The notes beneath the pieces were generated by a model that saw only the letters and a program-made list of their open reading frames with translations, did no database searches and was not told the origin of the DNA. From Diphasiastrum complanatum (taxonomy: Eukaryota; Streptophyta; Lycopodiopsida; Lycopodiales; Lycopodiaceae), in the NCBI GenBank assembly GCA_029204225.1, contig CM055110.1, forward strand, positions 1,236,675 to 1,300,674: a DNA stretch of 64,000 nucleotides. The letters run 5' to 3'. Shown here piece by piece: positions 1-64,000 of the stretch (position 1 is the stretch's first letter; each line of letters begins with the position of its first letter). Both the position numbers and the translations under genes were made by a program.

Positions 1-354
1 TTTTGAATTCACATACTGGATTTGGCCCATTTTTGGATTATTGGATCAGCCTAAGTGGTGGCTTATAGATTGCATATCAAATTTTCAGCATTTGCATGTA
101 AATTTGGAATAGTCAATTTTTTGTGATTTTGTCAAAACCCTAATTTTGATTGGATCTCTAGATAGTGAGGTTGCTAGACTTCATTTGAGTGTGCTTCAAT
201 CTTAGGAAGTGGCAAAAGTCATTAGATTGAGGATAGATCATAGGTTGATCAAGATTCCATGATTCTATGTGCTGATTTGCTTGGATAAGTGTAGAAGAGA
301 ATTTATGAGATAGTTTCAAATCTTGGTGATTTCTTTTGAAAGCATCAATTGGAG

Positions 355-1434
355 TCATGTTGGAAGCCAATGATAGGCTTACCTTAAGTACCTAATCATT
401 GTGGAAAGTGAGGATGGAGTCACTTCTTGAGATTAATGATATTTTAGATATTGTTGTAGGTTTGGAGGAGAGAGAGATCAGCAACACAACAAGATCAATT
501 GAGGTATGACAAGAGGGCCAAAAAGGCTCTACACATGATAAAGATGAATGTTACCAATGAACTTCTAAAGGAAGTTGGTAAGTGCATGTCATATTTGGAA
601 GCTTGGTATTCATTGAAGAAGCTTTATGAATCCAAGTCTACTTCTAGAGTGTTGACTCTAAGAAGGCAAATCTTTTCTTGTTTGTAAAATAATGAAGAGA
701 GTCCAAGTACTTTTGTTTTGAGAATGAAAGCATTGAATGATGAGTTAGCTTGCATAGATGAAAGCATTAAGGAAGGAGAGCTTATTCAAGTGATTCTTAA
801 TGGCTTGGTGGATGCTCATGCTAGCATTGTTCAAAGTATTGCTATTCAAAATACTTTGCCAAGTTTGATGGATCTTCAAGAGATTTTGATCAATGAGGAA
901 TATAGGCTTCAAGCAAGAGGTGGATCTACATCGACACTTCAAGAGGATGCTATGTTGACAAAGGGCAAATTCAAGGGCAAAGTCAAAAGTAACTGGTCTA
1001 AAGAGCAAGATCAAGTGGATGCTTCTTCAAGCGAAAAAAAGAAGGATAGATCAAAGCTCAAGTGCTTCTATTGTGGCATCAAAGGACACTTTGCAAATGA
1101 GTGCTACAAGAAGAAGAGAGATCAAGGAGACAAGCAAGGTAATCTTACTCTTGATGAGGATGGTTTGGATGTTCAAGATGCAAATGATGATGCTTTTGTG
1201 ATGTCTTCATGTATGCTTGCTAATGATGGAGATCTAAATCCTTGGTGGATTGATAGTGGAGCAAATTCACACATGACCTTTCACAAAGAGTACTTCACTT
1301 CTTTGTTGGCATATGGAGATGACAAGAGGGTGATCTACACGGCCAATGATGGTGAGTGTGCAATCAAAGGGATTGGCACAATTCCTATTTCTCTCTCTAC
1401 AAATAGGAATGTCATTTGGAGGATGTCTTGTTAA
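355..1434 (+). pseudogene. Copia A gag and protease region
   Basis: Gag of a copia element, which would form the virus-like particle, followed by the start of the aspartic protease. The ATG at 355 opens with MLEAN, like the gag starts of elements B and C, but TAA follows within 12 codons. A TGA near 507 and another stop near 685 break it further. The zinc knuckle CFYCGIKGHFANEC (CX2CX4HX4C, about 1060-1100) binds RNA. The protease motif WWIDSGANSHMT (about 1240-1275) carries the catalytic Asp. The frame is lost near 1410 and continues in another frame. Not functional. Confidence 0.85.
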
Positions 1435-2609
1435 TTCCATCTATTACCAAGAATTTACTTAGTGTGAGTCAAATGCTAAGTAAAGGCCTCAAGGTGGAGT
1501 TTGATGGAGATGCTTGTTTGATCAAAAGGAAGGATGTCTTGATTAGAAAAGGTAAAAGGCAAGGGAAGTTGTTCAAACCTGATGCTTGTGTTATTGCTAA
1601 CCAAGTTGGATGTGTTGCAAAGGAGCAAATTTCTATTCAAGAGGTTTGGCACAAAAGGATGGGACACCTCAACTTCAAGTCATTGGAGGTAATGGCAAGG
1701 AAGAAGGTTGTGATTGGTCTTCCAAGTTCCTTAAGTAATGTCAAGCATGTTTGTTAGTCTTGTGCTTTGTCTAAGTCACATAGACTACCTTATACTAGAT
1801 CTATTTCTAGATCTACAAAGTCTTTTCAACTTGTACATTCGGATATTCATGGATTTACTACAATTAGCAATAGTGGAGCTAAGATGTATGTAACATTCAT
1901 TGATGTTTCTAGTAGATTTTGTTGGATCTATCTACTAAAGAGCAAGGATGAAGTGTATGATGTCTTTTTCAAGCTCAAGAATACAAGGGAGAACCAATTT
2001 TCTACAAAGATCAAGTGCTTGAGAGGTGACAATGGTGGTGAGTACATATCTAACAAGTTCGGCCTATTGTGATGAGCACGGGATCAAGAGGGAGTATACA
2101 ACATCAAGGACCCCACAACAAAATGGAGTGGCTGAAAGGAAGAATAGGACTTTATGTGAAAGTGCTAAAGCTATGAGGTTAAGTGCTAATCTTGACAAAC
2201 CATTTTGGTATCAAGCTTTGTTATGTGCCAATTTCTTGTGCCATAGGCGGCCGAGTGCTATTTTGGATAGAAGGACACCTTTTGAGATGCTATTCAAGAG
2301 GAGGCCGAGTGTCAACTTTCTAAGAACCTTTGGATGCACATGCTATGTCAACATTACTCTTGATGATAGGACCAAGGAGGATCCATCTTCAAGAAGAGGT
2401 ATTTTTGTTGGATATAGTGAGGTGAGTAAAGCCTACAAGGTTTGCATTCCTTCTACTAACAAAGTGATTGTTGGTAGAGATGTCATTTTTGATAAGGGGA
2501 ACATTCCAAAAGTGTCTTCAAGCATGATTGATGGTAGAGTGGATGGATCTAACATTCTTGATGTTGATGAGAAGGATCTTACTTTGGGTGGTGGTGATGA
2601 TGGACCTTC
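1416..2609 (+). pseudogene. Copia A protease tail and integrase
   Basis: The protease tail (LLSVSQML) is followed by the GAG-pre-integrase motif HKRMGHLNFKSLEVM near 1650. The integrase core starts at LVHSDIHGF near 1835 (first Asp), continues to LRGDNGGEY near 2025 (second Asp) and reaches TPQQNGVAERKNRTL near 2110 (catalytic Glu). All three acidic residues are present, so the catalytic triad survived even though the frame did not. A TAG at about 1755 and a frameshift near 2065 interrupt it. The tail (GIFVGYSE, VIVGRDVIF) runs to 2609, where element B begins inside the linker before RT. Confidence 0.87.
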
Positions 2610-3441
2610 TGTGAAAAATGCAAAAATAAGCTTGGTAGAGGCCAAAAATCTTGTATATAGGATGATTACACATGCGTGGAGTCTGTTCCCACGTGTGAAA
2701 ATAGTGTACTTGTCATGTACCATAATCATATAGGTTGTACATATGATTTAATTCAAGTTCTAGTGGCTAAAAAGGCCAAAAACTAGTTTTCTAGACATAT
2801 GACACATGGCATCAATCTATTGATTGCATGAGCCACACCCTTTGGTTAGGTGTCACATCCCATGTGTAGAGGACAGCTCACATGTGTGGAATAAGCTAAA
2901 GTAGACGAATTTTGACTTCTAGAAGATTTTCAAGTAGATCTCCATATAGAAGAAAAATGGACCAAAAGTGCTCAAAATAGAAGGTTTTGTCCAAGTGTCA
3001 ATTTTACATGATGAATCATCATATGACAAAGCACCTTCACACATGTCGGATCAAAGGGATGATCAGTACCACGAGCTCCCACTTATTGTATATATAGAGC
3101 CACATTTGGCCGTAATCATTGTGAGACACCAATCTTGGTTTTGGAAGCAATTTTGAGTGATTCTCTCCATTTGTCTACATTTGTTTTGATTGTTTTGAGG
3201 TGCTATCAATGTGTGCTTGATTTTCAGGTTGGAGTCCGTACTCATACAGGGTTTCACACGTGGGAAACCAGAAAGTACACCTACCTTCAATTAATGATTG
3301 TTCTTGTTAGGATTTTGTGTCTAGAATTGATCTAGATTGATCTTAATCTCAAGTAGATTGATAGATCAAGTAATCTGACAACAATCTCTTTTGAGGATCA
3401 GATTAGGATCCACTCTTGGTCCTTTTTGTACTTTTTCCACA
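2610..3441 (+). repeat. 5' LTR of copia B
   Basis: An 832-bp LTR starting TGTGAAAAATGC and ending TTTTTCCACA, directly followed by a tRNA-iMet-type primer-binding site. A near-identical sequence starts at 8485 and another at 20575. It holds several CACATGTG/CACGTGTG-type palindromes, including CACGTG at 3257-3262. TATATATAGAGCC at about 3090 is a plausible TATA box. Confidence 0.93.
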
Positions 3442-3454
3442 TGGTATCAGAGCC
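3442..3454 (+). other. Primer-binding site of copia B
   Basis: TGGTATCAGAGCC directly abuts the LTR end. This is the usual plant copia site, complementary to the 3' end of initiator tRNA-Met. The same motif follows the LTRs at 21390 and 49223, and occurs reversed at 24031-24043. Confidence 0.92.
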
Positions 3455-4043
3455 TAGTACAAGAGGTTTTAATGAAATAGATAGGGTTAATCCAAATCAA
3501 AGCCAAAATTAGCAGTTTTTTGGAAACTAGTCCAATTTTGTGTAGCGAGTTGGATTTGATAGCTATCCTCAAAATTTTTGGTCCAGATCTTGTTGTGGGC
3601 TGTAGGAACCCATTTCACACGTGTGAGTCCATACAAATCCAGTTTTGACTGAGAAATTTCAAAAATTTGTAGAATTTGACTCACATACCCAATTTGAGTG
3701 ATTATTGGTGCAAAATCAAGCATTTTCTATAGTGAATTTAATCCTTTGATTAGTTCTTGGATTAGATGAGTCAAAAAATTAAAATTGAAGCTTGAATTAG
3801 GTGCACTAATTGATCTTCTCTGATTTTTTGAGTGTATGTTGAGGTTGAAGAGAGAGATTGCTAAAAATCATAGATTAAGGAGTGATTTTGCAAGTTTGAG
3901 ACTAGAATCTAAATTTTCATCATTCTAGATTGGTTCATGAGTGATAGGATTGAGTCTATAAGCTTTCTAAATTGCTAGAAGACTTTAGGTTCAGATCTCT
4001 TAGAGAAACCATAAGTATTTCTAGTGTTTTTTCACATTAAAAA
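3455..4043 (+). other. Untranslated leader of copia B
   Basis: About 590 bases between primer-binding site and first gag ATG, without a supported ORF. The part up to about 3750 is closely matched by 21403-21760, downstream of the third B-type LTR. Confidence 0.75.
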
Positions 4044-4732
4044 ATGGCATCAATGGGTGGGTTTTTGGTTGAAGCTAGTGAAAGTCTTACATCCACTAAT
4101 GATGCTACTTGGATAGTTCAAATGGAGTCTTTGCTTGTACTTCATGATCTTTATGACATAGTACTTGAGGTGGAAGTAGAACCTCAAGGAGGAGTTGAAT
4201 TGGCTAATTACAAAAAGAGATGTAGAGTTGCATTACACTTGATTAGTTCTTGGATTAGATCAGCGAAAAAATTAAAATTGAAGCTTGAATGAGGTGCATT
4301 AATTGATCTACTCTGATTTTTTGATTGTATGTTGAAGTTGAAGAGAGAAATTGCTAAAAATCATAGATTAAGGAGTGATTTTGCAAGGTTGAGACTAGAA
4401 TCTAAATTTCCATCATTCTAGATTGGTTCATGAGTGATAGGATTGAGTCTATAAGCTTTCTAAATTGCTAGAAGACTTTAGGTTCAGATCTCCTAGAGAA
4501 ACCGTAAGAGTTTCTAGTGCTTTTTCACATTCAAAAATGGCATCAATGGGTAGTTTTTTGCTTGAAGCTAGTGAAAGACTTACATCCACTAATTATGCTA
4601 CTTGGATAATTCGAATGGAGTCTTTGCTTGTACTTCATGATCTTTATGACATAGTACTTCAGGTGGAAGTAGAACCTCAAGGAGGAGCTGAATTGGCTAA
4701 GTACTAAAAGAGATGTAGAGTTGCATTACACT
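3748..4732 (+). repeat. 493-bp tandem duplication spanning leader and gag start of copia B
   Basis: Unit 1 is 3748-4240 and unit 2 is 4241-4732. Both begin GATTAGTTCTTGGATTAGAT and end GAGTTGCATTACACT. Each carries its own gag start (ATG at 4044 and 4537, both MASMG). Only the second leads toward the rest of gag. The units differ at scattered bases, so the duplication is not recent. Confidence 0.92.
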
Positions 4733-5165
4733 GCATAAAAATGAATGTAAGTAATGAACTTTTGAAAGAAATCTCATCTTGTACCACATCCAAAGAGGCA
4801 TGGGATTCGTTAAAAGCCATTTATGGATCCAAGAACACTTCAAGGATACTCATGCTTAGGAATCAAATCCTTCAAAGCATGAAAGGAAGTAGTGAAAGTG
4901 CCCAAAATTATGTCTTTAGGATCAAATCTTTGAATAAAGAGTTGTCTTCTATAGATGATAAAATCAAAGATGATAAATTAGTTTAAATCATTTTGAATGG
5001 ATTAGGAGATGATTATTCCAATCTTGTTCAAACCTTTGCTATTCAAGATTCACTTCCTAGTATTGAAAAACTTCAAAGTGTGCTTGTTAGTGAGGAGAGT
5101 AGAATGTTTCATATCAAAAGTAGGATGAGTTCCTTATTGATGGTGATGAAAAAGCTAACTTTTCT
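4537..5165 (+). pseudogene. Copia B gag, N-terminal part
   Basis: Gag starts MASMGSFLLEASERLTSTNY, the same opening as element C. The frame is closed by TAA near 4705, TAA at about 4984 and a frameshift around 5130. Recognisable gag segments in order are the start motif, a helix-rich region around NMNVSNELLKE (about 4740), SMKGSSESAQNYV (about 4880), and LNGLGDDYSNLVQ after the second stop. The zinc knuckle follows in the next entry. Confidence 0.85.
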
Positions 5166-6320
5166 TTGAAAGGCAAGAAGAAGAAGTTTCCATCCAAGAA
5201 GACTCAAGACATGGAGATGGAGAACAAAGATGGAGCATCAAGTTCCAAAGGCAAGAGCAAGAAGGACAAGAAGAAGCTAAAGTGTTTCTTTTGTGGAAAA
5301 AAAGGACATTTTGCATCCGAGTGCTACAAGAAGAAGAATGCCCAAGAGAAGGACAATCAAGGCAATCTTGTGCTTGAGGAGGAGGAAGAAGGCAATCTAT
5401 CTTTGATGGTATCCTCACCACAAACATCTAATCAAGACACTTGGTGGATTGATAGTGGGGCAAGCTCTCACATGACTCACCAAAAAGACTACTTTTCTAA
5501 TCTACTTTCTTACAATAGTTCTAAGAGATTTATCTTCACTGCAAGTGATCAAGAATGTGAGATTGTAGGAGTTGGATCCATTCCTTTATGTCTGGGATCA
5601 TCTAAAAAAGAAGATCTAAACAATGTTCTTTATGTACCTTCAATTACAAAGAACTTGTTGAGTGTAGGACAACTTATGGATAGTGGATTAGATGTACATT
5701 TCAAGCACGGAGCATGTTCTATCTTGAAAGATGAAAAATGTATTGCTAGTGGTTTCAAGCAAGGGAGGTTATTCAAATCGGATGCTAATGTGATGGTTGG
5801 AAGTGTGAACATGGCAAGGGAGGAGCTTACTCAAGTGGAATTATGGCACAAAAGGTTAGGCCATCCTAACTACAAAGCTATGGAGACCATGGTGACAAAG
5901 GAGCTAGCAAGAGGACTTCCCAAAACCATATCCAAGTGTGGCAAGCTTTGTGAAGCTTGTGGACTCTCCAAATCTCATAAGCTTCCTTTCAAGAGATCTT
6001 TGATAAGATGTAACTCTCCTCTTACCCTTATACACTCGGATGTTCATTCATTTTCACATGAATCAAATGGTGGAGCTCTAATGTATGTCACTTTTATTGA
6101 TGATAAATCAAGATACTCTTGGGTTTATCTCTTGTCTAGGAAAAGTGAAGTTTTTGAGTCCTTTGTAAAGTTCAAAACTCCTGTGGAAAAGCAACTTAAT
6201 ACTAGCTTGAAAGTATTAAGAAGTGATAATGGAGGGGAGTACATCTCCAATAGGATGAAAGAGTTTTGTGAAACTAATGGCATAAAGAGAGAGTTTACTT
6301 GTACATTTACTCCATTTTGA
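5166..6320 (+). pseudogene. Copia B zinc knuckle, protease and truncated integrase core
   Basis: An open stretch of about 385 codons. In order it has a lysine-rich linker, the zinc knuckle CFFCGKKGHFASEC (about 5285), protease WWIDSGASSHMT (about 5443), GAG-pre-integrase ELWHKRLGHPNY (about 5843), integrase first Asp in LIHSDVHSF (about 6030) and second Asp in LRSDNGGEY (about 6220). At 6312 the codons TPF are followed by TGA and then KNRTL. Element A has TPQQNGVAERKNRTL here, so a small deletion removed the segment with the catalytic Glu. The integrase would be inactive even without the stop. Confidence 0.9.
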
Positions 6321-7186
6321 AAGAATAGGACACTATGTGAGTGTGTTAAAGCTATGAGATTAGATGCATCTCTTTCTATTTCATTTTGGGGAGAAGCTAT
6401 TTTATGTGCAAATTTTTTTTATAATAGAATGACTAATAGTGCCATTAAAGGACTTACACCTTATGAAGTATTGTTTGGCAAAAAGCCAAATCTTAGTGAT
6501 TTGAAAGTTTTTGGATGTACTTGTTATGTACATATTCCTTTAGAAACAAGGAAAAAGGAAGATGCCACTTCTTTCAAAGGCATCTTTGTTGGTTATAGTG
6601 AAAGTAAGAAAGCCTATAGAATATATGATCCTATTACAAAAAAAGTTGTTGCTAGTAGAGATGTACTTTTTGATGAATCTCTCCAAGCCAAAGGAAAGGT
6701 GACTTCCAACAACACTCAATTTGTCAATGATCATGCTATGGACGAGGAGGAGCTTCATGAAGATGAAGACCAAGTGGAACCTACTCCAAGTCTAAGGGTG
6801 CCAAGAAGATCAACAAGGACAAGGATTGAGCCATCAAGGCTCACTTATAGTGACAAAGGGGAGCAAAGGGAAGACGCTCAACTACTCAACTCTTATACTT
6901 TCTTGACTACTATGCTTGAAGAACCAACTAGTTTTGAGGAAGCAAATAAGTCTCAATATTGGAGGAAAGCTATGCAAGTAGAGTTTGATGCATTAATGGA
7001 AAATCAGACTTGAAAACTTGTTGATTTACCTTATGGTAATAAGCCTCTTACTTGTAAATGGATATATAGATTGAAATATAATCAAGATGGTTCCATTCAT
7101 AAGTACAAAGCTAGACTTGTAGCGAAAGGTTTTTTGCAAGTCAAAGGCATAGATTATGATGAAACCTTTGCACCTGTTGCAAAGTT
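6321..7186 (+). pseudogene. Copia B integrase tail and N-terminal RT
   Basis: The integrase C-terminal part (FWGEAILCANF, KVFGCTCYVH, GIFVGYSES, VVASRDVLFDE) is followed by the linker RVPRRSTRTRIEPSRLTY and the RT start (FWRKAMQVEFDALMENQT). A TGA at about 7012 replaces the Trp codon usual in NxTWxLVDLP. RT then continues ([37 protein letters not shown]) and shifts frame near 7187. Confidence 0.85.
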
Positions 7187-8469
7187 GTGATCATTAAATT
7201 AATCATATGTCTTGCAACTTCTTTCAAATGGGAGCTCTTCCAGCTTGATGTGACAAATGCTTTCTTAAATGGATTCTTGGAAGAGGAAATCTACATGTTC
7301 CAACCCGAGGGCTTCATCAAAGATGGAGAAGAAGACAAGGTGTGTCTCTTGAAGAAGAGTCTTTATGGACTCAAGCAAGCACCAAGAGCATGGTACTCTA
7401 GGTTGCATTCATATCTTATTTCCATTGGATTTGTTGTAAGTTCTTATGAACCATCATTGTACTACAAATGTAATGATGGAAAGATCATTATCTTAGTTTT
7501 ATATGTTGATGACATTATACTCATAGGAAATGATCTAGATGGCATTAAGAATGTAAAAGTTTCCTTGTCTAGTGAATTTAAGATGGTAGATCTAGGACTT
7601 CTTAAAGTTATACTTGGAATAGAAGTCACTAGAAGTAATGATTTTACCCTCATATGTCAATCTAAGTATGCTAGATCAATCTTAGCAAGATTTGGCATGA
7701 TTGATTGTAAAGGAGTTGAAACTCCTATGGAACTAAGTGTAAAAGGTTCTAAGGAAAGCGATGAAGCATCCTTTGAGGACATCACTACCTATAGAATGCT
7801 TATTGGTTCCTTGATATACTTAACTATCACTAGACCATATCTTAGTTTTTGTGTTGGCAAGTTGAGTCAATACATGCAAAGTCCATTAATGTGTCATAGG
7901 AAAGGAGCAAAAAGGGGGTTAAGGTACATCTCGGCTACAAAAGACTTTGGCATAGTTTATGAAAGGACTAATATTTGTTTGAGAGCATATTCGGACTCAA
8001 GTTTTGCAGGTGACAAGATGTATAGAAGATCCATAAGTGCATTTGCTACATTCTTATGTGGAGGAGTTATATCTTGGCTTTCCAAAAAGCAAGATACCAT
8101 CTCTCTTTCATCAACAGAATCCGAATATAAAGCTATGACAACAACAACAAAGGAGGTTCTTTGGCTTAAAAGGCTTTTGGAGGAGCTACATGTGATAAGG
8201 ATGAAGACATTCCATGCATATATTGTGATAATCAAGCATCTCAACAACTTGCAAACAATCCAGTCTTCCATGCTCGAACAAAGCACATCGAGATTGCACA
8301 TCATTTCGTGAGGGAGAAAGTGCAAGCAAAGGAGATCAGGCTTATTCATGTTTCATCATCAGATTGCATTGTTGATATACTCACCAAGGCATTGCCTAAA
8401 GATCCATTTATAAAATTAAGATTGGCTCTTGGAGTTATAGATAGATCTATGCTAGATTTACCAAGCTAG
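7187..8469 (+). pseudogene. Copia B reverse transcriptase and RNase H
   Basis: RT core: LDVTNAFLNGFLEEEIYM (about 7237), KSLYGLKQAPRAWY (about 7357) and the catalytic box YVDDIIL (about 7503), so the polymerase active site is intact. RNase H follows with AYSDSSFAGD (about 7985), SLSSTESEYKA (about 8104) and, after a frameshift near 8200, the tail HARTKHIEI to DILTKALPKDPF. The frame ends with LPS and TAG at 8467-8469, 15 bases before the 3' LTR. This is the standard copia C terminus. Confidence 0.88.
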
Positions 8470-8475
8470 ATTTTT

Positions 8476-8484
8476 GAGGAGGAG
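8476..8484 (+). other. Polypurine tract of copia B
   Basis: GAGGAGGAG directly before the 3' LTR start TGTGAA. It would prime plus-strand DNA synthesis during reverse transcription. Confidence 0.8.
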
Positions 8485-10130
8485 TGTGAAAAATGCAAAA
8501 ATAAGCTTGGTAGAGGCCAAAAATCTTGTATATAGGATGATTACACATGTGTGGAGCCTGTTCCCACGTGTGAAAATAGTGTACTTGTCATGTACCATAA
8601 TCATATAGGTTGTACATATGATTTAATTCAAGTTCTAGTGGCTAAAAAGGCCAAAAACTAGTTTTCTAGACATATGACACATGGCATCAATCTATTGATT
8701 GCATGAGCCACATACTTTGGTTAGGTGTCACATCCCATGTGTAGAGGACAGCTCACATGTGTGGAATAAGCTAAAGTAGACGAATTTCGACTTCTAGAAG
8801 ATTTTCAAGTAGATCTCCATATAGAAGGAAAATGGACCAAAAGTGGTTTTGTCCAAGTGTCAGTTTTGCATGATGAATCATCATATTGTGAGAAATTGGC
8901 AAAAATCTAGCTTGGTATTTTTTTATGATAGAAGTTTGTAAGTGAATCTCACATGTGTGGAGGATGTTCCCACGTGTGGAAAATTGTAGAGTAAATCAAA
9001 ATGTTTGATATAGGGGTCTCATAGAATTTCATAGTCAAGCATTTAGGTGTAGGATGTTGATAGGGTCAAATTTGGCATAGATGGCAAATTATCCATTTTC
9101 ACTTGTAATGCCACTATTGAGCCAAAATAGAGCCAAACTTGTGCCGATTAGAGTGTAGACAAGTGTCATGCTTTTGTTTGATGAAGCTTAAGAGGTCCAA
9201 TAGGATTTAGAGGTGGAACCTTGTGAGGTCCAATAGAAAATTGAGGTGTGCTTGAATATAGTCCAATAGAATTTAGAGGTGCATGGATCAGTGGTCCAAT
9301 AGGATTAAGAGGTGGCAAAGTGTGATCCAATCATAGTCAAGCATAGTGGTAGCTCATGAATCTATTAGTATCATTGTACTCCTCATTTTGGATCTAATTG
9401 ATTTTGAGATTGAGTGGATTTTGAGTGTCATTGGATTTCTAGCTTTCTCTCTCTACCCGAGAGCTCATGATGGTTTTTCTCTCTCTACCCGAGGAGAGCA
9501 GCTTGTTTTTACTTAGAATACTTTTGGAACACTTCCCACACATGTGAGTGAGAGTTGGAAGTGATTGAATGCATGTAGTAGTGTGTTTTTGCCATAGAAT
9601 CAAAGATAGATCTTGAATCTCAATCTAGTCTTGATCTTGGTGCATCTACACACCTTAGGAGATCACAAGTACATGTTGTGGACAGTCCACACGTGTGAAA
9701 TTCAACACATATGACAAATCACTTTCACACATGTGGGATCAAAGGGATGATCATTACCACAAGCTCCCACTTATTGTATATATAGAGCCACATTTGGCCA
9801 TAATCATTGTGAGACACCAATCTTGGTTTTGGAAGCAATTTTGAGTGATTCTCTCCATTTGTCTACATTTGTTTTGATTGTTTTGAGGTGCTACCAATGT
9901 GTACTTGATTTTCAGGTTGGAGTCCGTACTCAGACAGGGTTTCACACGTGGGAAACCAGAAAGTACACCTACCTTCAATTAATGATTGTTCTTGTTAGGA
10001 TTTTGTGTCTAGAATTGATCTAGATTGATCTTAATCTCAAGTAGATTGATAGATCAAGTAATCTGACAACCAATCCCTCTTGAGGATCAGATTAAGATCC
10101 AATCTTGGTCCTTTTTGTACTTTTTCCACA
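8485..10130 (+). repeat. 3' LTR of copia B, interrupted
   Basis: It matches the 5' LTR at 8485-8886 and 9708-10130. Between these blocks lies an 821-bp TG...CA sequence. Removing that and one copy of the CATAT duplication restores the 5' LTR order. The outer end CCACA at 10130 abuts the second CCTTC target copy. Confidence 0.92.
8887..9707 (+). mobile_element. Solo LTR nested in the copia B 3' LTR
   Basis: Starts TGTGAGAAATTGGC, ends GAAATTCAACA, and is flanked by the 5-bp duplication CATAT (8882-8886 and 9708-9712). It has no coding sequence, so it is best read as a solo LTR left by LTR-LTR recombination. A partial reverse-complement relative lies at 16655-16910. It contains CACGTG at 9690-9695, near the 3' end as in the other copia LTRs here. 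Confidence 0.9.
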
Positions 10131-11705
10131 CCTTCATCAAGTCAAAAGCCAAGGAGAACATCAAGAGAAAGACAAGTACCTTCAAGGCTCACATATGATC
10201 AAAAGGGTAAGCAAGTAGTTTCTGGAAATTATGTTGCTTTCCTAACCTCTTTGGATGAGCCTAGAAGTGTAGATCAAGGAAGGAAAGAAGAGGAGTGGAT
10301 CCAAGCAATGGATCTCGAGTATCAAGCTCTTATGAAGAATGGAACATGGAGATTGGTGGAGTTGCCTAAGGACAAGAAAGCTATTGGATGCAAATGGATC
10401 TTCAAGGTGAAGACAAACCAAAATGGATCTGTCAACAAGTACAAGGCAAGGTTAGTGGGAAAAGAATATGCTCAACAATAAGGAATTGAGTATGATGAGA
10501 CCTTTGCACCTGTGACAAAGATGGTAAGCATTCGAGTCATCATTTCACTTGCTACACTTTATGGTTGGGATCTATGGAAAATGGACATTTCAAATGCATT
10601 CTTGAATGGTGATCTTGAGGAGGAAGTGTACATGGAGCAACCCGAGAGCTATATTGCATCAACAAAGCCAAATCATGTGTGTCTTCTACAAAAGAGTTTG
10701 TATGGCCTTAAGCAAGCACCAAGGAGTTGGTATGCTAAGCTTAACACTTTTTTACTCTCTCAAGGCTCTATTATGAGTGAGTATGATCATTCACTTTATT
10801 ATAGGTTTGCTGGAAATGATGTTACCATCTTACTAATCTATGTGGATGATATCATCTTGAGTGGTGGAGACAATCAAGATGTGGAGGATATCAAGAATGC
10901 TTTTAAGAAAGAGTTTGAGGTGCAAGATCTTGGTAATTTGCATTACATTTTAGGAATAGAATTCATTAGATCTTCTCGATCTACTTTTATTTGTCAAGAG
11001 AAGTATGCTAATTCTATTCTAGAAAGATTTCATATGGTAGATGCAAAAGCTATTGATACACCTATGGAGTCTCATGTAAAGCTAACTATAAGAGGTAATG
11101 AAAGATCCTTCGAGGACATTACTCTCTATGGGAAGCTAGTTGGTTCCCTCGTCTATCTAACCATTACTAGACCTGATCTAAGCTATTGTGTTGGAAGATT
11201 GAGTCAATTCATGCAAGATCCTAGTGAGGAGCATTGGAAGCTAAGAAAGTGAGTTTTGAGGTACATCATTGGAACTCGAGATTTTGGCATATTGTATGAG
11301 GGATCATCACCTAATCTTTTTGGATTTTTAGATTTCGACTATGCTGGAGATGTAATGGATAGGAAATCCATTAGTGCTTATTGTATTTTCATAGGTGATG
11401 GAGCTATATCATAGTTGTCAAAGAAACAAGCCACTATCTCATTGTCATCTAGTGAGGCCGAGTACAAAGCTCTTTCACATTGCACAAAGGAGATGGTATG
11501 GATCAAGAGGATGATCAAGGATCTTCACTTGCTGGATTTTTTAGAGAGCCCAATCATCTTTTGTGACAATCAATCAGCCCAAAGAATGGCATCCAGTCCT
11601 ATCTTTCATGCTAGGAGGAAGCATATTGAAATACATTGCAAAGGAGGTGGAGCTTCAACATTGCAAAGGAGGTGGAGCTTCAACATGTGTCAAGGGAATG
11701 TGTAG
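10131..11705 (+). pseudogene. Copia A reverse transcriptase and RNase H
   Basis: The second half of element A. The linker PSRLTYDQKGKQ (about 10180) leads into RT: GCKWIFKVKTNQNGS, KYKARLVGKEYAQQ, a TAA near 10480, then DISNAFLNGDLEEEVYMEQP, KSLYGLKQAPRSWY and the catalytic box YVDDIIL (about 10840). RNase H: DFDYAGDVMDRKS (about 11335), a TAG near 11414, then SLSSSEAEYKALS and FCDNQSAQRMA. A 25-bp tandem duplication at 11636-11685 shifts the frame just before the usual C terminus. The 3' LTR is absent. Confidence 0.9.
11636..11685 (+). repeat. 25-bp perfect tandem duplication
   Basis: Two adjacent copies starting TTGCAAAGGAGGTGGAGCTT (11636-11660 and 11661-11685). As 25 is not a multiple of three, it frameshifts the RNase H tail of element A. 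Confidence 0.9.
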
Positions 11706-12250
11706 CTTGCACAAACGTCGCTAAAGTTTTTTTGTTAAACCCAATGAATGTCGTTGGGTGATGCACAAGTGTCTCCTAGCGACATTGTATATTTTACACA
11801 GAAAACATACTCGAGAGTGTTTGCAATATTTTTGCAATGTTTGTAACTATTGTTGCGTAACGATCCACTTTTTTTTTCAAATTTTGTGTTCGAATATGAT
11901 TCGACGTTATAGCGACACTTACGTGTCCCTTAATCATCATCGAGCAACACTCATTGATAATGTCAATTGGCCATCGCGTGACGACGATTCACAACAATAA
12001 TTGCCTACTGGTGACATATTTAAAGACGCACAATGATGGACTTTGTGTCATCAAAAGACATTTACTTGTCACAAAAATTGGCTAGTTTTGTCATTTTCAT
12101 CGTTGATATGTCACTATAAATGTCGTTAGTAGGTGACGGGCCAGTAGCGACACTTCAAAAGAAGATAGCAACATTTATAGGGACATTTGTGCGTCATATC
12201 CATCGCTAATCTTTGCATAAACATCGTTATGTGTCATTGGAGTGGTAGTG
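11706..12250 (-). mobile_element. CACTA-like transposon terminus (truncated)
   Basis: Read on the minus strand from 12250 the sequence opens CACTACCACTCC. It is followed by many short direct and inverted repeats built from variants of GTCGCT, TGTCACTA and GACATTTAT, typical of subterminal regions of plant CACTA (En/Spm) elements. No matching inverted end is visible near 11706, where it abuts the copia A RNase H, so this is one end only. There is no transposase. A MITE or another DNA-transposon end is possible. Confidence 0.45.
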
Positions 12251-12492
12251 TTAGATTTAGCTTTCTTGGCAGGAATCGTTCGAGGAGGTGGTGACTTCCT
12301 AGAAGATGATATCATTCTAGAAGGTGATGTCTTTCGAGAATTTTGACTTGAAGAGTACTCTTTGATCTGCCCTTTGCCTTTATCCAATAAACGTGGTACA
12401 TCTTTTGGATCAACTGCAGAAACTGCATCTCTTGATGTATTCTTCCATTTCAAAGCCATGTTATAATGTTGCTTAGCTTGCTTTTTCATCAT
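12251..12492 (-). other. Hypothetical ORF fragment, serine/lysine rich
   Basis: About 80 codons open on the minus strand from ATG at 12492, starting MMKKQAKQHYNMALKW, followed by Ser/Arg/Pro-rich low-complexity residues. It runs on into the CACTA-like terminus. No family is recognised. It could be a captured gene piece or chance coding. Confidence 0.2.
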
Positions 12493-12562
12493 TGCACAAG
12501 TGAAGAATGAATCTCTGCTGCAGGTTTGGTGGCTTCCAAAGCCTCCTCTTCTTGTAAGTCTT

Positions 12563-13442
<880 letters not shown>

Positions 13443-13488
13443 GGGCCCACGGCCTGAAGTTTTGTCGGTCCCTTGGCACTATGGTGGC

Positions 13489-14073
13489 TTAATAGAGGTT
13501 GTGTTTGGTGCGTCTTTGTTGGATCATGTATCCAGTGACCTCTTCCATGAATTCCAGCTGCTTGGTGCCCTTCTTGTCCTTGGTAGGGTAGAAGGACTTA
13601 TGGACGTCCGGTCACCAAAATTGATTGATCTAGATCTGAAATCTTGTTGGCCATGGATCGCTGAGTAAAGTTGCTCTATAATACACTCGGGCCACTGGCA
13701 GTTGGTCTTCAACTTTCTACGATGCCACGGCCATATTGTTGGGGTCAAAACATATCGATGGGAAAAAGTCATCCCATTTGGTGGTGACACCCATCAAATA
13801 CTCTAAGTCCCAGGCATATTGTGTGGTTGCGCGGACTGTTGGATCTGTACAATTCACATATTATTTTGAAAACTGAACTTGGCATCTACGTCCATCTTCC
13901 ACCCATGCTCTAAATGAATTCTCGGCCAATTTAGTGTCTCGATCATTATCTTGTCCAGAGGGTGCCTCACTCTGCCCATTTAGATCTGCATAGGTAGGGG
14001 AGGTAGTAGGCATCCACCCATAGTTGTCTTGGACTGGTGACATACGCCTTGATGGCTGCAGGGTCTCATTCAA
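13489..14073 (-). pseudogene. Unrecognised ORF directly upstream of LTR G1
   Basis: A broken reading frame ending HNLY and TAA at 13489-13491, exactly 46 bases before LTR G1. Conserved segments are VEDGRRC, NCTDPTVR, WDLEYLMG, TKWDDFFPS, QLPVARVYYRA and FMEEVTGYMIQQRR. The same segments in the same order occur in the plus-strand copy ending at 53833. It has several stops. The position suggests an accessory ORF between pol and the 3' LTR, as some gypsy lineages carry, but the protein family is not recognised. It could also be the tail of an unusual gag or a captured host gene. Confidence 0.55.
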
Positions 14074-14439
14074 GTAGACGTTGGTGCCATTCTGGTTGAG
14101 GGACCAATGTGGGGAGGTAGACGAATTTGTTGTCTCTACTGTTTGTGGCCTTCGAAAGGCACGGCTAGCAGAGATCGATCTATTGTTGCTATATTACACT
14201 GAAGCACAATAAAATAGCAATTACAACCAAAATGACAGCGTAACTGGGAGGCTCAAAATAATTCATCTCATGGACGGAGCGTCAAGTAATTTGTGTTGGG
14301 ATGATCTATTTGTAGATTGCGTCCTTGTATCAACTACATTTAATGTTTGTCAGCTAATTAGGTAAGTCGATGTACTTGGAAGTATATGGTTTTTGTGACA
14401 ACTGTACATAGTGTATATTGTCAACGAATTAGGAATGTT
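14074..14439. other. No gene seen
   Basis: Probably the upstream continuation of the element ending in LTR G1. No conserved domain, splice signal or repeat boundary could be supported. Confidence 0.4.
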
Positions 14440-14960
14440 GACGCGGATGAGGATGTCAAAAATTCTCTCACTTCGCATTTTACGTGAAATGGTTTTTACT
14501 CACTTCGCAAATTTTGAGAAGTGGCTTGAAACGTCCTTCGTTCAAAATACACGAACTTCGCTTTTTTTCTCTCTTTGAGTTTTTTACGAAAAAGTCAAAG
14601 GTGCCCTAAACCAGTTCAAGTCTTGAAGTAGATGACCTTCGGGAATTTTCTCTGTCTTCACATTTCACGAAAAAACCGAAGGTGCCCTAAAATGCCTAAG
14701 TGTCGCATTTCGGGGAAATGCGAAAAAGGTGAAGCTATTGCAAAATAGTTTAAACTGTTGAACTATGCTAGTTTCACATTTTGAGAAAATGCAAAAAAGA
14801 CGAAACTGTCGCAAACATAGCTCATTTCTGCATACCGTCATGACACTTATAGTATTTTTGCAGACTGTCGCGAAAGTAATGTATTTCTCCAAACTTGTTC
14901 TAAATGCTAATTTTGTGGAAGTCCTTGAAGATGGCCAGGTTTTCAATGACTTCAAAATTA
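14440..14960. repeat. Hairpin-rich TTCGCATTT/AAATGCGAA repeat region
   Basis: Many short imperfect inverted repeats built from TTCGC and GCGAA. The clearest is a perfect 9-bp stem, TCGCATTTC (14703-14711) with GAAATGCGA (14715-14723) and a GGG loop. CATTTTGAGAAAATG near 14777 is another. The same vocabulary recurs at 17280-17580, next to a D-family LTR. It may therefore be a further D-family 3' region, but no coding sequence links it. Confidence 0.55.
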
Positions 14961-15109
14961 TTGAACTTAACATCTGAACTTGAAATTATGATAGGATTGG
15001 TTATTCTTTGTTGGAGATCAGCCGAAAGCCCGTTGTAGATGTTCTTTAAATAAATTGACTGTCTGAGCTGTAATTCCAAGGAGACAACTGTGGGCTTAAT
15101 TTCCAACAC

Positions 15110-15750
15110 CGTTTCTGTTATTGAGCAAATTCAAGATGGGAAAAAGAGAAAGGGTCCAGGATTACATCGAGTGGGTCAAACACTTAAGATCTGAATGCAA
15201 CATGGCCCTGACTCCCAATCATGCGGTAATCATGTGGTTCCTTACCGGATTGCCATGAAGTATGAAAAGAGAACTCAAACGATGGGAACAGTATGCTACA
15301 CTACAAGAAGCAATGGAATATGTGATCAGGGAAGAGGATGAAAGTTCAGAAGATGATTCCATTCCAACGATCCATAATCCAACTCCATTGGTAGTATCGA
15401 CCTCAAATGCTTCAAGTGTCTCAACAGATCTGTTGATGGAGCAAACGGCAAAGTTACACAAATAGCAGATGGAGTACGTAACGACCCAGTTTGATCAGAA
15501 ACTGAAGGCCTTACAAAGAACTGTAGCAACATCCTCCAGCGCACCAGAACAGAACCAACTATAGTACCCACAAAGAGAAAATTTATGGTGTTCAATTTGT
15601 ACCCAGAACCATACAACAAATGAGTGTCCACCATGTAGGGATTGATGTTGTTTGAACCCTCCTCTATTCTCAGAAAAATGTTCTAAAATGTGTTGTGATA
15701 TACAATGTATCATGTGGACCAGTGAGGCCAATTATCAACCCTCTACTTTT
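15110..15750 (+). pseudogene. Ty3/gypsy-type gag remnant
   Basis: In one frame: SKFKMGKRERVQDYIEWVK, then ALTPNHAVIMWFLTGLP, a TGA, then MKRELKRWEQYATLQEAMEY and an acidic stretch. This has the layout of the retrotransposon gag domain, including the GLP motif before a conserved helix. A degenerate zinc knuckle CSICTQNHTTNEC lies near 15598, with one residue fewer than the CX2CX4HX4C spacing. Stops at about 15258, 15463 and 15562 break it. No pol follows in frame. Confidence 0.6.
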
Positions 15751-16654
15751 GACTTACAGTATGAAACTGAGAGTTAAGAAAGTAATTGTATGTTGAAAAG
15801 CCTTAACATAGATGAGTGAAACCCATCCCTGTCAAGATAGAACTTGTGCTCTGAATAGAAGTTACAAACCAAAATGATGCTTGACTGAGATTCTACTCTT
15901 GGAAGGAAGAGCTCGTGAGAGAGAGTGGAATGTTCTAGAAGTTCAAGATCATCTAAGCAAGATCACCCTAGAAATGTTGACCCAATGTAACTGAGCTCCT
16001 TCACAAACGTCTGCCTATCATCTCCCATTGGTCATATCTCTGAGAGCTTGGATATCTCTCATTGACCCAGGAGTACGGGCTAATCAATGGGGCCCTCAGG
16101 ATTGGGACTCTGATTACTCTCGTAAGGACAGTGTGGGTCCTTCCCTCACTAAAGCATTTTGGCTTGACCAATCCCTAGTCAAAATTTGTCCGAACAATAG
16201 TTTTCACCAACAGGGAGTTTAGGCAGTGCTACCAAGTACTACTATAAATCTTTCATCGAGTGACGGGACATATTAGAGAATGGGGTTCCTTATAAAACCT
16301 AGGGTAAAGGTGAAAACCAGAGCCCTGAGTCGAAAATCATTACCGGTACTATGACCCACCAATCCTAGCATCCCATAGAGACGACGTCTGGTACAAAGAA
16401 CCAAGAAAACTGTACATGGGTATCGAAGCCAAAAAATGACCAAGTAGAGTTAGTTAGGTCATATGCAGTAATAGTGGACGAAGGGTGCATGACCTATGGG
16501 ATAACTTGGGAAAATCATACAACGCCTGTGCAACGACAGTTGATTGCTATCCGAAAGTTAGAAAATATTACGCAAAAATCATTAACATCACCCTAGATGA
16601 GACATCATAGATATACCAAAGAAACCTAGGTCTAAGGGAACACCACACAGAGAG
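15751..16654. other. No supported gene
   Basis: Short open stretches only, with frequent stops. It may be decayed pol downstream of the gag remnant, but no RT, integrase or protease motif was found. Confidence 0.4.
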
Positions 16655-16910
16655 ACACAAGGTTCCACCTCTAAATCCTATTGGACCTCTTGGAATTCAT
16701 CAATTAAAAGCACTACACTTGTCTACACTATAATTGGCACGTGTTTAGCCTCTTACTCTATTTTGGCTCAATAGTGGCATTACAAGTGAAATGCATAATT
16801 TGCCATCTATGCCAAGTTTATTCCTATCAGGATCCCACACCTAGATGCTTGATGTAAAAAAACATAAGACCCCTATATCTAACATAGATAATCTTTTTCA
16901 ATTCTTCACA
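16655..16910 (-). repeat. Partial copy of the 8887-9707 solo-LTR family
   Basis: Read on the minus strand it starts TGTGAAGAATTG at 16910. It shares the blocks containing GGCATAGATGGCAAATTAT, CACTTGTAATGCC and GAGGTCCAATAGGATTTAGA with the solo LTR, in the same order. The 3' part of the LTR is missing. Confidence 0.75.
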
Positions 16911-17699
16911 CATCCCACCTATCAAAAGTTGTGAACAGCTTGAACCTAAGCCCAGAAACATGGAGAGGATGCCCAATCACAACTATAAGAGCACACCCCA
17001 TAGTGGAACCCCATCCCATATAGTTTATTGAACTCTAACAAGGCAGGAACGTGCAAACGCAAGATGCATGAAGGCTCCAGCAGGCACAGATGTCTGAGAG
17101 AGGCTACAAGAGCACATGCTTCAATGCAGAGAGCGGTGGATTAGACACGTCCTAACACTCTTCTGCTGACGTCATCATATCATATCAAGAAGTTGTACTT
17201 CATGGTACTTGTTTGATCTTCATGGTCCTTTGGAGCATGAAGAATTTCGTGTCGTTTGACCTTCTCATTTTGCCAAAAGACACTTTCGCAATTTTAAGGG
17301 CAGTGTCACTTTTTCAAGGGCACCTTCACTTTTATACAGAAGGCATTTGGCGATAGTGTCGCTTTTTCCCGAAGGGCGAAAAATGCGAAGGTTGGCCAGA
17401 AAACTTTTTTAAGGCATTTGGAGACAATGTCGTCTTTTTCACTGAAATGCAAAAAATACAACAGTGTCGGGAGAGTTGGCCAAAATCATTTTCTAAGTGT
17501 TTTTGACTTAGTGCTAAATTTTCTTCATGACCCAAAAATGCAAACTGTGCGACGAAACAGTTAAAAAATGTAGACTGTGCAAAACATTGTTCAAAATGTA
17601 ACAATCAGAAAAAAAAAAAAAAAAAAAAAGTAGCAAAGGAAAAACTAAGAAAAATGCTAAGGCTTTGAAAGATATAAACTCTTAGTTTCTTCAGCTCTC

Positions 17700-19478
17700 T
17701 CTCAAAGCTGATATGTTTCTAATTCTTAGGCTTGCACACTGCTTCTCAAAAAATTTCTTATCAAGAGGCTTTGTGAAAATCTCAGCCACCATCTACTCCG
17801 TTGAAACAAACTTGGTCCTCAGCCTGTCTTTCTCAACCAAATCTCTTACCAGATGATATATGATAGAATGTGTTTCATCCTGGAATGAAACACTGAATCG
17901 TCCATCAGATGAATGGCAGATGTGTTATCCATGAATAGTAGCAGTGGCTCGTTGGAGTTCTCTCCCAGTCCGTCAAGGAACTGCTTGAGCCATGTAAGCT
18001 CGTTTGCCATCTTGGCTACTGCAACATACTCTGCTTCACAGGATGATTGCACAGTTACGGTCTGCCTCCTATTGATCCATATCACAGCTGCACCGGCTGC
18101 TATTGTACATCCTCCTGAGATGCTCTTGCAATCATCTTTCAAGGATGCCTAGCTTGCATCATTGTAGGATTTGATCTGGAATCCTTCATGTTGAGAGAAA
18201 CACAGCCCATAATCCTTCGTCTGTTGAAGGTATTGCAGAATTCTCTATCTTCTTGCTCTTCTACATTCTGCGGATAGTCTTGCTTGGTTAGAATTCTTCC
18301 AGCTACCATCGGCATATTAGATCCCTTGCAGTCTGTCATTTGAAAATCATCAATGATTTTCTGGATGTATCTTGACCGGTGAAGATACAGCTTCCCTTCG
18401 TCAAGATCTCTGTCAACCTGCAATCCTAGGTAGCATCTTGCTTCCCCTAGGTCTGATATTTCAAAATGCTATGAAATATCATGCTTCACCTAAGCAATCA
18501 GCTCGTTGCTTTTGGACATGATCAAAGTGTCATTCACGTAGACTCCTATGATTTTATTTTTTTCATCTGTGACCTTTGTACAGACATTGTAGTCGGCCAT
18601 CAATGGTTGAAACCCTAAGGATCTGAGAGTGTGATCATTCTTCTTATACCACTACCTGGTAGCTTGCTTTAGTCCGTATATGCTTCTTTGCATTTGGCAG
18701 GCATAGTTTGCAAAGCGTGAGCAGATGAATCCTAGTGGTTGGTCCATATAGACCTCTTCATTCAACTCGCCATGTAGGAAGGCACTCTTTTCATCCACTA
18801 TGTGGATCTCGAGACTGTACGTTGTTGCATATGAAAATAGTAGGTGTAAGGATGAATGCTTTACAACTGGAGAAAAGGTTTCCGTATATTCAACACCATA
18901 CTTCTTAGAGAAATCTTTCGCCACCAATCTGGCCTTGTATTTTGATACATTGCCATCAGGTCCATACTTGTACTTGAAAACCCATTTGCACTTTACAGTC
19001 TTCCTGTCTACAGGTAATGGCTCCATATTCCAGACATTGTTCTACTCCATGGAATTCATCTCGTCTTCCATCACTTTAATCACTTGTCCTTATCTGGACA
19101 ACTGATAGCTTTCTCATATGTTTGAGGTTCTCCTCCAAATCCATAGAATTCCTTTGATATAGAGGCTGAGCTATCAGGTACAATTCTGACAGGTGCTCTT
19201 TTTTCTCTCATGGATCTTCTTAGAGAGTTTGTAGTTAGATAGATGGCCTTGCCTTTGTCAAGTTTCTTGCCTTTGCTGACGGCTGAATTCTGGTGAGTAG
19301 AAGGTGTCCTAGGTACAGGATGTGCGCCTTGCTGCTTGTCGTTTGAACATTCACTCTGTCCACCTGGAATTTGAGCATCTTGATCCAGGCATTCAGGGTC
19401 CACTCCCTCCGTAGATGTTGGAAGGTCATAATAGCCTCTGGTCAGAATTTCATAGCCAACTGGATCTCCATCAACCAT
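17700..19478 (-). pseudogene. Copia D1 reverse transcriptase and RNase H
   Basis: From right to left: a linker with RRSMREKRAPVRIVPDSS, RT start CKWVFKYKYGPDGNVSKYKA (about 18930), ETFSPVVKHSSLHLLF, IHIVDEKSAFLHGELNEEVY, SIYGLKQATR, then the active-site box. That box reads YVND instead of YVDD (18529-18540), so a catalytic Asp has become Asn. RNase H has GCTIAAGAAVIW, QSSCEAEYVAVAKM and LLFMDNTSAIHL. The C-terminal piece VAEIFTKPLDKKFFEKQ reaches about 17740. Stops and frameshifts lie near 18650, 18480 and 18140. Doubly inactive. Confidence 0.85.
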
Positions 19479-19583
19479 TGTCTTTGACTCATCAAATATG
19501 ACATTTGTCTATTGTCAAGCATGTAGATCTTGCAGTATGATGAATGAATATCATATTCTACGAGGAATCCCTACTCCACCTTT

Positions 19584-20321
19584 TCATCTAGCTTCTTTCT
19601 TTTCTGATCTGAAAGGTGGGTGTATGTGACGCATCCAAAAATGCGCACGTGTCAGACTTGGTTTGTTGCCCCACCAAACCTTGTGTGGCGTGGTATGTGT
19701 AGCACTGGATCTACCTATCCTGTTCTGCAGGTAGTTGGTTGTAGCTACTGCTTCAGCCCATAAAAAATTTGATGCCTTTGAATAGGCCATCATGGATCTC
19801 GCAGCTTCCATGAGAGTCCGATTTATCCTCTCTGCCACACCATTGTGTTGTGGTGTGTAGGCTACAGTCTTCAAGTGAAGTATGCCTTTGTTGGTGCAAA
19901 ACTCTGCAAAGCATTTGGAGACGTATTCTCCTCCTCTATTTGTTCTCAACTGCTTCACCTTCTTGTCAGTCCATTTCTCAGCCCAATTCACAAACACTAT
20001 GAATTTGTCAAGGGCCTCTAACTTGTTGTGGATAAAGTACACGGCTACAAACTTGCTGAAGTCGTCAATAAAAGTGATGTAGTACTTTGAACCTCCAAAT
20101 GGTCCATAGATGTCAGAGTGTACTAGTTCTAAGAGTTCCTTCATTCTGAAAGAGTCCTTGGTGAATGGTATACATGACATCTTGCCTTTGTTACAGGCAT
20201 CGTAGAGTTTCAAGCATGCTGCATCTTTGATATTGACACCAGTGAATGCTCTGCTCCGGCTAGCGTTGTATAGAACAACTGTATTCATGTGATACTGCCT
20301 CCTGTGCCATATAATATCCAT
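19584..20321 (-). pseudogene. Copia D1 integrase
   Basis: A 245-codon stretch: GAG-pre-integrase remnant at the start, LLELVHSDIYGPF (first Asp), YITFIDDFSKF, KQLRTNRGGEYVSK, then YTPQHNGVAERINRTL (catalytic Glu). The second catalytic Asp, in RTDRGGEY of related copia integrases, is Asn here (about 19931-19949). The frame fails after PSLTRAHFW, near 19620, so the protein could not integrate DNA. Confidence 0.87.
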
Positions 20322-20574
20322 CGATTTGTTGATCTGGTGAGCTTGCTCTGAAGCTACTCAGATTCTGAGGATACAGGTTCCCCTTTCGCTTTCTTGTGGT
20401 GACAAGTTGAGTTGTTGCGGCTTCAATCACCGCAGGTATCATCTTCAAAGGTGACTGTTAGTTCTGCATCTACCATCTTGGCAACAAATATTAGGTCCTT
20501 TTGAAGAGTGGGCATGTATAGAGTGTCGTCGAGCCTTCTGTCTCTTCCTTTGGTGCTTAACCACAACGCTCCAG
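20322..20574 (-). pseudogene. Copia D1 protease and GAG-pre-integrase remnant
   Basis: On the minus strand: RRLDDTLYMPTLQKDLIFVAKMVDAEL, a typical region just after the protease active site, followed by a stop and then KRKGNLY. The upstream part is cut off at 20575 by the B-type LTR. Confidence 0.65.
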
Positions 20575-21389
20575 TGTGAAAAATGCAAAAATAAGCTTGG
20601 TAGAGGCCAAAAATCTTGTATATAGATAAACACACATGTGCGGAGCCTGTTCCCACGTGTGAAACTAGTGTACTTGTCATGTACCATAATCATATAGGAT
20701 GTACATATGATTTAATTCAAGTTCTAGTGGCTTAAAAGGCCAAAAACTAGTTTTCTAGACATATGACAAATGGCATCAATCTATTGATTGCATGAGCCAC
20801 ATCCTTTGGTTAGGTGTCATATCCCATGTGTAGAGGACAGCTCACACATGTGGAATAAGCTGAAGTAGGCAAATTTTGAGTTCTAGAAGATTTTCAAGTA
20901 GATCTCCATATAGAAGGAAGATAGACCAAAAGTGCTCAAAATAGAAGGTTTTGTCCAAGTGTTAGTTTTGCATGATGAATCATCATATGACAAAGCACCT
21001 TCACACATGTGGGATCAAAGGGATTATCAGTACCACGAGCTCCCACTTATTGTATATATAGATCCACATTTGGCCATAATCATTGTGAGACACCAATCTT
21101 GGTTTTGGAAGGAATTTTGAGTGATTCTCTCCATTTGTCTTCATTTGTTTTGATTGTTTTGAGGTTCTATCAATGTGTACTTGATTTTTAGGTTGGAGTT
21201 TCACACGTGTGAAACCCTTAAGTACACTTACCTTCAATTAATGATTGTTCTTGTTAGGATTTTGTGTCTAGAATTGATCTAGATTGATCTTAATCCGAAG
21301 TAGATTGATAGATCAAGTAATTTGACAACCAATTCCTCTTGAGGATCAGATTAGGATCCACCCTTGGTCCTTTTTGTACTTTTTACACA
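20575..21389 (+). repeat. Third B-type copia LTR
   Basis: 815 bp, TGTGAAAAATGC to TTTTTACACA, followed at 21390 by the primer-binding site TGGTATCAGAGCC. It is collinear with the copia B 5' LTR. It has its own small differences, including a shortened block around CACGTG (21204-21209). Only the 5' LTR and leader of this element remain. Confidence 0.92.
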
Positions 21390-22036
21390 TGGTATCAGAG
21401 CCAAGTACAAGATATTTTGTTGAAATTGATAGGGTTCGTCCAAATCAAAGCCAAAATTAACAGTTTTTTTGGAAACTAGTCAAATTTTGTGTAGCGAGTT
21501 GGATTTGATAGCTATCCTCAAAATTTTTGGTCCAGATCTTGTTGTGGGCTGTAGGAACCCTTTTCACACGTGAGGCCGTACAACTCCGGTTTTGGCTGAG
21601 AAATTTCAAAATTTTGTACAATTTGACTCACACACCCAATTTGAGTGATTTTTAGTGCAAAATCAAGCATTTTCTATAGAGAATCTAATCCCTTGATTAG
21701 TTCTTGGATTAGATCAGCCAAAAAAAATTAAATTTGAAGCTTGAATTAGGTGCATTAATTGATTATCTCTGATTTTTTGAGTGCATGTTGAAGTTGAGAG
21801 TGATTTTGCCAAAAATCATAGATTAAGGAGTGATATGTAAGGTGAGAGGATGAAATCCATTGTACCATCACTCTATATTTGTTCAAGAGTGATAGGGTCA
21901 AGTTTAGAAGCATCAATTTGCTAGAAAACATCCTTGGATCTGTCCTCCAAGTTAAACCTTTGAGAGTTTCTAGTGCATATAGAGCATCTATGCAAATATT
22001 TTGTAGAATTTGACATAGATTCGATTCAATTGAAAG
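21390..22036 (+). other. Primer-binding site and leader of the third B-type element
   Basis: Begins TGGTATCAGAGCCAAGTACA and parallels the copia B leader up to about 22010 with insertions and deletions. It stops before a gag ATG, where D-family RT sequence begins. A truncation or recombination junction therefore lies near 22036. Confidence 0.8.
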
Positions 22037-23167
22037 GGACGACATCCTAATACTATGCAGAAGTGAAGGCCTGATTGTAGGAGTGAAGAATGAGATATTG
22101 AATCATTTTGAGATTACAAAACTGGGAGAAGCCAGATGTTATCTTGGCTTACAGATTGACAAAGACTATGAAAAAGAAACATTGTACCTTCATCAGTCCA
22201 GATATACCCAAAAAATCCTAGAAGATTTTGGGATGGTGAATTGCAAAGGAACAAATACTCTAATGCTTGCAGGAACAATTCTGACGAATGAAGATTATTC
22301 GAAGACTGATGAGGAAAGAGAATTGATGCAACATACACCATACAGGAGGCTAATCAGATCACTAATATATCTTGCAGATAACACATGCCCTGACATTGCT
22401 TATGTCGTGTTCAAGATGAGTCAATTTAGTACGAATCCAGGCTCGACTCATTGGAAGATCGCGAAGCAAATCTTGTAGTACTTTCAACTAACGAAGGATT
22501 TTGGGTTGTGTTATTCTCGTGATGTAAGATTCCAGATGCTTTCATACAGTGATGCTAGTTGGGCATCTCTCAAGGACGACTACAAAAGTGTCTCGGGAGG
22601 ATGTACCATCGCAGCAGGAGCAGCAATTATCTGGTTCAGCAAAAAGTAGACCATCGTAGCTCAGTCATCCTGTGAAGCAGAATACATAGCAGCAGCAAAG
22701 ATGGCCAATGAAATCACTTGGCTCAAACAGTTCCTTGACGAACTAGGTGAAACGAGGAATGAGCCTCTGATTTTGTAGATGGACAATACATCCACAATAC
22801 ACCTGACAAAGGATCCTGTGTTTCAATAAAGGATGAAACACATTGCAATCAAGTACCCTTGATAAGGGATCTGATCAAAAAGAATAAAGTGCAGACTACT
22901 TTCGTTGGAACAAAAAAAATGGTTGCTGACATCTACACAAAGGCCTTAGACAAAGGTTTGTTCGAGGAACAGAGGAACAGTCTTGGAGTCATAAAGCTAC
23001 CACGCTTTGAGAGAGAGCTGAAGAAACAAAATGTTTCCGTTACCAAAGCTCTGCTAGCTCTCGACTCCCAACCTGACGAATATCTCGAAGACCTTAAAAA
23101 CAAAGATTTTGAAGATGAAATGTTCGCGAACAACAAGAGAAGGTCGAACGACGCAAAACAAAAATGA
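22037..23167 (+). pseudogene. Tnt1-like copia D3, RT C-terminal part and RNase H
   Basis: Starts at the aspartates of the RT box (DD followed by ILILC in a shifted frame). It continues LNHFEITKLGEARCYLGLQI, LHQSRYTQKILEDFGM, SLIYLADNTCPDIAYV, then RNase H GCTIAAGAAIIWF, QSSCEAEYIAAAKM, and the C terminus VADIYTKALDKGLF to a TGA at 23165-23167. Stops near 22477, 22648 and 22777 break it. A collinear D1 segment lies on the opposite strand at 17700-18480, forming a large inverted pair. Confidence 0.85.
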
Positions 23168-23527
23168 TCGAGACACCCGAAGGTTGAATACTTTCGACTC
23201 TTCATGCTCCAAAAGACTAGGAAGATCAGACAAGTGCTATGAAGTACAGTTTCTTGATATGATATGATGACGTCAGCAGAAGAATGTTAGGGCGTGCCTA
23301 ATCCACCGCTCTTGTAATCTATGATTAGTTTTAGATTGTTTAGTCTATCTAATCAAAATATTACTCTGAATATATGCAATTGCAAGATGCACCAAAATAT
23401 ATACAAATACATAGACAAAAATACAGAATAGAGAAGTTTGTTAGTGAGCGAGACATTATAATCAGGATCCACAAAGATCCAAGTAGTCCGCTAGTAAGCA
23501 AAATATTGTTCATGGTTTCTTCAAACT
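23168..23527 (+). repeat. D-family LTR fragment
   Basis: Contains TGACGTCA at 23268-23275, followed by CTAATCCACCGCTCTTGTAAT. These blocks are shared with the D-family LTRs at 17080-17290 (reverse) and 52376-52460. It ends where an unrelated RT fragment begins at about 23528. The 12-bp palindrome TGTTCGCGAACA lies just upstream at 23121-23132. Confidence 0.75.
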
Positions 23528-23866
23528 AAAGGCATAGATTATGAAGAAACATTTGCTCCTGTAGCAAAGCTTGTAACCATTAGATTGATCATTTGTATTG
23601 CTACTTTATTCAAAGGGAATCTCTATCAAATGGATGTGACAAATGCTTTCTTGAATGGCTACTTGGAGGAGGAAATATACATGTTGCAACCCGAGAGCTT
23701 CATCAAGATTGGTGAGGAGGACAAGGTTTGCCACTTAAGGAAGAGCCTATATGGCTGGAAGCAAGCACCTAGAGCTTGGTACTCTAGGTTGCATGATTTT
23801 CTCTACTCTCTTGGCTTTGTGATTAGATCTCATGAGACTTCTTTGTACATAAAATGTAAACAATAG
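23528..23866 (+). pseudogene. Copia RT fragment (B/C-like)
   Basis: [39 protein letters not shown] and KSLYGWKQAPRAWYSRLH are RT motifs nearly identical in order to element B. It ends at TAG before the YVDD box. It is an isolated piece of about 113 codons without LTRs. Confidence 0.85.
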
Positions 23867-24030
23867 AGAGCAAAATAGCTTAATCTCAAAAGTGCTATTT
23901 ACAATGCAAATACCTCTCCTTTTATGGCAAGGAGGGTCTTCCATAAGTGTCTACTAACTTATGGGACTGATCTGTTCCTAGCCTTTCTAGAACTTCTAAC
24001 TTAGGATTTAGATCCAAACACAAATTATTT

Positions 24031-24500
24031 TACTCTGATACCATTGCTGGGATTCCCACATAAACAAACCTAGATGGAATTTGATTCTATCCTCGGGTCT
24101 ACTTCTCTATGTGTCAGGATCTACAATCCTCCAAGGTGAGGACAGACACTGTTGACCTATGAATAATTCGTTTGTGCATTCAACAAGGTAAAACCAGTGT
24201 GCGAAATAAGATAAAATCAGCTGATTACAAACATACAACTATCAGACAATTCAGCATTTGATCATATTCAAGACAAGAAACTCATTTGCATAAACATCTA
24301 CTGCATTATCAGATAATTCCTTGAGCACTGTTGTGAAAAACCACACAGTGCGTTGGCATGAAAGAAACTATGTCTTTTGTGAATCAAAACTTGGGTGTAG
24401 TATCAAACACACACCAACCGAAACTCTTTCTCGAGAATCGGCTTTCTTGTGAAAGTCATATTTTTGGGCTCACCATGCTAAAACCTTGAGCAAAATTTAC
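24031..24500 (-). repeat. Copia LTR fragment with primer-binding site (minus strand)
   Basis: 24031-24043 read on the minus strand is TGGTATCAGAGTA, a copia primer-binding site. The adjoining sequence to the right would be the LTR ending CCCAGCA at 24045. ACACAGTGCGTTGGC near 24342 matches, reversed, a block at about 52710 in the D-family LTR. The far edge of the LTR is not clear. Confidence 0.6.
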
Positions 24501-24979
24501 ACCCATTGACACAGTGGAAGGCTTCGTTTAGCAATCTGCCGAATCATCAATTGTCTAGTTTGATGCGCCACAGCTTCCAACTGATGATTTTGCCATTTCC
24601 TAGCCTTCTCCACAACTTGCTCAAACCGACAAGGATTTCAAATAGATTTTTCACAAATATGACTCTTGTACTTGTACTCTTCCCCACAAATACCACCTTG
24701 GTGGCAAGTTTGCCAAGGCTAGTTGAACTAGCAAGCCGAAATTCATTATTGAGCTTGAACAAGCTTATTCCAAAAGACACGTGTTTTTTTATCATTGTAC
24801 GCAAACTCAACTACCGATATATGATGGAAAGGTATGCTCCTTTAAATCTCTATCATGGCCCTTGGAGAGGATGACCTGTATAGGGGTTGCATGTCCCTTT
24901 ACATCTTCTCCCTCTCTAAGCTGCTTAGCTTTGCTTTTTTTATTTAAGGGGTCCTTTATTCTCAAAAACCTTGGCTCTG
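24501..24979. other. No supported gene
   Basis: Short overlapping ORFs on both strands, none with a recognisable domain or conserved motif. Confidence 0.4.
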
Positions 24980-25640
24980 CCCTTGTTCATTTATTTTCCA
25001 TTGGTCCTCATTATATTGTCTCCTCTTCTTGCTGATAAACCCATATGGACTTCGACCCTTTTTGCCTCTGATGCTCTGCCCTTCTTCTTGTCCCATCCTA
25101 GGCTTTGCTCAACCTTAGCCAATAAAGGTCTCACTACTCTTAGTTAGTTGGTTCATGTTTATCCTTGTGAAATCCTCTCTATCTCTCAATTGTCTGCTAA
25201 CGAGCGTACCTTGATTGACCTTGATGCCTTCTCCTGCCTTGGGCTTCATCTTATTGTTCATTCACATTGCCCGTGGCTAGCTAAGGTCTTGTTCTTCAAC
25301 CCTCTCTTCAGCTATTCTACTGGCCACCTTAGAAGACATCCCTCCCTCTTCTCTGAGTATTCAAACTCCAAATGGTCTTCCTCCTTGTTGGCAGGAGATT
25401 ATGTATTGTTCATTCCCTCCTTGTGGACAAATTCATGTATCTAACCTATCCCATTATCTCCAAATCCCTTCCTATGCGCGCTCTAAATGGCCTTTTCTTA
25501 CTAATCGCCTTTGCCCAATTTGTCAACTAGAAGAAGAAACTTTGTTTCTTCATTGCCACATGCATCTATGGTTGGACTTTTTGAACCTTTTCAGGCATCG
25601 GGGGACCTTGCCGCAGCTTACTGCTTGTTCTATTCTCCTG
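24980..25640 (+). pseudogene. Possible LINE (non-LTR retrotransposon) C-terminal remnant
   Basis: In shifting frames: LADKPIWTSTLFASDALPFF, LANKGLTTLS, then a stop, VHVYPCEILSISQLSANE, and near 25500 KWPFLTNRLCPICQLEEETLFLHCHMHLW. The last part looks like the zf-RVT type zinc motif (CPxC, E-E-T, H, C) at the C terminus of plant LINE polyproteins. No RT core or poly(A) tail follows. This call rests on motif spacing only. Confidence 0.4.
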
Positions 25641-25682
25641 ACCGCTCTACACTCACCATTTGGCATTTTGCAGGTTGTTGTG

Positions 25683-25780
25683 GGAGGGGAGGGGGGGGGG
25701 GGGGGGGGGGGGAAGGCCCAGCCCCAAGGGCCTTCCGTGCTAGGAGGGCCTGACCTGCATGGAAGGCCCGAGGGGTTCGG
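25683..25780 (+). repeat. G22 run with adjoining GC-rich inverted repeat
   Basis: GGGAGGGGA is followed by 22 consecutive G (25691-25712). Next comes GGAAGGCCC, which pairs with GGGCCTTCC a few bases downstream to give a strong hairpin. The G-tract could form a quadruplex or be an assembly artefact. Confidence 0.85.
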
Positions 25781-26509
25781 GCATTCCCCTGCGTAATGTG
25801 AAGTGCAAAGGTGTGGGAGAACCTTGAAGCTCCCATATTCGTCATGATGGTGTTCCTTGTCACGATGGTGTTCGTTGTGGCTCACTCCCATATTCGTCGT
25901 GATGGTGTTGCTTCTTGAGGTACCTATAGGTGCCAGAAAGACATCTAAAGCTTTAGAATCTGCTAGCCACACAATTTGACCTATAGAATCTCAAATGTTT
26001 TTGAAATGCGCAATTTTTGCTAGGACATTAATGTTGAAAAATCTTATGCTCTTTTATCTATTCCTGACTGTGTTACTTCTTTTGGATTTCATATTCTCAA
26101 TTTGAGTTCACCTTTTAAATCAAAGTAGATCGTAAAATAAGCATCATGATATCTACATGTGTTTCTCAGAATGTAACGCTGCTGCGTTGTTGTTTATTGG
26201 TGTTGAGATTTCGAATGTAATTCTAGTTCATGATGTCAAATTAAACTCATTGACTAAATGATGCTCATGAACCGTTATTATCTACTCATGAATTGAGACT
26301 TGTTTTGCAGTAGAATAGTAGGCTACATTCCTAAGTATTTGTCTTTTTTTTTGTTTTTTTTTTCTTAAGCTATATAAAAATGGAGAAGTCTAACTGTTTA
26401 TACATGCTTCAGGTGTTGCAGTCTTCATCAAGCTAACTCACATCTTGTGCTGTCAGATTCGATTTCTTGTATCTTCTGAAAAACGAACTATTGCTTCCAA
26501 GTGATTTAG
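25781..26509. other. No clear gene; possible upstream part of the recombinase gene
   Basis: AT-rich sequence. TATATAAA at about 26371 is followed by ATG at 26380 and an 11-codon open piece ending at AG/GT (26412). Its phase would match the recombinase exon at 26510, but the TATA-to-ATG spacing is too short for a normal start, so the true upstream exon is undecided. Confidence 0.3.
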
Positions 26510-27966
26510 GTTATTGCATGTTCTGAAAAATGTACCATTTCATCTGATGCTGAAAAAAATCGGGATGTAGTAGGTGAAACTATAGCTGCTTCTAAACATG
26601 GTCTCAGATTTCGCACAGTTGATCCTAAGGAGATTACAAATGTCATGTCTGGTGGTATTCGTAAGAGTATTCATGCTGAAAATTGGGCTCGATCAGCATT
26701 TGATTCATGGCGGAAGCATTGTAGTTTCCCTACTGATAAAAGTATTGAAGATCTTAGTGAAAGTTCTGATCTTAAAGGGTTTGTCGATCTTCTTGTTTTG
26801 TTCATGTTACAAGTTCAAAAGAAAGATGGCAAAATGTATCCTCCTGAGAGGTAATGATTTGTTTATGTTTTTGCTTTAGTTGTTTGTTGGATAATGACCT
26901 TATGTATGCATTTTGTTGTTGTTGTTTTTGCCTGTTTGTTGTTTTCTAACATTCTCATAATAACTATTCTTATTTTTGCTGATCACAGCATAAGTAGCAT
27001 GTTTCGTGCAATTGGAAGGATTATTCAATATCGTCAAGCAAAAAAGGGTTATTGTTGGGGTGTTCGTTATTGCAAAGCCAAGGTTGCTACCGAGGAAGCT
27101 ATAAGAAGATCTGGTTGTATTGGCTTGGGTAGACGTCGAAAAAGGGTTGACGTATTATTTGTTGCTGATGAGAGGAAGATGCTTGCTGAACCACACCTAC
27201 AGAATACTGTTGCAGATGGCTGTAATATGAGATTTGCCCATTTTTGTACGTGTAATTTCTTTGGTAGGGGTGCAAAGGAGCTTCAAGACTTGAAAGACAT
27301 TGATTTTTTCGTACATGAAGATGGATATGGAGAATATGTTAGGTAGTTGTTTTTATGATTCATGTGAAATATTATATTAATGAGACTTGTTTATTGTTGT
27401 GTACAGGATCTCACATGGTAACTTGGATTTGTATTTTGTTTTTAGGTTTGCAATAGTTGTTTCCAAAAATTACAAGTTGGATATTACACATTGTGCTCCT
27501 GAAAAAAGACGACAACTTGTAAAATGTTATAATAGTGATGTTGTGGAGACTTACAAAGCTTTTGATTGGGCATTGTCCTGTTTGGAATGATGATGAGTCG
27601 CCACCTCACTCTTTGTTTTTAATGCCAATAAAAAATCCTATTGATAAGAATATAGTACGAAATGTAGTTTATTTGATTAATTTCCTTTATTTTCTATTCT
27701 TAGTTGCTGTTATGTTCATTATGAGTTTTGGCATCCTCTTATTTGTAGTAGCATTCAATATTTATGCAATGGTATAGCAGAAATGCTTTTGGAAAATCTA
27801 CTTTATCGAAGTGGGTGAAGTCCATGTTATTTCAAACTGGAGTGGTGGCCGCATTTAGCAATAAATCTGGACGTGTTGCTGGTATAAATAGGTTGAATTA
27901 TGTTGGAGTTCCTGCAGAATGCGGTATGAAGATGACTGGTCATCATGACGATCGTTCATATATGAA
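26510..27966 (+). pseudogene. Crypton/DUF3504-like tyrosine recombinase, 5' exons
   Basis: A spliced gene. Exons: 26510-26850, 26989-27342, 27407 (or 27444)-27654 and 27752-27966, with GT-AG introns that keep phase. Exon 1 has an N-terminal SAM-like core-binding region (AENWARSAFDSWRKHC). KKDGKMYPPE joins across the intron to SISSMFRAIGRIIQY, the layout seen in KIAA1958/ZMYM-type DUF3504 proteins. Exon 2 has FFGRGAKELQDLKDIDF (likely catalytic Arg I). Exon 3 has CPV and LFLMPIKNP. Exon 4 has WYSRNAFGKSTL, then SNKSGRVAGINRL (box II, with Lys where His is usual) and MTGHHDDRSYM. A one-base frameshift near 27565 separates the FDW and GHCPV frames, so this copy is probably broken. Assignment is by motif reading only. 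Confidence 0.62.
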
Positions 27967-28477
27967 GTAATTTTTCCTGAGAGTAATTTGTTGTGTGCTT
28001 TTATATCGTTGTGCACTTTTATGCTGTTAAGCTTTCTTTGTAAATTTTGTTATTTCTTTGTGAAATTTAGGTATGTTGGGCATTAGTGGGTCCCGCCACT
28101 AAAGTACTACTGGCTAAGCTTACCAAGTGGCCCCACCACAGTACACTGTACATGTAGAGCAATAAGTGCGAGGGCACTGGCTTCCTGTGTGTATAAGCCC
28201 AACCCAATGAGCACGCAATTTGGTTTTGTAGAACTTGTAGAATCAGGAATAATTGACTAGGGGCCTAAAACTCTAAAATGACATTAGAGGCCCTAAGTCA
28301 AGTTGTTAATAAAAAAGCTAAAAGGGCCCAAATTAGAACTCACATGAATCATGTAAGTGCCCTTGTGCTTTCTTAAGGAACCATTAGACTCATTTTGTGT
28401 TAGTTTAGGAGGCTTGGATTAGGATCCTTGCCATTGTAATTAACCAATAGGAGAAAGGGGCAAGGGCCTTCCCCATC

Positions 28478-28486
28478 CATAAAAAG
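28478..28486 (+). promoter_or_regulatory. Predicted TATA box of the gypsy LTR
   Basis: CATAAAAAG, followed by the conserved ACCCTTTGTACCATATTTCCA. The same block is in the 3' LTR (36153-36161) and in weaker form in LTRs G2, G3 and G4. It would place the transcript start upstream of the CT tract. Confidence 0.5.
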
Positions 28487-28562
28487 ACACCCTTTGTACC
28501 ATATTTCCATATTCAATAGGAGAAGGAGATTATGCCCAAATGAGATTTGAACATCCTTGCTT

Positions 28563-28565
<3 letters not shown>

Positions 28566-28646
<81 letters not shown>
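28566..28646. repeat. (CT)n microsatellite in the gypsy 1 5' LTR
   Basis: About 40 CT repeats. The 3' LTR has the counterpart at 36237-36328, interrupted by TTTCTCTAT, so the two LTRs have diverged in this tract. Confidence 0.97.
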
Positions 28647-28649
<3 letters not shown>

Positions 28650-28914
28650 GCATTTTGTATTTGCTTTCCATTTGCTTCTTCTCTCTACTTGCATGTTGTT
28701 AATGATTTCTAAGAGAGTAGAGATGATAGGATGTAAGCACCTCCCCCATTGTAATCTATTATTCCTTCTCATGCTTGTGGTTAAAGTAGGGTGGATAGTT
28801 AGATGTGGTTAATCTAGGTGTGGTTAGAGTAGGATTTGCAAGCTAACTTCGCAAGGGAAGCATTATTCCCTTGGGAACGAATCTATGCGTGACAGTTGAC
28901 CCAAGGCCGCTACA

Positions 28915-29726
28915 ATTTTTTGGTGCCGTTGCCAGGGAATAGATTAGCATTTTCTTGCTTTTTAGCTTGCATGCATTCATCTTGTGATTTTTGCTTGTGG
29001 AATGGATGTTTGGGGGGTACTTTAGTGTGGAGTAGAGGTTAGATTTGTTGTTTTTTTCATGATTTGTTGCCTGTATGATCTGTGGAGGGAGATTTAGAGG
29101 TGAGAAACATCATATCCCAACACCCTACCCCTTCCATAAATCCTAAAAATCAGAAAAATCAGAAAAAACCATGTAGTTTTAACAAATTGTCCAGAAAAGA
29201 GCCAAAAAAACACCTATCAGACCTCATAACTTTTTGATCTGCTCAAACCAACTTTTGCCCACCTAGTAGTACGTTCTGCCACATCATCAGTACCTACAAC
29301 TAGTTAGGCGAAGGTTATTTCCCAGCCAGTTTGCCAAAATTGCCAAGAAAAATGAAAAAACCTTTGTAAAAAAATGTCCAGAATCTCACAGTAGTCCAAA
29401 ACACCCCAAACAACTTTCGCCCAGCTTCGTTTTCAACTTCAGAGCCATCTTGGAGGTCGGCGAAGGTTAATACTAAGTGTACGATCTCTGGCGAAGGTTC
29501 TTAGACACCAAATATAGTATTGCCATCAGAACCCTCGCCAACTTCAATATCTGCAAAAGTAGTTACTGTAAACCTTCGCTAGTTTACCAGTAGCTACTTT
29601 TTCATGTTTTCTAGCTTCAGTGAAGTCGGCGAAGGTTAATATTGAGAATAAGTGGTCAAGCGAACGTTTCCCAGTACTCAAAGAAAAATTTAAGTCCTTT
29701 AAACCTTCGCCAACCTTCATAAACCA
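28915..29726 (+). other. Primer-binding site and leader of gypsy 1, with GCGAAGGTT motifs
   Basis: TGGTGCCGTTGCCAGGGA at 28921 is a primer-binding site typical of plant gypsy elements. The leader is non-coding and carries the motif GCGAAGGTT, or its complement, about seven times between 29310 and 29715. It joins directly to post-zinc-knuckle sequence at about 29727, so gag proper is deleted. Confidence 0.8.
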
Positions 29727-31652
29727 GTGTTAGCTGTTACGCGAGCACAAAAGTGCAAGGAGGTAGCTCCATCATCACCGCACTCTGTATCAGTGCCAAC
29801 TGATCAACCTTCAACATTAGGAAGAGCGAGATTGCCTTATCCGAATGTAAAGGATGAACAAAAACGATACCAGAAGGTCAAGCATTGGATACAAGAAGCA
29901 CAAGCGGAGGAAGCTGCTCAAGCTGCACATCAACCGACAGCTCCTCAAGACACTACACCAAAAAGAGATCAACAAGCGAATGCACCGCAAGGTTCACCAC
30001 CAAATCAGATGTGAACGTGCGACTACACCATCGGGAAGAACCATTCCATATGGTAGAACCTGAAGGTCCAAGGACGGAACTACTGACGAGCATCTTATCC
30101 AGCAGAATGAACATCTCTTTTGGAGAGTTCCTTCAACTTTCACCTCAAGCAAAGGGTGTCTTGTCAGATTGGTTGAACATTGAATCAGACATACCTTCCA
30201 AAGAACCATTATTTTGCGCCAATTTCAAAGAAGCCAACAATGTTTTGAATGTGGGAGTGGCTTGGGAGAGTGAGCAGCACAATATAACTCTTCCTATCAA
30301 GCACAAACTCTTCGGAGAAGAAGCTGCTGTTGTAGATGGAGGATCGGGTGTCAACCTTATCTCCACTACTTTGTACAAGAAATGGAATCTACAAGGCTTG
30401 AAAGCTGCCAAGTTCACCATCAAACTGGCTGATCAATCATGTGTGCGGCCAAAGGGGATTGTAGAAGACATTCCAGTCAAGATAGCAGGGGTACAATTTG
30501 TTATTACATTTGTGGTGATGGACATTCCTGAAATACCCACTGCCTATCGAGTTTTGTTGGGAAGACCCTGGTTGCGAATTGCACAAGTAGTTCATGATTG
30601 GGGGACCGGCAAAATCACATTTGAGAACAGAGAGAGGCCAGTAAAAGTGGATCCCTCCACATGGGTGGTGAAGCCTGTACCACCCAAAGCTGATGACACT
30701 TCTTCCACAACGGACCATAGCATTGATCGTCCGAAAGCTTCAATGGGTGTTGTGGACGGATGCATTGGCAACTATTGATTGTATGGCTGGGCATACATGT
30801 CATCCAGATCCAGATTCAGATTCCAGTGAATCACCACCGAGAGGATTCACCCTTGACACGCCTATCTCATATGGGGTGAACATGCTAAACGTAGCATGGC
30901 TGTCACCGGAACCTATCGAAGATGATTTAGTTCCTTGGAAACATGCATTGTCCTATGACGAGGAAGCTGAGCTGACAGATGAGCAAATTCTACATCACAT
31001 GGATTCTACGCGTTATGGAGTTCAACGAATACTAGCTCAACCGCCTCGTAAATCTCAACATGCTAAAGTCTCCAAGATGCCACCACTGAAAGCACCTATA
31101 CCAAAGAAAAATCAACAAAAGCAAAGATACAATCAGGTGATCGAGTGGAGCGATTTACCCGAAGAGGCTATAGCAACAGTGGATGAAGACATTCAGAACC
31201 ATGTGGCGAATGTTAAAGAACCTCAACAAAAGATAACAAGCAAAGAAGTAGCAACAACGAACAACAATATACAAGGCAAGAAGAAAGTTGCTAAATCGCA
31301 TGCTCAAGGGTCATCCGACCAAGCTTCGACATCAGCTTCAGGAATGTCATAAGCAATGCACAAGATATCACTCACGAATTGTGCTAAGATCAACCTTTTG
31401 AAGGAAGAAATGAGTAAGGCACCAGTCCATGATGTGCCAGAAAACTTCAAGAGTTATACCTTGGATGACATGGTGATCATGATGCCAAAAGCGCAACGAG
31501 AACCTGATGCAAATCAGAAAAAAGAAGAGCAAGTCTATGAGGGACCGGCTCGCACTCAATCGATGAATCTAGCAGAGCCAGGAGATGAAGACAAAATTGT
31601 TCATGTGGGGGCACAACTCACGCCCTAACAATTCATCCAACTGCAGAAGTTA
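29727..31652 (+). pseudogene. Gypsy 1 gag remnant, protease and linker
   Basis: Starts LAVTRAQKCKEVAPSS, which in gypsy 2 lies about 45 codons after the zinc knuckle. In a second frame the retropepsin follows: NITLPIKHKLFGEEA, VVDGGSGVNLIST (catalytic Asp, about 30330) and YRVLLGRPWLRIAQ (about 30546). The pre-RT linker has INVAWLSPEPIE-like and DEQILHHMDS segments, and near 31440 FKSYTLDDMVIMM. Frame changes occur near 29990 and 30700, and stops at about 31350 and 31626. Confidence 0.85.
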
Positions 31653-33134
31653 TTGATGGAGTATAAAGACCGCTTTGCGTGGTCTTACAAAGATTTAAAA
31701 GGAATTACATCGTCTGTAGTCCAACACACCGTACGTTTGGTCGAAGGAACAACGCCAAAGGTGAGCCGATATAACCGCTGCAACCCAAACTACACCGAGC
31801 TAATCAAGCAAGAGTTGCTCGATGCCGATTTCATTTATGAAATCGAGCACACAAAATGGGTGTCACCCATAGTCATTGTTCCCAAGAAGAATGGCAAAAT
31901 GCGGATTTGTGTCAATATGAAGGCACTTAATGCTACAACGCGGAAGGATCACTTTCCCTTACCGTTCATAGAAAGCGTCCTGGATCGACTAGCTGGAGCG
32001 GAAGCCTATAGTTTTCTGGATGGCTTTAGTGGCTACAACCAAGTGAAGATTGCACCGGAGGATCAACACAAGACTGCATTTGCTACTGAATGGGGTACAT
32101 ATGCCCCCAAGGTCATGCCATTTGGTCTTTGTAATGCCCCTAGCTCTTTTCAGCGCGTCATGCAAAAGGCATTCAAGGAGCATTTACAGAAGTTTCTAGA
32201 GATCTTCTTGGATGATCTTTGCGTGCACGGATCTAATGATGAACACTTATCTCAGCTAGAGAAAGTGCTTATACAATGCCGCATATTTCAAATATCATTG
32301 AACCCAGAGAAATGCCAATTTTGGGTCACGCATGGTCTGATCCTAGGCCATATTGTATCTAGACATGAGATCGCCACTGATCCGTCTAAGATACGTATTA
32401 TCATGGATCTTCCACCCCCTGGAACGATTCGTGGAGTCTATGTATTTATGGGACATGCCAATTACTACCAAATCTTCATTCTATTCTTTGTGGATTTGGC
32501 ACGTCCTATCTACAAGTTGAGAATTGATCCACATTGGACAGAGGAAGCCCTACAAGCTTTCCAAAAGCTGAAGGAAGCACTTATATATGCACCAATCTTA
32601 CGGCCTCCCAATTGGACAATTGAGTTTCATGTGCATACCAACGCATCAAAGTATGCTATAGGAGCAGTTTTGACCCAGCCAGACGAGTACAAGAAAGACT
32701 TTCCTATTTGCTTCGCCAGCCGACAACTCAACGATGCTGAAATCAACTATTCAACGACTGAGCGAGAAGCCTTGGCGATGATATTTGTGGTCAAGAAATT
32801 TCACCATTATCTTATGGCAACTCATTTTGCATTCTACACTGATCATCAACCTTTGCTCTACCTAGTCAACAAAACTTGCAACACAGGGAGAATCACTAGA
32901 TGGTTACTCTTGTTGCTAGAGTTTGATTTTCGAATAGTGGTACGCAAAGGCAAGCAACATTATATGGCTGATCATGTATCTCGAATCAGATCAACACAGA
33001 AGGATCCCCAGCCTGATGATGAGTTACCGGATGATGATTTATTTTATGTGGATGCTGTACCCAATTGGGCCGCAAACATAGTTGAGTATTTGATGAACGA
33101 CCAATCAGATTGGTCACTATCCAAGGCGCAATAG
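31653..33134 (+). pseudogene. Gypsy 1 reverse transcriptase and RNase H
   Basis: 493 open codons. RT: WVSPIVIVPKKNGKMRICV (about 31858), FLDGFSGYNQVKIAPEDQ (about 32014), MPFGLCNAPSSFQRVM, and the active-site box FLDDLCVHG (about 32205), where both Asp are present. RNase H: FHVHTNASKYAIGAVL (about 32628), STTEREALAMIF, FYTDHQPLLYLV and ADHVSRI. The first RNase H Asp (HTDA in gypsy 2) is Asn at 32640-32642, which should abolish RNase H. A TAG at 33132 ends the frame before integrase. Confidence 0.88.
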
Positions 33135-35583
33135 CGGAAACTTGTACTTAAAGCTCGTCCATATCAGCTAATTGCCGGCCAACTATATCAAAGAGGGACG
33201 AATAATATCATTTGTCGTTGTATCCTGTCCCATGAGACAAGTCAGATAATGTCTCTCTCGCATGAAGCAATGGGAGGCGGACACTTCGCAGCAAATGTAA
33301 TAGTACGCAAGATTCTACAATCCGACTGTTGATGGCCAACAATGCACAAGGATACTGAGGCATTTTGTAGCGCAGGCATCCCAAAGGGAGCCGGGAACCA
33401 CGACTTAGCTTCCCAGCCTTCAACTCTTGCCCTCCGAACCCACTTGACATACAAGCAGCCAACTCGCCAACAACGATCAGACTTAACCAACTTGAAGTTC
33501 CAAAAACCAACATTGAGATCCAACCTGGCGCCATGCCAAATCGGGGGTCCCGACGTGGGTGACTTCCCTCCAAGCAAGCCGCCCGACATACATCAAACTT
33601 AACCAACTCGAAGCTTCGTTACAAACGAGTAACATCCAATCCAAGCAAGCGGTATGACTTACATCAGACTTAACCAACTGAAAGCTTCGTCACGAGCGCT
33701 GGAAGCCAACCTGGCGCCACGCCAGACTGGACAGCCATAAACAGGTAACATCCACCCAAGCAAGCCATCCAACTCAGCCGACAGGTTAGAGCCCATTCCC
33801 CAAGAGCTTAACCCATTCACGTTCATGCCAGGAATACTCAGAACCACAAGCCGCGACAGATATGGAAACAACCAGTTCCTGGACCAAATGGTCCCGACAG
33901 CATACCGCTGGCGCCACGGACCGAATGGTCCCGACGGCATACCGCTGGCGTCCCGGGATACGACCCTCAGCTATGTGCCAAGTTAAAAATTTTGAAAGCG
34001 GCCTTACAACTGGCGCTTTTACCGAACACTGAAACCCAGAAGGTAATCAGAGTCAGTTTGAGGAAAATACCACTTTATTGACAAATTTGAGAAGGTTACA
34101 TTTCAAGTGTGTGACCGACCCTAGTCTCCGGGGCGCTAGCATGCCAAGGCGAGAGCCATGACAACATTCCAGCAAGGGAGGCTGAGACTTGGTTGGAGCT
34201 CGCCCTGAGTCGCAACCCGCACTCCCCTATAGTATTGGTGTGATTCGGCACCCCCCCTCATACCAAGCACTCTACCCAAGCTGGTAAAGCACGTTTTTCT
34301 CTCTCTAGGATTTTCTCTTTCTAGAAAGTCATTTTCTCTCTCTAGATTTTATTGATCCCCAGGCTTCCTTTAATCATGCCTAGATCGTGTGAGGTGATTG
34401 CACATCGATCTGAGCTCTCTGGACTTCGCTAGAACCGATCAAAGATTTTCAGCCATAGGAACTTGGCGCCGGCTGGATTCTGGTCACAGTGGCGCCGGGA
34501 GCGGCGCCGGCGCCCATTGGCGCCGGGAGCAGCAGGGGCGCTGCTGGCGCCGGGGACATAGCTGGCGCCGATGGCGCTGCAAGTAAAGCTTGTAAAGGTA
34601 GCTTTACAACACATTTATCAAGCAATGTGATGTATGTCAGAGAGCGCGCAGACCAACGAAGGTAAATTATGAGCCGTTACATCCTGTATTGGATCAAGCG
34701 CCATTTGAGAAGTGGGGACTTGATTACATCGGCCCTATTCACCCAGCCACTCGCAGTACCCAAGCCCAATATATTATCGTGGCTACAGATTATCTCACAA
34801 AGTGGGTTGAAGCCAAAGCAGTGCGCGTAGCAGATGCTAGGTCCACCGCGAAGTTCCTTTACGAAAATTGTACTCTTCGGATCTCCAGTGGAGATAGTAA
34901 GCGATCGGGGATCTCTCTTTGTCAACGAGACCATCAAGGTCTTATTAGAAGAGTTCTTTGTGATCCATTGTTTCAGCACACCTTACTACCCAAGAGGCAA
35001 TGGCCAAGCCGAATCTTCTAATAAGATTCTGTGCAACATTTTGACAAAGACCGTGGAAGCAAGCAGATCAGATTGGGAGCATAAGCTACACGCTGCTTTG
35101 TGGGCTTTCAGAACTGCATACAAAGGCAGCACCGAACAAACTCCATTCCAACTGGTGTATGGCCAAGATGCAGTCATGCCGGTGGAATTTCTCGTTCCAT
35201 CTCTTTGCATTGCCACAGTGCAACAATTGGATGGTACAAGATCGCTACACCTTCATCACGAAGCGCTACACAAGTTGTGCGAAACACGCTTGTTAGCGGT
35301 CCATGCTCTTGCTGCAGAGAAAGCACGTCGCAAGGCCTGGCATGATAGTCGTTTTCACAAGAAAGATCTTCAAAAAGGAGATTTGGTCCTCATGTACAAG
35401 ACAAAGGCGATGATCAAAGGAAAGCTGAAATTCATTGGTGAAGGCCCTTATCACATCACCGACATCTTATCGCAAGGGGCAGTGACTTTAGAAACAATGG
35501 ATGGGACACCGTTTGCTACGCCCATCAACGGTAGTCGGTTACGCAAGTACTGGTCGTCACCAGCCTTCCCAAACACTTCTTGA
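33135..35583 (+). pseudogene. Gypsy 1 integrase, split by an insertion
   Basis: The N-terminal zinc domain begins YQLIAGQLYQRG and runs to a TGA at about 33331 and KDTEAF at 33365. It resumes at 34612 with KQCDVCQRARRPTK-type sequence in a shifted frame. Core: WGLDYIGPIHPATRS (first Asp, about 34717), VSDRGSLFVN (second Asp, about 34900) and YYPRGNGQAESSNKIL (Glu, about 34985), with a frameshift near 34870. The C-terminal part has WAFRTAYKGSTEQTPFQLVY and GKLKFIGEGPYHI, ending PNTS and TGA at 35581. Confidence 0.87.
33366..34611 (+). mobile_element. 1246-bp LTR-like insertion in the gypsy 1 integrase
   Basis: Starts TGTAGCGCAGG, ends GCTTTACAACA, and is flanked by CATTT (33361-33365 and 34612-34616). 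Comparison with gypsy 2 at 63780-63810 shows that the integrase resumes exactly after it. It is more GC-rich than its surroundings. It contains internal tandem repeats around AACCAACT/GAAGCTTCGT and ACCGAATGGTCCCGAC, and a cluster of GGCGCC palindromes at 34460-34575. No coding domain is seen. It is a solo LTR or small LTR element of a family not otherwise present here. Confidence 0.75.
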
Positions 35584-35745
35584 AGAGTTTAGGATAGGCT
35601 CCTCAATATCAAATAAAGTCTCAGGTTTTATGTAAGCGATCTTTATCCACGCTTTTCCTGACGCACTCCATCATCCGCAATAAACGTGTCGACAACCTTC
35701 TTCCACAACAAGCACAGGCAGGTGTCGTGGGACCGTCACCTATTT

Positions 35746-35758
35746 AGGTGGGGGATAC
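35746..35758 (+). other. Polypurine tract of gypsy 1
   Basis: AGGTGGGGGATAC directly before the 3' LTR. Confidence 0.75.
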
Positions 35759-36234
35759 TATTGGGCACTTAGTGGGTCCCGCCACTAAAGTACTACTGGC
35801 TAAGCTTACCAAGTGGCCCCACCACAGTACAATGTACATGTAGAGCAATAAGTGCGAGGGCACTGGCTTCCTGCATGTATAAGCCCAACCCAATGAGCAC
35901 GCAATTTGGTTTTGTAGAACTTGTAGAATTAGGAATAAGTGACTAGGGGCCTAAAACTCTAAAATGACATTAGAGGCCCTAAGTCAAGTTGTTAATAAAT
36001 GGCCCAAATTAGAACTCACATGAATCATGTGAGTGCCCTTGTGCTTTCTTAAAGAACCATTAGATTCATTTTGTGTTAGTTTAGGAGGCTTGGATTAGGA
36101 TCCTTGCCATTGTAATTAACCATTAAAGAAAGGGGCAAGGGCCTTCCCCATCCATAAAAAGGCACCCTTTGTACCATATTTCCATGTTCAATAGGAGAAG
36201 GAGATTATGCCCAAATGAGATTTGAACATCCTTG

Positions 36235-36307
<73 letters not shown>

Positions 36308-36598
36308 ATCTCTCTCTCTCTCTCTCTCACGTTTTTGCATTTTGTATTTGCTTTCCATTTGCTTCTTCTCTCTACTTGCATGTTGTTAATGATTTCTAAG
36401 AGAGTAGAGAGGATAGGATGTAAGCACCTCCCCCATTGTAATCTATTATTCCTTTTCATGCTTGTGGTTAAAGTAGGGTGGATAGTTAGATGTGGTTAAT
36501 CTAGGTGTGGTTAGAGTAGGATTTGCAAGACTTCGCAAGGGAAGCACTATTCCCTTGGGAACGAATCTATGCATGACAGGTGAACCAAGGCCGCTACA
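35759..36598 (+). repeat. 3' LTR of gypsy 1
   Basis: 840 bp, collinear with the 5' LTR. Its first dinucleotide is TA instead of TG. The CT tract is at 36237-36328. It ends CCGCTACA, followed by the target copy AGGTA. Confidence 0.92.
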
Positions 36599-36600
36599 AG

Positions 36601-37066
36601 GTATGATCGAGATAATATGGGCATTAAAGAGCGTGCAATGCAGCGCATCATTTGTGGTGATGAAAATAAATTTGAAGATGCATTGGCTGCCGAAGTGGAT
36701 AAATATAACAAGGTATAGTTAAAGGAAAAATCTGTTGCAGAAAAGCCTGATGTTCCATCTTCATCAAATGACGTTTTCAAGGAAGTCAGGCATCCTCTTG
36801 CGGATGTTACTCAACGTGCGAGCAATTTTAATGTTGATGATGACGATGAGTTTCGGTGTAACCCATTCATCATGAAGGCTGTTGATGATGCTTTTGAGAA
36901 ATATGAGGAGAATATGAAGTCACGTTTACTATGTCCACCTACAGTTAATAGCACTCACGTGAGTGTGGGACATAATTTTTCAAACATTAGTAATTGTCAT
37001 ATCACTTTCAATGTTTCAGATGCCAATGTGGCAGCGGGAATTTTAAAGGATTTGAGCAAAAAATAG
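36601..37066 (+). pseudogene. Crypton/DUF3504-like tyrosine recombinase, 3' exon
   Basis: Continues the gene after the gypsy insertion. The original intron (27967-28070) ends TTTAG and the exon begins GTATGATCGAG, giving KYDRDNMGIKERA with the likely catalytic Tyr next to MTGHHDD. An in-frame TAG at 36716-36718 follows DKYNKV. The same frame then stays open for 116 codons to TAG at 37064-37066, through an acidic stretch (NVDDDDEF) and HNFSNISNCHITFNV. A similar NCxxxxN-type tail occurs in animal DUF3504 proteins. The long open frame suggests that the stop is recent or read through. Confidence 0.6.
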
Positions 37067-38349
37067 CTTGTTTTGAAGGATGTTGCTTGGTTTAGAGTTT
37101 GTAACAGAATTGATAGGATCATAGGAGGACAAAAACATAACAGAAACAGAAATAAGGATTGGGGTTGCACTTGGTATATGCCATTGTGAACACATTAATT
37201 TTGTAGATGACATTTGACGAGTAATAAATTTTTTTTTTTCATCACATTCCTCCATTAACTTTTATATTATTTTTCACTAATGTTCTCATGTATTTTGTTA
37301 CATATACAAATCGTTTTATAGTATTAGAAATTTTTTCCATGTGAGCAAGAACTTGTATCAAAATTCAAGATCATGAATTATTTGTTGCCCAGTGTCATGC
37401 TTCAAAAAAAGAAAGAACATAACAGAGCAGAAATGTTTGTCCCTCATCTTCAACATCTGCAAAATCACTGTACAATCAGGCTTGTAGGTCCACTGAAATT
37501 TAAACTGCTATATTTTGATAATTAAATTGGCTCCTAATTAGACCACTAGCTGTTATTGTGTTTTCAAACAGTAAGGGGAAGCAGAACATAAAATGATAAA
37601 AAAAACCAAAAGGATGTTGTCTTTTTACCACAGAGAAATTTAAACTGCCAAATTCTAGTAATTAAATTGGTAAAATCTTCTAATTAGACTGCCAGTTGTA
37701 AGTGTGTTTTCAAACAGTAATTGGTAATAAGTTATTGCCATGTGTAAGTATTGTTTTTTAAAAATGATATCAATGTACTGCCAACTGGCACATTGTTTTT
37801 TTTGACAGAATTGCCAGGTGTCATAGTGACAAATTATGCCTGGACAGTTGCATTCTATGTGAATTTTTCTGCAGTTCCAATTATTACCATAACTAAATTG
37901 TGTACTTGCATATTCCACCTCTGGAGGTGCCTCCAAAGTACAAAGGATACCTGAGCACTTGGCATTACGTGCTTTGGAAGACACGGACCTCCCGTAATCA
38001 TGTGATATTTGACGACGTGACGACTGTGTTATGTGTTCACAGTATGCTTCTGTACGTTTTTTAAATGTTTGTTTTAGTTGCTACTTCTATGCTACTATTC
38101 ACTCTTTGGATCCGCCTCCTTCTACGGTGTGCATATGGTGGTCCATTTTGAGTACCTTTTATAGCTTAGTTCTCCCTTTGGTTCAGCCCCAATTGCTGAA
38201 GTTCCCTTTTGCACTCTATATTTGTGCATATACTTAAGGTTTTGCGAAAAAAAAAATAGTCCCTTTAGAAAGGTGTTTGAAGATCGGGTGGCCAATAGAG
38301 AAACCGTGGCCAATTAAGCTCGTCCCCATACAATCACAAATTTTGATGC

Positions 38350-38352
<3 letters not shown>
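37067..38352. other. Intergenic, AT-rich; no gene seen
   Basis: Contains a loose repeat of TTTAAACTGC and AATTAAATTGG at about 37500 and 37630. Otherwise only short ORFs on either strand. It lies between the recombinase gene and the cyclin. Confidence 0.5.
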
Positions 38353-38391
<39 letters not shown>

Positions 38392-38578
38392 TGAGAAAGA
38401 AAAGAGCCGGGAAGGAATTTGAAAAAGAATTAGGCGGGGTGAAAAATGAAAGAGAAAGAGCCCACCAGAACGAAAACGAAAACGAGAATGAGAGCAATAA
38501 AGACGAGAGGGATGGAAGAAGCAAAACAGGGAGAGCGAGAGAGAGAGAGCGAGCGAGCGAGCGAGAGAGCGAGAGATG
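38353..38578. repeat. GA-rich tract upstream of the cyclin gene
   Basis: (GA)18 at 38353-38389, a purine-rich stretch, then GAGAGAGCGAGCGAGCGAGC at about 38540-38575. Unlike the other GA/CT tracts here it is not inside an LTR. It probably belongs to the cyclin promoter or 5' UTR, where GA repeats are common plant elements. Confidence 0.8.
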
Positions 38579-39475
38579 TAGAGATTAACATCAAGTCAAG
38601 CTGTAAGTGAGTGTAATTACTCTCGGATCATCACCAGCTTTTGGTTCTGTCTCTCCGTCCGTCTGCAGTGATTGATCCATCGTTCTTTGTAAGCGTCGTT
38701 GACAGTTGTGCAGCATTGTAAAAGAGTAGTCTGTTTCTTTGAGACAACAAAAGTGTATTGTTGTTGGAGTAGCTTGGTGGTCCTTGAGCAACGGCAGGGG
38801 CTACCAGCACTAACGGAGGTGAGATGGTGGATCTGAAACTTTTTACGAAGCTTTAATCAGAATTTTGTTCGTGGAACAAAGCTTCCGGTAATAGGAAACT
38901 TCAATATGCTATGTTTTTTATTTTAGTGGATTTACAAAAGTGTTTTCCATTTGATGGTTTGAGATCTGCATTTTAGGTTTTTTGGATTTGCTCTTCCCAG
39001 TATCTGCTAAACAAAAAGTCCATCATTGCATCATTCTTTTAGCACTTGCACGGATTTTCTTAAATCTGCTAAGTTTCTTCTGTATAAAAGCTACTTCTCG
39101 TTCATTATATAGTGCTCGTCCTAGTTTATTAAAAATTTACCGTTCATAGGCAGTTCTCAAGCATGATTGAAGCCGCGTACAATGCTCTCAGTCGTGATGA
39201 ATCTTCCTTAATGCTTTCAATCTCTCTGGTATAGACAGTCTGACGTTACTACCTAAATTTCTTGGTCATATTCAGTTCTGAAGGACGATTGAAGGCATGC
39301 TACATCCTCTTACTTATGGTGGATTTCCAATTAGCACTTTCATTTTTTTTTTTCTGATATCAAGTGTCAATCTCAGCAAATATACCATACATTATTGGAT
39401 AGGTTCGACACCAGCTGTCAGAAGTTGGTATATCATCTCAGAGCAGTTAAAGATCCAATACGAGCTACAAATGCT

Positions 39476-42400
39476 ATGTCGCAGGTAGCTGGCGCCGCTT
39501 CTGGCAAAAGCGCTGGGGATAGCATGCGTTCTGGCTTTGGAGCAAACAGCAAAAGTCTAGTTCAGACGGAAAACATCCGACCAGCACAAAGCAAAAACTT
39601 GGCTCCAGCTAATGTTATGCGACAGACCAGAGCTGCATCAAAACGAGCTGCAATGGATGATGCATCACGGACGACTAGTACAGCGCCTAATCCTCATGCT
39701 AAGAAGCGGCCTGCTTTGGCAAGCTTGTCTAACAATGTAAATGTACCCGTGGCTCACGTCCGTCCGTCAATGTCTAAGACAACGGTAAGCTATTCTCCCT
39801 TTTTCGCTTTGTCTTTTGTATGTCCTCATTTGAGCTCGTTTGTCCTCGTTTGTGCGGCTGATTGGAGTCAGAACTCCTGACTTCAGTGGAGGGAATGAAA
39901 GCTTCCTGAGGAAACCTCCCTTAAGAGGGCTATTCATCCTTTTTGGATGCTTGTTGACGTCCTTTTCTTTTTACCAGTAAAATCATCTCTCAGAATTGCA
40001 CTAGTTATCGGAATTGAAAATTGAATGTGTTGCATTTATCATGAGCTTAGATTATCTACTGTTGCACTTGCAAGAAGGCTGAAAATAATACAACGGCTAT
40101 AAAAAATAAAGCACGTACTTCAGCTCAAGCTCGAGATGTGGAGACACAGATGGCTGGTCTGTCAGTGGTGCAGCAGAAGGGGGCAGCATCGCAGATTAAG
40201 CCGGAAGTGGTAGACAATCCACATGATTCTAATGTTATGGTTGTGGATAACTATGAGAATGTACCACTAGAAGCTGCAGCGCTTCCTCAGCCAGGGAAGC
40301 AATCTTGGGATGAAAATCTGGCCACTGCTAGCAACTCTCTTTCACCTGTTTCCAATAAATTTCCACAACAGCCAACTGCCTTACAGACTCTGAAGCAATC
40401 TCGGGATGAAAATCTGGCCACGGCTAGCAACTCTGTTCCACCTGTTTCCAATAAATTGCCACAACAGCCAACTGCTGTACAGGTTCTATTTTCAGCAAAC
40501 TTGCACTGGCCTATTAATCAAGGTTAGCTACTTCTACCATGTGGTAAAGGATTTGTTCAACAGTTTACCATGACTCATGATTTTATCTTATAAGAGGATA
40601 AAACTCTGCAAAGTTTTTAATTCCTTAATATCACTTTGCCATTCCATTCAAAGCAGAAATCAGGCAGCTGTTCTGCTAACAGCCTGCCTGCTGATTCTTC
40701 CTTTTTTGCATACTTTAACAGTGACCTTAAAATTTTCAAGAAAAGTGTATGAGTATTGAAAGTGTGATGTTTCCAGTTTTATTGGCATATTACGAACATT
40801 CACATCGTCAAGAGATTTCTAGAAGCATAAATGAACTTAATAAATTGTTGAGAAGCTTCAAAAGAAGATTACAGCCTATAAAATTTCAATCATAAGAAGG
40901 GGTTTGCTTTGCTATCCTTTGTCTTGAGAAATGATTATCTAATGATTTGTCCACTAGGTTCAACTGTTGTTCAATTTCAATCTACAACTGTTTAACCTAG
41001 TGAAAAGTTCATCTGAAAATTCATTGTTTGATACAGCAAAGGATCAACTTGAAGTTAATATTCCCAATGTTATTATGTTGTCAAGATTCCATCTGTTTTA
41101 GTCTGTTTATTAGTCATTGAATTGGCTTGTTGGCTCAGACAAAAAATGTACTTGCCTTCTGCACAATCTACTGTGAATTGCATTGCCACTAGCACATTGG
41201 CTTATGAGACCTTTGGTTGTAGTTTTCTTGCTGGGCAACAAGAGTCCTTCCGAATGCAGCTTTACGAACATTGACGTACATAAAGATCCTCAAATGTGTA
41301 GCATGTATGCTACTGATATATATCAACATCTTCGTATTGCAGAGGTATTGCCTACCATCCAATAAAAGCTGGAATTTTTTTTCCTGCTTCAAAAGTTTGA
41401 TAAGTTTCTGAATTTGCACTTTGTAGGGTTTTTTTCCCTTTTAGAAAGCGTCTCAGATATTAATATGAAGCTCTTCTTTGAAGAGAAACTAAGATTCTTC
41501 TTTTTATTGTGTTGAATATCAACTTGATATGAGTGCAACCTGAATGGAATTCTCCAGCTCAAAAGGCGGCCTGTTACAAATTTTATGGAGGTGATCCAGC
41601 ATGAGATCAATGCCAGTATGCGAGGGATTCTTGTTGACTGGCTTGTCGAGGTACATTTACTTCAGTCTCTTCTAGACTATTGCAACCAGGGTGACTGTCA
41701 TTGTCTTTTTGAATGCCCAAAACGGCTTTCTGAAAATAAACGTCCTACTTAAATAATTCTTCAAAAGAATAAATTGCTTATCTAGCAAGTGACTTCTGTT
41801 GTAGTTGAAAGTGCTGGCTGCTGAATGCGTGCTTTTACAGGTAGCAGAGGAGTACAAACTGGTGCCAGATACACTCTATCTTACAATTTCATATATCGAC
41901 CGCTTTTTATCTACCAATTCTGTCAACCGTCAGCGTCTGCAGCTTCTAGGTGTCTCTTGCATGCTTATTGCTGCGTAAGTAATCGGTGCTGGTGATCTTT
42001 ACATCATACTTACAGTTGCTTTCAGAGTGCAACAGCAAATTTTGTTGGAGCAACTTATTTGTTTTGATCATAATGTTGGCTTCTGTGCAGAAAGTATGAG
42101 GAGATTTGTGCTCCGCAAGTTGAGGAGTTTTGCTACATCACCGATAACACCTATTCCCGAGAAGAGGTAAGATGATATCTTCTAGCCTTTTCTTGCTATC
42201 ATCCTTGAGTTGCTGCTAGGAAAATTTCATCAGCACTCTACTTCCTCTTTTTGATCACATTAGATTATTTAGAGTTTTATGGTCAGTTTTAATTTCTGTA
42301 GTTTTACCCGAGAGACTCCAAGAGTTGTACTCTGAATTCAGCACAAAGCAGCATGTACATGAATAGTCCAAGCTTGAGATTTTTGCTGATTGACTTTGAA

Positions 42401-43337
42401 AAAGTATTCCACGTGCAGGTGTTGGAAATGGAGCGACGGGTATTGAATAACCTACATTTTGAGCTAACAACTCCTACAACAAAAACATTTCTGCGGTAAT
42501 TTGATACTCATTTTCCACTCTGGCCAAATCCTCATATTTTTTGCAATTCAAATTGTTTGGTTACAGTTTATTCTCCATCATTTCAAATATTTTCTGTCTA
42601 ACCTAGTTCATGTGTTGTTTCAGGCGGTTCATTCGAGCAGCCCAGACTGCTTACAAGGTTTTTGACCATTTTCTTTTTTCTATTCAACTTCTCAAACATT
42701 GAGATCGTTTTCACAAAACTCTTGATCTACATAAGGATTTTAATGTATTGTGTGTATTTCTTGCAACATTGTTACAATCTTGCAGATTGCGTCCCTGCAA
42801 CTTGAATTTCTGGGCAACTATTTGACAGAGTTAACTCTTGTAGAATATAACTTCCTTCAATACTTACCGTCAATGGTTGCTGCTTCTGCTGTGTTTCTGG
42901 CAAAACTTACTCTCGATAAAGACACACTTCCTTGGGTAAGTGGATCAATATACTTCAGTTATTCCTGTTTTAAGTAGCTACTAATATTAAATGTTCGTGC
43001 AGGATATAATGTGACTTATTTTTGTTGTTTTTTCAGAACATTACTTTGCAGCATTATACTGGGTATCGACCATCTGAATTGAAGGAGTGTGTCAAAGCTT
43101 TGTTTGATTTGCAGTGCAACACCAAAAACTGCACTCTGCCTGCAATACGAGAAAAATACAGGCAACACAAGGTGATCTCATTTTAGTATTAACGTCTGTT
43201 CTTAAACTAATCAGGAGTTTACTAGTTAGTAGTCATACTAATTGCTATTGCTGCTTTGGTTGCAGTTTAAATGTGTGGCAAACTTGAAGCCTTCCACCAG
43301 TCTACCCTCTGAATATTTTCTGGATCTTGGAATTTGA
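39476..43337 (+). CDS. A1-type cyclin (CYCA1-like), 11 exons
   Basis: Cell-cycle regulator that would bind a CDK in S/G2/M or meiosis. Exons: 39476-39784, 40075-40522, 41223-41344, 41558-41650, 41841-41974, 42091-42166, 42419-42495, 42624-42657, 42786-42935, 43037-43171 and 43266-43337. All introns are GT-AG and the phases join to 549 codons plus stop. A perfect destruction box RPALASLSN is at residues 78-86. DPQMCSMYATDIYQHL precedes the cyclin N box, which has MRGILVDWLVEV (from 314) and DRFLS...RQRLQLLGVSCMLIAAKYEE. RRVLNNLHFELTTPT leads into the C box. The C terminus is EYFLDLGI. The gene looks intact. The start is the first ATG in frame; a 5' UTR intron is likely but unresolved. The exon 2/3 boundaries are the least certain. 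Confidence 0.9.
40297..40488 (+). repeat. 96-bp in-frame tandem duplication in cyclin exon 2
   Basis: Units 40297-40392 and 40393-40488 encode two 32-residue repeats sharing DENLATASNS, PPVSNK or SPVSNK, and PQQPTA. They lie in the unstructured N-terminal region between destruction box and cyclin fold. Confidence 0.92.
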
Positions 43338-46300
43338 CTTGATTCCTAATCAAGCTTGTCATTTTTACTCAGCGACAGTAGAGCTTGTGTCAAAGAATTT
43401 CTAGTTACCGCTGAGTGCTAGATTAGCATGTTAGCTAGTTGAAGTCTAGGTGTTCCACATATAGTGAGGCTATGTTTGAAAGAAGCAGTTTTATGTGGGC
43501 GCATGTCTGCAAAAGGTCACTCTGTTCTCAGCAGTATTTTTGGCAGTAAAGAGGAGCGAAGTTGATTTTTCAATTATTCGAAAGTCCTTGCTGAACTCAA
43601 AATTCAGTTTGCATAGTTTGAAAGGTCTCAAGCAAGGCTAAAGTGCCTGCTATTATATAGTTACTACAGGAACTATCTGTGGACAACTGGGATCTTGTCA
43701 ACCGTTAATTGCTTCCATCAAAATACAGCTATCTGAGAACTTGTAAATAGCTGTGTAGAAAAGCTTTACTGCTCATCATTGAATTGATTATGCGAAACAT
43801 GAGAATTAATTTGATCAAAACTCAATTTATTGCTTGTATTATTCTGACCATCATGTTGACATGAAGCTGTTAGCCGCAACAACTTTTTGATTTGATGTGC
43901 TCAAGATGTTATATATTTTTAATCAGGTTCAAGGTCTTATTGCTGCTTGGGTTAGATAAGGATAAGGATTCAGTTTTTGTTTCTTGTAAAGATTTCCACA
44001 GCTGAGTTTCACTATTTCCTGATTGAGGCTAGCCACTAAGAGCCAGCGTGGATACGTTTGGAATCAGAGCATGTGGGCTGCTGTTCTTGCTGGCTGCGTG
44101 CGCAACTTGACAAGAGGTAACAGAAAGTCGCCCTTTACTCTCCAAGTCCTCAACTTATGTGCTTCTAGATTTTAGCTATCAATTTAATCTTAGAATTCTT
44201 CTACGATCAGGAAATTTGACGCTTTTGTGAGAACACTATTTGAGGTTGGTTTATTTTCATACATCATTCTGTGAGTTTTTGACGTGCAGAGGCACATCAA
44301 GGCACACGTCAAGGCACGATTCTTCCAAGTCATCAACAGAACTTTGTGAAGCCAGTCAAACTTAAAACATATTGTTGAATGGAATATTTAAAATTTGAAA
44401 GCAGATGTGTGTAGATTAGAGTAAGTCACACTGAAGACACTAGAAAGTATCTACCGGAGGACTTTTTCTTTTCTGATTTGAAAACCTAGCCCCAGGATGG
44501 TAGGGCTTGGGTTTGGGAAAGTCGACGAGGCTTTCCACAGGTTGTTAAGTCATCTAACAGTAGAAAATATATATTCTTAGAATTTGCAAAGGCATTACAC
44601 TTTCATGGTATTGGGTAGGGTCGATAGGCACGCTTGTTGATGGCGATCTTCCCAGAGCGGTTTCCAGCATGTCGTCTTTTTAGAAAACTAGATTGACAAT
44701 AAATTCTTTGCATACGTCTTCCAATGACTTACAAATCTATTGATACTGCCAGTTTCCTAGTTCTAGCTAGCAGTCTTTTTATCGGATGTCTCCGAAGAGA
44801 CCAACTAGGAGTCTTTTGCAGCTCGAGTTCATATATGGGTAGTAACTTTGGGTCTAAGCTTCCAATTTATTGTGGGGATGATGAAGGACTAGGCTACTAG
44901 CTGCCATTGTTAAAAATAAATGAGCTGGGCTTGCCAAAGTTTGACCTTTGTAACTTGCTATGTTCCGTAGAGGTTGCTCGATAGTGCAAGTGAAAGTAAT
45001 AATAGGAAGAAGGTTGCTAGAATGAATGAGTAATATTATAGTGAAAAAAATTGGCATGGTGGCAAGAATAGTAGCAAATTATCTCAAAATGTCTTGTATA
45101 TTAGGTCTAGTGATAGGTCGCAATATAAAGTAATCTTGACAGATATGAAAATAATATTTTAACTAAACTCAAGTGAAAGTAATCGTAGGAGCAAGAATGA
45201 ATGAGTAATATTATAGTGAAAAAAATTGGCATGGTGGCATGAATAGTAGGAAATTATCTCAAAATGTCTTGTCTATGAGGTCTAGTGATAGGTCGCAATG
45301 TAAGGTAATTTGACAAATATGAAAATAATATTTTACTTTTTTTTTGAAACAAAACATATATCATGCATTGTTCAATGAAGCTAATTTTTTGGGTCTTTCA
45401 ATACAAGATGAAAAATTTGTGCTTGTGCTATTTGCCTCCTAGTTGAAAGTTGATAGTCTCACTAATAGAGCAATAGGATCCATTTGACTATTAGATAAGC
45501 TTATTCACAAGTTATTTCTAATCGACATGAAGTAGTTGGAGTAGCTTAATCCTTGATAGACAGACAATAATATCCTATTTGACCAAGGCATCCTTTTAGC
45601 TCACATAAATCAATTGACTTATTTTGAGTCATGAAAATTTATCTTGGCTGGCTATAGTTTGTTGGAAACTAGTAGTAAACAATGGAAGCAATAAAATAAA
45701 TTTAAAAAGGGTATTGACAATGTTTGAAAATTTGATATTGTATAATGTGATTTTGATAGTTTGTGCATCATTGTATGAATGTTTGATAATGGAGTGAGAA
45801 AGCATCATTGATTAAGGCAACCACGTATTCATTCATACTTAAGACATCCACATATGACAAAAAAAAAGATAAATCTATTGATTATTAAGCTATGTACATA
45901 GTGTGAAAATCTTGAACAAGATTGATCTAAAACCTTATTAGAGTATGTGATAAGCACTATTTTAATATATGACACTTTGATGCTCTTGGATTGTGTGAAT
46001 GGCATTGTTTGCTTTGTGTTTGTGTAATTTTAATGTCTTGTGAAAAATTAAATCCAAGTGACCTAATTATGCCTTTCAATCTTTAGCTAATTTGAAGAGC
46101 ACATCTAGCTTCACTACCAATGTAGAAATCATGCATAAACTACACATAAAAGATGAAAATTCAACAAGAACTTGTCATGTACACTTAGATATTATATTAT
46201 AATGTCCATGTTCGTACAACATACTTACAATAATAGTATATGTATGGATTCATATACATAAGAAAATCAACATTCTACACACAAAAATTCATCGTATTAC

Positions 46301-46837
46301 CACTAATACGCAAGAGATTGATGTAGAAACCAAAAGATATATCTTTCATGAGAATGAATGAGAGATGAATTTCTCCTATTCTTGTAATATACTATTTATA
46401 ACATCTTGACCATTTAGATCATCTTGTCTAAGCTTATCAGCTTATGGAAATTTTTAAGTACTTGTGTCAAAAACCTAGACTAACTTGACTAAATTTAAGT
46501 ATCACTACTAACCAATTAGAGTAGATCCAAATCCAACCTAATCCACTTATATATTTGCTAAAAATAATAAGAATATTATTTTAAAGTATCTTTAAGTTAT
46601 GTACAATTGGTCTCTATATGCCTAATAACAAATGATCAAAATTAGTTGATAATTTTTACATTCCATTTTCAATTAGTTTTAGCATAGTTTTAATCATACA
46701 ACTTTGATCCAACTTTAAAATGATCTCCATGCTAAGTATAGATCTCCTTTCTAAGGTTTTATGATGTTCAAAACAGAACCATTCATGATTGATTTAGACA
46801 ATAGTGTCCAAATTGAAAACTTCACTATTATTATCAG
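43338..46837. other. Cyclin 3' flank and AT-rich intergenic DNA
   Basis: About 3.5 kb with stops in all frames and no domain. The first few hundred bases would include the cyclin 3' UTR. Apart from the tandem duplication at 44988-45340 no structure could be assigned. Confidence 0.55.
44988..45340. repeat. Tandem duplication of about 180 bp
   Basis: Unit 1 44988-45170, unit 2 45171-45340. Both contain GAATGAATGAGTAATATTAT, GGCATGGTGGCA and GTGATAGGTCGCAAT, with small differences. Non-coding. Confidence 0.88.
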
Positions 46838-47072
46838 TCAAAGTCAAATGGTGGTAGGTGGGGTGTGTTTCTTTGTACACCATTAGATCTTTTGTGTTTC
46901 TTTGGAAGGGCTAGGTTGCAATTCTTGCCATTTCAACTAGCCAATAGAATGAATGGGGCAAGGGCCTCTCCAAGAATAAAAGGGCACCATTTGTATTCAT
47001 TTTACATTCTCAATCTAAGGAAAATTTTTTTGTTGGTTTTTCCATCTCTGTCTCTCTCTCTCTCTCTGTCTC

Positions 47073-47154
<82 letters not shown>

Positions 47155-47312
47155 TCTTCCCACATTGGGATCAAATAGTTTTGGGTAGGTGCTCAAGCCT
47201 CCAAAGCGTTTTCCAACCTAGGCATTCTCTTCCTCTCTCTTCCTTTTGCTATGTAGGTGAGGGTGGGGTTGACACTCCCAGCATTCGGACCTTATGCTAC
47301 ATTGACGACACA
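46838..47312 (+). repeat. Gypsy-type LTR G4, 5'-truncated
   Basis: CAAATGGTGGTAGGTGGGGTGTG at its start matches LTR G1 read on the minus strand (about 13205). A TATA-like AATAAAAGGGCACC at about 46975 precedes a CT tract (47046-47152). It ends GACGACACA, followed by a primer-binding site. Confidence 0.75.
47046..47152. repeat. (CT)n microsatellite in LTR G4
   Basis: About 50 CT units with a few CTGT interruptions, in the LTR position also occupied in gypsy 1 and G1. Confidence 0.96.
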
Positions 47313-48522
47313 ATAGTGGCATCGTTGTCGGGGAGTGCCACATTCTCGTCTTGTCGCATAGCTTTTTATTTTTTTTCTCTCCCTCTCCTCTTCTCTTTTT
47401 TCACACAAAAAATCAGTTTTTTGGGGTTAGATTAGTGTGATTTAATGTTAGTTTTGTCCTTTTTTTTGAGATTTTGCCATTTTTGTTTTGATTTTTTGTT
47501 TGAAAGTGCTATAGGAGAGATCGTGTGGTGGGAGGATTAGCTCCAAGCACCCAATTCCTTCCAAAAACCGCGAGAAAACGGGTTAGAGGCCATAACTTTC
47601 AGATCTGTCCAAACTAACAGACCTGGTAGTACCTTTTGCCACATCAGTAGAAGCTACTATACTTCTTGTGAGAGTTAGTGCGCAACCATTTTGCCAAAAT
47701 AGCCAAAAAACAGCTAAAAAAATTGAAAAAATCTTAAAAATTTAAAAAATGCTGCTAAGTAACTTTCGTAGAGCTCTCTGAAGTTCCATCTCATTGAGAT
47801 AGGACACAGAGAAGTTTGCAAGAGTTACCTTTTAGAGTAAGACCCTTTGCGAAGGTTCCCAAGATCTAAAATAGCAAATCTAAGGCAAAACTCTGGCAGA
47901 CATCAAAATTTCAAATTTTTTGTGGGAACTAATCTTTGCAAAAGCTTTTGAAGCTCCATCTCACCGAGACAATGACATAGAAGAGCCTGCAAAATTTAGT
48001 TTGAATTATTGATTAATTTATGAGCCAAAAAGTGATTTTGAACCCTCGCAGACATCAATAACTCTCGCACCACTGAGAAGTAAGCGACCTTCGCAAACCA
48101 TCCCATTTTCTTCAAAATGTTGTTTTCCATTAGTGATGAAGTCTGCGAGAGTTATTTTCCAATATTGAATGATCTGTAAGGGAAAAAGTGAATTTTTTTA
48201 TCTAAAGTTTCTTCGTGCAGACATTAATAACTCTCACATCATTAGAAAAGAACCTTCGCAAGCTTTACACAAATTTGATCTGACAGTTACTGTTAAGAGG
48301 GCAAGAGTTAGTTCTCAGTAGATTGCAAGAAAAGTGATTTTTTGATTGCAAAATAGTACAAAGAACTCTCACATGATCAACCCTCGCACTGAGTAACCTT
48401 CGCAGATAAAATCAATAGAAAGATCTGTCTCAAATTTGTCTATTGTGAAAATTTTAGACCAATTAAAACAAGGATTAGAGAGATCTTAAAAAAACCAAGA
48501 AAAGGGGCTAAAATCACACTAT
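47313..48522 (+). other. Gypsy primer-binding site and leader after LTR G4
   Basis: TGGCATCGTTGTCGGGGA at about 47317 is the primer-binding site. The leader shares TTTTGCCACATCA and TTTTGCCAAAAT blocks with the gypsy 1 leader. It carries many CTCTCGCA/CCTTCGCA motifs between 47760 and 48420. It is cut at 48523 by the copia C LTR. Confidence 0.75.
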
Positions 48523-49222
48523 TGTGAAGAATTGCCAAAAATTGGCAAATCTAGCTTGATCAAAGACCATGTAAAACATTGTAAATATTGTGTACAATTG
48601 GGTTCCACACATGTAAGGCCAAGATGCCACGTGGCAACCCACTCCTAATGTAGGTTAGGTCAAGTCAAGAGCGTTGGTCATGTCTATTTGGTGGTCATCC
48701 CTACTTTATAGGACCTACACCTAAGTTTAAGGTGAAAATTTGACCAACTAGCTACCTACCAAGCATAACTCTAGGATCTAGGCTAGGGTTTCATTTTAGG
48801 GCAAGAAGAGTGAGTTATCTTCCTTATTACATGCTGGAAATCCACCTAACTTCAAGAAGGAAGTCGAATTTGCTATGTATTCCAAGCTCCCATAGTGAGA
48901 AGATAGAAATTTTTTGGAGCTCATTGGCAATCTCAAGCTAATTCACTATGTACATTGAGTTTTTGTGAACCAATCAAACCAAATCAATTTCTACTTGTTT
49001 CTCAGGTTGAAGGTCGTATTACAACCTGTAGTACACACGTGTCGGCTCGGATTTCAATGTTTATCAATGCTTTTGATTGTTAATGCTTGTTGTTTGTCAA
49101 ATTGCCAATCTATATCAACTTTTTTGTGTCTAGTTTTTTGATAGATTGTTAAGCAAGCATCCAATCACTCTTGTGGATATTTTGTAATTCCATTTATGGT
49201 CCTAAAGTACAGTACTTTCACA
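48523..49222 (+). repeat. 5' LTR of copia C
   Basis: 700 bp, TGTGAAGAATTGCC to TACTTTCACA, followed by TGGTATCAGAGCC at 49223. It contains the perfect 12-bp palindrome TGCCACGTGGCA (48625-48636), a G-box, and CACGTG at 49036-49041. No 3' LTR was found. Confidence 0.87.
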
Positions 49223-50026
49223 TGGTATCAGAGCCAAGTACAGGAGCATAAGCCATTGATTTAATGCAAATCCATTTTTAGCAAGTTTTGGTGCTAAAAA
49301 CTAGTATTGAGAGGGCAAGCTAGAATCTTGATTTTGGTAAGGAGATTTGATCCCAAACTTGGTAGGGGTCCAAATCCGTACTATCCACATGTGTGGGCAC
49401 CTCTGAACCTGCATTTAATGCATGGTATTCATTTGATTCAAAAAAATTCAATTTGTGAGCTGTTGGTGCAATTTTTGGTGGAGATCCTAGGATAATCTAC
49501 CAAGATTATTTGCCATTGATTAGATTTGAATTTGTTTCATGGAATCTAATTAATCTAGGCTGAGTTCAAGTCCTATTAAGGTTAAAAACAGGTCTTGAAA
49601 GTACACCAAGAAGGAAGAAAGAGATTCAGTCAGTTTATTGTCCAAAAATAGCCAAAATTGGCAAGATTTGATTGTAAGTAGATTTCACATCATCTTATCT
49701 TCATTCCAACTTTATGAGGGAGTGATAGAACTGAGATTATAAGTCCATTTGTTGGATTAGAAATCTAATTTGAGTGAAACACTACAAGAGAGAGACCTTA
49801 GTGAGTTTCTAGAGACAATCAAATCCATTTCTTGGCAAGATTTGTTTGAAAGTAGTTTTTACTTCATCTTATCTTCATTTCAGCTTTGTGAGGGAGTGAT
49901 AGAACTGTGATTACAAGTCCATTTGTTGGATTAGAAATCAAATTTGAGTGAAACACTGCAAGTGTGAGACCTTGTGAGTTTCAAGTCAATCAAATCTATT
50001 TCTTGTTTGTAGAAGTCACTAGTAAG
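49223..50026 (+). other. Primer-binding site and leader of copia C, with a tandem duplication
   Basis: TGGTATCAGAGCC at 49223-49235. A roughly 174-bp tandem duplication (49660-49833 and 49834-50007) starts GGCAAGATTTG and includes GAGGGAGTGATAGAACTG and GTCCATTTGTTGGATTAGAA. It ends just upstream of the gag ATG, much like the 493-bp duplication of copia B. Confidence 0.85.
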
Positions 50027-51853
50027 ATGGGATTTGCTGGAGCATACCTTCTAGAAGCTAGTGAGAGATTGAATTCTACAAATTATGATATTTGGAAGGT
50101 TAGGATGGAGTCACTCTTGGTGCTCCAAGACCTTCATGAGTTCTTGATTGAAGATGAATATGAACCTCTAGGTGCACAAAAGTTAGCTAGATACAAGAAG
50201 AGATCTAGGCTTGCACTTCATTGTGTGAAGATGAGTGTGAGCAATGATTTGTTAAGAGAAATATCAGCATGTACTAGTGCTAAAGAGGCTTGGGAGTCTT
50301 TAAAATCAATCTATGAATCTAATAACACTTCAAGAGTACTCATGCTTAGAAATCAAATTTTGCAAAGCATGAAGAGAAGTGAGGAGAGTGCACAAGATTA
50401 TGTGCTTAGAATCAAGTCTCTAAATAGGGAGTTGGCTTCCATTGACCATTATCGTGTTGAGAGAGTTGACAACAAGCGATGTACATATGATTGTGGTATA
50501 ATGGCCAACTTTCAACAAGAGAAGATTCATGATGGAGAGCTTGTACAAATCGTTTTTAATGGTCTAGGAGATGACTTTGCAAATTTGGTTCAAAGTTTTG
50601 CCATCCAAGACACTTTGCCAACTATAGAAAAACTTCACAGTGTATTAGTGGTTGAAGAGTGTAGGATGCTCCACACCAAGGCAAGAATGAGTTCATTGTC
50701 TTTGCAGGATGGAGATGAGAAAGTCAATTTCCCATTCAAGGGCAAAAAGAAGACCAATGGAAAGAAGAAGCATCCAAAGGAGGCCAAAGAAGAGCATGAT
50801 GCATCAAGCTCAAAGGACAACTCAAAGCAGAAATGCTTCTTTTGTGGAAAGAAGGGGCATTATGCATCTAAATGCTACAAGAGGCTAAGAGCACAAGTGG
50901 AGGAGGAAAAACAAGAAAACCTTGCAAAGGAGGAGGATGATGATGAAGTAGATGTATTCTTGATGGCATCTACATCCTCACCAACAAGCAATAGCAATTC
51001 AAGAGACAATTGGTGGATTGAAAATGGGGCTAGCTCCCACATGTCTTGTGGAAAGGACTTTTTCTCAACCTTACACTCTTTCAATGATGCTAAGAAGTTT
51101 GTCTTTATTGCAAATGATGAAGAGCGTAGGATAGATGGTGTTGGCACCATCTCTTTGTGTCTAGAATCCTCAAAATGCATGGATCTAGAAAATGTCCTTT
51201 ATGTACCATTAATCACCAAGAATATGCTTAGTGTTGGTCTACTCTTAGAAAGTGGTTTGGATGTCCACTTTAAGCGTGGTGTTTGCTTCATCTTCAAGAA
51301 TGATGTTTGCATTGCAAAGGGATTTAAACATGGAAGATTGTTTAAGTTGGAAGCTAGTGTTGCTTTTGAAAGAATGAGCTTGGCAAAGGAGCAGATCACT
51401 CAAGAGGAGATCTTGGCAAAGTGTGATCCTGCTTGCATTGAGGAGGAGCATCAAAAGGAGGAAGATCTTGAGGATCAGCCTCAAAGCATGAGAGTTCCAA
51501 GGGTGTCCTCAATCACAATGGCCGAGTCATCAAATTGCATGCGAATTTTCCATTCAAGTGTGCATCTTGCAAGGATGGTGAGCATTGGAGAGTCTACTAT
51601 CTTTGAGTACTTGTTAGATAGTATTAGTAGACATGGAGTGACTTGTTGCTTATCTTTAAGACCTATGGTGTTTAGTACTCTTTATGACAAGACAATGAAA
51701 TTAGATGCTTTCAAATCTCCATTTGTTGTTGATAAAGCAATTTCATTGGATAACTATTTTTGTGATAGTTTGAATAGTGTCATAAAAGATGAAACATCAT
51801 TGTATTGGAAATCTTTGGGTCCACATGCCTTGAGCATGATCATTCCAATGTAA
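50027..51853 (+). pseudogene. Copia C gag-protease fused to foreign sequence by deletion
   Basis: One open frame from MGFAGAYLLEASERLNSTNY. Gag runs to the zinc knuckle CFFCGKKGHYASKC (about 50838). The protease motif is WWIENGASSHMS (about 51013), with Asp-Ser changed to Glu-Asn, so the catalytic Asp is lost. It continues LYVPLITKNMLSVG to QITQEE, then jumps straight to DQPQSMRVPR, the linker usually found after integrase; the integrase is deleted. From about 51518 the sequence (MAESSNCMRIFHSS to SMIIPM) matches nothing recognised in the element. A 72-base in-frame insertion lies at 50447-50518. The intact frame despite these changes is notable. Confidence 0.8.
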
Positions 51854-52115
51854 GGACCAAAGATTATCCTATTTCAATGACAAGAATAATGGTAGTGTTT
51901 TGCTCTTCAAGTAGAGATTGTAGAATCTACTTGTTTTCCATCAAAGAAGTTGTCAATGGTGGGAATGTGATCTTTCAAAGTGGAAGATTTGTAAACTTGA
52001 AGAAGCACCTCTGGATCAACACCTTATTCAATTCATTGATGGTTTGGAGTCAAGTCAAGTGGAAGAGCAAGCTCAAGAGCCAAGGATTCCAAGAAGAACC
52101 TTGAGTATCAAGATG
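51854..52115 (+). pseudogene. Copia C integrase tail and pre-RT linker
   Basis: DCRIYLFSIKEVVNGGNVIF followed, after a frameshift, by SSQVEEQAQEPRIPRRTLSIKMEPT. This is the copia integrase C terminus and the linker before RT, in the position expected if the 51518-51853 segment is an insertion or rearrangement. RT itself is missing; D-family sequence follows. Confidence 0.7.
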
Positions 52116-53411
52116 GAGCCAACGAAAAGTTTTGAGAACACGAAAGTCAAAGGAGACAAAGACGAACGGTTCGCGAACACGAAAGGTTCACAAACGAGAA
52201 TCTTTTGCGGTCTGGCACGAAAATCTTTTGCAGTCCAGTACGAGAGAAAAGCAGACGAGCAAAACGAAACCAACGATGGAAACGAAACCAACGACGCGAC
52301 ACAAAAAATGTCGCGAAACCCGTTTTGCCCTCACACTCCAAAGAGTACCAGCAAAGATCACACAAGTACCCAGAAGTACAGATATCTGATCTGATGACAT
52401 GACGTCAGCATATACATTTAAGGTCGTGGCTAATCTGCCACTCTTGTAATTCCCTGATTAGTTGTAGATGCTTAATCACTCTAATCTTAGATTTACATAG
52501 AGCGACTATACTTATTGGATGATACTTGACATATAGATCAACAGACTACACATACAGTGTAATGTAGTAGTCTGATGCAAGTAAGCAATCAAGACAAAAT
52601 ACATAATACATGTCCGCCTGCGTGCGAAGACAATTATGTCTAGGATCTGTAGATCCAACTGTCCGCTAGTAAAGCGAGATGATTGCTCGTGAGACAACTG
52701 TGTTTCTCCCACGCCAACGCACTGCGTGGATTTGCATGCAGTGCTTGAAGAAATCAGAGAAAGACCAATATAGATGTTTTTCTCGTTGTGTCTGATCTCA
52801 AATGCAAATGCGTTTGCTCTTAATCGTGTGTTTGAATTTTTTCTTGTTCATTTGAATTCCGCACCTTGGTTAAAACTATGTTGAATGCTGCATTAATTTT
52901 ATAAACGTAGATCAATAGTGCCTGACTACATTCTGGAGCACTGTAGGAGTGATTCAGCTGGCAGTGTCCAGCGATCGCATCTGAACTCCATTCGAATGCA
53001 AGAGAGTCGTGGTTCCTTCGCGAAAGCTTTGCAACTGCGATTGATTCTCATCAGATCCATAAAAGGATCATCATTTTGCGAAGAATATTGATGAGACTGT
53101 TGCATTCTACGCGTTTGTGAGATTTGTTGTCATTTGTCTTGTGATTTCTATGAATTATTGCTATCTAGAACTATTGTACTTGTTGTTTCAGGTGCAGGCC
53201 GTACTGTGGACAATACTCCACACGTGTGAGGCCTCCTTCACTAATTTATGATGTGTTGATCCATTTCTCTTGTTTAAATCCAAGTGTAGTGAATCTAGAT
53301 CAAGATCTAATGTGTAGAACTTGATAGATCCATTAATTAAGCAACCTAGCACTCTCTATGATTGTTAAGTACAGTAATTATTGTCCTAAAAATTGAAAAT
53401 TTTATCACATG
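52116..53411 (+). repeat. D-family 3' region and LTR
   Basis: 52116-52340 is rich in ACGAAA/TCGCGA motifs, including GTTCGCGAAC (52169-52178) and a 7-bp CGCGACA/TGTCGCG hairpin. The LTR follows with TGACGTCA at 52400-52407, CTAATCTGCCACTCTTGTAAT, and CCGCTAGTAAAGCGAGA near 52670. CACGTG (53221-53226) lies close to the 3' end, and the LTR ends about TTATCACA at 53411. The primer-binding site expected next is not intact. The exact LTR start is unclear. Confidence 0.7.
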
Positions 53412-53833
53412 TTGGAATACGGATGTAGATGCTGAAGGGCTCTCACCATATTTTCTAATAAATATTTCAATTGTCTTGATCCAACAGTCCACACGACAAT
53501 CACTTATGCCCGAGACTTAGAGCATTTAATGGGGATTGAAACCAAATGGGACAATTTTCTCCCCCCCCCATACTCTTTGATTTTAATAAGGCGCCAGCTT
53601 CCGATAAAGTCAAAGATCAACTGTCAGTCGCTCGTGTCTATTACCGAGCTGCCTTCCTTGGCAATATATGGATGCGCAGATTCCAAGCGTGGGTCGACCA
53701 AGACTGGCTAACAGGAGTCCACAAGTCCCTTCACACGCCCAAGGACTTGAAGAAATTGGACTGCATTAATTTCATGGAAGACGTCACGGGCTACCTGTTC
53801 AACCAAAGGCGGGCCAAGAGATCCTTGTACTAA
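53412..53833 (+). pseudogene. Unrecognised ORF directly upstream of LTR G2
   Basis: Second copy of the protein seen at 13489-14073 on the minus strand. Shared segments: LDPTVHT, RDLEHLMG, TKWDNF, QLSVARVYYRAAFLG, GVHKSLHTPKDLK and FMEDVTGYLFNQRRAKRSLY, ending in TAA at 53831-53833. The stop again lies exactly 46 bases before the LTR. There is an early stop and a frameshift near 53560. No family recognised; an accessory ORF of this gypsy-like family is the best reading. Confidence 0.6.
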
Positions 53834-53879
53834 ACCGGCAGTGTGCCGAGGGTTCGACACTACTTTAGGCCGTGGGTCC

Positions 53880-54691
53880 TGTTGGGGGTATTTCCGACAA
53901 AGTGTAAATAAATAAAATCGTCCAATAAAATGTCTTGCGAGGGCATGGCATCCTGCGCTTATAAGTCCATGGCCCAATGAGCACGCAAGCTAAGTTGTAA
54001 ATAAAATAATAGGCTTGGGACCTTTGTAAGTAAAATAGAAATCGAGGCCCAAAGTCAATTTTAAACTTAGAGATTACTTTTTTAGAGTTGGTTCCAATTT
54101 GGGACTCACATGAATCTTGTGAATTTCAATGTACTTTTTGTGGACCCTTGGATCAAGTTGGGTCCAAGATGAATGGATAGGATCAATGTAAATATTAGCC
54201 AATAGGATTTTGCAGCAAGGGCCTTCCCCATTTTATTATAAGGCACCATTTGTACTCTATTTCCATGCTTAATGAGAAGGAGGAAACTCTACCAATTTGG
54301 AGAGCCAAGCATCCTCATTTGCTAAGCACTCATGCTAATGCTTTTGTTGTGTGTTTCTAATTGTTTCCTTTTCTATGTTCTTGTTTTAATAGTTATGGTT
54401 TTTCCATTAGCATGCATCTTGAGCTTTTGAGATAACCTCCCCCTCAATTCTATCTCTCTCTTTCTCTCTTCTCCGTCTTTCTCTTCTCTTCTACCCTTTC
54501 CCTTCACCAACAATCTTGAAAGTTAGTTTAGGGAAGTAGAGTTAGTGAATAGTGTTAGTGGAGATAGAGTTAGATAAAAAGTAGCGAACTAACTAAATGT
54601 AGCATCTATGCATAGTTAGGTGCCTATCTAGTTAACTAACTCTTGTTGACAGGCGGGAGGGCTATTACTACGTCGGACCGAAGATCCTACA
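53880..54691 (+). repeat. Gypsy-type LTR G2
   Basis: 812 bp, TGTTGGGGGTATTTCC to AGATCCTACA. It is homologous to G1 and G3. It has TATTATAAGGCACCATTTGTAC (TATA-like) and a short CT-rich block at about 54450-54490. Immediately beyond it is D-family RT in minus orientation, so the element whose 3' end this is landed in, or recombined with, copia D2. Confidence 0.85.
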
Positions 54692-55935
54692 AGGTCATAA
54701 GCAGCTGCATATGCAAATAGTAAATGTAGGGACGAATGTTTCACGACAGGAGAGAAAGTCTTAGAATAGTCAATACCATATCTCTGAGAAAATCCCTTCA
54801 CCACAAGTCTTGTCTTATACTTTAAAACATCTCCATTTGGTCCATACTTTAGCTTGTAAACCCATTTGTATTTTACAGCCTTTCGCTTATCTGGTAATGG
54901 CTGCAACGTCCATACTTGGTTCTTCCTCATGGATTCCATCTCCTCGTTCATGGCCTGGATCCATTTGTCCTTCTCTGGACATTCGATTGCTTTCTTGAAT
55001 GTCTGTGGTTCATCACTAAATTTACAGAACTCTTCTGATGTAGAAGCAGAGCTGCTTGGCACATATTTTGTTGGTGCCCTTCGTTGTCTTGTTGACCTTC
55101 TAGGAGATCCTCCTAGAACTGGAATGCCTTTGTCTTTGTCTGCTATGCTAGGTCTGGAACCATCTTGGTTTACAAGTACTGTAGCAGAAGGCTGCCTCTC
55201 GAATCTTTCCTCTTCTGATTTGTCACTCGAATGCGAAGCGACTCGCAAATCTTAGTTTTCATGTTTGTCTTTTGCTCCCTTTGTCATAGTGACAGATCAT
55301 AGTAGTGTCTTTCAAGAACTTCATAGCTGACAAGATCATCGTTGGCCATTGTTCTGCTCTCATCAAATCTGACATCCCTGACTGTCTTCACGGTATTCGT
55401 TTCTGGCATGTAGACTCTGTAGTATGACGAATTATTGTCATATCCTACAAGATATCCCTGTTCAGCTTTCTTATCAAGCTTCTTTCAAAGCTTATCAGGA
55501 ATATGTGCATAAGTTGCACAGCCAAAGATTCTGATGTGAGCCAGATTAGGTTTTCTACCCCACGGTAATTTGTGTGGTGTCGTGTAAGGGACCAGACTTT
55601 CCTGTCCTATTCTGAATATAAGCGGCTGTAGCTACTGCTTTAGCCCACAATACTCTTGGAGCTTTTGAGTAGGCCATCATGTATCTGGCAGTTTCCATTA
55701 GAGTTCTATTCTTTCTTTCTGCAACACCATTGTGCTGTGGTGCGTAAGATGCAGTCCTTCTGTGAATGATACCACGATCATTGCAAAACTCACTGAAGCA
55801 ATTCAAGATGTATTCTCCACCTCGATCTGTCCTGATCTATTTCACTTTGTTGCCAGTTCATCTTTCTCTCTGTGAATTTGTTCTTTTGTGTCTAATTTAT
55901 TCTCTGACAAATTTAGTGTAATCATCAAGCAACCT
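54692..55935 (-). pseudogene. Tnt1-like copia D2: integrase and RT start
   Basis: On the minus strand, integrase: DDYTKFVRE near 55935, IRTDRGGEYILNCFSEFC (second Asp intact, unlike D1), then YAPQHNGVAERKNRTLMETA with the Glu. The linker RRSTRQRRAPTKYVPSSSAS (about 55070) leads to RT YKWVYKLKYGPNGDVLKYKT and FSPVVKHSSLHLLFAYAAAYDL. There RT is cut by LTR G2 at 54691. Stops near 55253 and 55600 break the frame. Confidence 0.83.
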
Positions 55936-57606
55936 TTGGTGGTGAAATAGGTGGGGTGAGAGAAGCAGCAATGGAAATGAGGGTGAGGATGGTTTGTCCA
56001 AATGAGAGGATGGATGGAATAGAGAGGAACTGAAGTGTGGTGTGGAGCACGGAAGGCGAGGATGGAGCAGAAATGGTCTGGCGTGGGATGGAAAAGTTAA
56101 TGACTTGCATCCATGCCAGAGTGTCCAGAGACAACTGAGAATCAGAGGGATTAAACTGGAGAGGAGCGACGGTGGTGACAGGAGCGATGGAGGATGGTTC
56201 GAAATTTGTAAGTACTTCAGGTATTGGACCATTGAATTTCTTTAATAAGCTTACATGGAATTTGTCATGGATTTTCCAAGTAGTAGGTAAGTCAAGTTCA
56301 CATGTAATCTCATTGATTACTTTCTTGACTTAAAAAGTCAATAATACTTTTGGGCTAGTTTTGGGTATAGTTTCATACTGCCCTTCTTTTTCCTAAGCCT
56401 TTCTTTTCAAATTTCAAGATAACTAATTTCCCTTCTTTGTACTTGATTGCCCTCCGATGCAAATTTGCGCTTCTCTGTTGTTTCTGTTGTGCACTTGCGA
56501 TGGATTGTTGAACGTTCAAAAAGGTGTCTTGATAATCCTGCACAAATTCATCTAAGGCAGGAGGTACAATAGGTTTTCATGGAAGGGGTAGTGGATAATG
56601 GAACGAAAATGGAAGTGGTATCAACAGAGGAAACGAGAATGGAAATAGAAACAGTTGTGGATGGAACAGAAAGAGAGGTAGTGACAACAGAGATAGGAGG
56701 GAGAGGTTGCACGGAAGAAGAAGTGGCGGTGGTTGATGGAGTGGTTAGTGCGGTGGTGGTGGTGCGTCTTCGGGTAGTAGGTGGAGATGAAGATGACGAG
56801 GCAGTGCCACGCATTCGTTTGCTGGCCATTGTGTCAGTAACTGTGGGTTGGAAGCAGGTGGATGCTACAGATGGCGGATAGAGGTTAGTGTGCGGCACGA
56901 GGGAAGACAAAAGGGTCAGTGGAAGTCATGCACTTTCGCCTCGAGAAGTGCGCAGACAAAATTACACAACAAGGGGCCTGCTGCGATACGCTCATGGTTG
57001 TTGGGTTTGATGGAGATGGTTAGTTTGTGAATGAGGAAGGTATGCCAGTCGTATGGCACATCTAAGGGGCCAACAAATGCCAGAAAGGATTCCACTATCT
57101 GACTCAGCAGCTTGGACTAGATTCTGTCCTTGCAAAATGTTGAAACAACTAGAAAGTTGTTCAACAGATGTGCAGCCGCTTGAATGACGGGTTTCGTGAT
57201 AGCACCTATTAGGTAACCGTTATTAGTCTGGATTGGAATTTCTGGTGTAGTTTGGGTGACGAAAGGTTTGATCAGACTTTTTGCCTGATGATGGGAGATG
57301 GGCTGACGGTCACCGGACATAATGCCAATGGTGACCATCGAGTTTATGTTGATTCTGACCTTGTACGTGGTACCTTGGTGCAAGAAGTGGAAGTGTGACT
57401 CCGCACATCCCAGGTGGCGTAAGCTTGAAGGGCGAGGCCCATGTTAATATCAGAATGGAAGAGCGCCGGGAAAAAATCCATTGCCTCAAGAAGTGGGTCG
57501 ACTATCTGGAGCGTAAGAGGGTAAGGACCAAATCTGTGTGGCTGAGGGGATTTCACGCTGGACCACCTGCTTGGTGCCAAAGTCTTCAGAGGATGAGGAG
57601 GCCATG
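55936..57606 (-). pseudogene. Unrecognised minus-strand ORF remnant, possibly gag
   Basis: Opens at ATG 57606 with MASSSSEDFGTKQVVQREIP, right after a gypsy-type leader, as gag would. After a frameshift at about 57540 it continues FGPYPLTLQIVDPLLEAMDF and, after another near 57370, YKVRININSMVTIGIMSGDR. From about 56910 a Thr/Ser/Val-rich low-complexity stretch follows. No zinc knuckle or known gag motif was found, so the assignment rests on position only. Confidence 0.35.
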
Positions 57607-58744
57607 TTAGTAGTGATGGTTAAAGGGCGAAAAAGTAGGAAAAATGGTGGAAAAGGTGAAAAGATGTGGAAACAACAAAAAACTGTGAATAACGAGTGTT
57701 GGATGGCAAGAACTGTAGTTCAAAGCACAGATTTGTGTTCAGTATGTGCAGATGATAGCTTGTAGGAAGTTTGCTCGCAAACAGAGAACTTGGGAATTTC
57801 AGTGAAAATTTGAACAGAGCTTCGCCAGCAAAGGTGACAAATGACTAGAATTCAGCCCTTATATAACGGAATTTAGAGTGCGTATTAGGTGAAATTTACT
57901 TTCCCTTGCTCAGTTCCACCCAAATTTTGGCAAAGACTTCTTCACAAAATTCCAAGACCTTAGAGAAGTCTGCGAGAGTTCAGAAGGTGATTTGACTGCC
58001 CTACGGAGGTTTTGCGAGGGTTCAACTCTCGTAGGAGGTGATCTCTCGCACAACATGTCTCTATGATTGGAATTTCAAGATTAGACCATGTAGGCAGACT
58101 AATTTCATTGATCTGATTCCATATATGCACCTTGCGAAGGTTGGTAGGATGATCTTGATGCTCTGCGAAGGTTTTGAAGATTCAGCTTCTGAGAACCCTC
58201 ACACGCACTAAAAAATGAAGATTTCTCCATCAGGAACTCTCACAAAGATTTTTATGAATGCATCTGGGTCAAATTTAGTGACTGTCCAAGTTTGAAGAGC
58301 TATCTCTCAGAGATCTCCAAAAATCATGGAAAAAGTACTATTTTAGAGTGTTTTTCGACAAGATCTTGAGATTCTCTGATTTTTAACTTTTGCAAAGTGT
58401 TAATCAGCTTCATCCATGCTTGATATGATTGTTGGTGCTTCTTTGGAAGTTTTGATGGACATCTGGTAACAGATCCATCAGTTTTGGGTGATTTTTGCCC
58501 TTAATTTGTCATAGTTACTGAGATCGAGGTCTCTAATCGACAAATTTAGGGGACTTATTGGCATAATCTGATGACCTGCTTCCTTCTTGATCCCATCTGG
58601 ATCTGGATCCCTAATGGATCTTGATGGATTTTCTTGATCTTGCCAAATGTGGCCGAATCTTGATGGATCTAGCTTGATTTGGCTTGATCTTCCTAGATCT
58701 AGTGGTGGTGGCCTAGCAGAATATCTTTTTGTAACTTCCCGCCA
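57607..58744 (-). other. Gypsy-type leader (minus strand) with GCGAAGGTT-like motifs
   Basis: Non-coding, with CCTTCGCA, ACTCTCGCA and GAACCCTC variants between 57950 and 58260, as in the leaders at 28915-29726 and 47313-48522. Its right side is joined to a minus-strand integrase tail. A TGATGGATCTTGAT-like repeat lies at about 58620-58690. Confidence 0.5.
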
Positions 58745-59294
58745 CCAATCTGTATCTATCTCAATGCGGTGGCCAGTACTTGTGCAACCGACTACTATTG
58801 ATGGGTGTATCGAATGGTGTCCCATCTAGCTTCTCTAAATTCAGGGCTCCATGATTAAGAATTTCCTTGATCCGATAAGGACCTTCGCCTGTGAATTTTA
58901 ATTTCCCCTTGATCAATTTGGTTTATACATCAGGACCAGATCTCCAGAGCGAAGATCCTTCTTTTGTACCCTGCGATCATGCCATGCTTTGTGTCTTTCC
59001 TTTTCAGCTGCCAGTGCATGCACAACTAATAAGTGTGTTTCATAGAGTTTATGAAGAGGTTCGTGACGTAGTTGTAGAGATTTGGATTCATTCAGTCATT
59101 GAGTTGTGGCAATCCTTAATGAAGGGACTAAAAACTCTACTGGCATTACAACATCTTGACCATATACCAATTGGAATGGTGTTTGATTAGTGCTTCTCTT
59201 ATATGTTGTCCTGAATGCCCACTAAACAACATGTAGCTTATGTTTCCAATCTGATCTGCTAGCTTCAACTGTTTTTGTGAGCACGCTACATAGG
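58745..59294 (-). pseudogene. Ty3/gypsy integrase C-terminal part (minus strand)
   Basis: Minus strand: LTKTVEASRSDWKHKLHVV, a TAG, WAFRTTYKRSTNQTPFQLVY, QDVVMPVEFLVPSLRIA, HALAAEKERHKAWHDRR and KKDLRSGDLVLMYK. It ends near GTPFDTPINSSRLHKYW. It is a close counterpart of 35030-35560 in gypsy 1. It is truncated at 59294 by LTR G3. Confidence 0.83.
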
Positions 59295-60034
59295 TGTAGG
59301 GTCGAAGATCTCTGGTAGTATAGCCCTCCCGCCTGTCAACAAGGGTTAGATCATTGGATAGGTACCTAACAATGCATAGATGCTACTTTTAGTTGATTTC
59401 CTACTTTCACCCTTAACTCTACTAACCACTAACACTACTCTCCTTTAACTCTACTCCTCTACACTAACATTCATCATGATTTGGATGAAGGGAAGGGATA
59501 AAAAAGAAGATGTTGAGAAGAGAAGAGAGAAAGAGAGAGAGACAGAGAGTGAGGGTGGAGGTTAGCTCAAATGCTCCTTATGCTTGCTAATGGAAAAACA
59601 TTCATTATTGGCAAACAATAAACATGGAAATAGAAAGCAAGAGAAAACACAACCAAGAGCAATAGCAAGTAGTGAATAGCAAATGATGATGCTTCTCTTC
59701 CAAAAATGGTAGAATTTCCTCCTTCTCATTAAGCATGGAAATAGTGTACAAATGGCGTCTTTTTATAAAATGGGGAAGGCCCTTGCCCTCAATCTTATTG
59801 GCTAATATTCACAATGATCCTAACCATTCACCTTGGACCCAACTTGATCTAGGGGTCCACAAAAAGTACATTAGAAATCACAAGATTCATGTGAGTCCCA
59901 ATTTGAACCCAACTCTAAAAAGTAATCTTTAAGTTTAAAAATGACATTGGGCCTCTAGTTCTATTGTAATTCCAAGGCCCAAGTCAGGTTTATTTTATTT
60001 ACAACTTTAATTGCGTGCTCATTGGGCCATTGCA
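59295..60034 (-). repeat. Gypsy-type LTR G3, 5'-truncated (minus strand)
   Basis: Read on the minus strand it ends CGACCCTACA at 59295. The sequence near 60034, CCCAATGAGCACGCAATT, corresponds to an internal point about 100 bases into LTR G2, so the first part is missing. It has a GA-rich block at about 59515-59550. Confidence 0.8.
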
Positions 60035-61904
60035 GAATGTCCCTACAAGGGACAATATACAACCTCCTGTCGAGATTGCGGTTATGGACACTGTTTCAAG
60101 AATTGTCCATTTAAACCTGAAACTAGTGCACCTCTTAACCTCATTGCCATACAACAACAAGCAGTTCCAGCAGGGATGCCATCGAAAGGTCGACAAGACC
60201 ACGCTCTTGTGTTAGCTGTTACACGAGCACAAAAGAGCAAGGAAGTGGCTCCCTCACCACCACCATCGGTCATTGACGACCAACCCTCAACTTCAGCACC
60301 ATATCCAAATGTGAGGGAAGAGAGAAGACAGTACCAGAAAATAAGACACTGGGTACAAAAAGCACAAGAAGAGGAAAAAGAGCAAGAACGAGACAATCCC
60401 ACAGAACCTCCAGTCGGCGTCGAAAGGGAACCGCAAGCGGGCTCATCACTGCGCACTGATCAGAATGATCGGTTGCACCAACATAAATCACCTTTTCACA
60501 TGGTGGATCCCAAGGAACCACGCACTGAAAGGCTCACACTTTTACTGTCAAGCCATATTAGTTTACCACTCGGGGGAACTACTACGGATTGCACCACAAG
60601 CGAAAAGCCTTCTAGCTGAATGGGCCAAAGCGGATGAGGAGCCAGTAGCGCCTGAGACCATATATTGTGCGGGCTATGATGAAACAAGTAATGTCCTCCA
60701 CATCGGAGCAGCATCGAAAAGTGAGGAACACAACATCACTTTGCCAATCAAACACAAGAGATACGAGGACGAGCTGACAGTGGTAGATGGAGGATCGAGT
60801 GTCAATCTGATCTCCACTACTTTATATGAAAAATGGGGTCTACAAGGATTGAAGCCAGCCAGATTCGCCATCAAGCTAGCAGATCAATCCTGTGTAAAAC
60901 CAAAAGGTGTAGTTGTCGATATTCCCGTAAAGATAGTAGGCATGCAGTTTGTGATTACTTTTGTGCTCATGGATATATCTGAATCTCCATCTGCATATCG
61001 TGTTTTACTGGGAAGACCATGGTTGGGGACTGCGCAAGTAGTACACAACTGGGGTACAGGGAAACTCACCCTCGAGAACAAAAAATAGGTTGTAGAGGTT
61101 GATCCAACCACATGGGCGGTGAAACCTATTGCACCCAAGGCTGATGACAGATCATCCACGACAGATCATACGATTGATCGCCCAAGGCCAACCAAGGGAG
61201 GTCACTATCATTCAAGAGACGGATGTCATGAGATGGACAGATACATTAGCAACTATTGACTGCCAGGCATGTCAATATAAATCAGATCCAGAACCGAGTA
61301 AATCTTCACCCAAATGTTACACTATGGACACACCAATCACATTTGGGGTGAATATGATAAACGTAGCATGGTTGTCAACGGAGCCTATTGAGAACCCAGT
61401 GGACGATGATCTAGTCCCTTGGCAACATGCTCTAACTTATAATAACAAAGTTGAGCTAACTGATGAACAGGTCCTACACCACATGGACCCAGAACATTAT
61501 GAAACCAAGAAGGTAGCAGCTCAACCACCACAAAAGTCTAATATGGCGAAAGTCTCAAGGATTGATCCACCCAAGACACCTGTGAATAAGAAGAATCAGT
61601 TGAAGCAACGCTACAACCAGGTGATCTGATGGAGTGACCTACCCGAAGAGGCCATAGCTATAGTAGATGTTGATATTCGCAACCATGAGGCGAATGTCAC
61701 AGCAGTCCCGAAGAAAGACAACAATGATGAACCCACCAAAATGACAAAAAAAAACAAAAAAAAGGTGTTGGATTCCTTAAAGTCAATCAAGTTGGACTCA
61801 GATACAGCGTCATCTTCTACACAGGTGACAGAAAATAAAAAATGACCAGTCGGGCCAAGATCAATATGCTGAAAGAGGAATCTCGATGAGCTCCAGTTCA
61901 CGAG
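60035..61904 (+). pseudogene. Gypsy 2 gag zinc knuckle, protease and linker
   Basis: Zinc knuckle-like CRDCGYGHCFKNCP at about 60070, then LVLAVTRAQKSKEVAPSP, the segment where gypsy 1 begins after its gag deletion. Protease: NITLPIKHKRYEDEL, VVDGGSSVNLIST (about 60782) and YRVLLGRPWLGTAQVV. The frame ends at TAG 61086, and the linker continues in another frame (DEQVLHHMDPEH). Frameshifts lie near 60560 and 61130, with stops at about 61627 and 61842. Confidence 0.85.
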
Positions 61905-63520
61905 ATGCATGATACTTTCAAGAATTATACATTGGACGACATGATAATCATGATGCAGCAAGCCCAACAAAAACCTGATCAAAGTCAGGCACCAACGGAA
62001 CAAGTCTTCGAGGGACCTGCACAAACACAGCCGATGAATCTTGCGGAACCAGGAGAAGAAGAAAGGATAGTGCATGTGGGAGAGCAGTTAACACTCACGC
62101 AGTTCAAGAGACTACGATCCTTGTTGGTGGAATATAAAGATTGTTTTGCCTGGAGCTATAGTGATCTAAAGGGCACTCCGCCTACAGTAGTCCAACATAC
62201 CATACCCTTGGTGGACGGAGCAGTCCCCAAGGTGAGCCGTTACTACCGCTGCAACCCAAATTATACAGAACTGATCAAGCAAGAATTGCAAAAGCTGATC
62301 AACGCAGATTTCATTTACGAAATCGAGCACACAGAATGGGTATCACCAATAGGTATTGTACCCAAGAAGAATGGCAAAGTGCGGATCTGTGTGAATATAA
62401 AGGTGCTTAATGCAATCACCAAAAAGGACCAATTTCCCTTTACCATTTACGAAAAGTGTCCTCGATAGAGTAGCTGGCGACGAAGCCTACAATTTTATGG
62501 ACGGCTTCAGCGGCTACAACCAGGTGAAAATAGCCCACGGAATGGGGAACTTATGCCTATAAAGTGATGCCATTCAGACTTTGCAATGCCCCAAGCACTT
62601 TCCAGCGAGTCATGCAGACGACATTCAAAGATTATTTGCAAAAATTTCTAGAATTTTTCTTGGATGATCTGTGCATGCATGGACCAGATTCAGAACACTT
62701 ATCCAATTTGGAGAAGGTGCTACAAAAATGCCGCGAATACCATATCTCTCTAAATCCAGAAAAATGTCAATTCTGAGTGACACATGGCTTGATACTTGGC
62801 CATATAGTGTCAAGACACAGAATCGCCACAGATCTATCAAAGATCAGGATCATTATTGATCTACCACCACCGAGGACGATCTGCCAAGTCTACTTTTTCA
62901 TGGGTCATGCTAACTATTATAAGATCTTCATTCTTGACTTTGCGGAGTTAGCTAGACCAATTTACAATCTCACAACGGATCCACATTGGAATGAGGAAGC
63001 TCTAAAGGCTTTCTAGAAGATTAAGGATGCATTGGTCTCAGCACCAATCTTACGACCACCCAATTGGTCCATTGAGTTTCACGTGCATACGGACGCATTG
63101 AAGTATGCAGTTGGAGCAGTCTTAACCCAGCTAGGAGAACACAAAAAAAATTTTCCAATCCGGTTTGCAAACCGACAACTCAGTGATACCGAAATGAGCT
63201 ATTCAACCATAGAGCGGGAAGCACTGGCAATTATCTATGTAGTTAAGAAGTTTCGACACTATTTGATGGCCACACATGTTGCTTTTTATACGGACCATCA
63301 ACCCTTGTCATATCTCGTTAATAAAACTTGCAACACCGCGAGAATCACCAGATGGCTCCTTCTATTGTTGGAATTTGATTTTCGGATAGTAGTTCGCAAG
63401 GGAAAACAACACTACATGGCAGATCATGTGTCACGAATCAAGGGAAAGGAGATTGCAACCCAACTCGATGATGAGCTAGCAGATGTTGCCTTATTTTACG
63501 TGGACACAGTACCAGAATAG
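61905..63520 (+). pseudogene. Gypsy 2 reverse transcriptase and RNase H
   Basis: RT: FKNYTLDDMIIMM, WVSPIGIVPKKNGKVRICV (about 62338), a frameshift near 62450, MDGFSGYNQVKIA, then a deletion of about 35 bases relative to gypsy 1 near 62537, MPFRLCNAPSTFQRVM, and the active-site box FLDDLCMHG (about 62657). TGA near 62774 and TAG near 63014 interrupt it. RNase H: FHVHTDALKYAVGAVL (first Asp intact), STIEREALAIIY and YTDHQPLSYLV, ending at TAG 63518. Confidence 0.87.
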
Positions 63521-64000
63521 GCTGCCGACATTGTTGAATATCCAACCAGACAAATCACTACCAAAGGCGAAACAACCCAAATTGAACTTGAAGGCTAGAC
63601 CTTATCAGCTTATTGCCGGCCAGTTGTATCGAAGAGGTTAAGATGGAATTCTTCGGCGGTGTATACTTCCTCATGAGGCCACCCAGATAATTTCGCTTTC
63701 ACATGAAGGCATGGGTGGAGGTCATTTTGCATCTGACATTACAATTCGCAAGATCCTGCAATCAGGATGTTGATGGCCATCCATTCATAAGGATACGAAG
63801 GAATACTTGAAAAAGTGCGATGTGTGCCAAAGGGCATGGAGACCAACGAGATTGAACTATGATCTACTGCACCCAGTCTTAGCCCAAGCACCGTTCAAAA
63901 AATGGGGATTGGATTATATTGGTCCAATTCACCCTGCAGCAAGGTGTTCCCAAGTTCGATACATAATCGTAGCCACAGACTACCTCACCAAATGGGTCGA
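63521..64000 (+). pseudogene. Gypsy 2 integrase, N-terminal part
   Basis: YQLIAGQLYRRG, a TAA, LRRCILPHEATQIISLSHEG, GGGHFASD, KILQSGC, TGA, then HKDTKEYLKKCDVCQRAW completing an HHCC zinc finger. The core begins WGLDYIGPIHPAARC with the first catalytic Asp and is cut off by the window end. It shows what gypsy 1 looked like before the 33366-34611 insertion. Confidence 0.85.

Follow-up and report, generated by a model that had tools for sequence, protein, structure and literature searches.

Coding segments on the forward strand of a 64,000-nucleotide stretch of the genome of Diphasiastrum complanatum (contig CM055110.1; hereafter the window) were read in the initial annotation as a spliced Crypton/DUF3504-like tyrosine recombinase gene, belonging to either a plant Crypton lineage or a domesticated or transferred recombinase. 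The locus thus raises the question of whether a land plant carries a recombinase of this kind, and whether it is part of a mobile element or of a host gene family. The flowering-plant setting in which the find had been placed proved wrong, as the host is a lycopod. The locus lies in a 49-Mb contig, adjoins a cyclin gene, and is accompanied by copia/gypsy-type elements. In Kojima and Jurka (2011, PMC3212892), Cryptons are divided into groups F, S, A, and I, the hosts in Table 1 are fungi, animals, oomycetes, and a diatom, and a Chlamydomonas sequence is also included in their tree. A literature search, with subscription papers and Repbase Reports mostly outside its coverage, returned no land-plant or hairpin-ended Crypton among the matches listed.

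The window copy and its damage

The following features, all on the forward strand, were delimited in the window.

26290..26545, +, non-coding upstream stretch, in common with the paralogue L020 (84% identity)
26510..26850, +, exon 1 in its recognised extent; the core-binding part at the N terminus, aligning to the Riccia protein P0002 and relatives
26989..27342, +, exon 2; remaining core-binding part and beginning of the catalytic part, including the arginine of NFFGRG
27446..27654, +, exon 3; from the SKNYK lysine region to LFLMP
27770..27966, +, exon 4; WYSRNAFG...NKSGR...TGH...SYMK
28069..28073 (left) and 36599-36603 (right), +, target-site duplication AGGTA, flanking the LTR retrotransposon
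28074..36598, +, LTR retrotransposon of Ty3/gypsy type, which interrupts exon 5 at its start and is separate from the recombinase gene
36601..37066, +, exon 5 in its present state; starts in or beside the codon for the tyrosine (K-Y-D-R-D) that is the catalytic candidate

The joined window peptide aligned to Riccia P0002 with 40% identity over 392 columns (E = 3e-98), and the alignment was unbroken at all four joins. The exon 1 donor (AG/GTAATG) is common to the window copy and L020, and introns 1 and 2 have identical donor and acceptor sites in the paralogue. As judged from these comparisons, the window gene is a real spliced gene; the coding segments, their order, and the frame-keeping joins proposed initially are borne out by the Riccia alignment and the L020 splice sites. 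The true 5' start of exon 1 was not found in the window copy, and the counterpart of the non-coding upstream stretch sits ~1 kb farther from the coding part in L020. Exon 4 was first read as HSIFMQ..., a reading that was dropped on comparison with L020 and lineage B. The C-terminal tail of exon 5 is HNFSNISNCHITFNVSDAN, and comparison by eye found a similar tail in P0012, P0013, and P0015.

Two of the proposed introns require correction. Intron 3 of the window copy has no proper splice acceptor, with coding resuming at 27770 (WYSRNAFG) after CAA, where L020 has AAG. Most of "intron 4" consists of the LTR retrotransposon, which is not present in L020. The LTRs of this element are 97.1% identical (803/827 aligned positions), and its reading frames were judged by eye to be gypsy-type. 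The frameshift in exon 3 (near 27560) and the in-frame TAG in exon 5 (36716-36718), both reported initially, were confirmed, and exon 2 carries a 33-bp deletion near 27060 relative to L020. Together with the lost splice acceptor and the gypsy-type insertion in exon 5, these lesions amount to at least five breaks. The window copy is dead, and the suggestion of a domesticated gene is unsupported for this copy.

Recombinase identity and land-plant relatives

The Pfam search of the spliced window protein, which had been proposed as a check, would taken alone have nearly refuted the assignment: the window copy gave no match at E <= 5, and only with exon 4 corrected did it match DUF3504 weakly (E = 0.061, 13.8 bits). 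As a single query, it also retrieved no homologues in protein searches. Relatives were reached only by using an alignment of ten joined rows as the query, which found records from D. complanatum, the liverwort Riccia, and the moss Physcomitrium; 4 of the 19 proteins found are from D. complanatum, and the protein P0001 is present letter for letter in the genomic copy L016. A search of the D. complanatum genome with exon 2 yielded at least 82 matches, revealing a dispersed family in which many copies are broken; none of the ten joined rows is fully intact. In a tree restricted to land-plant and unassigned rows, with no fungal, animal, or algal Cryptons and no outgroup, the moss and liverwort rows fell between clubmoss lineages A1 and A2. 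The window copy belongs to A1, whose copies are dispersed as well. Prokaryote and viral contigs gave pattern matches only, and no relative was confirmed among them.

We found that nine of the ten rows gave sub-threshold matches to DUF3504 (PF12012) at E <= 1; the best E value (4.2e-6) comes without a bit score. The bit scores given by the various searches (26.1, 13.6, 26.5, 19.9, and, for the window copy, 13.8) all lie under the Pfam curated cut-off of 29.7. The window copy is assigned to the DUF3504/Crypton-like recombinases because its relatives match. The predicted structure of the Riccia relative showed a tyrosine-recombinase fold over the core-binding and catalytic domains, with Cre and QRICH1 as the nearest structures; the mean pLDDT of the model was 58, and the rmsd was 6.8-8.3 for the Cre rows and 15.3 for the QRICH1 row. 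Sequence searches of solved structures returned nothing relevant. These results, along with the bounded elements described below, support the plant Crypton lineage put forward initially.

The first catalytic arginine, within NFFGRG, is present in 10/10 rows, GH in 8/8, and the candidate catalytic tyrosine in all eight rows that extend to it. In the HxxR box, the histidine is replaced by lysine in 9/9 rows and the arginine is retained in only six of the nine; thus, recombinase activity is not assured. According to PMC3212892, the catalytic tyrosine and the second arginine were lost in all published animal DUF3504 genes. The plant rows differ from the animal proteins (KIAA1958, QRICH1, ZMYM2/3/4, WOC, and KCTD1) in that the tyrosine is kept, as is often the second arginine. 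Moreover, unlike their animal counterparts, the plant genes sit in mobile, multicopy elements.

Element ends and insertion sites

In the related lineages, the elements are ~2.1-4 kb long, and each has a defined end on either side of its one recognised gene, the spliced recombinase. At the left end, a hairpin rich in G+C precedes an arm of 12-20 bp, and the right end is an inverted copy of that arm. We found the gene between two such ends in four B1 copies (L011, L017, L027, and L031) and two A2 copies (L015 and L024). Copies of both lineages are dispersed and have sharp element ends, and computed folding gave the same end plan for A2 and B1, whose end sequences are unrelated. Because the right end is an inverted repeat of the left arm, the joined ends of A2 and B1 fold into one long hairpin. 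A strict hairpin rule was failed by 12 of the 38 left ends, and the hairpin of L015 was only moderately unusual (z -2.6). The A2 and B1 relatives are DNA transposons whose recognised gene encodes a tyrosine recombinase, which is one of the criteria for a Crypton. For lineage A1, no element ends were found: the ends of the window copy itself are not recognisable, and the inverted-arm search of the window copy, L019, L020, and L023 gave short matches only, which were taken for chance.

A non-autonomous family with similar ends, tied to the recombinase elements by end plan and hairpin resemblance only, was inserted precisely at GT, and empty sites were found in a search with the joined flanks of L057. 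In the comparison of empty and occupied sites, GT was common to both, with no duplication beyond this core. The core is 2 bp (GT), with GTA in some copies; a T follows the right-end G in 15/20 flanks, and the target GT is often preceded by AA[CT]. In L086, elements are joined end to end. The sequence preceding L036 and L049 was considered as a target repeat and rejected, since an abundant family of elements has this sequence as its right end. PMC3212892 reports terminal direct repeats of 6 bp for the majority of F elements and of 5 or 6 bp for S elements, whereas animal elements have no terminal repeats. Since the core found here is 2 bp rather than a 5- or 6-bp terminal direct repeat, we did not place the clubmoss elements in groups F or S.

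Origin and mobility of the family

Contamination by a fungal or animal contig, or chance over-reading of a weak similarity, could be suspected from the Pfam result for the window protein alone and from the empty single-sequence searches. It is refuted by the 49-Mb contig with its cyclin gene and copia/gypsy-type elements and by the relatives in D. complanatum, Riccia, and Physcomitrium, the Riccia protein at 40% identity. A host gene family is also unlikely; under this explanation, a land-plant Crypton recombinase would have been domesticated as were animal ZMYM, QRICH1, and KIAA1958, would be multicopy by chance, and would have left a pseudogene in the window. It would fit the spliced genes with conserved exon order, the Physcomitrium gene models, one of which has a coilin N-terminus, the moss protein P0008, which is without the C-terminal catalytic part, and the A1 lineage of the window, for which no ends were found. 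Against it stand the dispersal of A1 copies, the dispersed and sharply bounded A2 and B1 copies, the many broken copies, and the candidate tyrosine in every row that reaches it.

Mobilisation of the hairpin-ended elements by another enzyme, with the recombinase gene a passenger in some of them, appears improbable too. A Helitron2-like Rep/helicase would be one such enzyme, as the Helitron2 ends described in PMC3627910 are asymmetric inverted repeats, one arm terminal and one next to a terminal hairpin, near the clubmoss plan. By eye, only 6 of 67 left-end motif matches lay within ~2 kb of a recombinase match, and one of the six is on a small contig and may duplicate another. However, Helitron2 encodes Rep/helicase, whereas the only recognised gene between the clubmoss ends is a tyrosine recombinase. 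In addition, A2 and B1, despite their unrelated end sequences, both bound the gene by the same plan, and insertion at GT with nothing past the core duplicated is in keeping with a tyrosine recombinase.

We therefore consider it probable that the dead copy in the window comes from a Crypton-like family of tyrosine-recombinase DNA transposons in land plants, whose members have hairpin-arm ends, would be excised as circles, and would integrate at GT. The recombinase would bind both arms, cleave by its tyrosine next to the hairpin base, and release a circular element in which the joined ends make up one long interrupted palindrome. Integration would occur at the short core, GT often after AA[CT], leaving the target otherwise unchanged. 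The many gene-less hairpin-ended elements are probably mobilised in trans, and a later gypsy-type insertion divided exon 5 of the window copy. The clubmoss elements resemble the Cryptons of PMC3212892 in being tyrosine-recombinase DNA transposons with no duplication past a short common core, a patchy eukaryotic distribution, and plentiful non-autonomous derivatives. They differ in their land-plant host, the hairpin and inverted arms at their ends, and the 2-bp core.

A bolder reading, which we offer tentatively by analogy and regard as possible, is that the attachment site of this land-plant Crypton lineage works as a folded hairpin, like integron attC. The joined ends would form a long, imperfect palindrome that leaves bases unpaired at the crossover and has a tip free to vary, so that this eukaryotic recombinase may respond to the structure of the site instead of its sequence and may exchange a single strand at the 2-bp core. 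The target preference AA[CT]/GT, mimicked by the right end itself, would permit cassette-like end-to-end strings. Comparable properties are described for attC and IntI (PMC8946536): little sequence conservation, a palindrome that is imperfect and has bases left unpaired close to the crossover, a variable apical structure, and a tyrosine recombinase. The end-to-end elements of L086 are a further resemblance.

This spliced, multicopy clubmoss lineage and its liverwort and moss kin extend Cryptons to land plants. Such a spread suggests either an early presence of Cryptons in land-plant history or their movement between lineages. Because the candidate catalytic tyrosine is still present in the plant members and their ends are defined, they offer a system for learning how DUF3504-type recombinases acted before their domestication in animals. 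If it is indeed the hairpin that the enzyme recognises, recombination at folded sites would extend beyond bacterial integrons.

Joins and damage in the window gene

The segments of a spliced Crypton-like tyrosine recombinase described in the initial annotation are present and share one frame once joined. The joins were best tested by alignment with P0002, a predicted Riccia sorocarpa protein of 551 residues that was not among the data from which the gene was first read. Along 392 columns that run across all four joins, it is 40% identical to the joined window peptide (E 3e-98). The proposed frameshift (near 27560) and stop (at 36716) were confirmed in the window copy. The host is the lycopod D. 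complanatum, not a flowering plant. Furthermore, exon 2 has a 33-bp deletion, the acceptor ahead of exon 4 is lost, and an 8.5-kb gypsy-type retrotransposon (28074-36598) sits at the start of exon 5, with a target duplication AGGTA and LTRs 97.1% identical (803/827 aligned positions). The paralogue L020 does not carry this insertion. By eye, the C-terminal tail (window 36917-37066; HNFSNISNCHITFNVSDAN) is similar in the related proteins P0012, P0013, and P0015 (..NLSNCTIQLTVPDAS..), and it falls outside the DUF3504 match.

Neighboring features in the window
39335-44100, + strand: cyclin gene with many exons, immediately downstream; once its pieces are joined, Cyclin_N (5.9e-28) and Cyclin_C (1.3e-29) are both matched; we take it to be a plant A-type cyclin
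688-11249, 17849-24000, and 49952-55251, both strands: several copia-type (Ty1) reading frames, by eye
60011-63517: second gypsy-type element, by eye

Element ends and insertion site

The recombinase genes fall into lineages A1 (with the window copy), A2, and B/B1, and those of A2 and B1 are carried by mobile elements with paired ends and a hairpin. In B1, the loci L009, L011, L017, and L027 lie on different chromosomes. They are 89-97% identical for 1.7-2.4 kb on and around the gene; outside this stretch, only L009 and L011 have anything in common, one further 458-bp piece. When one B1 locus was used as a DNA query and 40 of 152 candidates were scored, at least 91 pieces were found, many of which stop at about one right-hand base (query 2497-2499). 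The A2 ends (two elements, 3500 and 3992 bp) differ from those of B1 in sequence but follow one plan of hairpin, arm, gene, and inverted arm.

Ends of the B1 and A2 elements
B1 left: GTA-ATAGATAACGGCC...GGCCGTTATCT-TACGTTATTAGCAC
B1 right: GTGCTAATAAC-GT
A2 left: GGGGAAGGCCC...GGGCCTTCCCC-GG-CGTAAAGCAGTATC
A2 right: GATAGTGCTTTAC

The motif CGTA[AT]TAGATAACGG, which sets the 5' strand of the stem only, had 67 exact genome matches, while its reversed form had 5. The GGACACCTGAGCACAAGRCATTACGTA pattern, with 3 mismatches at most, matched the genome 814 times and the control 0 times. All 10 matches read stop at ATTACG, with 8 different flanks: an abundant element family has GGACACCTGAGCACAAGRCATTACGTA as its right end. 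By eye, locus L056 has a left end of this family with the same hairpin-arm plan, and the left end of L057 is shorter and without the arm. L057 is inserted in a copia-type element, and a search with its joined flanks found uninterrupted copies. Six empty-site copies (three distinct sequences) read CTTTT-GTA-G[CT]TTC, while the occupied site reads CTTTT-GT-[element]-AC-GTA-GCTTC. The two junctions therefore have only GT in common with the target, and GT insertion is precise for this non-autonomous relative.

The B1-type right-end pattern had 79 matches, as compared to 1 in the control. Among 20 of the 79 that were read, G was found in 19, a count biased by the G in the search pattern, and T in 15, with no preference after. 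Among 36 left ends, A occupied position -2 in 33 and C position -1 in 29, the latter partly forced by the pattern. Crypton groups F and S, in contrast to the clubmoss elements, are marked by direct repeats of 5-6 bp.

Hairpin folding and possible mobilization

Under a strict rule, a complementary strand and arm were found in 26 of 38 left ends, a set containing near-duplicates (L013/L014 and L011/L035), with hairpins of 34-134 nt; several of the other 12 still show a hairpin by eye. The same rule selected 28 of 2496 tiled 200-nt windows, some holding true ends. Against mononucleotide shuffles, z ranged from -14.4 to 0.1 (median -6.4). Dinucleotide shuffles gave -11.2 and -11.8 for two long hairpins, and -6.2 for a short B-type hairpin. 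For L015 (A2), the value was only -2.6, and 3 of 200 shuffles did as well. The inner stems vary between families yet pair, and conserved sequence would not by itself produce this. By eye, the orientation of the hairpin tip is reversed from copy to copy, both in the left ends of L015 and L024 and when L042/L044/L055 are compared with L037/L053 (TTCCC in one copy, for instance, and GGGAA in another). This looks like a flipped hairpin, and cruciform or hairpin processing could account for it.

Because a circle would bring the ends together in this order, we placed the right end ahead of the left end. The arms and hairpin folded into one stem in 5/5 pairs (three B1 and two A2), with limits chosen by us and the L029 pair drawn from neighboring copies, and a few bases at or near the junction were unpaired. 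In the genome, a left end directly follows a right end at L086, and the flanks ahead of L011, L018, and L052 resemble right ends. At L029 (C3:42682800-42690250), three B1 recombinase elements lie head to tail with GA-repeat spacers, an array comparable to the microsatellite targeting by CryptonV cited in PMC8869645.

The elements would be excised in circle form, with tyrosine cleavage next to the hairpin base, and elements with such ends may be mobilized in trans. More speculatively, the recombinase might recognize a folded strand, as in integron attC, the first analogue of these ends; according to PMC8946536, attC sites are imperfect palindromes of weak conservation in which there are unpaired and extrahelical bases and the terminal structure varies. 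The ends of Helitron2, as presented in PMC3627910, are a second analogue of the hairpin-arm ends. That another enzyme, e.g., a Rep/helicase, moves the hairpin-ended elements, with the recombinase gene a passenger in some, seems to us improbable compared to mobilization by the recombinase itself.

Recombinase lineages and their relatives

The exon-2 peptide found at least 82 matches in its own genome at E <= 0.001 (150 of 158 candidates scored). The count takes in two small contigs, C3147 and C4601, that match the window locus at 99-100%; we read these as likely alternative haplotypes and not as separate insertions. Joined exons from ten rows, some partial and one mixing two copies, fell into A1 (window and L019), A2 (L023 and L024), and B (six rows). 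An intron directly ahead of the W[FY] opening exon 4 is common to A1 and B, while the A2 copy L023 reads through this position.

No land-plant Crypton or hairpin-ended Crypton was found among the open-access papers listed by the literature searches. The UniRef name of the Riccia protein is already "DUF3504 domain-containing", so similarity to DUF3504 is not itself new, and the 2011 Crypton tree (PMC3212892) contains a Chlamydomonas sequence. The clubmoss elements and their land-plant relatives are probably of a Crypton-like lineage, with a putative place among the named Crypton groups.

The alignment search found 19 proteins, four of them O6H91 records from D. complanatum, and P0001 occurs letter for letter in one frame of L016. 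In the Physcomitrium patens gene model P0014, a coilin N-terminal domain (1.5e-12) is combined with the N-terminal region of the recombinase family, possibly a fusion or a model error. In a 19-row tree, midpoint-rooted for drawing only, four proteins from the sources lgn, jgi, and ena fall in B, and the Physcomitrium and Riccia rows group with A2, away from A1. From this placement, the recombinase lineages seem either to predate the clubmoss or to have moved between hosts, and the tree is compatible with both.
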